From assembly GCA_025358085.1 (NCBI GenBank), contig JANYKT010000045.1, positions 1-39,623 of the forward strand: a DNA stretch of 39,623 nucleotides. Reading direction: 5' to 3'. Shown piece by piece: positions 1 through 39,623 of the stretch (positions are counted from its first letter, which is position 1; every line of letters begins with the position of its first letter). The DNA is from Deltaproteobacteria bacterium (GTDB lineage: Bacteria; Myxococcota; Myxococcia; Myxococcales; 40CM-4-68-19). The position numbers and the translations under genes were made by a program. Below the pieces are notes generated by a model. The model was given only the letters and a program-made list of their open reading frames with translations. It was not told the origin of the DNA and made no database searches.

Positions 1-483
1 ACTCAGTTAAGGAGGCCTTTCACTTGGCAACGAACGCCGCAGGAGAAGCGTGGGCGTCGCCGCCCTCAAACATACGCGCCCCCCCTGACCGGTGTTACGG
101 GATGGACCTGGGTTGCAAGGGGTGTCGCGAACTCGTTCGTCGACCCCCACGCTCCTCCTGCGGCTCTCGCGCGCTGAAGCTCTCGCGCAAACCGTTCGCA
201 AGCGCGCATCCGTTCCTCGCCCAGTCGACAGTCATCCGGCTTTCTTTCCTTCAGGCTGCGCTGACCTGGTTCGCCCTCGTTCAGGGGTGGTTGGCAATCT
301 GTCCCATCGCCATACATCGTACCTGGCTCGGGGAGGTCGTTTGAGATCCTCCGCTTTCCGCGGTAGGCCAGCCGCGCGATGGAGACGAAGATCTCCTGCG
401 CGCTTGCGGGCTAGAACGGGGGGATCTTCAGCGCGGCGTTCCTTACCGAGAGGAAGGGCGCTGCTAACCGACCGGCATTGGAT
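1..483. other. No convincing gene; intergenic stretch with a long inverted repeat
   Basis: Several reading frames are open here on both strands, but all are rich in Arg, Ser and Pro, overlap one another and show no family motif, as expected of chance frames in GC-rich DNA. No tRNA-like or rRNA-like sequence was recognised. The only structure is the imperfect inverted repeat at 36-164, listed separately. The left edge may hold the end of a neighbouring transcript; nothing identifies it. Confidence 0.5.
36..164. repeat. Imperfect 24-bp inverted repeat with an 81-bp spacer
   Basis: Positions 36-59 and 141-164 are reverse complements at 22 of 24 positions. Both arms are GC-rich, centred on GCAGGAG and CGTGG. 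A transcript would form a long hairpin with an 81-nt loop. It could be a small-RNA or REP-like element, the ends of a decayed insertion, or an untranslated hairpin. RAYT genes, which mobilise REP-like palindromes, occur elsewhere in the window, but I could not match these arms to sequence next to them. Confidence 0.5.
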
Positions 484-1332
484 CTAGCTCCGGAAGAAGA
501 TCAATCCGTAGTCGCCGACGAGCCGGAACCCAAGCGACTCATAAGCTTTGACGGCCGCCAGATTGGTCTCGAAGGTGAAGAGCACCGCGCGCTTCACGCC
601 CTGCGCGCGGGCGGCCAGTAACGAGCCGGCTACCACGCGGCGCGCATGGCCGCGGCCCCGCAGCAGGGGCGGGGTCCAGACGCCACCGACCTGCACGATC
701 TCGGGGAGCCGCGCGTTGAAGGCCGAATAGGCGACCAGCCGTCCGTGCTCGACCAGCACGAAGTCATTGCCGAGCTCGTGGGTCAGGTCGACGTTCTGGT
801 ACGCGGCGGCACGCAACGCTGGTGACGCTTCGCCGAAGCCGGTCTCGATCATGTACGCGTAGCGCCATTCGGCGCAGCCGGGCAGCTCGAGACTCTCGGG
901 CCTGCGGCATTCGACGCCGGGCTTTTCTGGCGGCAGGCGCAGCGCGGAGAGGTCGAGGTCGAACAGCGCGTCGCGGCTGCGCGTAATGGTGGGCCGGTCT
1001 ACAAGTCCCAGCTCGTCCCGCGCTCGCAACACCTGCTCCCACGGGCCGGAGAGCGCGGTCAGCCCGCGGCCCGATGCGCGCAGCGCCTCACGCGCCACCG
1101 CGCCCAAATCGGTTGGCGCCTGAAAGATCAAATTGCCGTTCCAGCAATGCGCCGCGACCGCGACGATGCGCTCCCCTTCAAAGGCGGCGGCATAAGTCGC
1201 CTGCATCGGCTCGCCACGATCGACCAGACCGGCCGCCCGCGCGTTGCTGCGCAGAAACATCGAAGTGAGCGCGAGCGGAGTCAGAAACTCCTCGAGCAAA
1301 GCCTCGTCGCCGGGCTGCAGGACACGAATCAT
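484..1332 (-). CDS. GNAT-family N-acetyltransferase (282 aa)
   Basis: This is probably a cytoplasmic acyl-CoA-dependent N-acetyltransferase; the acceptor is unknown. The C-terminal third carries the GNAT signature: an acetyl-CoA pyrophosphate loop (LLRGRGHARRV, about residue 225), then a strand and helix ending in ETNLAAVKAYESLGF, typical of motif B. The N-terminal half looks like a degenerate second GNAT lobe (MIRVLQPGDEALLEEFL), so this is probably a two-lobe protein, which fits its 282-aa length. The ATG start sits directly before that opening. It is monocistronic and followed downstream only by unassigned sequence. The family is clear; the substrate is not. Confidence 0.8.
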   Translation of the reverse strand: MIRVLQPGDEALLEEFLTPLALTSMFLRSNARAAGLVDRGEPMQATYAAAFEGERIVAVAAHCWNGNLIFQAPTDLGAVAREALRASGRGLTALSGPWEQVLRARDELGLVDRPTITRSRDALFDLDLSALRLPPEKPGVECRRPESLELPGCAEWRYAYMIETGFGEASPALRAAAYQNVDLTHELGNDFVLVEHGRLVAYSAFNARLPEIVQVGGVWTPPLLRGRGHARRVVAGSLLAARAQGVKRAVLFTFETNLAAVKAYESLGFRLVGDYGLIFFRS

Positions 1333-1420
1333 GGCGCGACCTCGTAACTGTCGTTGTCGCCAAAAGCAAACGGCGGCCGAGGCGCGAGGCCCCGGCCGCC
1401 GTCACTTGAGGAACAAGGAT

Positions 1421-4240
1421 CTACTGGACGCTGACGTCGTCGAACTGCGTGTACGTCGGGTCGCCCGCGTAGTTGTCGTCGTGATTGACGAGCGTGAGCG
1501 TGTAGCTCGTGCCCGGCTTCACGGCCGCGCTCACCTTGGTCCAGCCCGCGTTGTTGCAGGTCTTGGCCAGGATGGTCGTGGTGGTGGTGCCGGCCGTCAG
1601 CGTGGCGGTGGCCCAGTCATACGTGAGCGTGTCGGGGCAGTGGTTGTTGTACCAGAAGCTCACTGTGCTGGAGCCCGCTGGCGCAATGAACGACTGCGAT
1701 GCGCTGCTGTCGGTGGTCGGCGTGGTCCCGCCAAGCTGCGCCGCATACGTGCCCGTGTGGGAGGCCGTGCTGATGGTGGCGGTGCCCGCGGTGGTCCAGC
1801 CGGAGTAGCTGCCGGTCTCGAAGCCGCCGTTGACGATCGGGTTCGGCGGCGGGGGCGGCGGCGAGCCCGAGATAACGACGTCGTCATACTGGGTGTACGT
1901 CGGGTCGCCCGCGTAGTTGTCGTCGTGGCTGGTGAGCGTCAGCGTGTACGAGTGACTCGAGGTCAGGGCCGAGGAGACCTGCGTCCAGGTGCCAGTGTTC
2001 GAGCAGGTGTTGGCGAGGAGCGTGGTCGTGGCCGCCGTGGTGTTGTCCTTCAGCGAGGCAGTCGCCCAGTCGTAGGTCACCGAGTCCGGGCAATGCACGT
2101 TGAAATAGAAGGACAGCGTGCCGCCGGTCGAGGGCGCCGTGAAGGTCTGGGCGATCGAGCTGTCGCCGTTCGTCGGGCTGGTGCCGCCGACCACGGCCGC
2201 GTAGCTGCCGGTGTGGGCCGAGCCGCCAACGCTGGTGGTGCCGGCCGCAGTCCAGCCGCTCAAGGTTCCAGTCTCGAAGCCACCATTCACGATGCCGCCG
2301 CCTCCGCCGCCGCCGGACGCGTTGACCGTCAGCGAGATGGAGGCGCTGTGCGAGCCCGAGGTTGCCGAGCCGGTGACGGTCACGGTCGCCGCACCCGTGG
2401 TCGCCGTCGAGGAGGCGGTCAGCGTCAGGGTCGAGCTGCCGCCCGAGGTGACGCTGGCCGGGCTGAACGACGCGGTCACGCCCGCGGGCAGGCCGCTTGC
2501 GGAGAGGCTCACCGTCTGCGCGCTTCCGGCGGTGGTGGCCGTGGTGATGGTGCTGGTGCCCGAGGCTCCCTGCGTGATCGTCACGCTGGTGGGGCTGGCG
2601 GTGATCGAGAAGTCATTGGCCGGCGGGGTGACGGCGCCGCAGCCAGACAACTTGAATGAGCCGACGCGCGTGTGCCAGTTGAAGGTGCCGCTCGTGGCCA
2701 GGTACTCGGTCGTGTACCAGAAGGTGCAGTCGTCGGAAGGGTCCACCGCGATGTTCGAGTAGTCGCCCCAACGAGAGAGCGTCGTGCCCTGCGAGCCGCT
2801 GCCGTTCTGCAGCGTGCCTTCGCCCTGGCCCATGGTGCCAGCCGGGTCGCCGGCGTTGCGACCGGTGAAGCGGATGCCCGGGACCGACGCCGACGACGAG
2901 ATGCTGAAGCCCAGGCCGATGCCGCCCGAGCCGTCCATCGCGGCCGAGCCCATCCAGCGATACGCGGAGTCCGGCGCGTAGGTGCCCTGCTGGAAGATGG
3001 TCGGGCTGGCGTTGGGGCTGCGGATTTCGTACCAGCGAACGCCGGTCGAGCTGCCGGCGGTGATGCTGTGGTTGGTGACCAGCGATTCGTGGTCGCCGAA
3101 ATTACGGTACTGGAGGCGGAACATCATGCGGTCCGCCAGCGAGTCGAGCTGCTGGGTGGTGCCGGACTGCGGGATGCAAGTACCGCCCGCGCAGGCTTCC
3201 GCGAAGGCCGCGACCGGGAGCACGGTGGGGCCGGTGAAGGTCGAGTTCGCCGGCGTGGTCCAATCGACGTGAAACTTCCACAGCGCGAGGCCGTTGGGGT
3301 TCGCGTCCATGCCGACGATAAACTCCGGCTCGCCGACGGCCGGCTGGCGGGTGCCGTCGAGGTCGGCCGGCAGGAGGCCGCCGAAGCTCGTGCTGGTGTC
3401 GAAGCACTGCTGGGTGGCGGCGGCGCCGGTGAGCATCGCGCTGCGGTTCATCGCGCAGACCTTGGCGCCCTGGAAAGTCTGGGGGCTGCCGCCGAAGACG
3501 TTGTAGGTCCAGTAATACGCGTCGGGCCACACGCCCGCCTTGCCGTAATCGTTGAAGCCCGTATAGGTGAAGTCATAACGGTAATAAGCGCCGGTCGGGT
3601 CGCTGGTCTGCGAGACCGCGACGCACTGGTGATAATTGGGGTCGGGGTTGGTGACCGCGAACTGCGAGATGAACCAGCGATCGGCGATCGGGTCGTACAG
3701 CACAATCGGGTCGCCGTCGTTGTCCGTCTGGCAGAGGCCTCCGAATCCAGCGAAGAGCGAGTTGATCGGGACCGGACCGTGGAGCGCCGTGCCGGTCTTG
3801 TTCCAGATCATCAAGTCCTGATTGACCGTCTGCACGTAATGATTCGGGCCCACGTCGCCGTTGGTGTCGGGCGGCGCTCCGGTGACGCTGAACGTGCCGC
3901 TCGGCCCGGTGAAGCCCTGGCCAACACCTTCCCAATTGTGCGTGACGGTGGGGGCCGCGAGGAGGGCAATGAAAGCAGACTGTCGGACCGCGTCGCCGGC
4001 TTGCGCCTGGCTGGTGTTGAAGTGGCGCGGGATCCTTTTGACTTCATGTTCCGGGTTGGTGTTCACGTCCGGCGCCCGCATCAGATTCAGCGGCGCGGAA
4101 AGGTCGTGATGCGCTGCAAGTGAAACGGAAGGGGAGCGAAGCTCGACAGAGTTGCTGTCGTCGGCTTCGCCGCCTGGCTTTCCCGCACAGGCGGTCGCCG
4201 CAAAGAGTGCAATTAATGTTAGCGAGTTGCGCTTCAGCAT
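1421..4240 (-). CDS. Secreted lipoprotein with Ig-like domain and two tandem C-terminal jelly-roll modules (939 aa)
   Basis: The start shows a lipoprotein-type signal: a charged MLKRN, a hydrophobic stretch, then a lipobox-like ATAC with Cys18, so it is probably anchored to the outer membrane or cell surface. Residues 100-535 form a large domain of unknown family with repeated Trp/Tyr/Asp motifs, perhaps propeller-like. Residues 541-640 are Ser/Thr-rich and Ig-like (SVTITQG...[11 protein letters not shown]). After a Gly run come two homologous modules, about 650-791 and 802-939, each opening [10 protein letters not shown] and ending in [13 protein letters not shown](Y/F)DDV. They are joined by a poly-Pro linker and look like carbohydrate-binding jelly rolls. 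It is divergent from the metalloprotease at 4487. The catalytic role, if any, is unknown. Confidence 0.8.
1424..2293 (-). repeat. Tandem duplication encoding the two C-terminal modules
   Basis: Positions 1868-2293 and 1424-1837 encode two copies of the same module of about 140 residues. Shared landmarks are NGGFETG, an HTG.YAA.(V/L)GGT strand, HCPD..TYDWATA.L and [13 protein letters not shown]. The two copies are clearly diverged, so this is an old domain duplication rather than recent DNA slippage. Each copy has two Cys (HCPD and a later TC.N), which could pair within the module. Confidence 0.75.
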
Positions 4241-4486
4241 CTAGACCACCCAAGGGTTGTGGGACGCAAATTGGCGTCAAATGCGATTAGAATCAATGCG
4301 CAACCGGAGAATGATCTGCAATACCGTGGGTGAATGTATGGAAAGCGCCGCAAGTCGGCGGTGTTCCCTCTTGTTCCAGATTTCCGATAGTTAGACCGGA
4401 GGTAAGTGTTTATCGCTCCGTCAACTGACGGATCCGTATTGTCCGATTTAAGGAACGGACTTCCGCGTCTGCTGGTTGTCTCCGGG

Positions 4487-6766
4487 ATGCCTCGGACAAT
4501 CGCTGTCTGTCTCGTGCTCGTCGTTTCGGGCTGCGGTCCGTTCGTCTTCGGACCGCCTCCACGGATCGAAGCGTTCGCTGCCGACGCTGCGACCGTCGGC
4601 TGGGGCGATCCTCTGCAGCTTCGCTGGCACGTCAGCTTGGCCAGCGAAGTCTCCCTCTCCGGAGTCGGCCGCGTTGGTCTTGAGGGCGCCGTCGTCCGGC
4701 CCGTTGCCGCGCAGTCTTATGTGCTCACCGCGCGCGGACTCGGCGGCGTGGTGGTCTCGCAGCCGATCGCGATCACGCTTGGGCCCAGCCTCGCCGTTGC
4801 TGCTGGCGTGATGACCGATGGCGGCGCGCCGGGCAGCATCTTCGTCGCCAGGCTGCGCTCGGCGGCAGGCGCGGCCCCGTCCGACGATGTGCTCGTCACC
4901 ATCTCGGCCGATGCCCCTGGCTTCCCGCTGCGAACGCTCTGCGCTGCCCACGCGTCCACTTGCGAATTGCGCGCCCCCTCGGTAGCGCCAGCGCAGACCT
5001 TCTCCGCGACGGCCACGCTGACCGGGACCAAGGTCACCACGCGCTTTGCCCTGGCGCCCGGTGCGCTGGATCCGGCGCAAGGAATCGCCGCCAGCCCGGA
5101 CGGGGTCTCGTGGAGCGCGGTGCGTGGCGCGGTCGCGTATCGCGTGCAGGCGATGGACCTGGACAGCGCCGAGCCCGCAGGCGCGGCGATGGTGGTCCGC
5201 GCCACCAGCGCCGCGCTGCCGGTCACGGCGTCTGGCGTCTGGGTCGAGGCGCTCGCCGCCGAACCCGCCGATGCGAGCGTGGTCCTCCCCGCACCGCACG
5301 TGTCGCGCGCCACGGGCTTCGCCAGCGCGGGCCGGCAGGGCGGCGCGGGCGCGGCCTGGCAGATCTTCTCTCCGGCGGACTTCCAGGGCGATGTGCTCCA
5401 CGCCGACTTCGGCAAGCTGGGGGCAGACGAGCACCTGGCTGTACTCCTGATCAACGCTTCCGGGCCCGACCGCGCCGACGCGCAGGTGGACGTCAGCGGC
5501 ACCGCATCCCCCGCAGCTCCCGCGCGCAGCCCCGCGCTGGTGGCGGCTGCGCGCCCCGTCGACGCAAGCCACGACCTCTCGCGTTCAGTCCAGGACGCGC
5601 TGCTCCGCCAGGCCATCTCCGAAGGCGTCGCGCTCGCGCCCGAGCCGAGCGAGATCCTCTCGCAGACCAGCTTCTGCACCGCTCGCGGCCTCAGTACCGG
5701 CGACCGCGTTCGCAAGGCCGCGTCCCTCGTCCTGGCGACGCCGCACGGCCTCTTCTACGTCGACGACGAAGACAGTGCGCATTACCCGGCCAGCTTCTGG
5801 GCCACCATCGGGCCCATCTTTGAAGAGCGCATCTATCCCGTCGATACGCGTGTCTTCGGCGCCGAGAGCGATGTCGATCGCAATGGCAAATTAACCCTCT
5901 TCTTCACGCACGAGCTCGGCGCGCATCTGGATGGCGGCTGGCTGATTGGATACTTCGGGAACAATGACCTGCTGCGCGTGCGCGACCAGTCGCGCGATTG
6001 CAGCGGCACGGCTTCCAATCACGCCGATATCCTTTATATGAACGACATTGCCAATGGCCAGGCCAACGGATACGGCAGTAGCGACCTTGCCGGCAGCGTC
6101 TTCCCTGCCACCATTGCGCATGAACTGCAGCACCTGATCAATCTGAATCAGCGATGCCTGCTGCGCGCCTGCACCGAGCCCGAGGCCACCTGGGTCAACG
6201 AGGGATTGTCCAAAGTCGCCGAGGATCTGACCGGCTTCGGCTGGAATGGCGCGCAAGGCCGCTGGGAAGGCGCGCAATATCTCGCGCGCGCCGAAGGCGC
6301 ATTGAAGGGATATGACGGACGTAGCTTGACGGCATGGGAAGGCGATCCAATCGGCAACTATCAAGCCGCACATAGCTTCATGCGGTATTTCACCGACCGC
6401 TCTGGCGGCTCGTTCGCGGGAAATCTCACGCAGCAGGCGGGCCTCACGCACACGCTGGGGATGCCGCTGCCGCGGGCGCTGGCCGAGTGGGCCACGGCAC
6501 TGCTCTTCTCCAACGAGACCAGCTCGCCTTTGCCGTCCTTTTCCTTCTCGGGCACGGGGTGGTCGCCGTTCCACGCGCGGCTGCGGTATCTGGACTATCG
6601 CGACCTGTCCCCCGGGGGCGCCGTGGCTTCCCTGCGCGCCGACGGCTTCGGCGCCTTCGTCAGCGGCGCAGGACTGGGCGCAGCAGCCCGCATCACGGTC
6701 CGCAGCAGTGCGGCCGTGAAGCCGCATGTCGTGGTGGTGAAGTTCAGCGGGGTCCTGCCGCGGTAG
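4487..6766 (+). CDS. Surface lipoprotein metalloprotease with HExxH (hyicolysin/M30-like, 759 aa)
   Basis: This is a predicted extracytoplasmic zinc protease. The zinc motif HELQH lies at residues 545-549, followed about 20 residues later by WVNEGLSKVAED, whose Glu is a candidate third ligand; this arrangement recalls family M30. A DVDRNGKLTLFFTHELG stretch upstream fits the same family. I chose the ATG at 4487 because it opens directly into a lipoprotein signal (MPRTIAVCLVLVVSGCG, lipobox VSGC). A GTG at 4406 would add 27 residues ahead of the signal, and its GGAGGT lies too close to it. Residues 30-330 look like beta-rich accessory domains. It ends 12 bp from the convergent ABC gene. Confidence 0.8.
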   Translation: MPRTIAVCLVLVVSGCGPFVFGPPPRIEAFAADAATVGWGDPLQLRWHVSLASEVSLSGVGRVGLEGAVVRPVAAQSYVLTARGLGGVVVSQPIAITLGPSLAVAAGVMTDGGAPGSIFVARLRSAAGAAPSDDVLVTISADAPGFPLRTLCAAHASTCELRAPSVAPAQTFSATATLTGTKVTTRFALAPGALDPAQGIAASPDGVSWSAVRGAVAYRVQAMDLDSAEPAGAAMVVRATSAALPVTASGVWVEALAAEPADASVVLPAPHVSRATGFASAGRQGGAGAAWQIFSPADFQGDVLHADFGKLGADEHLAVLLINASGPDRADAQVDVSGTASPAAPARSPALVAAARPVDASHDLSRSVQDALLRQAISEGVALAPEPSEILSQTSFCTARGLSTGDRVRKAASLVLATPHGLFYVDDEDSAHYPASFWATIGPIFEERIYPVDTRVFGAESDVDRNGKLTLFFTHELGAHLDGGWLIGYFGNNDLLRVRDQSRDCSGTASNHADILYMNDIANGQANGYGSSDLAGSVFPATIAHELQHLINLNQRCLLRACTEPEATWVNEGLSKVAEDLTGFGWNGAQGRWEGAQYLARAEGALKGYDGRSLTAWEGDPIGNYQAAHSFMRYFTDRSGGSFAGNLTQQAGLTHTLGMPLPRALAEWATALLFSNETSSPLPSFSFSGTGWSPFHARLRYLDYRDLSPGGAVASLRADGFGAFVSGAGLGAAARITVRSSAAVKPHVVVVKFSGVLPR

Positions 6767-6778
6767 CAAGCCATCTCT

Positions 6779-8569
6779 CTATGTTCTCAACTTGTAGCCG
6801 CGGCGGAGCAGGGTGAGAGCGGTCGTGACCAGCGCAAAAGCCAGCACCGCGAGGATCGCGAAGCCTGTCGCCGGGGGACTTCCGACGTGTCCGATCAGCG
6901 CATATCTCATCGATTCGATCATGTAGTAAATGGGATTGATATGAAGGAAGAGCTGGAAATGCGGCGGCAGCATGGTGGCTGAATAGAAGACCCCGCCCAG
7001 GAAGGTGAGCGGGGTGATGACGAAAGTCGGGATGAAGTTCACCTGCTCGAACTTCTCGGCCCAGAGCGAGACGATCAAACCCAGGGACGAGAAGGCCAGC
7101 GAGACCAGCAGGCCCGCGAGCAGCGCCAGGAAGGGATGCGGGACATAGGCGCCGACGAAGACCGCGGCCGTCGCCCAGGTGAGTGTGCCCACCAGAAACG
7201 CGCGCAAGACCCCGGCGCCGACAAAGGCTGCCAGGAACTCCAGATAGCTGAGCGGCGTCACCAGCACGTCCACCATGGTGCCCTGCAGCTTCATGATGAA
7301 GAGCGATGAAGAGGTATTGAGAAAAGCATTGCTGATCACACCCAACATGACGAGTCCGGGGACCAGGAAGCGGATATAAGGAATGCCGTCGATCTCGCGC
7401 AGCCGGCCTCCCAGCGAATACCCGAAGACGACGAAATAAAGCGCGGTGGTGATCAAGGGAGAGAGAATGGTCTGGCCGGGCACGCGGAGGAATCGCGTCA
7501 CCTCTTTGCGAAAGAGCGTGCGGACCCCGAGCAACGGAACCAGCGGATCCGGGGCTGGCAACAAGGGCGCGGGCCTGGTCGTCGAAGCGATTTGCGCGGC
7601 CACGCCAGGCAGCGCGGGAACCTCGGGCATCGTGCCTGCGAGGGCCGCCAGAAGCGGCGCCTGCGCGCGCAGGAGTTCGATGATCACTGCTTCCAGTCGT
7701 GGCTCGCGCGTCTGCACGTCCACCACGCGGAGGCCCGATGCAGCCACCGCGGCGAGCGGCGCCGAGATGCCGTCACCCGCGCGCGGAGAAAAGACGATGA
7801 CCTTCCCGGCATCGGCCAGCACGGCGCCCGCCTCGAGCACGCCCTGGGGCAGCGCCAGCAAGGGCTGCAAAAGCGTGAGCCGCACCGTGCGATGGCTGAA
7901 GCGCGACATCAAATCAGCCTTCCGCTCGACCACCAGCAGCTTGCCGTTCTTGATCACGCCGATGCGGTCGGCAAGCTCCTCCGCCTCCTCCAGATAGTGA
8001 GTGGTCAGCACCACCGTGGTGCCCGCGTCGGCGAGCTTGCGCACGTAATTCCACAGGTCGCGGCGCAGCTCGACGTCGACGCCGGCGGTCGGCTCGTCGA
8101 GGAAGAGCACCGGCGGCCGGTGCACCAAAGCCTTGGCGATCAGCAGGCGCCGTTTCATGCCGCCGGACAGGGAGCGCGTCATCGCCTTGCGCTTGTCGAG
8201 CAGTCCCAGTGCGGTCAAGATCTCGACCAGCCGGTCATCCGGGAGCCGCACGCCGAAGTATCCCGCCTGCAGCTTGAGCGTCTCTTCGACGTTGAAGAAA
8301 GGATCGAAGTTGATCTCCTGGGGCACCAGGCCGACCGCGCGCCGGGTGAACTGGTAATCGGAGACGACATCGTGGCCCAGCACTTCCACGGTGCCAGAGG
8401 ACAGGCGCGAGGTGCCCGCCACCACGCTGATGAGCGTCGTCTTTCCCGCGCCGTTCGGGCCGAGCAGGGCGAAGACCTCGCCCCGCTCGATGTCCAGCGA
8501 GACATCGTCGAGAGCGGTGAAGGTACCGAAGCGCTTCGTTGCTCCACGCAGGCGGACGGCTGGTGTCAT
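6779..8569 (-). CDS. Single-chain ABC-2 exporter: ATPase fused to permease (596 aa)
   Basis: This inner-membrane exporter has both ABC parts in one chain. Residues 1-230 are the ATPase: Walker A GPNGAGKTT (37-45), signature LSGGM (134-138), Walker B LFLDEP (155-160) and switch His191. From about 345 the protein is an ABC-2 permease with about six membrane segments, including LSPLITTALYFVVFGY and ITPLTFLGGVFYSATMLP. These halves resemble YadG and YadH, which are separate genes in E. coli. The frame is open far upstream, but the ATG at 8569 begins exactly at the ATPase fold; the upstream part is antisense to the RRM and glycosylase genes. The substrate is unknown. It is divergent from the RRM gene. 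Confidence 0.9.
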   Translation of the reverse strand: MTPAVRLRGATKRFGTFTALDDVSLDIERGEVFALLGPNGAGKTTLISVVAGTSRLSSGTVEVLGHDVVSDYQFTRRAVGLVPQEINFDPFFNVEETLKLQAGYFGVRLPDDRLVEILTALGLLDKRKAMTRSLSGGMKRRLLIAKALVHRPPVLFLDEPTAGVDVELRRDLWNYVRKLADAGTTVVLTTHYLEEAEELADRIGVIKNGKLLVVERKADLMSRFSHRTVRLTLLQPLLALPQGVLEAGAVLADAGKVIVFSPRAGDGISAPLAAVAASGLRVVDVQTREPRLEAVIIELLRAQAPLLAALAGTMPEVPALPGVAAQIASTTRPAPLLPAPDPLVPLLGVRTLFRKEVTRFLRVPGQTILSPLITTALYFVVFGYSLGGRLREIDGIPYIRFLVPGLVMLGVISNAFLNTSSSLFIMKLQGTMVDVLVTPLSYLEFLAAFVGAGVLRAFLVGTLTWATAAVFVGAYVPHPFLALLAGLLVSLAFSSLGLIVSLWAEKFEQVNFIPTFVITPLTFLGGVFYSATMLPPHFQLFLHINPIYYMIESMRYALIGHVGSPPATGFAILAVLAFALVTTALTLLRRGYKLRT

Positions 8570-8610
8570 GGGCGCGCGGAAGATGCCACACGATCGTGAA
8601 AGTTTCCTCG

Positions 8611-8633
8611 AACTGGCGTAGGGTCCGCCAGTT
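8611..8633. promoter_or_regulatory. Perfect 8-bp inverted repeat between the ABC and RRM genes
   Basis: AACTGGCG, a 7-nt spacer and CGCCAGTT form a perfect dyad 42 bp after the ABC start and 25 bp before the RRM start, followed by TTTTCG. It could be an operator in the divergent promoter region or a hairpin in the RRM leader. No good -35/-10 pair was identified beside it. Confidence 0.4.
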
Positions 8634-8657
8634 TTCGAGACCAGAAAAGGATTCCCC

Positions 8658-9080
8658 ATGGGCACACGCCTCTTCGTCGGCAACCTCCCCTTCGACGCCA
8701 CCGAGGCGCAGATCCGCGATTTGATCGCGGCTGGTGGCCGCAATGTCACCTCGGTCAAGCTCGTCACCGACCGCGACACCGGCCGTCCCCGCGGCTTCGC
8801 CTTCGTCGACCTCGACACCGAGGAAGCCGCTAAAGCGGCCATCACCGAGTTGAACGGCAAGGACTTCGGCGGCCGCGCGCTGGTGGTCAACGAAGCGCAG
8901 GAGAAGACCGGCGGCGCTGGCGGAGGCAAGTTCGGCGGCGGTGGGGCGCCTGGCGGATTCCGCGGCACTCCCCACGGCAAGGAAGGCCGCACCGGCGGGT
9001 TCGGCAGTCGCGGGCCCTCGGCAGGACCGTCGCGCGGCGGTTCGCGCGGCGGCGGTCGCGGCGGCGGTCGCGGCAGCTGA
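8658..9080 (+). CDS. RRM-domain glycine-rich RNA-binding protein (140 aa)
   Basis: This is a small cytoplasmic RNA-binding protein of the bacterial Rbp type. Residues 3-78 form one RNA recognition motif with RNP2 LFVGNL (5-10) and RNP1 RGFAFVDL (45-52); the RNA-stacking Phe residues are present. Residues 84-140 are a disordered Gly/Arg-rich tail with RGG-like repeats, common in such proteins and often adding nonspecific RNA affinity. Related proteins in cyanobacteria and myxobacteria are linked to cold or stress responses, but the target here is unknown. ATG at 8658 is preceded by AAAAGG 8 bases upstream. Its TGA overlaps the proposed start of the glycosylase gene. Confidence 0.93.
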   Translation: MGTRLFVGNLPFDATEAQIRDLIAAGGRNVTSVKLVTDRDTGRPRGFAFVDLDTEEAAKAAITELNGKDFGGRALVVNEAQEKTGGAGGGKFGGGGAPGGFRGTPHGKEGRTGGFGSRGPSAGPSRGGSRGGGRGGGRGS

Positions 9081-9793
9081 GAAGAGTCGAAAGGCCCTCG
9101 CGGCTGCAGGCGCTGCACTCGCAAATCATCGAGTGCCGCGCCTGTCCCCGCCTGGTCGCCTGGCGCGAGGAGGCTGCGCGCGTGAAGGTCAAGCGCTACC
9201 GCGACTGGGACTATTGGGCCCGTCCCATTCCTGGCTTTGGCGACGCGCGAGCGCGGGTGCTGTTCGTCGGTCTCGCCCCCGCAGCGAACGGGGGAAACCG
9301 CACCGGCCGCATGTTCACCGGGGACCGGAGTGGCGACTTTCTCTTTGCAGCGCTGTTTCGCGCGGGCTTCGCCAATCAGCCAACCAGCGTCCGGCGCGGC
9401 GACGGACTCGCACTCTCCGGCGCCTTCATTACCGCTCCCTGCCGTTGCGCGCCGCCGGCCAACAAGCCTTTGCCGGAAGAATTGCAGAGCTGCAGTTCCT
9501 GGCTCGATGCGGAAGTAGCGCTCTTGAAAGAGGTGCGGCTCATCATCGCGCTCGGCGGTATCGCCTGGGCCGCGACGCTCGATCATTTCCGTCGCCGCGG
9601 CTTCACGCTGCCGCGGCCGCTGCCGAAATTCGGGCATGGGGCCGAGGCGGCAATCAAAGGCGCTCCGTTATTGCTCGGCTGCTATCATGTGAGCCAGCAG
9701 AATACCAATACCGGGAGGCTGACTCCGGAGATGATTGACCGCGTGCTGGATCGAGCGCGAGTGCTGTCGCAACCTGAAGGCGTAACACCGTAA
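9077..9793 (+). CDS. Family 5 (UDGb-type) uracil-DNA glycosylase, probable non-canonical start
   Basis: It removes uracil and related damaged bases from DNA. The catalytic-site loop GLAPAANGGNRTG and the later HVSQQNTNTGRLT loop are typical of UDGb. Family 4/5 enzymes hold a 4Fe-4S cluster; a CRACP motif gives the first Cys pair, and PCRC plus a Cys 15 residues on give the rest. The first ATG/GTG/TTG in frame is GTG at 9182, which would lose CRACP and the conserved region before it. The frame is open back to a stop at 8831 with no standard start between. I propose CTG at 9077, overlapping the RRM stop as CTGA; CTG at 9104, nine bases after AAAGG, is an alternative. Product is confident, start is not. 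Confidence 0.8.
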   Translation: MRRVERPSRLQALHSQIIECRACPRLVAWREEAARVKVKRYRDWDYWARPIPGFGDARARVLFVGLAPAANGGNRTGRMFTGDRSGDFLFAALFRAGFANQPTSVRRGDGLALSGAFITAPCRCAPPANKPLPEELQSCSSWLDAEVALLKEVRLIIALGGIAWAATLDHFRRRGFTLPRPLPKFGHGAEAAIKGAPLLLGCYHVSQQNTNTGRLTPEMIDRVLDRARVLSQPEGVTP

Positions 9794-9808
9794 CAGCACC
9801 GTGCTGTT
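9792..9808 (+). terminator. Short hairpin at the glycosylase stop codon
   Basis: AACAGCA-CCG-TGCTGTT forms a perfect 7-bp stem with a 3-nt loop, starting within the TAA stop of the glycosylase. No T-run follows, so it is at best a weak intrinsic terminator or an RNA 3' end-stabilising hairpin. Confidence 0.35.
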
Positions 9809-10201
9809 GCGAGGCCGCCGGTTCAAAGGGACGCTGCGCGTGGCATGCGGGTTGCTCCTGCCCCAGGCAGGCGACGAATGAAGTCAACGGCGTTTGTCGG
9901 TCTGACCTTTGCGACAGTGATTCCGCTCACGCGATCTGGACTTTGGTCTCGCGGGCCAATGCGGATGCCGGGGCAAATTCTCCCGACAACCGGTACCCGC
10001 TGCAAACCGCGCTCTTGCCGACCTGGGTGCCGCTCGGACAACACGGCGCGCCGGGTCTTGGCGTGGTGGGCCGCTTTTGACATCGGCTCGGCGCTTCTGG
10101 AATCTAGAAAGCTGTATTCGCGCAACGTCGACAATGGGGGGATGCATTCGCCAGGAAGCGAATCCGCGGACTGACGCAAGCGCCAGTATCGGTCGCCCTG
10201 G
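9809..10201. other. Intergenic stretch without a recognised gene
   Basis: About 390 bp between the convergent glycosylase and RibD-like genes. Open frames exist on both strands, but none has a ribosome site, family motif or plausible composition. One plus-strand frame (ending near 10,080 in GQHGAPGLGVVGRF) reads somewhat protein-like but has no good start and matches nothing I know. No strong repeat or terminator was seen. Confidence 0.4.
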
Positions 10202-10849
10202 TCAGGCACGCTTGCGCAGGAACACGTGCGTCGCGCGCTCGCCTGCGACGGACCTCTCGCATTGGTAACCGAGCGTGCGCAGATCGAGGCCGTTGAAGAG
10301 GTTCTCTCCCTTTCCCAGCAGCACGGGCCGCACCGCGAGGTGCAGGTCGTCGATGAGTCCCGCCTTCAGATATTGCCGGATCGTAGAGACGCCGCCTCCG
10401 ACGCGGACGTCCTTTCCTTTGGCGGCCAACTTCGCCTGCTTCAGCGCGGACTCGATTTCGGTGACGAAGATGAACTCGGTTCCGCCTTTCATCCTCAGCG
10501 TCGGTCGCGGGTGGTGCGTCAACACGAACGTCGGCACGTGATACGGCGGCTCGTCTCCCCACCACCCCTTCCAGCTCTCGTCCGGCCACGGCCCGCGCAC
10601 CGGACCGAACATGTTGCGCCCGAGAATCCACGCGCCCATGTTCTTGAACCCCTCCTCGGCCATCTGGTTGTCGACGCCGACCTCGCCGTCGCCGCTGCCA
10701 CCGTGCATCTGCTGGAACGCGCGTGTGGGAAAGAACCACTGGAAGATCTCGGGGCCCATCTCTCCGAGCGGATTGTCGAGACTCTGGTCGGGACCGGCGG
10801 CATAGCCGTCAAGCGAGACGGAGAGACAGAGGACGCGCAGCTTGGACAC
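10202..10849 (-). CDS. RibD C-terminal / DHFR-fold reductase family protein (215 aa)
   Basis: This is a cytoplasmic protein of the dihydrofolate-reductase-like superfamily, as in the RibD C-terminal domain; members bind NAD(P)H, but most stand-alone ones have no known substrate. The opening strand SVSLDGYAAGPDQSLDNPLG, the central WILGRNMFG and the nucleotide-binding GKDVRVGGGVSTIRQYL followed by GLIDDLHLAVRPVLLGKGE are characteristic. I chose GTG at 10849 because AAGGAG lies 7 bases upstream and the family sequence begins at once (VSKLRVLC); a start at 10906 would add 19 unrelated residues. It stands alone, divergent from the HEPN gene. Confidence 0.85.
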   Translation of the reverse strand: MSKLRVLCLSVSLDGYAAGPDQSLDNPLGEMGPEIFQWFFPTRAFQQMHGGSGDGEVGVDNQMAEEGFKNMGAWILGRNMFGPVRGPWPDESWKGWWGDEPPYHVPTFVLTHHPRPTLRMKGGTEFIFVTEIESALKQAKLAAKGKDVRVGGGVSTIRQYLKAGLIDDLHLAVRPVLLGKGENLFNGLDLRTLGYQCERSVAGERATHVFLRKRA

Positions 10850-10920
10850 GGTGGCTCTCCTTAAGATCCAACGATTGGCCAAGGTATCACGAGCGCGAGG
10901 ACTCACGGCATGGGCTCGCC

Positions 10921-11553
10921 ATGACCGCCATCAGCGAGGGGCGTGACCTGATCGATTTTGCGCTGCAGAATGTCGTTCAGCGCAAGAGGCTTGTCGAGAG
11001 TATCGCGCGTGCACTGGACTCCTGTGCCGGCAAAGTGCTGCGAGACCGCTACCTCGCCGACATCCTCACCCAATCGCTCGACGGAGCCGTCGTACAGGTC
11101 TGCAGCGCAGGTCGATGGGTGGGAGACTTATTAAAGCAGGTTCGGGCAAGGAGGTTGAACGACTTCAGCCTTCGACAAAGACCCGACCCTGCCGCTGAAG
11201 CAAGGGTTCTCGACGACGCGGAAGTAGCGTCGGCGTTCATGTTCTTGTTTCCAGATGCGGTTCGGCGAGCCGCTCATCGGCCAAATGCCGCCGACATTGC
11301 AAGTCTAGAGCGCCAGCTCGCGACCCTGCTTGAATCCGTCAAGCGCCATCGGGACAAGATCGTGGCGCACTGGGATCCCGGCCAGCATGCGCCGGCAACT
11401 TGGGGGGACCTTGCGACGCCCTTCTTGGCACTCGAGGCGCTCCTCTCCAAGCCGTGGGTCGTCCATACCCGTGCGACGTACCTGATCGAAACGTTGTCGC
11501 CACATCCCAGAGAGAGCACAAGCCAGCTGTTGGCAGATGGAATCCTCAGGTAG
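10921..11553 (+). CDS. HEPN-domain protein, AbiU2-like (210 aa)
   Basis: This is a mostly helical protein with RDKIVAHWD at residues 144-152, fitting the HEPN R-x(4-6)-H motif (Arg144, His150), and the surrounding pattern is that of AbiU2-type proteins. HEPN proteins with this motif are often metal-independent RNases acting in abortive infection or toxin-antitoxin systems. ATG at 10921 begins the family-like sequence; reading upstream only continues the shadow of the neighbouring gene. No partner gene is adjacent on the same strand. It marks the left border of the accessory region with the IS21 remnant. Family assignment rests on one motif plus overall pattern; RNase activity is inferred. Confidence 0.65.
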   Translation: MTAISEGRDLIDFALQNVVQRKRLVESIARALDSCAGKVLRDRYLADILTQSLDGAVVQVCSAGRWVGDLLKQVRARRLNDFSLRQRPDPAAEARVLDDAEVASAFMFLFPDAVRRAAHRPNAADIASLERQLATLLESVKRHRDKIVAHWDPGQHAPATWGDLATPFLALEALLSKPWVVHTRATYLIETLSPHPRESTSQLLADGILR

Positions 11554-11637
11554 CATCACTTCAACTTGGTCGAATACCTCGAAGGCACTTCAATAACTCA
11601 TTGAATCTCGCACGCCCTTCGGTGAGGCACATACTGA

Positions 11638-12189
11638 TACGGAGCACAGCCAGGCTGCCATCCGTTCGGCCGGCCAACCCGTACCGACCGGTGCCCGTGT
11701 CTGAGCGAGAAGCGCTACAAGTTCTGCTGTGCGAAAGGCGTTCGACGAGCCACTACGTTCCGCTACGCCAAGTTCGCTGAGGGCCGTGAACGAACGCGCG
11801 GCCCCCTGGACCTTCCGCGAGCCGTGCGAAAGCTCGACCTCTTCGAGCTGATTATCCTCGACGATATCGGCTACGTCGGACAGTCCCCCGACGAGGCCGA
11901 GGTCCTCTTCACGCTCATGGCCGAGCGCTACGAGCGTCGCTCCATGCTCATCGCCTCGAACCTCGTCTTCAGCCAATGGGACCGCATCTTCAAGAATCCG
12001 ATGGCGACGGCCGCGGCCATCGACCGCCTCGTCCATCACGCCGTCATTCTGGAATTCGACGTCCCGAGCTACCGCACCGAGGACGCCAAGAAACGCGGCG
12101 CCTCAAAGTCCGTCCCCAAGCTCAACGACAACTACTCGAAGCCCGACGACAACTACCCCACCGCAGCGCAGTCCAAAGAGCAGGCGTAG
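11638..12189 (+). pseudogene. istB: Truncated IS21-type helper ATPase (istB remnant) preceded by an SEC-C motif
   Basis: The 3' part encodes the C-terminal half of IstB, the AAA+ helper ATPase of IS21-family transposons: LIILDDIGYV (Walker B), the ERYERRSMLIASNL sensor region, FSQWDRIF and DRLVHHAVILEF. The Walker A half is missing. In the same open frame, upstream of the first usable GTG (11824), lies RCPCLSEKRYKFCCAKG (about 11692-11739), an SEC-C zinc motif (CxC-x8-CC) not part of IstB. The frame opens after a stop at 11637 without a good start. It looks like a junction of two gene fragments rather than a working protein. The IS21 end repeats follow at 12216. Confidence 0.75.
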
Positions 12190-12215
12190 CGAGACGATTT
12201 ACCACCTAACCCTGA

Positions 12216-12264
12216 CCGGCAAAAATAGTTGTCGCTGGCCGGCAAATCTAATTGACGCTGATCA
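12216..12264. repeat. IS21-family terminal repeats (right end of the element)
   Basis: Two 22-bp direct repeats, 12216-12237 and 12239-12260, share CCGGCAAA....A.TTG.CGCTG and differ at only a few positions; the second ends in TGATCA. Multiple direct terminal repeats of this look, just downstream of istB, are typical of IS21-family ends. I found no matching left end, so the element is probably truncated. Confidence 0.7.
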
Positions 12265-12368
12265 CGCGCACTATGTGATCAAGACACCAGCCAAGGCGGC
12301 TTGACTTATGTAAACCAGTCTTCCGACAAACCCGCGGCGACGAGGCCATGAGCCGGCGACGTCCAACA

Positions 12369-12920
12369 TTAACCTGGCTTGAGCAGCTTTTCGTACCAAC
12401 GGCATCGAGGATCGTTCCTCGGCGGCGCAAAGTTTCCTCGCCAGCGAAGGTCACTCCCGATCTTGGACAATTCTGCCTCTGACCAAGCGAGTGCACGCGC
12501 GGCATCGGCGACGACGTCAAGGGTGGAGACGAGTTCTATTGAAGGAAACAGTTCGCGCGCAATGCGGCGTTCCTTTCGATCGTCAGTCATGAGCGGCACC
12601 TTCAAGACGCCTGCGAGCGCGATGCACGAGGCGTCTGCGTCGTTGATGCGCGCGGCAGCATCAACAAAGGCCTCAAGGGTTGCGTCGTCGGTGAGCGATC
12701 GCATTTCAAGATGACCTGCGAGACGTAGCACGTCCGCGCTAACTGGCTCCTTGCTCCGCTGGCCATCGGAATCGGGAGGGGTCCAGAGCATCAGGGCTTC
12801 AACGCGCACCTGCGGCGTATCCAGTAACTGTATTTTCAATGCTTGCACAATCTCGCGCGCTCTTCGCGTGGCGAGAAGGTTGAGGGTGCAGCACGTGTCG
12901 ATGACAATCAGACCGATCAT
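12369..12920 (-). CDS. PIN-domain nuclease, probable toxin (183 aa)
   Basis: PIN proteins are Mg-dependent RNases, most often toxins. The acidic residues are visible: Asp8 in LIVIDTCC, a central Glu in RVEALMLW, Asp in INDADASCIALAG and Asp in MTDDRKERR. The 183-aa length suits a single PIN domain with a short C-terminal tail. It starts 7 bp after the XRE-ImmA gene on the same strand, as last gene of the cassette. XRE-ImmA proteins are known partners of PIN-like toxins (for example the DUF4411 group), so the neighbour is the likely antitoxin or regulator. Whether it acts alone or as effector of the QueC-like system is unknown. Confidence 0.85.
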   Translation of the reverse strand: MIGLIVIDTCCTLNLLATRRAREIVQALKIQLLDTPQVRVEALMLWTPPDSDGQRSKEPVSADVLRLAGHLEMRSLTDDATLEAFVDAAARINDADASCIALAGVLKVPLMTDDRKERRIARELFPSIELVSTLDVVADAARALAWSEAELSKIGSDLRWRGNFAPPRNDPRCRWYEKLLKPG

Positions 12921-12926
12921 TTGGTG

Positions 12927-14126
12927 TCAAATCTGCCGAAGGTCTGCGCCATTGAAATCGACGCGCAGTAGCATTCCTTCTCCGAGAGATATTCGCTCAC
13001 GTTCTTGGAATACTGCGCGAGCGCTTGCGATATCCGTGGCGAGGACTTCAGCTAACTCAGTCTCGCTCAGTTTCTCCTGGCCGTAGGCTGACACGGCCAA
13101 TTCGATATATCGCTCTGGAAGGCCAAGACGAACCCGAGACGGATGCGGCGCAGCCTCCGGTGCGCCAAGGTCCTTCGGGCGCAGGCCGCTCTGGGTGATC
13201 TTTTCGTAGCTACCGCGTGGCAGCAGTCGAAGCTCCTCAAGTCGGTGCGCCATCGCTCGAAACGAGACGCCAAACGTCTTTGCGAGGGCGTGCAAGTCGA
13301 GCGGGGTAAACCTACCTGACCTGCACCGCTCGGTGAAGCGCTTACGAACCCCCGCCGTCGGCAGCAGGAACTCCTTCGTAAAGGCCTCTGGGAAGAGCTC
13401 GGCGGGCTGTTGAATTAGTTCGTCAACCTCCAACACGTCCCCGGCCTCGCGGTCTCGAAGGAAATGTCCGAGTTCGTGCGTCAATGACCACCGCTGGCGC
13501 TCAACGGGCTCAGCGCAGTTCACCCCTACGCATCCACCGATTTCGTCGCTCCAGATGAGGAATGCGGCGAGTTTCGACGGCAGCCGATCCAGGTAGAAGA
13601 TGCGAAGGCCAGCCTCCGTCTCGAATCGTTCGTCGATCTCGAAAACTGGTTCCTCGCCGAGCCCGAGCATTCCACGCACCGTACGTGCTGCATCTTCTCC
13701 CTCCAACTTGGGATCGAGCCAATGAGTGGCGCCTGACTCCGTCCGGTAGGTCTGAAGGGTCTCGAGCGGAGCGCGCACGCGTTGGAGCCCATGCAAACGT
13801 TCGAGCTCGAGGTAACGCCCGCCTAATTTGCGGAGGCGCTCGACGGCCATCCGAACGGGCGCCGTGTTCCGATCAGCCCCGGTCATTCGGAAACGAGGGG
13901 AAACCTCCGCGCGCACCGATCCTTCACGCAACAGATCGTGAACGGTAAGTCCGAGGAGGTCGGCAAGCTTGACCAACTCGGCGTTGGACGGCCGCCGTTC
14001 CCCTTTCTCGAGGGCGACAATCGTGGTCCGCGCTACAACAAGCTTCTCAGCCACTTGTGCCTGGGTAAGCTTGGCCCGTTTTCGTGCGTCGGCGAGGCGT
14101 TCACCCAACTGCTGGGAAGAGGGCAC
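12927..14126 (-). CDS. XRE-family regulator fused to ImmA/IrrE metallopeptidase (399 aa)
   Basis: Residues 6-62 form a Cro/CI helix-turn-helix (LTQAQVAEKLVVARTTIVALEKGERRPS). After a linker, residues 160-310 form an ImmA/IrrE (COG2856) zinc peptidase with HELGH at 217-221 and a downstream EAFTKEFLLP that fits the third ligand helix. ImmA-type proteases cleave repressors when triggered by DNA damage or phage; fused to XRE they control mobile elements and toxin-antitoxin pairs. The GTG at 14126 has AAAGG 9 bases upstream and overlaps the QueC-like gene by 26 bp, implying coupled translation; the frame continues upstream only as shadow of that gene. It probably binds the palindromes near 16076-16127. 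Confidence 0.9.
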   Translation of the reverse strand: MPSSQQLGERLADARKRAKLTQAQVAEKLVVARTTIVALEKGERRPSNAELVKLADLLGLTVHDLLREGSVRAEVSPRFRMTGADRNTAPVRMAVERLRKLGGRYLELERLHGLQRVRAPLETLQTYRTESGATHWLDPKLEGEDAARTVRGMLGLGEEPVFEIDERFETEAGLRIFYLDRLPSKLAAFLIWSDEIGGCVGVNCAEPVERQRWSLTHELGHFLRDREAGDVLEVDELIQQPAELFPEAFTKEFLLPTAGVRKRFTERCRSGRFTPLDLHALAKTFGVSFRAMAHRLEELRLLPRGSYEKITQSGLRPKDLGAPEAAPHPSRVRLGLPERYIELAVSAYGQEKLSETELAEVLATDIASARAVFQERERISLGEGMLLRVDFNGADLRQI

Positions 14127-15486
14127 GGTTGCCAACCTTTCGATGTTCGCGAACTCGCTCGCGGACGGTGGGACGAGCTGCAGCCAAGTACGCCTGAATC
14201 TCGTCTGCGTATCTCTGGTACATCGCGAATACCTCAATTCGCGCCGCAGCCTTGGGCGGCTCAATGAGCGGAAGGGTCGCGGCAAACCTTGCGTCGGGGT
14301 CGAGATCGAGGAGCCCTTCGAAGTCTCGGCATTCACGCAAGCGGAGCGCATGGCTTTCGAAAGAATTGACCTCGTAGACACCGTGCTGGCGGGTGGCCAC
14401 GTCTCGATACCTGGTCGGGTCCGGATGCAGCCCTCCGGCATGCAATGCAATCCTGCGAAATACGCATGACGTGCAAAGTCCGCAGTGCAGCATCGTGTCG
14501 GGCTTGTGTCCTTCGCCCTCGTCACAGGACATGGAGACGCGCGCGAGACCGCCCAGCGCCGCACCCGCAAGGCTGCACAGCTCCCCCTTCGTATGGAGAA
14601 AGAACGGAGCTTCGACGCGTACCTGTCCATCCAAAACTCTTGCGGTGAGCTCATTGAACAAGAGGAGCGTTCTCGGATGCATTGCGCGCGTTGCTTGCGC
14701 ACCGACCTGCGCAGAAGAGATCGGGAGATTGATGCATCCGACTCCGGTTTCGTAAATGCTAAAAGAGGGGAGCTGCAGTTGGTATGCGGTCGTTGCGCCC
14801 ATTGCGAGGAACAACAATCCGCGACTACGTTGAGACGGTTCCATCAGGCTCCGCGGTCGCTCGACGCCGCGAAGCTGGTGATCGAGTTTCAGCCAAGTCG
14901 CTACGGCACCGACCGACCGAAGCATCTCTAAGGCAGCCTTCTGCGCGCCACCTCGCACCTCGTTTCCGCACGCGGAGACCGCCAGAACGGACCTTCCATC
15001 GCGCTTGCTCCTGGCGAAGAGGCCTGCTACCGAGTCGAGCCCGCCACTGAAAAGGGCAACCTCATCTATCTTCTCTACGCGCTCAAGACCGAGCAGCTGC
15101 TGCTGAACGGGACTCGCGGCGATGCCTTTGAAGCGCAATTTCCACGCATCGTCCGTCATGAAGGAAAGCAGCTGCGTTAGCAGAGGCGTTACGGCGGTCC
15201 AACGTTCTGGGCATTCAACGGCGATTTCGAGACTCAGTGAGCGCTGCCAAGCCAGATCTCGCTGTGGGCGAGTTCCCTTTGGAGGCCGTCTTGGAGATAG
15301 TCGATCCGCAGCGAGGACAGCGGCCATGACGCGCAGAAAATCACGCTCGCAAGGACGGGAGGGTCCCAGGCTTGACGTCCTTTGAACGCCGTCCAGCGAC
15401 ATCGTTGCGGTTGGCTTCCAGCCTTCCTCTGCGTTGCAATGGATAGCTCCATCCCGTCCGAATCGATATTCGTAGTCAGCACGCAT
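14101..15486 (-). CDS. QueC/QatC-like PP-loop ATPase (461 aa)
   Basis: QueC makes 7-cyano-7-deazaguanine (preQ0); defence relatives (QatC, and Cap9 of type IV CBASS) use the same fold in antiphage systems. Visible here: PP-loop LFSGGLDS (SGGLDS at 147-152), an ETGVGCINLPIS...AMHP segment typical of the QatC group, and a QueC-style zinc site of Cys321, Cys335, Cys338 and Cys341 (CGLCTSCVFRR). At 461 aa it is about twice housekeeping QueC and near QatC in length, with a 140-residue N-terminal extension. No QueD, QueE, QueF, QatA, QatB or TatD-like gene is near. It overlaps both neighbours, so it belongs to the cassette. The chemistry is inferred from the fold. Confidence 0.85.
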   Translation of the reverse strand: MRADYEYRFGRDGAIHCNAEEGWKPTATMSLDGVQRTSSLGPSRPCERDFLRVMAAVLAADRLSPRRPPKGTRPQRDLAWQRSLSLEIAVECPERWTAVTPLLTQLLSFMTDDAWKLRFKGIAASPVQQQLLGLERVEKIDEVALFSGGLDSVAGLFARSKRDGRSVLAVSACGNEVRGGAQKAALEMLRSVGAVATWLKLDHQLRGVERPRSLMEPSQRSRGLLFLAMGATTAYQLQLPSFSIYETGVGCINLPISSAQVGAQATRAMHPRTLLLFNELTARVLDGQVRVEAPFFLHTKGELCSLAGAALGGLARVSMSCDEGEGHKPDTMLHCGLCTSCVFRRIALHAGGLHPDPTRYRDVATRQHGVYEVNSFESHALRLRECRDFEGLLDLDPDARFAATLPLIEPPKAAARIEVFAMYQRYADEIQAYLAAARPTVRERVREHRKVGNRALFPAVG

Positions 15487-16051
15487 CTGGTCCTCCGCGC
15501 AGATCAGTATCTGGCTTCAAGTCAGCGCGAGGACGCGCTAGTCCCAGCCGTTTCGCGTCCGGGCGTGCGTAAAGGATGGCTGCGGCCGCGGCGGCGACGG
15601 GAGCCAGGACGTCCCGCGCTTTCTGGAGGAGTGCAGTGCCGTGCTCCTCGAGAAAACCTCCGCGACCACACAAGATTGCCCGCTCGAGGAGCGCAGCGCA
15701 AAAGCGCTCAAGGACCTTGGGGAACCCGTATTCACCAGCCAGGATGGCGCATTCGACAACAGGCCGAAGGATGAGATCTAATTCGGTGCAGCCCGGCCCC
15801 AGGCTTGCCTCTCTGATTTGCCTTGGGCTGCCTTCGGTCTCGAGTCTAGCCAGCAACGGCGAGCCCCGAAGCGCCGCGAGCTCAACTGCAACCACGGGAA
15901 GCGAGGGAATGCCCCCTGCAGCATTCAGCAAGACGTCCAAGGTCCTTGAGGCAAGGAAGGGATCCCACTTGTTGCCCGCCAAGGCACGGAAAACGGCGTC
16001 GGCGGCGCCGCGACCCAACTTGGTGACCGTTCCGAAGATGTCGCCATCCAT
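15476..16051 (-). CDS. First cassette gene: unknown Ala/Leu-rich helical protein (191 aa)
   Basis: I do not recognise a family. The protein is rich in Ala, Leu and Arg, apparently all helical, with no signal peptide; the AAAAAILYA stretch is too short and interrupted to call a membrane segment. It overlaps the QueC-like gene by 11 bp. It opens MDGDIFGTVTKLG and ends in a charged tail. There is no Shine-Dalgarno sequence before the ATG at 16051, and the predicted transcript start falls on it, so translation may be leaderless. It does not show QatB features that I know. The likely role is a structural partner or sensor of the QueC-like enzyme, from position only. Confidence 0.7.
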   Translation of the reverse strand: MDGDIFGTVTKLGRGAADAVFRALAGNKWDPFLASRTLDVLLNAAGGIPSLPVVAVELAALRGSPLLARLETEGSPRQIREASLGPGCTELDLILRPVVECAILAGEYGFPKVLERFCAALLERAILCGRGGFLEEHGTALLQKARDVLAPVAAAAAAILYARPDAKRLGLARPRADLKPDTDLRGGPDAC

Positions 16052-16057
16052 AAGCAG

Positions 16058-16087
16058 TTTGTAACAACGCTACGATGACAATGTCAA
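16058..16087 (-). promoter_or_regulatory. Sigma-70-type promoter of the QueC/ImmA/PIN cassette
   Basis: On the minus strand TTGACA (16087-16082, a perfect -35) is followed after 18 bp by TACAAA (16063-16058, a 4/6 -10). The start point would fall about 7 bases on, at or next to the A of the ATG at 16051, giving a leaderless message. Confidence 0.55.
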
Positions 16088-16127
16088 GAAGATGGCGATT
16101 AGTTCGGTCTTAGTGACGACATTGTCG
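16076..16127. promoter_or_regulatory. Paired 11-bp palindromes, candidate operator of the cassette
   Basis: TGACAATGTCA (16076-16086) and CGACATTGTCG (16117-16127) are both perfect dyads sharing GACA-N-TGTC, with centres 41 bp apart, about four helical turns. The first overlaps the -35 box. Spacing and position suit cooperative binding of a Cro/CI-like repressor, and the XRE-ImmA protein of the same operon is the obvious candidate. Confidence 0.6.
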
Positions 16128-16179
16128 AGAGGGGCGGGTCGCGTTGTGGGCAGACCTTTCGGAGACCACACGTGTGAGT

Positions 16180-16563
16180 TCTGAGGGGCTGCTTCGTCTG
16201 GAAGAATTCGCGCATCCGCGCTTTCGATGCCGCAGCGAAAATTGGCGGGCCTGGACCATTCCAGGTCAATTTTTCCACTCTAAAGATTGGATTCACATGC
16301 GGCCGCTGGAAAAGAATGGTGCCGCCCTTCTTCCCCGACGGCAGCACATAGTGATCCTGCACCGCGCGATCGAGAAACGGCAGCCGCTCCGTGGACGCGG
16401 GCCACGAAGGCGAGCTGCGCGGAAAACGCGCAGTTCCGGAAGCAAGCGTGGCAAAGAGCAGATTGCGCCCCAACTGGCCGGAGGCGTTCCCGAGCTTATC
16501 GCTCGACCGCTTGATCAAGAATTTTCGCGGCTTGGCTGTTGCACGCATCGGTTTCGCGGTGCA
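16180..16563 (-). pseudogene. Fragment of a GMC-type oxidoreductase gene
   Basis: An open minus-strand frame contains SSDKLGNASGQLGRNL, then LPFLDRAVQDHYVLPSGKKG, GGTILFQRPHVNPIF and GPPIFAAASKARMREFF. This order and spacing is what I recall from the middle of FAD-dependent GMC oxidoreductases (the 'S.g.vGrnl' loop, then '.lfqrPh..PiF' and 'l...mreff'). The FAD-binding N-terminus and the catalytic His/Asn C-terminus are absent. The homology ends around 16180, about 50-100 bp from the defence-cassette promoter, suggesting that insertion of the cassette cut the gene. No gene was recognised between 16564 and 16732. Confidence 0.45.
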
Positions 16564-16732
16564 CCCGAGAGCTTGGCCGCATCGGATGAGCTCGCGGTCA
16601 CGGCGCGCAAGGTGCTCACCGTCGCTGGAGCAGGTAGCCAGGGATCTTGGCCAATGCAATGCGTATCGGCAAAGGGACCGTCGCGCGCGCGAAACGAAGG
16701 GAACTCTAGCCAGGCGCGCTGGTCTGATCAAG

Positions 16733-17518
16733 TCACTCATTTTCCAGGCCGACCGGCGCGCGCACCGAGCGGGTGTGGCGCGTCTCAGCCAGCAACTCGC
16801 GATTGCGGGCAATGACGCCGGTATCGACATAAGGGCGGTCGTGCCAGAGATGGAAGACAGGGGCTGAATAGCGGATTGAGTACCCGCGCACCCCCGCGTG
16901 CACCATGCGAGTACCCAATTCCTTGTCCTCGGAGCCCCAGCCGAAGCGCTCGTCATAGCCATTGACTCGAGTGAAATCGGAAAGGAAGCAGGAAGTATTG
17001 CCACCTTTGAAAGGCGTGCGACGGATCAAGAGCGCGTCGATGGCGCGGCCGAGCGGACGCGGCAGCGCATAGCGCGTCTTGTCGCCGCCCCCAGCGCGCT
17101 CGAAATCGCCGCTCTCGATAGTGGCCGGGTTGAGCGCGTCCGACGTTGCGCGAGAGAGCCGCACCACGCCGCCGGCGACGAAGCGCCCGGGCCGCGTCGC
17201 CCATAGGTGCCGCGCGAGCAGGTCCGCCGCTGGCAGGCAATCGCCATCCGTGAAAAGCAGGTGGTCGCAGCCAAGCTCGCGCGCGCGGCGAACCGCTGCG
17301 TTGACCGCGCGGCACTTGCCGAACTTTGCGTCGTTTCGTGGAAGCCGCACATGCATCGCACCGTGTTGCGCAATCACGCTTGCCGTGGCGGGCCCGCTGC
17401 CGTCGTCGGCGATGATTAAATGAAAGGCCTTGGGCGTCTGCCGCGCCCAGGCGCGCAGGGCCAGGTCGAGCCATTGCGGCTGATCGAAAGTTGCAATCAC
17501 GACAGCGGTGCGGAGCAT
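16733..17518 (-). CDS. Family 2 glycosyltransferase with GT7-like C-terminal region (261 aa)
   Basis: It transfers a sugar from a nucleotide sugar to an unknown acceptor, at the cytoplasmic face. The GT-A fold is clear: TAVVIATFDQPQWLDLALRAW, IADDGSG at about 36-42, the metal-binding FTDGDC, and a C-terminal GWGSEDKELGTRM motif as in chondroitin-synthase-like GT2/GT7C proteins (the WGxEDxE acceptor/catalytic motif). A late HLWH could add to metal binding. ATG at 17518 starts exactly at the GT-A fold; a longer frame to 18400 is antisense to the SDR gene. It is a single gene, 2.3 kb from the polysaccharide locus and divergent from the SDR gene. Confidence 0.9.
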   Translation of the reverse strand: MLRTAVVIATFDQPQWLDLALRAWARQTPKAFHLIIADDGSGPATASVIAQHGAMHVRLPRNDAKFGKCRAVNAAVRRARELGCDHLLFTDGDCLPAADLLARHLWATRPGRFVAGGVVRLSRATSDALNPATIESGDFERAGGGDKTRYALPRPLGRAIDALLIRRTPFKGGNTSCFLSDFTRVNGYDERFGWGSEDKELGTRMVHAGVRGYSIRYSAPVFHLWHDRPYVDTGVIARNRELLAETRHTRSVRAPVGLENE

Positions 17519-17650
17519 TGGTCGCGCAGTGTACACGCTCGAGGAGCAGGCGCTTGCGAGGTCCGTCGATCGTCCACACCGTGACCTTCCTGGAGGTAGT
17601 CGATGCGCCGCGAGTCCGACCTTGATAAGCCTTTCGCCGAAAGGAGCCAG

Positions 17651-18409
17651 ATGAATCCGCCCCCCGCCAGGCGTCTCGCCGGAAAAGTCGCCGTCGTGAC
17701 CGGCTCGAGCCGCGGTATCGGCCGCGCGATCGCCAAGGCTCTCGCGGCCGAGGGCGCGACGTTGGCCGTCCATTACTGTCGGGGCGAGCAGCCCGCCGCC
17801 GAACTCGCTGCCGAGTTCATCAAGGCCGGTGGCAAGGCGCTCGCCTTCCAGGCCGACCTGGCACGGCCCGAGGACTGCCATCGCCTGATTGAAAGCGCGG
17901 CACAAAAACTGGGTCCCATCGATATCCTGGTGAATAACGCCGGAATCAATCGCGACAAGAGTCTGCGCAAGATGCAGGGCCTGGAATGGGATGAGGTCAT
18001 CGATACCAATCTCAACTCGGTCTTCCACTGCACCAAGGCGGCGATCGAGCCGATGATTGCGCACAATTGGGGGCGCATCATCAATGTCGCTTCCATCATC
18101 GGCCAGACGGGTGCTTTTGGGCAGGCGAATTATGCGGCCGCAAAGGCGGGCGTGATCGCCTTCACCAAGAGCGTGGCGCAGGAACTGGCGAAGTATGGCG
18201 TGACGGTCAATGCCATCTGCCCCGGCTTCGTCGATACCGAAATGATGGCGAGCATGCCCGAGGCGGCGCGCGCGGCGGTCAAGACGCGCATCCCGCTTGG
18301 CCGGTTTGGCGAGGCGGACGAAGTCGCCAAGCTGGTTCGCTTTCTCTGCGTCGACGGCGACTGGATCACCGGCGCGCAACTCAACATCAACGGCGGTCAA
18401 TTCATGTAG
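17651..18409 (+). CDS. Short-chain dehydrogenase, FabG/PhaB-like 3-oxoacyl reductase (252 aa)
   Basis: This is an NAD(P)H-dependent cytoplasmic reductase of the classical SDR family. The cofactor loop TGSSRGIGRAI, NNAG, the catalytic NVASIIG...YAAAKAG (Ser, Tyr, Lys) and the CPGFVDTEM loop are all intact, and the C-terminal GAQLNINGGQFM is typical of FabG and acetoacetyl-CoA reductase (PhaB). The IIGQTGAFGQANYAAAKAG pattern leans to PhaB. ATG at 17651 has AAGGAG just upstream; an earlier ATG at 17603 adds 16 charged residues not usual for the family. No acyl-carrier or thiolase gene is adjacent, so fatty-acid versus polyhydroxyalkanoate use is open. Confidence 0.9.
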   Translation: MNPPPARRLAGKVAVVTGSSRGIGRAIAKALAAEGATLAVHYCRGEQPAAELAAEFIKAGGKALAFQADLARPEDCHRLIESAAQKLGPIDILVNNAGINRDKSLRKMQGLEWDEVIDTNLNSVFHCTKAAIEPMIAHNWGRIINVASIIGQTGAFGQANYAAAKAGVIAFTKSVAQELAKYGVTVNAICPGFVDTEMMASMPEAARAAVKTRIPLGRFGEADEVAKLVRFLCVDGDWITGAQLNINGGQFM

Positions 18410-18740
18410 ACAGGCAGGCCCCCGCGCTCAACAGGGCAGCGCACGCTATCGTCGACAAGCGGGGACGAATCGATACCTGAATCAACAACGCCATGGTGTC
18501 GACTCGCTGCGGTCGGAACTCTTCCACGACAAGAGCAAGGCGGCGCTGCACGCGAGCGCGCACCCTGCGCGAGAGATCTGGATTGGTGGCCCGACGTTTC
18601 AGGCCATCATCGGTCAACGCGCCGCGGGCGAGCGATTCCTTGCTCTCCGCTTCCACCATCAAGTGCAGGTGATTGCCCAACACGGAGTAATGAACGAGCC
18701 GGAACCCGAAGCGCTCACGCCCGGCGTTGAATGCATGACT
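18402..18740 (-). pseudogene. Decayed RAYT (REP-associated tyrosine transposase, Y1 family)
   Basis: Across two minus-strand frames the sequence reads FNAGRERFGFRLVHYS, then VLGNHLHLMVEAESKESLARGAL, the core of a RAYT with its HxH metal motif (HLH). The later part keeps scattered traces and then runs into the SDR stop region. The N-terminal GAGRK box and the catalytic Tyr region (ADRYHA in the intact copy at 35424) are missing. It is a short relic between the SDR and hydrolase genes. The rest of this 545-bp gap, up to 18954, holds only frames that may be further RAYT debris. Confidence 0.65.
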
Positions 18741-18954
18741 TGATTACGAGGCAGGTGGAAAAGGTCGGCCGGAGGCTCGCGAATCGACAAGTGCGCCAGG
18801 CGGAGGAAGAAGCCGGCCGACGGCGCCCTTTGCGGACCGGGCGCCGGGCGCTGCGCAGAGGGAAGGTGGCTCATGCAGGCGAACTGCCGGAAGCGGTCTG
18901 CATCGATGAGTTGGACGGCGCGGTGCCGTGCGCGCGAAGAGTTAAGGTGCAACG

Positions 18955-19758
18955 ATGATGGTCACGACGAGCGACGGCACCCGGCTGCACGTGATGGAGC
19001 AGGGCCCTCGAGACGCCGAGCCCGTCCTCTGGTTGCAGGGCTTGAACGCACCGGCGGCGGCCTGGGCTGTCCAACTGGCTCACTTCGGGCAGACGCGGCG
19101 GAGCGTAGCGCCCGATGCGCGGGGCGTTGGCAAGAGCGATGCGCCCCCTGGTCCCTACACCACCGCGCTGCTTGCCGACGACGCGGCCGCGGTGCTCGAC
19201 GCTCTGCAGATCGAAAGCGCGCATGTGGTCGGCACTTCGCTGGGCGGCGCGACCGCGCAGGAGCTGGCATTGCGGCACCCCAGGCGGGTTCGCTCGCTGG
19301 CGCTGCTGGCGTCGTTCGCCGCGCAGGCTCCGCGCAGCGCAGCGCTTCTGAGCGCCTGGCGCACACTCTATGAGGGAGCTGACCGCGAGGCGTGGGAACT
19401 TCAGGCCTACGCCTGGCTCTTCACCGACAACTTCTGGCGCAGCGAAGCCAACGTCCGCGCGGCCCTCCGGTTCGCAGCGACGCAGCCGCGCCAGAGCGTG
19501 CAAGGCTTCCAGGGGCAAGTCGATGCGGCTCTCTCGCATGACACGCGCGCGCGCTTGCCGGGCCTTGCTGTTCCCACCGCCGTCATTCATGGGCGCGAAG
19601 ACCAGCTCGCACCGTTCGCGGGTGGCGAAGAACTCGCCCGGCTGATCCCCGGCGCGGAACTGATCGCGCTCCCGGATGTTGGCCACGCGGTCAATCTTGA
19701 GGGCCAGCGAGCCGTGCATGCGGCACTGCGCTCTCTATGGAAGCGCTCGCTTCTTTAG
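18955..19758 (+). CDS. Alpha/beta hydrolase (267 aa)
   Basis: This is a cytoplasmic alpha/beta-fold hydrolase; no signal peptide is seen. Nucleophile motif GTSLGG places Ser95, the acid is the Asp in HGREDQLAP and the base His is in GHAVNLEGQ; the oxyanion region is LQGLNAPAAAW, where HG is replaced by QG. The overall pattern, with the DARGVGKSDAPPGPYTT loop, resembles enol-lactone hydrolase (PcaD-like) and general carboxylesterase relatives. Two adjacent ATGs begin the frame and AAGGTG precedes them. The substrate is not predictable. It stands alone, upstream of the sigma-54 promoter of the regulator gene. Confidence 0.88.
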   Translation: MMVTTSDGTRLHVMEQGPRDAEPVLWLQGLNAPAAAWAVQLAHFGQTRRSVAPDARGVGKSDAPPGPYTTALLADDAAAVLDALQIESAHVVGTSLGGATAQELALRHPRRVRSLALLASFAAQAPRSAALLSAWRTLYEGADREAWELQAYAWLFTDNFWRSEANVRAALRFAATQPRQSVQGFQGQVDAALSHDTRARLPGLAVPTAVIHGREDQLAPFAGGEELARLIPGAELIALPDVGHAVNLEGQRAVHAALRSLWKRSLL

Positions 19759-19839
19759 AAAACGACCGATTCGGCACCACGCAACTTGCGCATGGCGCTC
19801 GCCGTAGTTTCCTTTGTGTGGAAGCGAAAGTGCCTGGGG

Positions 19840-19855
19840 TGGCACATCGCTTGCT
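19840..19855 (+). promoter_or_regulatory. Sigma-54 -24/-12 promoter of the response-regulator gene
   Basis: TGGCACATCGCTTGCT matches the consensus TGGCACG-N4-TTGCW at all positions but one, with correct GG-to-GC spacing. The start point would be near 19866, giving a leader of about 85 nt before the ATG at 19953. Because the product is a sigma-54 activator, this implies autoregulation or control by a related activator. Confidence 0.85.
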
Positions 19856-19900
19856 CAGGGAGCCTACGGAAAGCTGCTTTGTGCAGGTCGGTCGGAAAAC

Positions 19901-19932
19901 TTGACCGGTGAATGTTGGATTTTCACCGGTCA
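19901..19932. promoter_or_regulatory. Perfect 12-bp inverted repeat in the leader of the regulator gene
   Basis: TTGACCGGTGAA, an 8-nt spacer and TTCACCGGTCAA form a perfect dyad, followed by AAAA. It lies downstream of the sigma-54 start point and 20 bp before the start codon. It could be a binding site for negative autoregulation or an mRNA hairpin near the ribosome site. A GTG inside it is not a believable start. Confidence 0.6.
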
Positions 19933-19952
19933 AAAAAGGTGAGGCGGACGCA

Positions 19953-21599
19953 ATGATCGAGAGACCCAACCAGGTTTTGGTGATTGACGACGACGAAGCT
20001 GCCAGGGAGATCCTGGTTGAGCTGCTCGGGAGCGTCGGCTTCCATGCGTTCGCGGCTGCGGATGGCGCGACAGGGCTGGAGATCCTCGCCGGCGCGGCCC
20101 AGCCGCCGCAAGCGGTGTTGCTCGATCTGCGCATGCCCGGAATCGATGGATTCGAGGTCCTGCGGCGCTACCGCGCGCAAGGCGGCACGGCGCCAGTCAT
20201 CGCTCTGTCGGCCATGGACGAGAAGGAGGCGGTCGTCAAGGCGATGCGCCTGGGCGCGAGCGATTACCTGGTCAAGCCGATCGAACCGGAGGAGCTGAAA
20301 GAGGCCATCGAGCGCTGCAGCATCGCGCCCAGGCAGGCTCGGGAGGAGTCCGTACCGCCGCCGGCGTCGCCTCTGCTGCCCTCCGCGGTGCGCCTGACCT
20401 CTGAACTGCCGGTCGAACGCCGGCACGACCCCGCGCGGCGGGGTGCTCCGGTGGACTTCATTGCCAGCGGCCCGGCAATGAACGCCATCTGGGACATGGT
20501 GGATCGCGTGGCCGAAACCGACGTGCCGGTGCTCATTCGCGGCGAGAGCGGCGTCGGCAAGGAAGGCATTGCGCGGACCATCCACGATCGCTCGCCTCGG
20601 CGCGGCAAGCCATTCATCAAGATCAATTGCGCGGCGTTGCCCAGCGAACTCCTCGAGAGCGAGCTGTTCGGTCACGAGCGGGGCGCCTTCACCGGAGCCA
20701 CCAACGAGAAGCCGGGAAAGTTCGAGCTGGCCGACAAGGGGACCATCTTCCTCGACGAGATCGGCGAAATGCACCCTTCATTGCAGGCCAAGCTGCTGCA
20801 GGTCTTGCAGGATGAAGAGTATTACCGCGTCGGCGGCAAGCGGCCGATGAAGGCTGACGCTCGCGTCGTGACCGCGACCAATCGCGTGCTCGAGGACGAG
20901 ATCGCGCGGGGCAACTTCCGCGAGGACCTGTATTACCGGCTTAACGTCGTCGGAGTGATGGTTCCGCCGCTGCGCGACCGCAGGGAAGATATTCCGGCCT
21001 TGATTGAACACTTCCGCAAGAAGTACGGGAGCAAGTACAAGCAGGGCGCGATGGTCTTCTCGCCCGAGGTGCTTCGCAAGCTCGGGGAATACGACTTTCC
21101 GGGCAACGTCCGCGAACTGGAGAATCTGGTGCGGCGCCTGGTGGTGCTGCGTGACGAGCGGTTCGTTCTCGACGAGCTGGCCGCGGTAGCGAGCCGCAGA
21201 CCGGCGGTGCAAGTGCCGCTCGCGAGCGGGTCGGCAGGTGGCGCGCTGCCTCCAGCGAGGCAGCAGACTTATCAGACTCCGCAGTATGGAGTGGCAAAGG
21301 TTCCGGCAGCTCCGTCGGCGCCGCCTGCCCCCGTCCCCGCCTTGGGACCCGAGACGGTTTCATTGAAAGAGATCTCGCGCCAGGCCGCGCTGCGGGCGGA
21401 GCGCGAGGCGATCAGCATGATGCTCGCGCGGACCAACTGGAACAAGCGCAAGGCGGCCGGGCGGCTGCAGATCTCCTATAAGGCGCTGCTCTACAAGATC
21501 AAGGACTGCGGGCTGACCGACCCACGCATCACCGCGGGCCTGCCGGAGAATCTTCCCGTACTGTCCGCGGTCTCGGACTCGACCGGCTCCTCAAAGTAG
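19953..21599 (+). CDS. NtrC-type sigma-54-dependent response regulator (548 aa)
   Basis: This cytoplasmic transcription activator drives sigma-54 RNA polymerase. Residues 5-120 are a receiver domain (VIDDDE acidic pocket, phospho-acceptor Asp58 in LLDLRMPG, Lys in YLVKPIEP). A Pro-rich linker leads to the AAA+ domain with Walker A GESGVGKE, the sigma-54-contacting GAFTGA and Walker B FLDEIGEM. A second Pro/Ala-rich linker precedes a Fis-type helix-turn-helix (NWNKRKAAGRLQISYKALLYKIKDC). ATG at 19953 begins the receiver fold. No histidine kinase gene is adjacent, so its partner is encoded elsewhere. Position and three nearby sigma-54 promoters make it the probable regulator of the polysaccharide locus, like Nla24/EpsI-type regulators in Myxococcus. 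Confidence 0.93.
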   Translation: MIERPNQVLVIDDDEAAREILVELLGSVGFHAFAAADGATGLEILAGAAQPPQAVLLDLRMPGIDGFEVLRRYRAQGGTAPVIALSAMDEKEAVVKAMRLGASDYLVKPIEPEELKEAIERCSIAPRQAREESVPPPASPLLPSAVRLTSELPVERRHDPARRGAPVDFIASGPAMNAIWDMVDRVAETDVPVLIRGESGVGKEGIARTIHDRSPRRGKPFIKINCAALPSELLESELFGHERGAFTGATNEKPGKFELADKGTIFLDEIGEMHPSLQAKLLQVLQDEEYYRVGGKRPMKADARVVTATNRVLEDEIARGNFREDLYYRLNVVGVMVPPLRDRREDIPALIEHFRKKYGSKYKQGAMVFSPEVLRKLGEYDFPGNVRELENLVRRLVVLRDERFVLDELAAVASRRPAVQVPLASGSAGGALPPARQQTYQTPQYGVAKVPAAPSAPPAPVPALGPETVSLKEISRQAALRAEREAISMMLARTNWNKRKAAGRLQISYKALLYKIKDCGLTDPRITAGLPENLPVLSAVSDSTGSSK

Positions 21600-21736
21600 A
21601 GAGCCCTGAAGCGGCTTGGCCCTGGGTCAGGATCAATGCTGGTCGGATAGCGCTCGGGCTCGCGCAGGCTGGCCCAGCGCTCCTCCTGCGGAGAGCGGAA
21701 CAAACCCAGCGCTGGCCGACCGCGGTGGCTCCTGCT

Positions 21737-21931
21737 TTAGACCCGGCGCTCCTCGAGCTGCGCGGTCGACACGTTTTTTCTCGCACCAGACAGCTTGCCG
21801 GCGACAAGAAAGAGCGTGCCCATGACCAGCAACAGCAGCGGCTCCTCGAATGCCCCCGCGACCTTGCTGTACTCCAGCGCGAAGGCCGCAAGGGCGAACA
21901 TGGTTGCTGCGGCCGCTATGACTCGATGCAT
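21737..21931 (-). CDS. Small two-helix membrane protein (64 aa)
   Basis: The frame opens MHRVIAAAATMFALAAFALEY, then EEPLLLLVMGTLFLVAGKL, giving two likely membrane segments, and ends with a basic/polar tail. The ATG at 21931 has GGGAG 7 bases upstream, a good ribosome site, which favours a real gene over chance. It is convergent with the regulator gene and divergent from the export operon. No family was recognised. Frames extending upstream of this ATG are not supported. Confidence 0.6.
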   Translation of the reverse strand: MHRVIAAAATMFALAAFALEYSKVAGAFEEPLLLLVMGTLFLVAGKLSGARKNVSTAQLEERRV

Positions 21932-22178
21932 TCCGTAACTCCCATTAACGCCCCGTCCGTTCATTCCTTGAGCAAGACGTCTGCCAACGAACGATTGCCT
22001 TGGGAGGGCCGGGTGAGGTGCACCAAGTAAGAACGAAGTTTCCCGGTTGTGGAACGGGACCTGAGTGAGAAACCTTCTGAAGGGCAGGAGCGCCTGGCCG
22101 CCAGGTTGGTCTGAAGGCTGCAAGGAGACTGCTTGTGACTCGATAGATAGAAAGAAAAGCAGCGCAGGAAGCAAGCGC

Positions 22179-22194
22179 TGGCACACGACGTGCT
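22179..22194 (+). promoter_or_regulatory. Sigma-54 -24/-12 promoter of the export/polysaccharide operon
   Basis: TGGCACACGACGTGCT fits the -24/-12 consensus with exact GG/GC spacing; the mismatches are A for G at position 7 and G for T at position 12. It lies 50 bp before the OPX start in an intergenic stretch of 312 bp (21932-22243). The stretch also holds a possible activator dyad, TCCCG-N9-CGGGA, near 22049. No other gene was seen there. Confidence 0.8.
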
Positions 22195-22243
22195 CTGGAG
22201 GTCGGCGGTTGAACCCGCCTAACCAGGCAAAAGGGGAAACGCG

Positions 22244-22810
22244 ATGACTAAAGGGTTTGCTTACTGGATGATTTCAGCGGCGCTGCTGGCTTCGGCCGGC
22301 TGTGCGCATCACTCGGGAGTGCAGGACGATCAGGTCCAGCAGATCTCCGAGTACCGCCTGAGTCGCGAAGATGTGGTCGAGGTCTCCGTCTGGAAGGAGG
22401 CCGACCTCTCGCGCACGATTCCAATCCGGCCCGACGGCAAGATCACGCTGCCGCTGATCGGCGACGTACAGGCCGAGGGCTTGAAGCCGACTGAGCTCGA
22501 GCAGAACGTTCAGAAGCAGCTGGCCGGCCTGGTGCGCGACCCGCATGTGACGGTCATTGTTCATGACGTCAACGGCGCGCGCGTTTACGTCACCGGGATG
22601 GTGACCCACTCCGGTGCCTTCCCGTTGCGCAGCAACATGAACGTGCTGCAGGCGCTGGCGCTCGCGGGCGGTCTGCAGGAGTTCGCGGATCGCGGCGAGA
22701 TCGCGGTGGTGCGGGCCGATGGCAAGAAGGTCTCCGTGGATTATGACGACTTGGTCAATGGCAAGAGCAGGGTCTCGCTCGCCGCCGGCGACACCGTAGT
22801 GGTGCCTTAA
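22244..22810 (+). CDS. Short OPX-type polysaccharide export lipoprotein (Wza-like, 188 aa)
   Basis: This is the periplasmic, membrane-anchored part of a polysaccharide export channel. A lipoprotein signal ends in ASAGC (Cys20). Residues 36-108 form the poly-export domain (YRLSREDVVEVSVWKEADLSRTIPIRPDGKITLPLIG), and 112-165 an SLBB-type domain (VYVTGMVTHSGAFPL). At 188 aa it lacks the C-terminal membrane-spanning helix of E. coli Wza. In Myxococcus, such short OPX proteins work with a separate outer-membrane barrel, and the next gene encodes one. AGGGGA precedes the ATG. It is the first gene of the operon, just after the sigma-54 promoter. Confidence 0.92.
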   Translation: MTKGFAYWMISAALLASAGCAHHSGVQDDQVQQISEYRLSREDVVEVSVWKEADLSRTIPIRPDGKITLPLIGDVQAEGLKPTELEQNVQKQLAGLVRDPHVTVIVHDVNGARVYVTGMVTHSGAFPLRSNMNVLQALALAGGLQEFADRGEIAVVRADGKKVSVDYDDLVNGKSRVSLAAGDTVVVP

Positions 22811-22813
22811 GTC

Positions 22814-24049
22814 ATGACGATGGCCGCGCGCACGAACATTCAACTCGCGCTCGTGGCCAGCCTGCTGCTGGCTGCGCCAGAAGCGAGCGCAAAGGTCTAT
22901 GTCGAGCTCCGCCCCAGGGCGACGTTCATGGCGGGTTACGACGACAACGTGGCATTGGACGGCAACGGGGCGGACGGCTTCGGCCAGGCCATCCCGGGTC
23001 TCAAGCTCGACATCCTCGGCGAGCACCAGTTCCACGTGAACATCGACTGCCAGGCGGGCCTCGCTCACCTGGCCCACCCGGAGCGGTTCGGTATCGACCA
23101 GGGAGCATTCGCTTCCAACGAGTCGTGCCTCTTCGGGATGAAAGACCATCTCGATGCCCGCACCACGACTCGCTGGGTCGGCCGCTCCACCTACGCGCAG
23201 GACCCGTTCGCCATCGCGGGCTACGGCCTGCTGCTGCGGCCGGGGCAGACGCACATCTTCATCGGCAAGCTCTACGGGGAGATCGCCCACGCGCTCACCT
23301 CGACCACGACCTACGAAATCGGCGCCGCGGGTGAGGTGCTGAACTTCGGCTCCAACGACCGGGGCAACGGGTACGTCGCCTCGCCGCAGATGCGATACCT
23401 GGTGCGCACCTCGAACCGGGCCACCTGGGACGTCGGCGTCCGCGAGCAGCTCTTCTTCGCGATCGGCTCCGCGGCAGCAGAAATCACGACCGTCGACGCG
23501 CATGGCAACACGGTCACGACGAAAACCGCCGGAACGCCGGGGGGCCTGCTGAATGAAGGCCACGCGGCGTTGCTGGGCGTGACCTACCGGCTCACCGAGG
23601 TGACGAATCTGACCGTCCGCGGTGGCCCCCTGCTGGTCACCGGGATGCACGGCAGCACGTTGATTCCGACCGGCAAGGTCGAGTTGGAGGGGGTCACGCC
23701 GTTCGCTGGCGTGCACCTGACCCTCGCGCACGACGTGGTGATCGGTGCTTCCTCGGCCGGTCCGCTGGTCGGCGACGTCGCCGAAGTGGGGATGTACCAG
23801 AACCTGGGACGGCTCGAGGGCGAGTTGCGCGCGGGTCTCTATCGAAATGGATACATCAACGATCAGGGCGCTGCGTCGCTGATTGGCTACGGCGGCGAAG
23901 CGACGGTGAGCTGGAAGCTGTCGAATGAATGGAAGGTTGGAGTCGCGGCGCTGCGCGATGCGCAGATCAACGACCCTTATCTGGCCAAGGTGGACCGCAA
24001 TGTCCTGCAGCTTCGGCTGACCTGGGAACGCGCAAAGATCGGCGAGTAA
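22814..24049 (+). CDS. Outer-membrane beta-barrel, probable partner of the OPX protein (411 aa)
   Basis: The protein begins with a cleavable signal peptide (cleavage near ASA|K, residues 26/27), then VYVELRPRATFMAGYDDNVALDG and alternating hydrophobic/polar strands with many Tyr, Gly and Asn. The last strand ends LQLRLTWERAKIGE. The length suits a barrel of about 16-18 strands. It starts 3 bp after the OPX stop, so the two are surely co-translated. In Myxococcus, OPX proteins lacking a membrane-spanning region are paired with such barrels to secrete the polymer; this is an inference by gene order and topology, since barrels are poorly conserved in sequence. No enzymatic motif was seen. Confidence 0.8.
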   Translation: MTMAARTNIQLALVASLLLAAPEASAKVYVELRPRATFMAGYDDNVALDGNGADGFGQAIPGLKLDILGEHQFHVNIDCQAGLAHLAHPERFGIDQGAFASNESCLFGMKDHLDARTTTRWVGRSTYAQDPFAIAGYGLLLRPGQTHIFIGKLYGEIAHALTSTTTYEIGAAGEVLNFGSNDRGNGYVASPQMRYLVRTSNRATWDVGVREQLFFAIGSAAAEITTVDAHGNTVTTKTAGTPGGLLNEGHAALLGVTYRLTEVTNLTVRGGPLLVTGMHGSTLIPTGKVELEGVTPFAGVHLTLAHDVVIGASSAGPLVGDVAEVGMYQNLGRLEGELRAGLYRNGYINDQGAASLIGYGGEATVSWKLSNEWKVGVAALRDAQINDPYLAKVDRNVLQLRLTWERAKIGE

Positions 24050-24077
24050 TTCAATCTTTTTCCGGAGGAGGAAAGCA

Positions 24078-25466
24078 ATGGATCGCACTTATACGGTGGA
24101 TGAGCTGATCGGGGCGCTGAAACGCCGGTGGAAGATCATGGCAATCGTTTCTGGGAGCGTGCTCGCACTCGCTACTCTCATGATCGCGCGGATTCCGAAT
24201 GAATACTCGGCCCGCGCGCTGGTGATGGTGGAGGGGCTGCACCCGCACCCGGATCTGGTGGTGCCGATCATCTCCACTTCGCTGGAGGAGCGCGTCAAGA
24301 ACGTCCGATCGCAGGTCTATGCGCGTGGGCTGCTCACCACCGCCATCGAAGAGCTGAAGCTTTATCCGAAGGAGCGCGAGAAGAACGGCATGGACGCCGC
24401 GGTAGAAGCGCTGCGCAAGGATGCTGAAGTGCACGCCGAGGGCGACGACGCCTTCTCCATTACGGTGCGCGGCAAGGACAGGGATCAGGCGGCTCGCATT
24501 GCCAACCGCCTGGCCGAGCTGTTCATCGAGACGAACCTTCAGGTCCGCGCCGGGCAGGTGACGCGCACCCGCGACATCATCGCGCAGAAGCTCGCCGAGA
24601 TGCGGGGCGAGCTGGGCCAGTCCGAAGGCAAGCTCATTGCTTATAAGCGCGAGCACGCCAATGAGCTGCCGGAGCTCGTGGAATCGCGCATCCACGAGCG
24701 TGAACAGCTGTCCAAGCAGATCGAGATCGAGTCCACCTTCATGAACGACGCGAAGCACCGGCTCGACCTGATTGGCACCCAGCCGTCCGGCAAGGATACC
24801 GAGGTCGGCCGCTTGGAAGAGGAATACGACTTCTCCCGCGCCAAGCTGAGCGCCACCACCGCGCACCTGACCGCCGATAATCCGGACGTCATCTCGCAGC
24901 AGCGGGAAACGCAGGCAACCCTGGGGCGCCTCCAGGCCGCCCGCGCCCGCGCCGCGCAGAATGATCTCGAGTCGCGCCGGATGAACGAGGCGGTGAATCG
25001 CGGCCAGAAGCGTGTCAGTGCGCTCGAGGCCCGCGAGGAAAAGATCGACCGCGTGGTGGCCGTCTCCCCGCAGATCGCCGTCCAGGTCAATGAGATGGAC
25101 CGCGACCTCGACATGCTCAAGGCCAAGGTGATGTCGCTGACCTCCAAGAAGGCCGAGGCGGAGATCGCCGCCGACCTCGAGGCCAAGTCCGCGCCCACCG
25201 AGTTCCGCGTCCTCGAGAGCGCCTCGCCGCCGTTCCTGCCGAGCAGCCCGAATCGCCCGCAATTCTTCCTGCTGGCGCTGCTCGGTGCTCTCGCCCTGGG
25301 CTCCGCCATCGCGCTCGGCCAGGAGATGGGCGACCGTTCGCTGCGCAGCGAGTCCGAAGTGGGCACTGCGATTGCACTGCCTGTGCTGGCCTGCATCCCC
25401 CGCATTGCGGTGGCCGGGCACCGGGCTCCCCGTCTCTTGACCATCAACGCTGGGAGCGAGGCTTAA
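24078..25466 (+). CDS. Polysaccharide co-polymerase (Wzz/GumC-type PCP, 462 aa)
   Basis: This inner-membrane protein sets chain length and couples synthesis to export. Topology is classical: a cytoplasmic start, first membrane segment around residues 19-40 (IMAIVSGSVLALATLMI), a long periplasmic coiled-coil region with many Glu/Lys/Arg and Gln heptads, a Pro-rich motif (SPPFLPSSPNRP) and second segment about 396-415 (FFLLALLGALALGSAIALG). The C-terminal kinase domain of Wzc is absent; the next gene carries it separately, as in the CpsC/CpsD and Myxococcus arrangements. GGAGGAGG lies just before the ATG. The gene follows the barrel by 28 bp. Confidence 0.92.
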   Translation: MDRTYTVDELIGALKRRWKIMAIVSGSVLALATLMIARIPNEYSARALVMVEGLHPHPDLVVPIISTSLEERVKNVRSQVYARGLLTTAIEELKLYPKEREKNGMDAAVEALRKDAEVHAEGDDAFSITVRGKDRDQAARIANRLAELFIETNLQVRAGQVTRTRDIIAQKLAEMRGELGQSEGKLIAYKREHANELPELVESRIHEREQLSKQIEIESTFMNDAKHRLDLIGTQPSGKDTEVGRLEEEYDFSRAKLSATTAHLTADNPDVISQQRETQATLGRLQAARARAAQNDLESRRMNEAVNRGQKRVSALEAREEKIDRVVAVSPQIAVQVNEMDRDLDMLKAKVMSLTSKKAEAEIAADLEAKSAPTEFRVLESASPPFLPSSPNRPQFFLLALLGALALGSAIALGQEMGDRSLRSESEVGTAIALPVLACIPRIAVAGHRAPRLLTINAGSEA

Positions 25467-25509
25467 GCCGCCCTCGCATCTCAACCTTCAACCAAAAAGG
25501 ACTAACGAT

Positions 25510-26292
25510 ATGACGAGCATTCCTACAGCAATGAGCGGCCGTACTCCTTACCTCGAGCGGATTGAATCAGGCGCAGTCGAAACCATGACGGTGGACGAGC
25601 GCCTCGTAGCCATCACTGATCCGCAGGGCGCGGCGGCCGAGCAATACCGGATGCTGTTGCACCGGCTCCGGTACGCGCGATCGCTCCGGGGCAATGCGAC
25701 TGACCCGGGCGCGGGCGGCGTGGTCATCGCCGTGACCAGCTCGGTGCGGGGCGAGGGCGTGTCCCTCACCACGGCAAACCTGGCGCTGACCGCAGCCCGG
25801 TCCGGTGCGCGTGTGGCGCTGGTGGACTGCGACCTGCGACGCGGCAGCACCGCGGCGCTCTTCGGCATGGGCGCTCGCGCGGGTCTCGCGGAGGTGCTTG
25901 CAGGCAAGAACGAAATCGGCGAGGCGCTCGGCAACTACCATGAAGGAAAACTCGCCATCGTCCCGGCTGGCAAGTCCCCGGCCGAGTCGGCCGCGCTGCT
26001 CGCGAGCCCGCGCTTCGCCCAGACGCTGAGCCTCCTGCGCCAGCTCTTCGACGAGATCTATCTGGACGTTCCGCCGGCGCTGGCCACGGCCGATGCCGCG
26101 GTGGTGGTGCACAGGGCGGACGGCGTGGTGCTGGTGGTCCGTGCCGATGAGACGCCGCGAGAGCAGGTCGCCAGCGCAGTCCGTTCGCTGGACGGCGCGC
26201 CTCTCTGGGGAATGGTGCTGAATGGCGTCGATCCCTCGCGCGTCCCGCCGCCGCTCCCGGTTGTCCGCGGGCAGCTCGGGTCAGGCAGATAG
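25510..26292 (+). CDS. BY-kinase/CpsD-like ATPase lacking the Walker A Lys and Tyr tail (260 aa)
   Basis: The fold is that of bacterial tyrosine kinases that phosphorylate themselves and tune PCP oligomerisation: VIAVTSSVRGEGVSLTTANLA, Walker A' VALVDCDLRRGS (Asp106, Asp108) and Walker B EIYLDVPPA. However, the Walker A Lys is Val84 (GEGVS where GEGK[ST] is usual), and there is no Tyr cluster at the C-terminus (ends VVRGQLGSGR). So either it is a non-phosphorylating regulator, or another residue replaces the Lys. I believe GEGVS variants recur in some deltaproteobacterial CpsD-like proteins but could not check. It is separate from its PCP, 43 bp upstream. Confidence 0.85.
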   Translation: MTSIPTAMSGRTPYLERIESGAVETMTVDERLVAITDPQGAAAEQYRMLLHRLRYARSLRGNATDPGAGGVVIAVTSSVRGEGVSLTTANLALTAARSGARVALVDCDLRRGSTAALFGMGARAGLAEVLAGKNEIGEALGNYHEGKLAIVPAGKSPAESAALLASPRFAQTLSLLRQLFDEIYLDVPPALATADAAVVVHRADGVVLVVRADETPREQVASAVRSLDGAPLWGMVLNGVDPSRVPPPLPVVRGQLGSGR

Positions 26293-26309
26293 CTCATTTT
26301 TCCAGCACG

Positions 26310-26343
26310 TGGCCGGGGGCTTTTTTGCCAAGCCTCCCGGCCA
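26310..26343 (+). promoter_or_regulatory. Strong hairpin between kinase-like and initiating transferase genes
   Basis: TGGCCGGG (26310-26317) pairs with CCCGGCCA (26336-26343), and an inner GC/GC pair extends the stem; the loop holds TTTTTT. The T-run is inside the loop rather than after the stem, so it is not a normal intrinsic terminator. It could be an RNA processing or attenuation point setting the ratio of export to biosynthesis proteins. Confidence 0.5.
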
Positions 26344-26380
26344 TTGCCAGTCTTTCAGTGGACCTTGGAGGCATCTCGCC

Positions 26381-28021
26381 ATGCCGCAATTCGCAGGACA
26401 TTGGTACAGCGGTCGCGCAGCCCGTCTGGTGCTCATCGAGACGGTGCTGGTCGGCCTTGCCCTGTTCGTGGCCGGCCGCCACGTCCACGGGGCGCGGCAA
26501 ATCGCGGCGCTGATCGCCGCGGCAGGATGCGTCCCGGCCGCGCTTTACCTGGCCGACCTCTACGATCCACAAGTCATGCGCAACGACCGCAGCCGCGGGG
26601 CGGGCGCGCTGAAGGCGCTCGGCTTCGCGGCGCTGGCCGCGGCCATCTTTGGCGTGCTCGGCGGCGGGCTGCCGCGCGGCGTGCTCATCGACACCATCGG
26701 CATCGCCAGCGTCGGCGTGCTGCTGGCCCGGGCGGCGCTGGTGGCGCGGTTCGACGAGCGCGGCCACAACCGCGTGCTCATCATCGGTGCCGGGAAGCGG
26801 GCGCAAGAGATCGCCCGGCTGATTCGCACCGAGGCCTATGGCGAATACGAGGTCGCCGCCACGCTCGACCCCATGCAGGACCTGGCGCTCCCGCAGACCG
26901 AGGACCAGGTGATGAGCGCGGTCGGGAACGCGCGGGGCACTCTCATCGAGCAGGGTATCGGGCCGCAGCTGGTCGCGGTCGAGGACAACAAGCACGAGAC
27001 AGTAGCGATGGCGCCGTCGCCGCAAGTCGTCCCTGGCGCACAGCTCATCGTCGGACCGGGCAACGCTTCTCCCATGCTGCTGCAGGGCCTGGCTGCGGAG
27101 GCGTCGGTGCACGCCGGCCAGCGGACACAGTTGATCGCCAGCATCGAGCAAATGCCCCTCGCGCAGGTGATGCAGCTTCCCCACGCCGCGCAGACCGTGG
27201 TGGTGCCAGCGAGGACCCTGGGCAGCGCCGTGCTGGAGCTGCGGGCCGACACCGTGGTCATCGCTTCAGACGAGCGGCGCATGCGCATGCCGGTCGAGGA
27301 ACTGATTCGCCTGCGGCTGTCCGGCACCAGCGTTTTCCCGGCGCAGCGGTTCGCCGAGCGCGTGCTGCGCCGCGTGCCGCTCAGCCTGGTTCGGCCGAGC
27401 GATTTCGCCATCGGCCAGGGGCTCACTTCCCCGCTCTCCTCCGCGGTCAAGCGTGTGTTCGATCTGTTGATGAGCGGCATCCTGCTGTTGCTCGCGTCGC
27501 CTGTAGTCGCGCTGCTCGCGGCGCTGATCAAACTCGAATCAAAAGGACCGGTGTTCTACTCGCAGGACCGCTGCGGCCGGGGAGGCAAGCTGTACAAAAT
27601 CCACAAGCTCCGCACCATGAAGCAGGACGCCGAGAAGCTGTCCGGCCCGGTCTGGGCCGCGCAGAAGGATCCGCGCATTACCCGCCTGGGCGGCTTCCTC
27701 CGCAAGACGCGACTCGACGAGATCCCGCAGGTCTTTGCCGTCTTCCGCGGCGACATGTCTTTTGTCGGCCCGCGGCCCGAGCGGCCCTTCTTCGTCAGCC
27801 AGCTCAAGCAGTCGATTCCGTTCTTCGGCCTGCGCGAGGCGGTCAAGCCGGGCATCACCGGCTGGGCGCAGATCCGCTACCCGTACGGCGCCACGGTGGA
27901 GGACTCGAAAAACAAGCTCGAGTACGACCTCTATTACGTCGAGCACCAGTCGCTCTTCCTCGACCTCGCCATCTGCTTTCACACCGTCAAGACCGTGCTC
28001 TTCGGGCGCGGCGCTCGCTAG
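26381..28021 (+). CDS. Initiating sugar-phosphate transferase (PHPT, WbaP/EpsB-like, 546 aa)
   Basis: It starts repeat-unit assembly by moving a sugar-1-phosphate to undecaprenyl phosphate in the inner membrane. The N-terminal 130 residues hold about four membrane segments; residues about 140-340 form a Rossmann-like domain (VLIIGAGKRAQEIARL). From 357 comes the bacterial sugar transferase domain: membrane entry KRVFDLLMSGILLLLASP, then GPVFYSQDRCGRGGKLYKIHKLRTM and TRLDEIPQVFAVFRGDMSFVGPRPERP, with catalytic Asp-Glu and substrate-binding PRP all present. ATG at 26381 has GGAGG 9 bases upstream. Corresponds to ExoE/EpsZ-type genes in Myxococcus. Sugar specificity is unknown. Confidence 0.93.
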   Translation: MPQFAGHWYSGRAARLVLIETVLVGLALFVAGRHVHGARQIAALIAAAGCVPAALYLADLYDPQVMRNDRSRGAGALKALGFAALAAAIFGVLGGGLPRGVLIDTIGIASVGVLLARAALVARFDERGHNRVLIIGAGKRAQEIARLIRTEAYGEYEVAATLDPMQDLALPQTEDQVMSAVGNARGTLIEQGIGPQLVAVEDNKHETVAMAPSPQVVPGAQLIVGPGNASPMLLQGLAAEASVHAGQRTQLIASIEQMPLAQVMQLPHAAQTVVVPARTLGSAVLELRADTVVIASDERRMRMPVEELIRLRLSGTSVFPAQRFAERVLRRVPLSLVRPSDFAIGQGLTSPLSSAVKRVFDLLMSGILLLLASPVVALLAALIKLESKGPVFYSQDRCGRGGKLYKIHKLRTMKQDAEKLSGPVWAAQKDPRITRLGGFLRKTRLDEIPQVFAVFRGDMSFVGPRPERPFFVSQLKQSIPFFGLREAVKPGITGWAQIRYPYGATVEDSKNKLEYDLYYVEHQSLFLDLAICFHTVKTVLFGRGAR

Positions 28022-28039
28022 CCGAGGCTCAACACAACC

Positions 28040-29515
28040 ATGGCACTCGCCGTCGCGAAGGACCTGCTCGAGCAGGGCTTCACCGTTGAAGTCCTCGAGG
28101 GCCGCGATGCTTTTGCGGGTCTCGAAAAGCAGTGGAACGCCGCGCTCGCCAAGGGCCCGCGCGACGAGCCGATGCTTCGCCACGAATGGATGAAAGCGTG
28201 GATCGAGAACTTCGCTCCGGGCGCGCCGCTGCGGATCTTCGTGGCTCGATCCGCTGGTCATGAGCTCCAGGCAGCGGTGCCACTGGTCGAGACCAAAGAG
28301 CGCAACCTCGACACCTGTTTTGTGCCCATGACCACCTGGGCGACGCCCTGCAACGACCAGTCGCAGCGCGGCGGCGTGCTGCTGGGGACGCGCGGACTCG
28401 AGGCGCTGCAGGCAATCTGGGACAAGCTGGTTCTGACCCCCGGCTGGGATCGCCTGCGCCTGCGCGAGCTGCCCGACGGCGGTGGCGAGTGGACCCTGCG
28501 CGCGATCGCCGAAAAGGCCGGCTATCCCTGCGGCCTGTGGGTCTCGCTGCGGTCTCCCTATCTGCCGCTGCCCGAGCTGCCGAAGCCGGAGTTGGTCAGT
28601 GCTCCGCCCGCCGTCGCGGCCGTAGGTCCGGTCGCCACTGCGCCCGCCATCGCTGTGGACGGCGCAGCTGGAGCCGGCGCTGCGAAGAAGCCGCCCAAGC
28701 CGGCCAAGCCGCCGAAAGCGCAGCCGCTGCCGGATCGCTACGCCGCCGTCGAGGCGAACGTCGACGCCAAGTTCCGCCAGAACTTGCGTCGCCGGAAGCG
28801 CCGTCTCGCCGAGCAGGGAGAGGTGAAGTACCTCGTCGTCGACGGCAAGGACGCGAAGAAGCTCGACGAGGCATTGGGCGACTTCTTCGTCCTCGAGGCG
28901 AGCGGCTGGAAGGGCGAGGGCGGCAGCGCCATCGCGCAGAAGCCGGAGCTGGTGGGCTTCTACACCCAGCTCGCGCGCGACGCGGCCAAGCGGGGTGCGC
29001 TGGCGCTCGGCTTCCTGACTTTGAACGGAAAGCCAATCGCGGCGCACCTGACGCTGGTACAGGCGGAGCGCAGCTTCCTGCTCAAGCTCGGCTACGACGA
29101 AAGCTTCGCCGAGTATTCGCCCGGCCAGCAGCTGGTGAGCGAGGCCATCAAGAATGCCTGCCAGCGCGGCCTGCGCGAGTTCGACTTCCTCGGACCCTGG
29201 ATGGAGTGGAAGGCCGACTGGGAGACCCAGGTGCGCACGCACCAGTGGCTGACCATCTTCCGGCCCACGCGCGCGGGCGTCCTCGTGCACGAGGCGCGCT
29301 TTACCGTCTGGCCGGTGGCGAAGAGCCTGGTTGCGCGGGCGAGGCAGTTCTTCGCGGAGTGGAAGAGCCGCCGCGGGAACTCGAATGCTTCTGCCGCAGA
29401 CTCGAATGCTCCCGTCGCAGACTCGAATGCTCCCGTCGCGGGGTCAAAGTCTCCGGCGGCAGACTTGCCTGCCGCACCGCCCAAGTCTTCAACCAGAGAA
29501 GCGAGCCCGAGCTGA
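28040..29515 (+). CDS. FemAB/BioF2-like GNAT acyltransferase (491 aa)
   Basis: This is a cytoplasmic GNAT of the FemAB-like 'acetyltransferase 6' type; relatives attach amino acids or acyl groups to amino sugars. The N-terminal GNAT lobe holds ...EKQWNAALAKGPRDEPMLRHEWMKAW. An Ala/Pro/Lys-rich linker (about 176-235, with KKPPKPAKPPK) separates it from the second lobe, whose FLLKLGYDESFAEYSPGQQLVSEAI...LREFDFLGPWMEWKADW is diagnostic. The C-terminal 45 residues are low-complexity and include a tandem SNA-containing repeat. It resembles ExoG by position, first of a FemAB-DegT-FemAB trio; donor and acceptor are unknown. Confidence 0.85.
   Translation: MALAVAKDLLEQGFTVEVLEGRDAFAGLEKQWNAALAKGPRDEPMLRHEWMKAWIENFAPGAPLRIFVARSAGHELQAAVPLVETKERNLDTCFVPMTTWATPCNDQSQRGGVLLGTRGLEALQAIWDKLVLTPGWDRLRLRELPDGGGEWTLRAIAEKAGYPCGLWVSLRSPYLPLPELPKPELVSAPPAVAAVGPVATAPAIAVDGAAGAGAAKKPPKPAKPPKAQPLPDRYAAVEANVDAKFRQNLRRRKRRLAEQGEVKYLVVDGKDAKKLDEALGDFFVLEASGWKGEGGSAIAQKPELVGFYTQLARDAAKRGALALGFLTLNGKPIAAHLTLVQAERSFLLKLGYDESFAEYSPGQQLVSEAIKNACQRGLREFDFLGPWMEWKADWETQVRTHQWLTIFRPTRAGVLVHEARFTVWPVAKSLVARARQFFAEWKSRRGNSNASAADSNAPVADSNAPVAGSKSPAADLPAAPPKSSTREASPS
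29379..29441 (+). repeat. Three 21-bp tandem repeats in the FemAB-like C-terminus
   Basis: Units 29379-29399, 29400-29420 and 29421-29441 share ACTCGAATGCT followed by a C/G-rich part; the last two differ by one or two bases. Being a multiple of three, they add SNA-type residues without changing frame and form a disordered tail. Such slippage-prone repeats commonly vary in number among strains. Confidence 0.85.
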
Positions 29516-29517
29516 CC

Positions 29518-30720
29518 ATGGCCAATCCCGCTCAACATCTCCGCGTCGCTCAAGGGCAGGGCGAGCGCGCGCCTGCGCCAACCCGCACCATTCCCTGCAT
29601 GCCGACAACCTGGCCGCACATGCTGCTTCCGCGGCCCGCGGCGTCGGCGCCGCTGGTCTTTCCCTTTGACCAGCCAGGCCTGCGCTATCGATACTTCTGC
29701 CGCAACGCCGTCTGGGATGCCGTGCAGCTGCTCGGCCTCGCCGGCAAGGAAGTGCTGGTCCCCGCCTATCACCACGGCGTCGAGCTGGAGACGCTGCTCG
29801 CCGCCGGGGTAAAGCCCATCTTCTATCGAGTCGATACCAGCATGCGGGCCGACTATCAGGACGCGAAACGCAAGCTGACCAAGAGCACCGCCGCGCTTTA
29901 CGTCATCCACTATGCGGGCTTCTCACAGGACATGGACGCGGCCCGCGCGCTCGCCGACGAAGCCTCGGTGCCGCTGGTGGAAGACTGCGCGCTGGCGCTG
30001 CTTAGCCGCAATGGTGAGAAGCCGCTCGGCTCCTACGGGGACGTCAGCGTCTTCTGCCTGTACAAGACCCTGCCGGTTCCAAACGGCGGCGCGTTGCTGG
30101 CCCGCGGTGAGTTCGCCCAGGGCGTGCGCTCGCTGCCTGCCGCCACGCGGCCGGCGCTACCGTCCACCGCGTCGCACTTGATCGGCAGTCTGCTTTCGAA
30201 TCTGGAGCTGCGCACCGGCGAAACCGGCAAGAAGGCGCGACAGGCCATCCGCGACCTCGGCCACCTGGTCATCCGTCGCTCGGGCATCGAGCGCGTTTCC
30301 ACTGGAACGCAGCATTTCAACCAGGACGACGTCGGCCTGGGAATGAGCGGAGCGTCTCATGTGGTGCTGCGCAACCAGGACTTCGCGCACATCGTCGAGC
30401 GCCGGCGGCGCAACTACTTTCTGCTCTATTCAATGCTGCGCGACACGGCCCCGCCAGTCACCGGCGAACTGACGCCGGGCGTGTGCCCACTCTTCTATCC
30501 AATCAGCATTCCCAATAAGGCGAATGCGATGGCGCGGCTGCTCGCGCGCGGCATCGAGACCGTGGACTTCTGGCGCGTGCGCCACCCGGCCGTGGCCGCC
30601 GGCGAGTTCCCCGAAGTGGAGAAGCTGCGCGGGAACATCCTCGAACTTCCGGTGCACCAGGATCTTTCTCCCGGCGACGCCGAGCACATTGCCCTGTGCG
30701 TGAAGGAGCTCTTGTCGTGA
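29518..30720 (+). CDS. DegT/DnrJ-type PLP aminotransferase-like protein (400 aa)
   Basis: It probably makes an amino sugar for the polymer by transamination of a nucleotide-keto-sugar, in the cytoplasm. Fold landmarks are LVPAYHHGVELETLLAAG (substrate loop), YVIHYAGFSQD, VEDCALALLS and VFCLYKTLPVPNGG, where Lys183 fits the PLP-binding Lys. The N-terminus carries an extra 40 residues not typical of the family (two nearby ATGs at 29518 and 29599). It starts 2 bp after the first FemAB-like gene and overlaps the second by 4 bp (GTGA), placing it between them; the Myxococcus exo operon has the same trio. The start of the frame far upstream is antisense noise; ATG 29518 is used. Confidence 0.82.
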   Translation: MANPAQHLRVAQGQGERAPAPTRTIPCMPTTWPHMLLPRPAASAPLVFPFDQPGLRYRYFCRNAVWDAVQLLGLAGKEVLVPAYHHGVELETLLAAGVKPIFYRVDTSMRADYQDAKRKLTKSTAALYVIHYAGFSQDMDAARALADEASVPLVEDCALALLSRNGEKPLGSYGDVSVFCLYKTLPVPNGGALLARGEFAQGVRSLPAATRPALPSTASHLIGSLLSNLELRTGETGKKARQAIRDLGHLVIRRSGIERVSTGTQHFNQDDVGLGMSGASHVVLRNQDFAHIVERRRRNYFLLYSMLRDTAPPVTGELTPGVCPLFYPISIPNKANAMARLLARGIETVDFWRVRHPAVAAGEFPEVEKLRGNILELPVHQDLSPGDAEHIALCVKELLS

Positions 30721-32006
30721 ACGCTTTCGCAGCTGCGCAAGCGCCGTCGGTCGTGACCACTCAAGTGGTGACGGACGCCGCGGAGCTCGCAAGATTGCGT
30801 GATGCCTGGCACGCGCTGAACGAGACCGCGCGTGCCGGATGCCTCTTCCTTGGACCCGAGTGGCTGGTGCCCTGGTGGGAGACGTTCGGCGCCGGCGAAG
30901 CCCGAAGTCGCGCGCTGCGCGTCATCACTGTCAGTGATGGCGACAAGCTCGTCGGGCTCTGGCCGCTCTTCGTCGACGAAGTGAAGCTCGGCGGCATCGC
31001 GGTCAAGCGGCTTGCCTTCCTGGGCGACGGCGCGACCGGCTGCGATTATCTCGATATCCTCGCCGCACCGGGGCGCGAGCAGGAGGTGCTCGAGGCATCT
31101 TTAAAGCAGGTCGGTGAACTCGAGTGGGATCTGCTCGATCTCGACGGCCTCTGGCGCGAGAGCACGACCGCCCTGCAGCTCGCGCTGCGGTTCCCCAGTG
31201 AGAAGCGCGTTCTCGCCGGGAATGGCGGGCTGGGCGGTCCGGCTACGCAGGTCGTCCGCGATGGCCGTATCCGTTATGTCTGCCCGAACTTCGCCTTGAC
31301 GGGAACGTATGATCAATACCTGCAAGGGCTCGGCCGCCGCGAGAATCTGAAGCGCCGCGAGAAGTGGCTGAATCGCCAGCCGGGCACTTCCATTGAATGC
31401 GCGCGCACGCTGCAGGACGCGCCCGCGGCCACCGAGCGGTTCTTCGAATTGCACGACGCGCGCTGGGCCGAAGACGGCGGCAGCGACGGGCTTGCCGACG
31501 ATCGCTTCCACGCCTTCCACCGCAAAGCCACGCAGAACCTGGCCGAGCGCGGCTGGCTGCGCATGTACACGCTCTTCGCGGCTCGGCGTCCGGTCGCGTC
31601 GGTGTACGGCGTCGTCCACCGGGGAAAGTTCCTTTACTACCAGTCGGGATACGACCCGGCCTGGGGCGTCAAGAGCGTGGGCCTCGTGCTTCTGGCGCGA
31701 ACCGTCTCCGACGCCTACGCCGAAGGCCTCGACGAGTTCGACTTCCTCCGCGGCAACGAAGGTTATAAGGCGCAATGGGCGCGCAGCGAGCGCTGGACCA
31801 TCCAATTGCGCGTCTGGCGCGGCGCCCGCGGGCGGTCAGCCAAGGCTGCGTCCGAGGCTTCGAAGATGGCGCGCGATACCTTCAAGAGCGCGCTGCCGAC
31901 GCACCTCATCGAAAAGGTCCGCAAGGCGCGAAGGCTTTTGCGCCGTGGTGAGTTCGATCTCGCCTCTGCCGCCTCTTTGTTCAGCAGCGGACGAGAGGAC
32001 CCTTGA
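30717..32006 (+). CDS. Second FemAB/BioF2-like GNAT acyltransferase (429 aa)
   Basis: It is again a two-lobe GNAT of the 'acetyltransferase 6' group. Lobe 1 has ELARLRDAWHALNETARAGCLFLGPEWLVPWWETF; lobe 2 has KFLYYQSGYDPAWGVKSVGLVLLARTV...LDEFDFLRGNEGYKAQW, the family hallmark. The GTG at 30717 overlaps the preceding TGA (GTGA), a standard coupled start; ATG 30696 lies inside the aminotransferase gene. With the first FemAB-like protein and the deacetylase, it suggests the polymer carries acylated or aminoacylated amino sugars. In Myxococcus, ExoG and ExoI fill this place. Acyl donor unknown. Confidence 0.85.
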   Translation: MNAFAAAQAPSVVTTQVVTDAAELARLRDAWHALNETARAGCLFLGPEWLVPWWETFGAGEARSRALRVITVSDGDKLVGLWPLFVDEVKLGGIAVKRLAFLGDGATGCDYLDILAAPGREQEVLEASLKQVGELEWDLLDLDGLWRESTTALQLALRFPSEKRVLAGNGGLGGPATQVVRDGRIRYVCPNFALTGTYDQYLQGLGRRENLKRREKWLNRQPGTSIECARTLQDAPAATERFFELHDARWAEDGGSDGLADDRFHAFHRKATQNLAERGWLRMYTLFAARRPVASVYGVVHRGKFLYYQSGYDPAWGVKSVGLVLLARTVSDAYAEGLDEFDFLRGNEGYKAQWARSERWTIQLRVWRGARGRSAKAASEASKMARDTFKSALPTHLIEKVRKARRLLRRGEFDLASAASLFSSGREDP

Positions 32007-33299
32007 TTGCAAGGTGATGCACAGATTGCCGTCGCCGGGCGGGAGACTGTGAAAGCCGTGCTCGAGCGACAGAGGGCGGAAATGGCGCACATCAAAGATG
32101 AAGCGATTCAGCTCGCGCGGCGCACGGTCAAGGGTGCGGCGGCAGTGGCGCTCCATTACAGCGGCATGCGCAACGTGCTGTCCACGCTGCAGCGGCGCTC
32201 GGTCGGCGGCCGGCGCGTGCTCATCCTCAGCTATCACCGGGTGGTGGGGAATATTGAGCTGGAGGCAAAGCGCGGCCTGCCCACACTGAACATCTCGCAG
32301 GATACCTTTCGCAAGCACCTCGAGACGGTGCAGGAGACGCACGACATCGTGCGGCTCGACGACGCGCTCGATATCCTCGACGGCACCCGCCGTGCCCGGC
32401 GCGACGTGGCGGTGATCACCTTCGATGATGGCTATCGGGACGTCTATACCTGGGCCTATCCGGTCATGAAGGCGATGCATGTCCCGGCGGTCGTCTATGT
32501 GCCTTCCAGTTTCATCGGCACCACCGCTATGCGGCTCGGCCACGACCGGCTCTGGGCGACGCTGGTCCGCATGCGCGACCGCAAGCTGGGCCCGGTCGCG
32601 GTGGGGGTCTCAGGCGAAGCCGGGCAGTGGCTGGTCGCGGCGTTCGAGGGAGCACACACTCCCAACAAAGTCCTCGAGCGGCTGATTGCAAAGCATTCGA
32701 CTCCAGGGCTCTACAAGCTCGCCGATGCGCTCGAGGAGCGGCTTGGCCTCAAGGGCGAAGAAGTGCCCGAAGGCCAGACGGCAATGAGCTGGGAGATGCT
32801 GCGCGAGATGGACGCGCACGGCATCGAGACCGGCGGCCACACGGCCGACCACACGGTGCTCACCAACAGCGTGCTCTCCGAAGCGCGCCGGGAAGTGGCC
32901 GAGTGCAAGCGGGTGATTGAAAAGAATCTCGGCAAGTCGATTCACCACTTCGCCTATTGCAATGGCTATTACAGCGCGGGCGTGGCGCAGGCCCTGCGCA
33001 GCGAAGGATTCCGCAGCGGCGTTACCACCGAGGATATGTCCAATGTTCCCGGCACCGACCCCTTCGCGCTCAAGCGCAAGGTGCTTTGGGAGAACTCCTC
33101 GGCCGGCATCCTCGGGACCTTCTCGAAGTCCCTGGCTGCCTGCCAGTTCAACGACACCTTCGGTATCCTCTCGGTGCAGACGCCGGTGATGGGCGCGCGC
33201 CCGACCAACGATGACGTCGGGGACGCCTCCGCGAACGCTTCAGTCTCCGGCGACCACAACAGGAGCGAGGCTTCGGACAAGCTCGCCGCAAACGGATAG
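32007..33299 (+). CDS. Polysaccharide deacetylase (NodB family, 430 aa)
   Basis: It removes N-acetyl (or O-acetyl) groups from sugars. The NodB domain has TFDDGY at 138-143 (Asp140, Asp141; metal and base) and HTADH at 278-282, the two zinc His residues; a YCNGYYS loop follows. No signal peptide is seen, so it probably acts in the cytoplasm on lipid-linked repeat units or is exported otherwise. Several starts are possible: TTG at 32007 directly after the previous stop (with GAGAGG 8 bases before), GTG at 32049 or ATG at 32082. I kept the longest. The C-terminal 45 residues are polar and disordered. Confidence 0.88.
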   Translation: MQGDAQIAVAGRETVKAVLERQRAEMAHIKDEAIQLARRTVKGAAAVALHYSGMRNVLSTLQRRSVGGRRVLILSYHRVVGNIELEAKRGLPTLNISQDTFRKHLETVQETHDIVRLDDALDILDGTRRARRDVAVITFDDGYRDVYTWAYPVMKAMHVPAVVYVPSSFIGTTAMRLGHDRLWATLVRMRDRKLGPVAVGVSGEAGQWLVAAFEGAHTPNKVLERLIAKHSTPGLYKLADALEERLGLKGEEVPEGQTAMSWEMLREMDAHGIETGGHTADHTVLTNSVLSEARREVAECKRVIEKNLGKSIHHFAYCNGYYSAGVAQALRSEGFRSGVTTEDMSNVPGTDPFALKRKVLWENSSAGILGTFSKSLAACQFNDTFGILSVQTPVMGARPTNDDVGDASANASVSGDHNRSEASDKLAANG

Positions 33300-33306
33300 T
33301 CAAATC

Positions 33307-34812
33307 ATGGCGAGACCGAGGGGGATACTGGGGCAGGCGGGCCCGCTGTTGCTCGGGCGGCTGGGGGCAACGGTTCTCGGCTTTGCCTTGCCTTTGATAT
33401 TGACGCGGCTTTTGCCGCAATCGGAATTCGGTACCTACAAGCAGGTGTGGCTGGTGGTTACCACCGGCTTCTTCATGCTGCAGCTTGGTATCGCGCAAAG
33501 TCTCTACTACTTCGTTCCGCGCAAGGACGGCCGCGAGCAGGCCTGGCTGACCCAGTCCATCGGCGCCATGGCCCTCCTGGGCTCGCTCTGCGCGACGGTC
33601 ATCTATCTCGGACGGTTCCGCATCGGCGCGCAATTCGCCAATCCGGAGATCGCCACTTTCGGCGTGCCGATGGCGCTGATCGCACTGACCATGATCCTTA
33701 CCGCGCCGCTCGAGATAGCGCTCACGGCCGAGGGCAACGTCAAGGCAGCCGCGTGGATCATCTTCCTCTCCGACGCGGTCCGCGTGGCCGCGAGCGTGGT
33801 CCCGCTGTTGATGGGCTGGGGCCTGCGGGGCTTCTTCTGGGCGTACGTCCTGCACGGGGTATTGCGCTCGGTGGCAATCGCGGTGCTGCTGCTCCGCCGC
33901 GGCGCTCCGGAGTGGGACTGGAAGCTCTTTCGCCAGCAGCTTGCCTATGCCCTGCCATTCGGCGCCGCCATCCTGCTCGATGTCCCGCAGAAGACTTTTC
34001 ACCAATGGGCGGTGGGCTGGTCGGTCGATCCGGCCATGTTCGCCATCTACGCGCAGGGCTGCTTCCAATTGCCCATCGTGAACCTGCTCTATTCGCCCAT
34101 CAGCGACGTGCTCCAGGTCCGCATGGCCGAGCCCGGCAGCCACGAGCACCACGTCCACCTTTTCCACGACGCGAACCAGCGGCTCGCCGCGGTCTTCTTT
34201 CCCTTCACCGCCGGCATGGTGACGGCCGGCGCGCTCTTCATCCCGGCGCTCTTCACGCACCGCTACGACGCGTCCATCCCCATCTTCCGCATCGCCGTCC
34301 TGACCACGCCGTTCGCCTGTCTTCCCCTGGAGGGCGTGCTGCGCGCGCTGGGTCGCACCCGCTATCTTTTCAAAATATTCTTCTGGAAATTGCTGGTAAC
34401 GGTTCCCACCGTGCTCCTCGGCCTCAAGCTCTTCGGAATGGCGGGCGCCATCGCGGGCCACGGCCTCTCCGAGTCGGCCATCCGCGTCGTCATGCTGAAT
34501 CGCACTCGCAAGGAACTCAACTCGACCTGGGCCGGGATCCTGCCCTGGAAACACCTCGCGCTGCTCGGCGCAACTTCGCTGGTCGCCTGTGTGCCGGTGG
34601 TCCTCATCTCTCATTACACGTCCACGGGTCCGCGTCCCTTCCTCGCGCTCTGCGCGGCCGGCGCCGCATATGCCGCGGTCTATCTCGCCTGCCTGGCGCT
34701 CACCCCGGGCGCCGGCACCCCGGTGGCGAAGGTCAAGCGCATCCTGCTCGGCGTCGGCGCTCACACGGAGCCACTGGGTGTAGTGAGCGTGCGCCCGGGC
34801 GTCGCCGCTTAA
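33307..34812 (+). CDS. wzx: Wzx-type polysaccharide flippase (501 aa)
   Basis: This is an inner-membrane MOP-superfamily transporter that flips lipid-linked repeat units to the periplasm. It has about 12-14 membrane segments: GPLLLGRLGATVLGFALPLILTRL, WLVVTTGFFMLQLGIAQSLYYF, then repeated hydrophobic stretches to the end, with a typical FGTYKQVWLV after the first. The start is ATG 33307, 7 bp after the deacetylase stop; the longer frame from 33211 is antisense to it. No Wzy polymerase gene is seen in the window, so it lies elsewhere. Last gene before the RAYT insertion. Confidence 0.92.
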   Translation: MARPRGILGQAGPLLLGRLGATVLGFALPLILTRLLPQSEFGTYKQVWLVVTTGFFMLQLGIAQSLYYFVPRKDGREQAWLTQSIGAMALLGSLCATVIYLGRFRIGAQFANPEIATFGVPMALIALTMILTAPLEIALTAEGNVKAAAWIIFLSDAVRVAASVVPLLMGWGLRGFFWAYVLHGVLRSVAIAVLLLRRGAPEWDWKLFRQQLAYALPFGAAILLDVPQKTFHQWAVGWSVDPAMFAIYAQGCFQLPIVNLLYSPISDVLQVRMAEPGSHEHHVHLFHDANQRLAAVFFPFTAGMVTAGALFIPALFTHRYDASIPIFRIAVLTTPFACLPLEGVLRALGRTRYLFKIFFWKLLVTVPTVLLGLKLFGMAGAIAGHGLSESAIRVVMLNRTRKELNSTWAGILPWKHLALLGATSLVACVPVVLISHYTSTGPRPFLALCAAGAAYAAVYLACLALTPGAGTPVAKVKRILLGVGAHTEPLGVVSVRPGVAA

Positions 34813-34817
34813 GGTCT

Positions 34818-35193
34818 CGCAGATCGCCCCTCCGCCTGCGCGGCGAATTCATTGCCAGCCAGCGACTTGAGGAGCTGGTTCGGCACCGCCTCGCCAAAGG
34901 CGACTTGGCTGCGTTGTTCGAAACCGCGCTCGACTTGCTGCGGGCTTCCCAGCCACGCGGCACATTCCCAACTCGCAAGCGCGCCGTTCACGGACGCGAC
35001 GGAGGGTGTTGTACCTTCACTGACAAAGAGGGTCGCCGAATGCGTCGAAACCGGCGCGCTCGAGTTCGACCACCTCGACGGCTTAGCCCGGACGCACAAT
35101 CATTCCATTGAACGGATCCGGCTCCTCTCCCGTGCACATCACCGGTCTGCGGCGGAGCAGATGTGTGGACACACCTTCATGCAGGGAACGAAG
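34818..35193 (+). pseudogene. HNH endonuclease gene remnant with a one-base frameshift
   Basis: Frame 1 reads LRLRGEFIASQRLEELVRHR...RASQPRGTFPTRKRAVHGRDGGCCTFTDKEGRR and then jumps to a second frame, ETGALEFDHLDGLARTHNHSIERIRLLSRAHHRSAAEQMCG. Together they form the C-terminal HNH domain common in myxobacterial genomes. An extra A in GGTCGCCGAATGC (35031-35043) accounts for the shift: removing it restores GRRCVETG. The N-terminal part and start are missing. The rest of the 611-bp gap to 35423 is Ala/Gly-rich sequence without a gene. The frameshift could also be a sequencing error, but the 5' truncation remains. Confidence 0.65.
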
Positions 35194-35423
35194 GACCTGA
35201 AATCAAATAAATCAGTCGCCGGAGCCAGCGTTCCCCTTCGGAGGGCAGGGGCGGGAGCCGCAGGGGCGGGTGTAACGCAGGCCGGCCCGGCAGCGAGCGC
35301 GACAACTGCGGCAGCAGCGACCAAAAACCGGCAGAGCGGTGGTAACAGCGTTCCGCCGCAGAAATCTATTGCGCCCCGTCTGTTGACACCCAGGCCCGGA
35401 CAGAATAATATACGCCAAATCAA

Positions 35424-36062
35424 ATGAAGAAAGCGGTGCCTCAACAAATAAAACTGAGGTTCGCTCCTCGCGGCGGCAAGCGGCGCGGCGCTGGCCGCAA
35501 GCCCAACGGACTGACCGCCGGCTTGCCTCATCTGCGCCGGCCGAAGCTCGCGAGCCGGCAGCCGGTGCATGTGACGCTGCGAGTGCACGAGCACGTCTGG
35601 AACCTTCGGACCCGGCGCTGCTTCCGTCTCATTGCTCCCACGTTCCGGGCGATGCGCGCACGCGGCACCTTCCGGCTGGCTGAATACTCAATCCAGGGCA
35701 ATCACCTGCACCTGATCCTCGAGGCGGGCGACGCGCGCTGCCTTGCTCGCGGCATGCAGTCCCTCGAGATTCGCGTTGCGAAAAGGCTGAACAAGCTGAT
35801 GAATCGCAGCGGCCCCGTCTTCGCCGACCGCTATCACGCGCACATCCTGCGGACCCCGACCGAAGTCGCGAACGCGCTCCGCTACGTGCGCGGCAACTTC
35901 GCGGTACACGCCGGGCGGCGCGGAAAAACGGTCCCGGACGCAGCCGATCAATACTCATCCGCCATTCTGGTCGAGGGAGCACTCCCGCACGAGCAGGACG
36001 GGCCGCTGGTGTCGGAGCCGAAGTCCTGGCTGCTGAGGTTCGGTTGGCGCCAGGCGCGGTGA
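35424..36062 (+). CDS. RAYT: REP-associated tyrosine transposase (Y1 family, 212 aa)
   Basis: This DNA-binding endonuclease is of the IS200/IS605-like HUH type that processes REP palindromes. Visible are the basic N-terminal GKRRGAGRKPNG box, PVHVTLRV, the metal motif GNHLHLILEA (HLH) and FADRYHAHILRTPTEVANALRYVRGN with the region of the catalytic Tyr. It seems intact. The ATG at 35424 follows an AT-rich stretch. It is the complete copy of the family decayed at 18402. It sits inside the polysaccharide locus, right before the second operon, but need not have a role in it. Its REP targets were not identified. Confidence 0.9.
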   Translation: MKKAVPQQIKLRFAPRGGKRRGAGRKPNGLTAGLPHLRRPKLASRQPVHVTLRVHEHVWNLRTRRCFRLIAPTFRAMRARGTFRLAEYSIQGNHLHLILEAGDARCLARGMQSLEIRVAKRLNKLMNRSGPVFADRYHAHILRTPTEVANALRYVRGNFAVHAGRRGKTVPDAADQYSSAILVEGALPHEQDGPLVSEPKSWLLRFGWRQAR

Positions 36063-36093
36063 GTTCCTGGCCGAAATCGCTACCTGCTCCGGC

Positions 36094-36109
36094 TGGCACA
36101 GTGTTTGCC
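36094..36109 (+). promoter_or_regulatory. Sigma-54 -24/-12 promoter of the second glycosyltransferase operon
   Basis: TGGCACAGTGTTTGCC fits TGGCACG-N4-TTGCW with exact spacing and mismatches only at positions 7 and 16. It lies 31 bp after the RAYT stop and about 150 bp before the glycosyltransferase start. It shares TGGCACA with the two other promoters in the window. Confidence 0.8.
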
Positions 36110-36122
36110 CGCAGCTGCTGCA

Positions 36123-36260
36123 ATGAACAGGATCGGACTCAACTCAATGGCCGCGGCCGCGTTTCCAATGCGGTCTCTTGCCCCGAAGGTTCAGGGGACA
36201 CACCTTGCTTGCGGGCGCTTCCTGTTTTGGGGAGCGAGCGGCGAGAGGCGGCCTTCATGA
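36123..36260 (+). CDS. Possible 45-aa leader ORF overlapping the glycosyltransferase start
   Basis: A small frame begins MNRIGLNSMAAAAFP and ends in TGA, overlapping the next ATG as ATGA. It starts about where the sigma-54 transcript should begin (near 36120), so it might be a leaderless upstream ORF coupling translation to the next gene. It has no good ribosome site and no known match; it may be chance. Confidence 0.25.
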   Translation: MNRIGLNSMAAAAFPMRSLAPKVQGTHLACGRFLFWGASGERRPS

Positions 36261-37285
36261 AAGTCACGACGCGGCGCATTGCATTCATCGGTGAGCCGGA
36301 CCTACAGGTCGCGGATCAGCTGCGCGAAACCGGCTACCAGACCGAGGTCCTTGATTCGCGCTCGAGCCTGTCTTTCGCCCGCGCCCTCAATCGCCTGAAA
36401 CCCGCGGCCATCCACGCGCGGAAAGATCACCTCAAGGCGGCACTGATCGCCAAGCTGTCCGGTACTCCACTGTTGCTGCAGGTCAGAGGAGAAGATGTGT
36501 CGAGGTCCACGGCCTATGCAGCTCGCCTGGCCGACCGGGTCCTGTGCGGCGCGGCGATGGTGCGCGAGGCGCTCGTCGCCTTGGGCGCGTCGCCGTCCTC
36601 GACCTGCATCCTGCGCGGCCTCCTCGACGTGACCACCGACGTGCGGGCCGCGAATCTGTTTCCACCCATGCTCGACCCGGCCACTCGCTGGGTCGTTGCC
36701 GCGACGCCGACCGACGGCGCGGACCGTGGCCACCAGGACCTCCTCCTCGCCTTCATGACCGTGGCGCGCACGCGGCCTAAGTTGAAGCTCCTGATCGCGG
36801 GCAAAGGTCCCGAGGCAGGGAAGATGCGCGCGCAAGCCGAGCGCGCCGGAATGCTGGCGCGGATCATCGTCTACCCGGTCTCGCGTGAGCAGCTGCCCGC
36901 GGTCTTTGCGCGCGCCGCCGCGGTGGTGGGCCCAAGCCGCTCGGGGAACATGCCCGATCCGCTCCCGGAGGCGCTGGCTGCCGGCGCGCCCGTGATCGCC
37001 ACCGCGCTGGGTCCGCATACCTCCTGGATCCGCGAAGGCCGCACTGGCTGGCTGGTTCCGGCCCGCGCTCCTGTCGCGCTGGCGACGCGCCTGGCGCAGG
37101 TCGTCGACGACCCGACCACCGCCATGAAGATCGGGCAGAACGCGCGGGCCGTGGCGCTGGAGCTTGCCGCCCCTCGCGCCGTCGCCCGTGAGCTGGCGCG
37201 CTGCTACGCTGGCATGTCGCCTCTGCGCCCGCTTCTCGGAGGTGTTCACTTTCCGCAGGCTCCGCGCGGCTTGCGGCACGCTTAG
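36257..37285 (+). CDS. Family 4 glycosyltransferase (342 aa)
   Basis: This GT-B-fold, cytoplasmic, membrane-associated enzyme adds a sugar to the growing lipid-linked repeat. The N-terminal half (RIAFIGEPDLQVADQLRETGYQTEVLD) is a short acceptor-binding lobe. The C-terminal half has KLLIAGKGPEAGKMRA, AVVGPSRSGNMPDPLPEALAAGAPVIAT and GRTGWLVPARAPVALATRLAQV, the GT4 nucleotide-sugar site with its E-x7-E-like region (PLPEALAAG). ATG 36257 has GAGAGG 9 bases before; an upstream in-frame extension to 36044 lies over the promoter. First gene of the second operon. Confidence 0.9.
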   Translation: MKVTTRRIAFIGEPDLQVADQLRETGYQTEVLDSRSSLSFARALNRLKPAAIHARKDHLKAALIAKLSGTPLLLQVRGEDVSRSTAYAARLADRVLCGAAMVREALVALGASPSSTCILRGLLDVTTDVRAANLFPPMLDPATRWVVAATPTDGADRGHQDLLLAFMTVARTRPKLKLLIAGKGPEAGKMRAQAERAGMLARIIVYPVSREQLPAVFARAAAVVGPSRSGNMPDPLPEALAAGAPVIATALGPHTSWIREGRTGWLVPARAPVALATRLAQVVDDPTTAMKIGQNARAVALELAAPRAVARELARCYAGMSPLRPLLGGVHFPQAPRGLRHA

Positions 37286-37346
37286 CCGGTTGCCAAGCAG
37301 CGCCGTGCTGCACAGCTTGGTCCGCACAGTGAAAGAGTTTTCCAAC

Positions 37347-38441
37347 ATGAAAGTTGTCCTGGTTGGAGACTTCCCGCCGCCTCACGGCGGCGTCGCGGTC
37401 CACGTCGAAGTTCTCTTTCGAACCGTCCGCGCGAACGGCGGCCGCTGTGAGGTCCTGGATATCGGCAAGGGCCAGCTGCCTGCCGACGGCGTCGTGCCGG
37501 CGGGCGGATCGATGCGATTCACGGCCCGATTGGGTCAATACGCCGTGCGCGGATATCAAATCCACGTCCATACCTCGGGCGCCAATCCGAAATCATGGAT
37601 GCTCGCCGGCATCTGCGCATTGGCGGGCGCGGTCTCCGGCAAGTCACCGTTGATTACTTTCCATTCGGGGCTGGGGCCGGCCTGGATCGCGCAATCCGCG
37701 GCACGGCGAAAGACCGCCGCTGCGATCGCAAGCCAGTTCGGCACCATCATCGCTGTCAGCGACGAGATCCGCGACAACCTGATTCGCTGCGGCGTCGCGC
37801 CGGCAAAGATTGAAGTGCTTCCCGCCTTCTCACGCTCATTCCTCGAACCGGGCGCGCCGCCACCGGGCTTCGATGCATTGCGCGCGGACGCTGCACCGCT
37901 CTTCAGCGCCATGCTCGCGCCCGGCAAGGTCTATGGCCAGGAGTTTCTTCTCGACGCCTTCGCCCGCGTGCTCGGGCGAATTCCATCGGCGCGCCTCGCG
38001 GTCTACGGACCTGGCAGCGACGCGGTCCGTGCCGAAGGCGTGACTGCTTATGGCGAATTGCACCGCCCGCAGGCGCTGGCGGTCATGGCGAAGAGCGACA
38101 TCTTCATCCGTCCGACGCTGGCCGACGGAGACTCAGTGAGCGTCCGCGAGGCCCTGGCGTTCGGCCGCAGTGTCGTTGCCACCCGGGTCGGCAACCGTCC
38201 GCCCGAGACGCGGTTGGTTGTGCCGGGAGATGCCCGGTCGCTGGCGGAAGGGCTCCTCGCCGCGGTGGCCGACCTCCGGGCGCATCCAGTCCGGGAGGCG
38301 ACATTGAGCGCGGCCGGCGGCGACTGCGTGCAGCGGTTGCTTGCACTGTACGGACACGTAGCCGAGCTTCCGGCAGCGCAAGGAAAGCAAGTCAAGAACG
38401 CAGTGGCGGAGGCAGCATGTGCGGCATCAGCGGCTTCCTGA
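37347..38441 (+). CDS. Family 4 glycosyltransferase (364 aa)
   Basis: It has a GT-B fold, with an opening MKVVLVGDFPPPHGGVAVHVE (the Gly-rich acceptor-lobe loop), VSDEIRDNLIRCGVAPAKIEVLP, RLAVYGPGSDAVRAEGV, DGDSVSVREALAFGRSVVATRVG and LVVPGDARSLAEGL, typical of GT4. ATG 37347 is preceded by GAGTTTTCC rather than a strong ribosome site, and the previous gene ends 61 bp upstream; that gap holds a small GCAGC-GCCGT-GCTGC hairpin. The 3' end overlaps the amidotransferase gene by 25 bp, so the two are coupled. The C-terminal tail is Ala-rich. Confidence 0.9.
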   Translation: MKVVLVGDFPPPHGGVAVHVEVLFRTVRANGGRCEVLDIGKGQLPADGVVPAGGSMRFTARLGQYAVRGYQIHVHTSGANPKSWMLAGICALAGAVSGKSPLITFHSGLGPAWIAQSAARRKTAAAIASQFGTIIAVSDEIRDNLIRCGVAPAKIEVLPAFSRSFLEPGAPPPGFDALRADAAPLFSAMLAPGKVYGQEFLLDAFARVLGRIPSARLAVYGPGSDAVRAEGVTAYGELHRPQALAVMAKSDIFIRPTLADGDSVSVREALAFGRSVVATRVGNRPPETRLVVPGDARSLAEGLLAAVADLRAHPVREATLSAAGGDCVQRLLALYGHVAELPAAQGKQVKNAVAEAACAASAAS

Positions 38442-39623
38442 ACCGCGACCGGTCCCAGCCGGCCAACAGGGAAATGCTGCAGGCGATGACGAACATCATC
38501 GCGCACCGCGGTCCGGACGGGAGCGGTTTATATATTGATCACCACGTCGCGCTCGGCCACCGGCGGCTGTCCATCATCGACCTGTCGGAAGCTGGCGCGC
38601 AGCCGATGGCCAATGAAGACGGCACCGTTCACATTACCTTCAACGGTGAAATCTATAACCACCTGGATCTGCGCAAAGAGCTGGTGGCGAAGGGCCATGG
38701 CTTTCGCAGCCGCTGCGATACCGAGGTCCTGGTCCACGGATATGAAGAGTGGGGCGAGGCCCTGCCAGAGCGCCTGGCGGGTATGTTCGCATTCGCCATC
38801 TGGGATGCGCGCAAGGAGCGGCTCTTCCTCGCCCGCGATCGCCTGGGCAAGAAGCCGCTCTACTATCATCTGGGCAAGAAGCGGTTGACCTTCGGCTCCG
38901 AAATCAAATCTCTCCTGCTCGATCCGGAAGTGCCCCGGGAGCTCGACGAGGAGGCGCTCGATCTTTATCTATCGCTTCGCTATGTACCCGCGGGACTGAC
39001 CGCCTTTCGCGATATCCACAAGCTCGCGCCCGCCTCCCTTGCGGTCTACCAGCATGGCAAGCTCACTACGCGCCGCTATTGGCACACGGTATTCCCGCCC
39101 GAACCCGACGACCGCTCTGACGAAGAGCTGGCCGCTGAATTGTGGAAGCGCACCCGGGCTGCCACTGAAGCGCGCTTGATGGCCGACGTGCCGGTCGGGG
39201 TGTTCCTCAGCGGCGGGCTCGATTCCAGCATCATTGCCGCGCAGATGGTGGACCTGCGCCGCGAGCGCGGCGAAGGCGCGGTCAAGAGCTTCGCGGTCGG
39301 CTATAAGGCAGAGGATGGCAGCTCCGAACTGGACCAGGCCGCCCGCGTGGCGCGCGCCCTCGGCACCGAGCACCGCGAAGTGGTCGTGACCGCCCAGGAC
39401 TTCGAGGCCTTCCTGCCGCAATTCGTCTGGTACATGGACGAGCCGGTCGCCGACGCTGCCTGCATTCCATTGCATTACCTCTCGAAGCGCGCGCGCGAAG
39501 AAGTCGTAGTGGTGCTCTCCGGTGAAGGTGCCGACGAGGTATTGGCAGGATATCCCATCTATCGTACCATGCTCTTGCTCGAGAAGCTGCGCGCGGCCGC
39601 GGCGGGCGCGGTCGATCAGGCGG
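38417..39623 (+). CDS. asnB: Asparagine-synthase-type amidotransferase, runs off the window (402 residues visible)
   Basis: Class II glutamine amidotransferase plus asparagine-synthetase domain. The start MCGISGF exposes Cys2 as the glutaminase nucleophile after Met removal; HRGPDGSG, FNGEIYNHLDLR and the CDTEVLVHGYEEWG loop are present. The synthetase PP-loop SGGLDSS starts at residue 265, followed by LSGEGADEVLAGYP. Members inside polysaccharide loci (as in XrtA/PEP-CTERM and capsule clusters) are thought to amidate sugar acids rather than make asparagine. The start overlaps the previous gene by 25 bp, with GGAGG just before. The gene continues past the right edge. Confidence 0.92.
   Translation, partial: MCGISGFLNRDRSQPANREMLQAMTNIIAHRGPDGSGLYIDHHVALGHRRLSIIDLSEAGAQPMANEDGTVHITFNGEIYNHLDLRKELVAKGHGFRSRCDTEVLVHGYEEWGEALPERLAGMFAFAIWDARKERLFLARDRLGKKPLYYHLGKKRLTFGSEIKSLLLDPEVPRELDEEALDLYLSLRYVPAGLTAFRDIHKLAPASLAVYQHGKLTTRRYWHTVFPPEPDDRSDEELAAELWKRTRAATEARLMADVPVGVFLSGGLDSSIIAAQMVDLRRERGEGAVKSFAVGYKAEDGSSELDQAARVARALGTEHREVVVTAQDFEAFLPQFVWYMDEPVADAACIPLHYLSKRAREEVVVVLSGEGADEVLAGYPIYRTMLLLEKLRAAAAGAVDQA

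Follow-up and report, generated by a model that had tools for sequence, protein, structure and literature searches.

A conserved dyad operator, most likely autoregulatory, before a QatC-like, XRE-ImmA and PIN gene cassette of Myxococcota and Alphaproteobacteria

The window analysed here, a 39,623-nt stretch of DNA from a Deltaproteobacteria bacterium of the Myxococcota (contig JANYKT010000045.1), carries four tightly packed minus-strand genes behind one promoter: a small gene A, a QatC-like enzyme, an XRE-ImmA fusion and a PIN-domain protein. The four-gene cassette is probably an anti-phage or toxin-antitoxin module. Its genes and the features of its control region are, in window coordinates:

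15476..16051, minus strand: gene A, 191 aa, without a match in Pfam, NCBIfam or PADLOC
14101..15486, minus strand: QatC-like (QueC family) enzyme, 461 aa, with an SGGLDS loop and a CGxCxxC..RR zinc motif
12927..14126, minus strand: XRE-ImmA fusion with a GTG start, HTH_3 and Peptidase_M78 domains and HELGH; presumed repressor and antitoxin
12369..12920, minus strand: PIN-domain protein, 183 aa, presumed toxin, whose fold matches VapC/PIN structures
16076..16086, no strand: candidate inner operator, perfect dyad TGACAATGTCA, which holds the -35 box of the cassette promoter and is kept as TTGACWTTGTCAG in all relatives
16117..16127, no strand: candidate outer operator, perfect dyad CGACATTGTCG, 41 bp upstream of the inner centre; the 41-42 bp spacing recurs in four relatives (L009, L010, L012 and L014)
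16082..16087, minus strand: -35 hexamer TTGACA, by sequence, inside the inner dyad
16058..16063, minus strand: -10 hexamer TACAAA, after an 18-bp spacer, extended, with TGT before it
16051, minus strand: predicted transcription start on the A of the ATG, 7 nt after the -10 hexamer; leaderless by prediction

The QatC-like protein matches the QatC profiles of PADLOC (4.6e-47) and NCBIfam (9.8e-50, yet below the equivalog cut-off) as well as the PDB QatC chains 9vlk/9zee (3.6e-43). Elsewhere the host genome has three genes of the PTPS family (PF01242) and a canonical QueC, so that the cassette enzyme is a second, specialised copy and the host can probably supply the deazaguanine precursor itself. 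The XRE-ImmA fusion, the only recognised HTH/DNA-binding protein of the cassette, resembles RmrA (2.1e-27), CapP (4.3e-13) and also CapH in PADLOC. By sequence alone the PIN assignment is weak; the top of the structure match list for its model (pLDDT 82) is PIN/VapC-type throughout, with modest scores, and the acidic residues D8, E41, D96 and D113/D114 are invariant and in the expected order. Just downstream of the cassette, at 11824-12189 on the plus strand, lies a remnant of an IS21 IstB ATPase (PF01695, 1.9e-22), a sign of a mobile neighbourhood.

The original prediction described two perfect 11-bp dyads with centres 41 bp apart, and direct reading of the letters confirms it to the base: both are odd dyads, centred at 16081 and 16122. 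The inner one covers the TTGACA -35, which is followed after 18 bp by the TACAAA -10, again as predicted. This -10 is weak (TATAAT is matched at four of six positions) and counts as extended, with TG one base upstream; a consensus promoter scanner, which demands T at the last -10 position, did not call the cassette promoter. On the minus strand, TACAAA is followed by CTGCTT and then by the ATG at 16051, before which there is no ribosome site. The sequence GACANTGTC occurs twice in the window, both times at the dyads, against 0.33 expected; 5 of 100 shuffles also reach two. Genome-wide (5.42 Mb, 44 occurrences), 0.016 pairs at most 45 bp apart are expected by chance, and the host genome holds no second close dyad pair. 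A reading of the dyads as an RNA hairpin or terminator was rejected: there is no minus-strand terminator-like site there.

Around 30 relatives with the same gene order were found in Myxococcota and Alphaproteobacteria. A search with A in 195 genomes of the phylum picked out G030 and G093, which have the same four genes, and a profile of XRE-ImmA added three more Myxococcales/Deltaproteobacteria assemblies (L012-L014). Alphaproteobacterial members came from tblastn of XRE-ImmA and A against plasmids and from profile searches of Pseudomonadota genomes; they lie on plasmids and in genomes of Rhizobium, Agrobacterium, Sinorhizobium, Ensifer, Mesorhizobium, Methylocystis, Pannonibacter, Labrenzia, Bosea, Roseomonas, Sphingobium, Pseudorhizobium and Shinella, and many relatives are located on conjugative plasmids. 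Identity to the window XRE-ImmA protein is 48-65% among myxobacterial and 29-33% among alphaproteobacterial members. The A families of the two groups are not joined by profile comparison, and gene order is the only link between them. Queried with the window sequence at E 0.1, plasmids gave no relative of A; genome contigs scanned for close relatives of the QatC protein gave no match, and viral contigs gave no XRE-ImmA relative at the sensitivity used. One further match to A (L011/G010, E 1.4e-4) was judged spurious from the ORF map alone.

The N-terminus is the most conserved part of A, M[ST]DGP[HFY] in nearly all alphaproteobacterial members (L021-L052) and xDxDxF in the myxobacterial ones. 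Since relatives begin with the same xDxDxF, the ATG at 16051 is probably the true start of A in the window. In two relatives, the A start is set too far upstream (L028 1489, annotated; L010 7365, a mechanical ORF): the misplaced ATG lies upstream of the inner operator and the conserved A start downstream of it.

Absence of the dyads among relatives had been named beforehand as an outcome that would overturn the original prediction. This test left the prediction standing: an inner site precedes every related cassette, and a few of these sites have one or two mismatches. Aligned over 27 loci (four rhizobial members with the 10-bp form TGACATGTCA are left out), the consensus is TTGACWTTGTCAG, with GAC of the left half and GT of the right half invariant in all 27. 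A perfect GAC-N3-GTC within 100 bp upstream of the start is found in 25 of the 27 loci, against a mean of 0.5 and a maximum of 4 in shuffles. The right half is conserved as strongly as the -35 half, while the flanks carry almost no information; being on average only 27% identical between loci, they indicate that the inner site is kept by selection and not by recent common descent. Conservation of the -35 alone was rejected as an explanation, because the right half TGTC is no promoter element. In L010 and L034 the operator is present without a good TTGACA -35. As in autoregulated XRE operators generally, inverted-repeat sites overlap the core promoter of the operon that encodes the regulator and are conserved before orthologous operons. 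On this comparative evidence, the dyads are a real and deeply conserved control site, from Myxococcota to Alphaproteobacteria.

An offset scan for a second site gave one main peak per group. Five of the six myxobacterial loci have it at -41/-42 bp (window, CGACAATGTCG; L009, GGACAATGTCG; L010, TGACAAAGTCC; L012, CAACAAAGTCG; L014, AGACAAAGTCG), and it is weak or absent in L013. In most alphaproteobacterial members the second site is about 30 bp away and weak or one-sided, often a half-site: ATGTCA at -30 bp where A starts with MTDGPF, and TGACAT at +30/31 bp, adjoining the ribosome site, where A starts with MSDGPH. The peaks stand roughly 4.6-4.7 sd above other offsets, a descriptive figure, since the sequences were already known when the groups were drawn up. 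Such spacings correspond to 3 or 4 helical turns, as would be expected for two dimers on about one face of the helix.

That the predicted start falls on an ATG devoid of a ribosome site agrees with the promoter geometry, the start being a prediction from the position of the -10. The same rule predicts leaders of 0 nt in the window, 1 nt in L012 and L013 and 12 nt in L009, so a leaderless start appears likely for the window, L012 and L013; this part of the original prediction does not extend to alphaproteobacterial members, with predicted leaders of 10-24 nt, mostly with a Shine-Dalgarno sequence. A leaderless reading is reasonable for this cassette, but it is a lineage feature of only some myxobacterial members and lies outside the mechanism.

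Which protein would bind the dyads can be approached from relatives in which the cassette is broken and from XRE-ImmA genes outside it. Most of QatC is gone from L012, where A is joined to the QatC tail, and from L014, where the opening codons of A lead, in another frame, into the final third of QatC; both relatives retain XRE-ImmA, PIN and the two sites 41 bp apart. Two different internal deletions (L012 1366-1820, L014 6540-7000) join A to the QatC end. Both are metagenome assemblies, so that the deletions may be misassembly; otherwise they suggest that loss of the other genes leaves XRE-ImmA and PIN maintained in the manner of a toxin-antitoxin module. Four XRE-ImmA genes outside cassettes (L037, L038, L050 and L051) have no GAC-N3-GTC dyad over a TTGACA, and the recognition helices of their products differ from those of the cassette proteins. 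On the Salinibacter plasmid L037, at 3983-5852, XRE-ImmA is followed by a small gene, with neither QatC nor the cassette operator, and this relative can serve as an outgroup.

All 32 cassette XRE-ImmA proteins share the recognition helix [AGS]R[TP]T, and the helix covaries with a base of the operator. Of 11 SRPT helices 8 go with GACT, and of 21 ARTT-type helices 19 go with GACA (p = 0.0006 without kinship correction); written as TTGAC[A/T], SRPT is mostly paired with TTGACTTTGTCA and ARTT mostly with TTGACATTGTCA. The myxobacterial L013 sits on the SRPT side, and L009 and L010 are exceptions on the ARTT side. Shared ancestry accounts for part of this covariation. Because the dyads are kept with XRE-ImmA and PIN in relatives that lose most of QatC and are missing before the four XRE-ImmA genes outside cassettes, they are most likely autoregulatory operators of the cassette, bound by XRE-ImmA. 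The predicted role of XRE-ImmA as repressor of its own operon has strong indirect support: it is the sole recognised HTH protein of the cassette, its site survives where A and QatC are lost, helix and operator covary, and XRE-ImmA genes with other helices are without the operator; the binding itself we infer from these patterns. Half-sites of Cro/C1-type dimers are usually about 10 bp apart, and GAC-N3-GTC is short by comparison, which counts against the assignment.

Several known systems share parts of this architecture. In RosmerTA, ImmA-type antitoxins of diverse toxins are associated with PIN-like domains (PMC10440598); the window protein likewise combines an HTH with ImmA/M78, as RmrA does, and sits beside a presumed toxin, which by analogy it presumably neutralises. 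Unlike in RosmerTA, the pair forms the downstream half of an operon of four genes, the first two being A and a QatC-like enzyme. This upstream half recalls Qat (QatABCD): the enzyme fits the description of QatC, motifs included, and directly follows a small partner as QatC follows QatB (PMC13279940, PMC13329287). The conserved A start brings to mind MGTS, the essential N-terminus of QatB on which QatC is proposed to act. The cassette is nevertheless not a Qat system, because the QatA ATPase and the QatD TatD nuclease are missing here and in relatives, and A starts with MDGD (MSDGPH, MTDGPF or MPDRD in relatives) instead of MGTS. A has no sequence match to the QatB structure chains, and its AlphaFold model (pLDDT 56) is too poor for a fold search or a comparison with QatB. 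Only about one third of QatC-cluster members lie beside qatA or qatD (PMC13329287), so other QatC settings must exist.

The regulatory half has its own precedents. CapH, an HTH repressor, and CapP, a peptidase, act at the promoters of CBASS and other immune operons, with CapP cleaving CapH when activated by ssDNA (PMC13373217, PMC10904395). The cassette pairs the same domains, with the difference that CapH and CapP are two separate promoter-proximal genes and XRE-ImmA is one fused protein, third in the operon. Likewise, DdrO/PprI (IrrE) and ImmR/ImmA place a Cro/C1-type repressor under an M78 metallopeptidase, as two separate proteins and not as a fusion; structures of DdrO and of the ICEBs1 regulator match the HTH profile of XRE-ImmA. 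The DdrO site also contains TGTCA/TGACA half-sites, in the opposite order. Literature searches for a combination of QatC/QueC, XRE, ImmA and PIN found no description, and neither XRE nor ImmA is mentioned in the main texts of PMC13329287 and of the QatBC structure paper PMC13279940. The finding is most likely an XRE operator under autoregulation, before a cassette of QatC, XRE-ImmA and PIN for which the literature searched offered no description.

Other explanations of the dyads differ widely in how probable we consider them. TTGACA alone is expected in promoters, and two unrelated palindromes, the inner one apparently conserved only through its -35, could in principle look like an operator; the equal conservation of the TGTC half and the 25 of 27 loci against 0.5 expected refute this reading, to which we give practically no weight. 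Host regulators sometimes take over the promoters of mobile cassettes, and a regulator from outside the cassette might bind the dyads in place of XRE-ImmA. Such a takeover is quite improbable here, as the same site precedes the cassette in Myxococcota and in Alphaproteobacteria, remains beside XRE-ImmA and PIN in members with damaged A and QatC, and forms no other close pair in the host genome. Slightly less improbable, though still unlikely, is a switch like that of the C proteins of restriction-modification systems, where one dimer would activate and two would repress, giving a delayed switch when a plasmid-borne cassette enters a new host. C-protein boxes are short dyads of the GAC...GTC type, as are the dyads here. 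A site over the -35 together with a second one upstream also fits such a switch; the HTH profile matches, among other structures, C.BclI and C.AhdI, and many relatives are plasmid-borne. Against it, the site that is strong and universal lies across the -35 and looks like that of a repressor, and the other site is weak or lies downstream in many members.

A far more serious contender, close to an even chance but on the lower side of it, accepts XRE-ImmA as the binder and takes it for an ordinary type II antitoxin and autorepressor, with or without PIN (conditional cooperativity), whose ImmA protease acts elsewhere or is unused for derepression. The XRE-ImmA and PIN genes are directly adjacent, ImmA-domain antitoxins of diverse toxins with PIN-like partners have been noted (PMC10440598), and the operator persists in L012 and L014, where XRE-ImmA and PIN are the only whole genes. 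HExxH is intact in all 32 cassette XRE-ImmA proteins, which argues that proteolysis matters.

In the mechanism that we propose, 16058-16127 would be the control region of the operon comprising A, the qatC-like gene, XRE-ImmA and PIN. One XRE-ImmA dimer would occupy TTGACWTTGTCAG, across the -35, and another the site four helical turns upstream, on about the same helix face, and together they would keep RNA polymerase off, so that the whole operon, PIN nuclease included, is held at a low, autoregulated level. That the dyads are the operator and XRE-ImmA its binder we hold with considerable confidence. A net repressive effect is probable, with somewhat less assurance; a universal site over the -35 with a helper site 3-4 turns away has the anatomy of an autorepressor. 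Exit from repression would most likely come from inactivation of XRE-ImmA, either through cleavage that involves its ImmA part, triggered by a signal of infection or DNA damage, or through titration by its PIN partner. The predicted lifting of repression by ImmA cleavage is plausible by analogy with CapH/CapP, DdrO/PprI and ImmR/ImmA; as the actual route of release, proteolysis is a tentative proposal that we rate at a little under even.

We can also speculate, as an outside chance, that the cassette is an immune module of an undescribed kind: the QatC-type enzyme would modify the conserved N-terminus of A, a new counterpart of QatB, with a 7-deazaguanine, XRE-ImmA would read the state of this pair or of the infected cell, and its cleavage of itself or of the antitoxin would both open the operators and free the PIN nuclease. 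The 13-bp site provides a cross-phylum regulatory signature for finding more QatC-containing cassettes, and the cassette promoter is a ready reporter for learning what XRE-ImmA proteins sense. The cassette ties together two fields so far apart, protein modification by the QueC family and ImmA-type antitoxins that guard nuclease toxins.

Follow-up and report, generated by a model that had tools for sequence, protein, structure and literature searches.

The locus at 22244–34812 of the window (the whole stretch of DNA analyzed, 39,623 nucleotides, from an uncultured soil myxobacterium) can with good confidence be regarded as the exo (major spore coat, MASC) locus in a consolidated form, probably under ActB/sigma-54 control and likely used for the spore coat. 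Orthology of the genes, their order, sigma-54-like sites, the loss of kinase motifs and the presence of nfs and exoJ-K genes can be read directly from the sequence. A contiguous exo cluster as such is already known from Anaeromyxobacter; what is new is the link with ActB and sigma-54, together with the predicted pseudokinase.

Open reading frames and Pfam domains define a run of genes, all on the forward strand, for OPX, barrel, PCP, BYK-like, PHPT, FemAB-like, DegT and FemAB-like proteins. The same run is extended, still inside 22244–34812, by genes for a polysaccharide deacetylase (32007–33299) and a Wzx flippase (open reading frame 33211–34812), with intergenic gaps small or negative throughout (Table 1). 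The first-pass annotation had recognized here the order of Myxococcus exoA-E and exoG-I without exoF. Open reading frames, domains and synteny bear this out, including the absence of exoF, and exoE is separated from exoG by 18 bp. Relatives, and records named as Myxococcus, Corallococcus, Hyalangium and Anaeromyxobacter, show this order again gene for gene, which is far beyond chance. The exoB product, modeled by AlphaFold2 (pLDDT 83.9), forms a barrel of 18 long strands and is 24% identical to the barrel protein encoded at the position of exoB in G038, the complete Myxococcaceae genome used for best-hit mapping. Starts later than the first possible ones are suggested by homology for exoE, exoH, the exoM-like gene and both downstream glycosyltransferase genes, as given in Table 1.

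Table 1. Features of the exo locus and its surroundings in the window.
Feature	Position	Strand	Description
sigma-54-type -24/-12 site	19840..19855	+	TGGCACA-TCGC-TTGCT, 52 bp before actB
actB	19908..21599	+	NtrC-like response regulator: receiver, sigma-54 AAA+, Fis-type HTH (Pfam)
small ORF	21737..21931	-	64 aa; probable membrane protein with two TM segments; lies between actB and exoA, divergent
sigma-54-type site of small ORF	21971..21986	-	TGGCAGACGTCTTGCT, GG-N10-GC
palindrome	22030..22042		weak, GGAAC-N4-GTTCC-like, 2 mismatches; candidate upstream activator site
sigma-54-type site	22179..22194	+	TGGCACA-CGAC-GTGCT, 49 bp before exoA
exoA	22244..22810	+	short (D1D2-type) OPX export protein, 188 aa, PF02563+SLBB
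exoB	22814..24049	+	outer-membrane 18-strand beta-barrel, 411 aa, without Pfam hit
exoC	24078..25466	+	PCP-2 co-polymerase without kinase domain, 462 aa
exoD	25510..26292	+	stand-alone BY-kinase fold, 260 aa, predicted pseudokinase
exoE	26381..28021	+	initiating hexose-1-phosphate transferase (PHPT), Bac_transf 4.7e-63; ORF opens at 26222
exoG	28040..29515	+	FemAB-like/GNAT (Acetyltransf_6) transferase
exoH	29518..30720	+	DegT/DnrJ aminotransferase
exoI	30696..32006	+	FemAB-like/GNAT (Acetyltransf_6) transferase
exoL-like	32007..33299	+	polysaccharide deacetylase, 47% to exoL-position gene in G038
exoM-like	33307..34812	+	Wzx flippase, 40% to exoM-position gene in G038; ORF opens at 33211
transposase-like ORF	35424..36062	+	REP-associated tyrosine transposase-like, between exoM and GT
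GT4	36257..37285	+	extra glycosyltransferase, neither exoK nor exoP
exoO-like	37347..38441	+	glycosyltransferase, 43% to exoO-position gene in G038
amidotransferase	38417..39622	+	class-II glutamine amidotransferase/asparagine-synthase-like, TIGR01536 425 bits; cut by contig end

In ortholog mapping against the exo, eps and bps loci, the best matches in G038 lay at exo, and the exo identification made at first pass was upheld. The loci of G038 which we take to be exo, eps, bps, exoJ-P and nfs were labeled by order, sizes and published papers; the exoJ-P names and functions are reportedly those given by Perez-Burgos in 2020. At the exo position the window OPX protein reached 175 bits; the two remaining OPX loci, presumably eps (8.85 Mb) and bps (2.32 Mb) judging by position, gave 78 and 73. 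PHPT (ExoE) scored 330 bits at exo and at most 172 elsewhere. DegT (ExoH) had one match each in G038, G034 and G036, and the top match of the first FemAB-like protein (ExoG) was the exo locus in the genomes tested. A locus of eps (EPS) or bps (biosurfactant) type could share a short OPX protein and a barrel translocon with exo, since excerpts from PMC9601211 describe this architecture as common to all three Myxococcus pathways. The far stronger OPX and PHPT matches at exo in G038 and the best matching of ExoG-H to the exo run make such a locus most improbable, and it was rejected.

The same holds for an XrtA/PEP-CTERM exopolysaccharide locus, in which the resemblance to exo would come from shared XrtA-type modules. 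NCBIfam XrtA models are indeed among the best matches for five proteins, but all scores fall below the curated cut-offs: OPX 141/180, PCP 158/279, BYK 130/231, PHPT 379/393 and amidotransferase 405/817. Exosortase (PF09721), found in 5 of 40 genomes, was not found in the window's genome (G000; the assembly is 98% complete, and a gap could hide one). An XrtA locus was rejected on these two grounds as scarcely credible.

Beyond exoI, the deacetylase, Wzx and one glycosyltransferase all have their counterparts in one block of G038, exoL-exoM-exoO, in which the exoL-position gene lies 30 kb from exoA-I. The exoL, exoM and exoO matches adjoin exoA-I here, and in three relatives (G002, G005, G007) the amidotransferase gene adjoins exoO and exoP follows it directly; two Myxococcus exo blocks are thus joined in the window's lineage. 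The deacetylase and amidase had been expected to modify the polymer further. The former is present but matches ExoL and represents no extra decoration, and the 'amidase' proved to be the glutamine amidotransferase/asparagine-synthase-like gene, which lies beyond 22244–34812. The gap between exoM and the next glycosyltransferase gene is about 1.4 kb in the window versus about 28 bp in G002. The transposase-like open reading frame in this gap gave 43.6 bits with NF047646, under the cut-off of 80, and a search for intergenic repeats around it revealed nothing clear.

ExoN was not found in the window. Given this absence and the additional glycosyltransferase and amidotransferase, the repeat unit may not be the same as in M. 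xanthus. The ExoJ (Wzy)-ExoK (glycosyltransferase) pair forms one locus of G000 outside the window (contig C71; 38% and 43%), and the GT4 enzyme of the window was ruled out as ExoK (27% versus 43% for the C71 gene). The exoM position is the sole Wzx match in G038. A second Wzx, equally similar to ExoM, lies near ExoJ in G002 and G005, and with the window Wzx at about 40% to ExoM this second protein may be an alternative candidate flippase for the polymer.

The regulator upstream of exoA and actB of G038 are reciprocal best hits (465 bits, next 340; reverse 462, next 368). The G038 gene was labeled by this relation, its GGDEF neighbor, the published promoter core and its distance to exoA; it follows a GGDEF gene, as in actA-actB. 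actB adjoins exoA in five relatives of the window's family and in other families, and lies 10–14 kb from it in three Myxococcaceae checked. According to passages of PMC4048283, ActB is needed for good Myxococcus sporulation: the M. xanthus mutant aggregates but sporulates poorly. A sigma-54-type site precedes actB in 6/6 family members read, and that of the window matches TGGCACA-N4-TTGCT, the core published for the actB promoter of M. xanthus (PMC9765219, Table 1).

Before exoA, a sigma-54-like site scoring at least 26 is present in 19 of the 21 regions tested; G017 scored 25.0, and in G001 no such site was found. In G038, sites stand before exoA, exoL and exoJ, i.e., all three exo operons, a placement with a chance of about 3e-8. 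Immediately upstream of the nfs and exoJ-K genes of G000, no site reaching 26 was found. The motif GGAAC-N4-GTTCC, derived from the family alignment, is exact in G002, G004 and G007, while G005, G038 and some Anaeromyxobacter depart from it at one position. Taken by itself, the copy in the window lacks significance; with its two mismatches and with partial matches outside the family, the palindrome was rejected as a firm ActB site and kept as a candidate. The exoA site could be used by another sigma-54 activator. Nla6, a sigma-54 activator, has been linked to late sporulation genes and could be the true exo activator. For the exo operon of M. xanthus, FruA and MrpC have been described as regulators (PMC4320627, PMC7643160). 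No direct ActB-exo link was seen in the literature searched, which did not extend to key subscription papers.

The small divergent open reading frame between actB and exoA, whose two-TM topology was read from its sequence, has profile matches at the same place in 13 genomes and none in the Myxococcaceae loci searched. Its own site keeps the GG-N10-GC spacing in 6/6 family members read, with scores of 24.5–27. A joint reading is conceivable, although we stop short of calling it probable: the ancestral and direct role of ActB, a C-signal regulator in M. xanthus, would be that of a spore-coat operon switch acting via sigma-54, with linkage and promoter kept across the order. Myxococcus would later have split exo into three operons, each with a sigma-54 site, the exo BY kinase would have become a scaffold pseudokinase here, and the small membrane protein would be an unrecognized part of the switch or of export.

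Of the kinase-like protein annotated at first pass, the BYK fold is retained, but catalysis has probably been lost in the window's family. Walker A of ExoD reads GEGVS in place of GEGKT, and there is no C-terminal tyrosine. Both the Walker A lysine and the C-terminal tyrosines are lost in 6/6 members of the window's family read, so ExoD is a predicted pseudokinase. The active BY kinase ExoD/BtkA that characterizes an exo/MASC locus is thus not found here; because exoD is orthologous by position, this loss was counted as variation and not as exclusion from exo. EcpK, the BY pseudokinase of M. xanthus EPS, is similar to ExoD as a stand-alone fold beside a kinase-less PCP and without a C-terminal tyrosine tail (PMC12004946, in part). 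In contrast to EcpK, which according to the same excerpts has no Walker motif at all and serves EPS, ExoD has clearly lost only the Walker A lysine, largely keeps A' and B, and serves exo.

An nfs-like A-B-C-D-E-G cluster is present in G000 (L164), and its NfsC has reciprocal support versus the Glt paralogue. Among 40 genomes, exoH occurs with a strong NfsC in 24 and without it in 10 (seven of these belong to family f6, Anaeromyxobacter with its allies); the reverse is seen in 2, and neither in 4. Inheritance of exo is not strictly tied to that of nfs. The locus might be orthologous to exo by descent and serve a vegetative capsule or biofilm polymer, with the spore coat being a later use in Myxococcaceae. 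This would agree with the exo locus in all 7 exoH-bearing f6 genomes, where the NfsC match is weak and no better than Glt-type paralogues, and with the different repeat-unit genes (no ExoN, extra glycosyltransferase, amidotransferase). Against it, G000 and its relatives carry the nfs-like cluster, and the adjacent regulator is ActB, with the mutant phenotype described above (PMC4048283, in part). A vegetative role is therefore considered unlikely, and spore-coat use of the locus likely.

For a spore-coat locus the following sequence of events could be proposed. ActB, a sigma-54 enhancer-binding regulator whose own expression probably starts from a sigma-54 promoter, would bind upstream and turn on exoA via the site 49 bp ahead of it. 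ExoE would start the repeat unit on undecaprenyl phosphate, and sugars could be added by ExoO, the further GT4 enzyme and ExoP (off contig). The ExoM-like flippase would carry the unit across the membrane, polymerization could be performed by the Wzy protein ExoJ, encoded elsewhere in the genome, with the PCP ExoC, and the polymer would leave through the outer membrane via ExoA, the short OPX protein, and ExoB, the barrel of 18 strands. Amino sugars of the presumed polymer could be modified by ExoG, ExoH, ExoI, the ExoL-like deacetylase and the amidotransferase. The GalNAc/glycine composition, the aminoacyl groups and the sporulation-linked expression proposed at first pass are putative for this locus. 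In the window's family ExoD would act as a scaffold, with no kinase role. The product most likely coats the resting cell and would be packed by the Nfs-like complex.

The locus allows a pathway that is spread over three places in Myxococcus to be viewed at a single site. It names a direct regulator candidate, ActB, which points to a simple control circuit; a direct ActB-exo link, if true, would be a simpler cause. It also offers a natural example of presumed catalytic loss by a spore-coat BY kinase within an orthologous pathway, which bears on the need for phosphorylation in Wzx/Wzy export.

Compared with the exoA-I (MXAN_3225-3233), exoL-P and exoJ-K blocks of M. xanthus (MASC/SPS), genes A-E and G-I are the same and in the same order. 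L, M and O of the window, and P in relatives, keep the relative order of exoL-P, and exoJ-K is likewise a separate pair. In M. xanthus, actB (MXAN_3214) and exoA (3225) share a neighborhood (PMC2129111, in part), whereas in the window actB is immediately upstream of exoA. The window further differs in the fusion of exoA-I with exoL-M-O, the missing exoF and exoN, one added glycosyltransferase and the amidotransferase. In M. xanthus, the exo pathway has an active kinase, BtkA/ExoD, that is essential, whereas the window ExoD, without the Walker A lysine and the tyrosine tail, is a predicted pseudokinase. Further literature was also drawn on (PMC7484181, PMC2875238, PMC4877007, PMC3858216, PMC6791715, PMC12288465, PMC11559036). 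A contiguous MASC cluster is reported in Anaeromyxobacter Fw109-5 (PMC7310880, in part). Like the window, Anaeromyxobacter has contiguous exo genes, an ActB-type regulator adjoining exoA, and exoA itself is preceded by a sigma-54-like site. Unlike the window, Anaeromyxobacter-type genomes carry exoJ-K inside the cluster and no strong NfsC, and their ExoD has Arg in Walker A where the window's family has Val/Thr.

The contig under study (39,623 bp) is one entire contig of a 217-contig assembly (5.42 Mb, 98% complete). Among its named relatives, a pair of MAGs labelled Deltaproteobacteria (DP_8 and DP_35) come closest, followed by Myxococcaceae and Anaeromyxobacter. The collection used for comparison includes complete genomes of the same order; a complete Myxococcaceae-type genome of 9.0 Mb (G038) served as the reference.

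According to Pfam and NCBIfam, the plus-strand run that extends to the contig end encodes OPX, PCP, BYK-like, PHPT, FemAB-like, DegT and FemAB-like proteins, as well as a deacetylase, Wzx, two GT4 and an asparagine-synthase-like amidotransferase. The first-pass annotation had read this locus as exo lacking exoF, and both points are borne out. The OPX has three matches in the reference, the strongest at 3.811 Mb (175 bits) and the others at 8.852 Mb (78 bits) and 2.321 Mb (73 bits). The 3.811 Mb locus also holds matches to the barrel, PCP, BYK, PHPT, ExoG, ExoH and ExoI in the same order. PHPT scores 330 bits at this place vs 172 and 114 at others. DegT has a single match in each of G038 and two further Myxococcaceae (G034, G036), each time within the exo run, where the ExoG-like protein also finds its top match. 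The best matches of OPX, PHPT, DegT and ExoG all fall there, so exo passes the comparison set beforehand against eps and bps, presumably the other two OPX loci of the reference. Orthology to exo is firm. The window contains no exoF, only 18 bp separating the PHPT and ExoG genes; in Myxococcaceae the exoF product is YvcK-like. L053, a record under the name Comamonas sp. KCTC 72670, carries a Myxococcus-like exo operon with identity at the Myxococcaceae level and is probably mislabelled or contaminated. A related run (NtrC-like regulator, OPX, PCP, BYK, PHPT, FemAB-like, deacetylase, Wzx) is found in an Acidobacteria MAG contig (L072), where a sigma-54-like site lies 5' of OPX.

Features of the window with their coordinates
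Feature	Position	Strand	Remark
952-aa protein	6779-9637	-	Fused ATP-binding and ABC-2 membrane domains, long N-terminal part
QatC-like gene (158.9 bits) overlapping HTH + IrrE-type peptidase gene (RmrA-like, 94 bits)	12927-15486	-	Lower GC (0.60); possible defence island fragment
actB	19908		NtrC-like response regulator
Small membrane-type protein ORF	21737-21931	-	Between actB and exoA; 60-75 aa across genomes
exo run	22244 to contig end	+	Begins with exoA (OPX)
Extra stretch, ~1.4 kb	34813-36256		Between exoM and next GT, with REP-associated tyrosine transposase-like ORF; gap far smaller in relatives
Sigma-54-like site	36094		After transposase-like ORF
GT	37347-38441	+	Maps to second exo block

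The gene 3' of OPX has no Pfam match. Its AlphaFold2 model (15-sequence alignment, mean pLDDT 83.9) is a predicted barrel with 18 long strands, and Foldseek retrieves outer-membrane barrels; ninth among its hits is the alginate exporter AlgE (E 6.2e-7), with a TMq of just 0.38.

The deacetylase (47%), Wzx (40%) and tabulated GT (43%) all map to one reference block 30 kb downstream of exoI, comprising a deacetylase, Wzx, hexapeptide transferase and two GTs, which is the make-up of exoL-M-N-O-P; members of this block are presumably exoL, exoO and exoP. According to PMC7484181, ExoM is the flippase, and exoN is a serine acetyltransferase paralogue. In the relatives G002, G005 and G007, exoP (56-59%) directly follows the amidotransferase gene, so the window ends one gene short. 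Another contig of the genome (C71) carries a gene pair for ExoJ (Wzy) and ExoK. Members of the window's family have a second Wzx near ExoJ, lying a few kb before it in G002 and G005 (L183, L184), which may serve a different polymer or act as an additional exo flippase. Because the window Wzx is hardly nearer to ExoM than this protein is, the window polymer may differ from that of Myxococcus.

The regulator encoded upstream of exoA scores 465 bits to one reference gene and 340 to the next of 39 (462 vs 368 in the reverse comparison). This counterpart sits between a GGDEF gene (5') and a GNAT gene (3'); in actABCD, actA (GGDEF) precedes actB (PMC4877007, PMC4320627), ActB being MXAN_3214 and the exoA gene MXAN_3225 (PMC2129111). 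The regulator gene adjoins exoA in G001, G002, G004, G005, G007, G015, G016, G019, G022, G033 and several named Anaeromyxobacter records, lies 10-14 kb from it in G034, G036 and G038, and was not seen near exo in G012 and G017. Published exo regulators are FruA and MrpC (PMC4320627, PMC7643160); no report of direct ActB action on exo was found in the literature searched, key subscription papers being outside its reach.

Of 21 regions, 19 have a -24/-12-like site scoring at least 26 at a distance of 31-94 bp (once 180) upstream of exoA, the exceptions being G017 (25.0) and G001 (no site). Seventeen of 20 named loci have a site there; L049, whose contig is identical to that of G001, has none, and upstream DNA is too short in L079 and L125 (six loci are common to both sets). 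In 440 kb of the reference (880 kb counting both strands) 23 sites score at least 26. Three of them stand upstream of exo operons, at 112 bp (exoA), 68 bp (exoL) and 69 bp (exoJ); for such a placement at three of three exo operons the chance is ~3e-8, under a threshold set after the first sites were seen. One precedes actA and is identical in sequence to the published act promoter core. In 6/6 family members examined, actB is preceded by a TGGCACA-N4-TTGCT site of its own; outside the family, G022 and G016 have none, and G015 and G019 a weak one. The small divergent ORF also has its own sigma-54-like site in the family; its profile matches the actB-exoA interval in 13 genomes and nothing in the Myxococcaceae loci searched.

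Spore-coat use was approached via nfs. The reference cluster, identified by gene order and protein sizes (273, 441, 512, 1220, 499, -, 680, 200 aa; published 294, 442, 512, 1202, 499, 94, 682, 200, PMC2875238), has a counterpart in the window's genome, where contig C104 carries NfsA-B-C-D-E-G-like genes in order. This NfsC scores 310 bits to reference NfsC vs 165 to the Glt paralogue, and another copy favours Glt. Among 40 genomes, 24 have exoH and a strong NfsC, 10 exoH only, 2 NfsC only and 4 neither, MAG incompleteness included. The pattern and the nfs-like cluster support spore-coat use in the family, short of proof; for the window locus such use is probable.

In ExoD, all six family members examined have GEGVS, GEGTS or EEGTS as Walker A and a C-terminus without tyrosine; the Walker A of three Myxococcaceae is GEGKT, with two tyrosines at the C-terminus, and that of Anaeromyxobacter-type genomes GEGR. 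These changes make the family's ExoD a likely pseudokinase within an exo locus.

As for known systems, the OPX and predicted barrel correspond exactly to the pairing of a short OPX with an 18-strand barrel described for ExoA/ExoB, EpsY/EpsX and WzaB/WzpB (Schwabe et al., PMC9601211). The predicted pseudokinase contrasts with M. xanthus BtkA/ExoD, which is active and essential; in the EPS pathway EcpK is a scaffold pseudokinase (PMC12004946). A contiguous MASC cluster was already noted in Anaeromyxobacter Fw109-5 (Islam et al., PMC7310880), so consolidation of exo genes is not new as such. What goes beyond known exo loci is the ActB/sigma-54 arrangement, the predicted pseudokinase and the small divergent protein.
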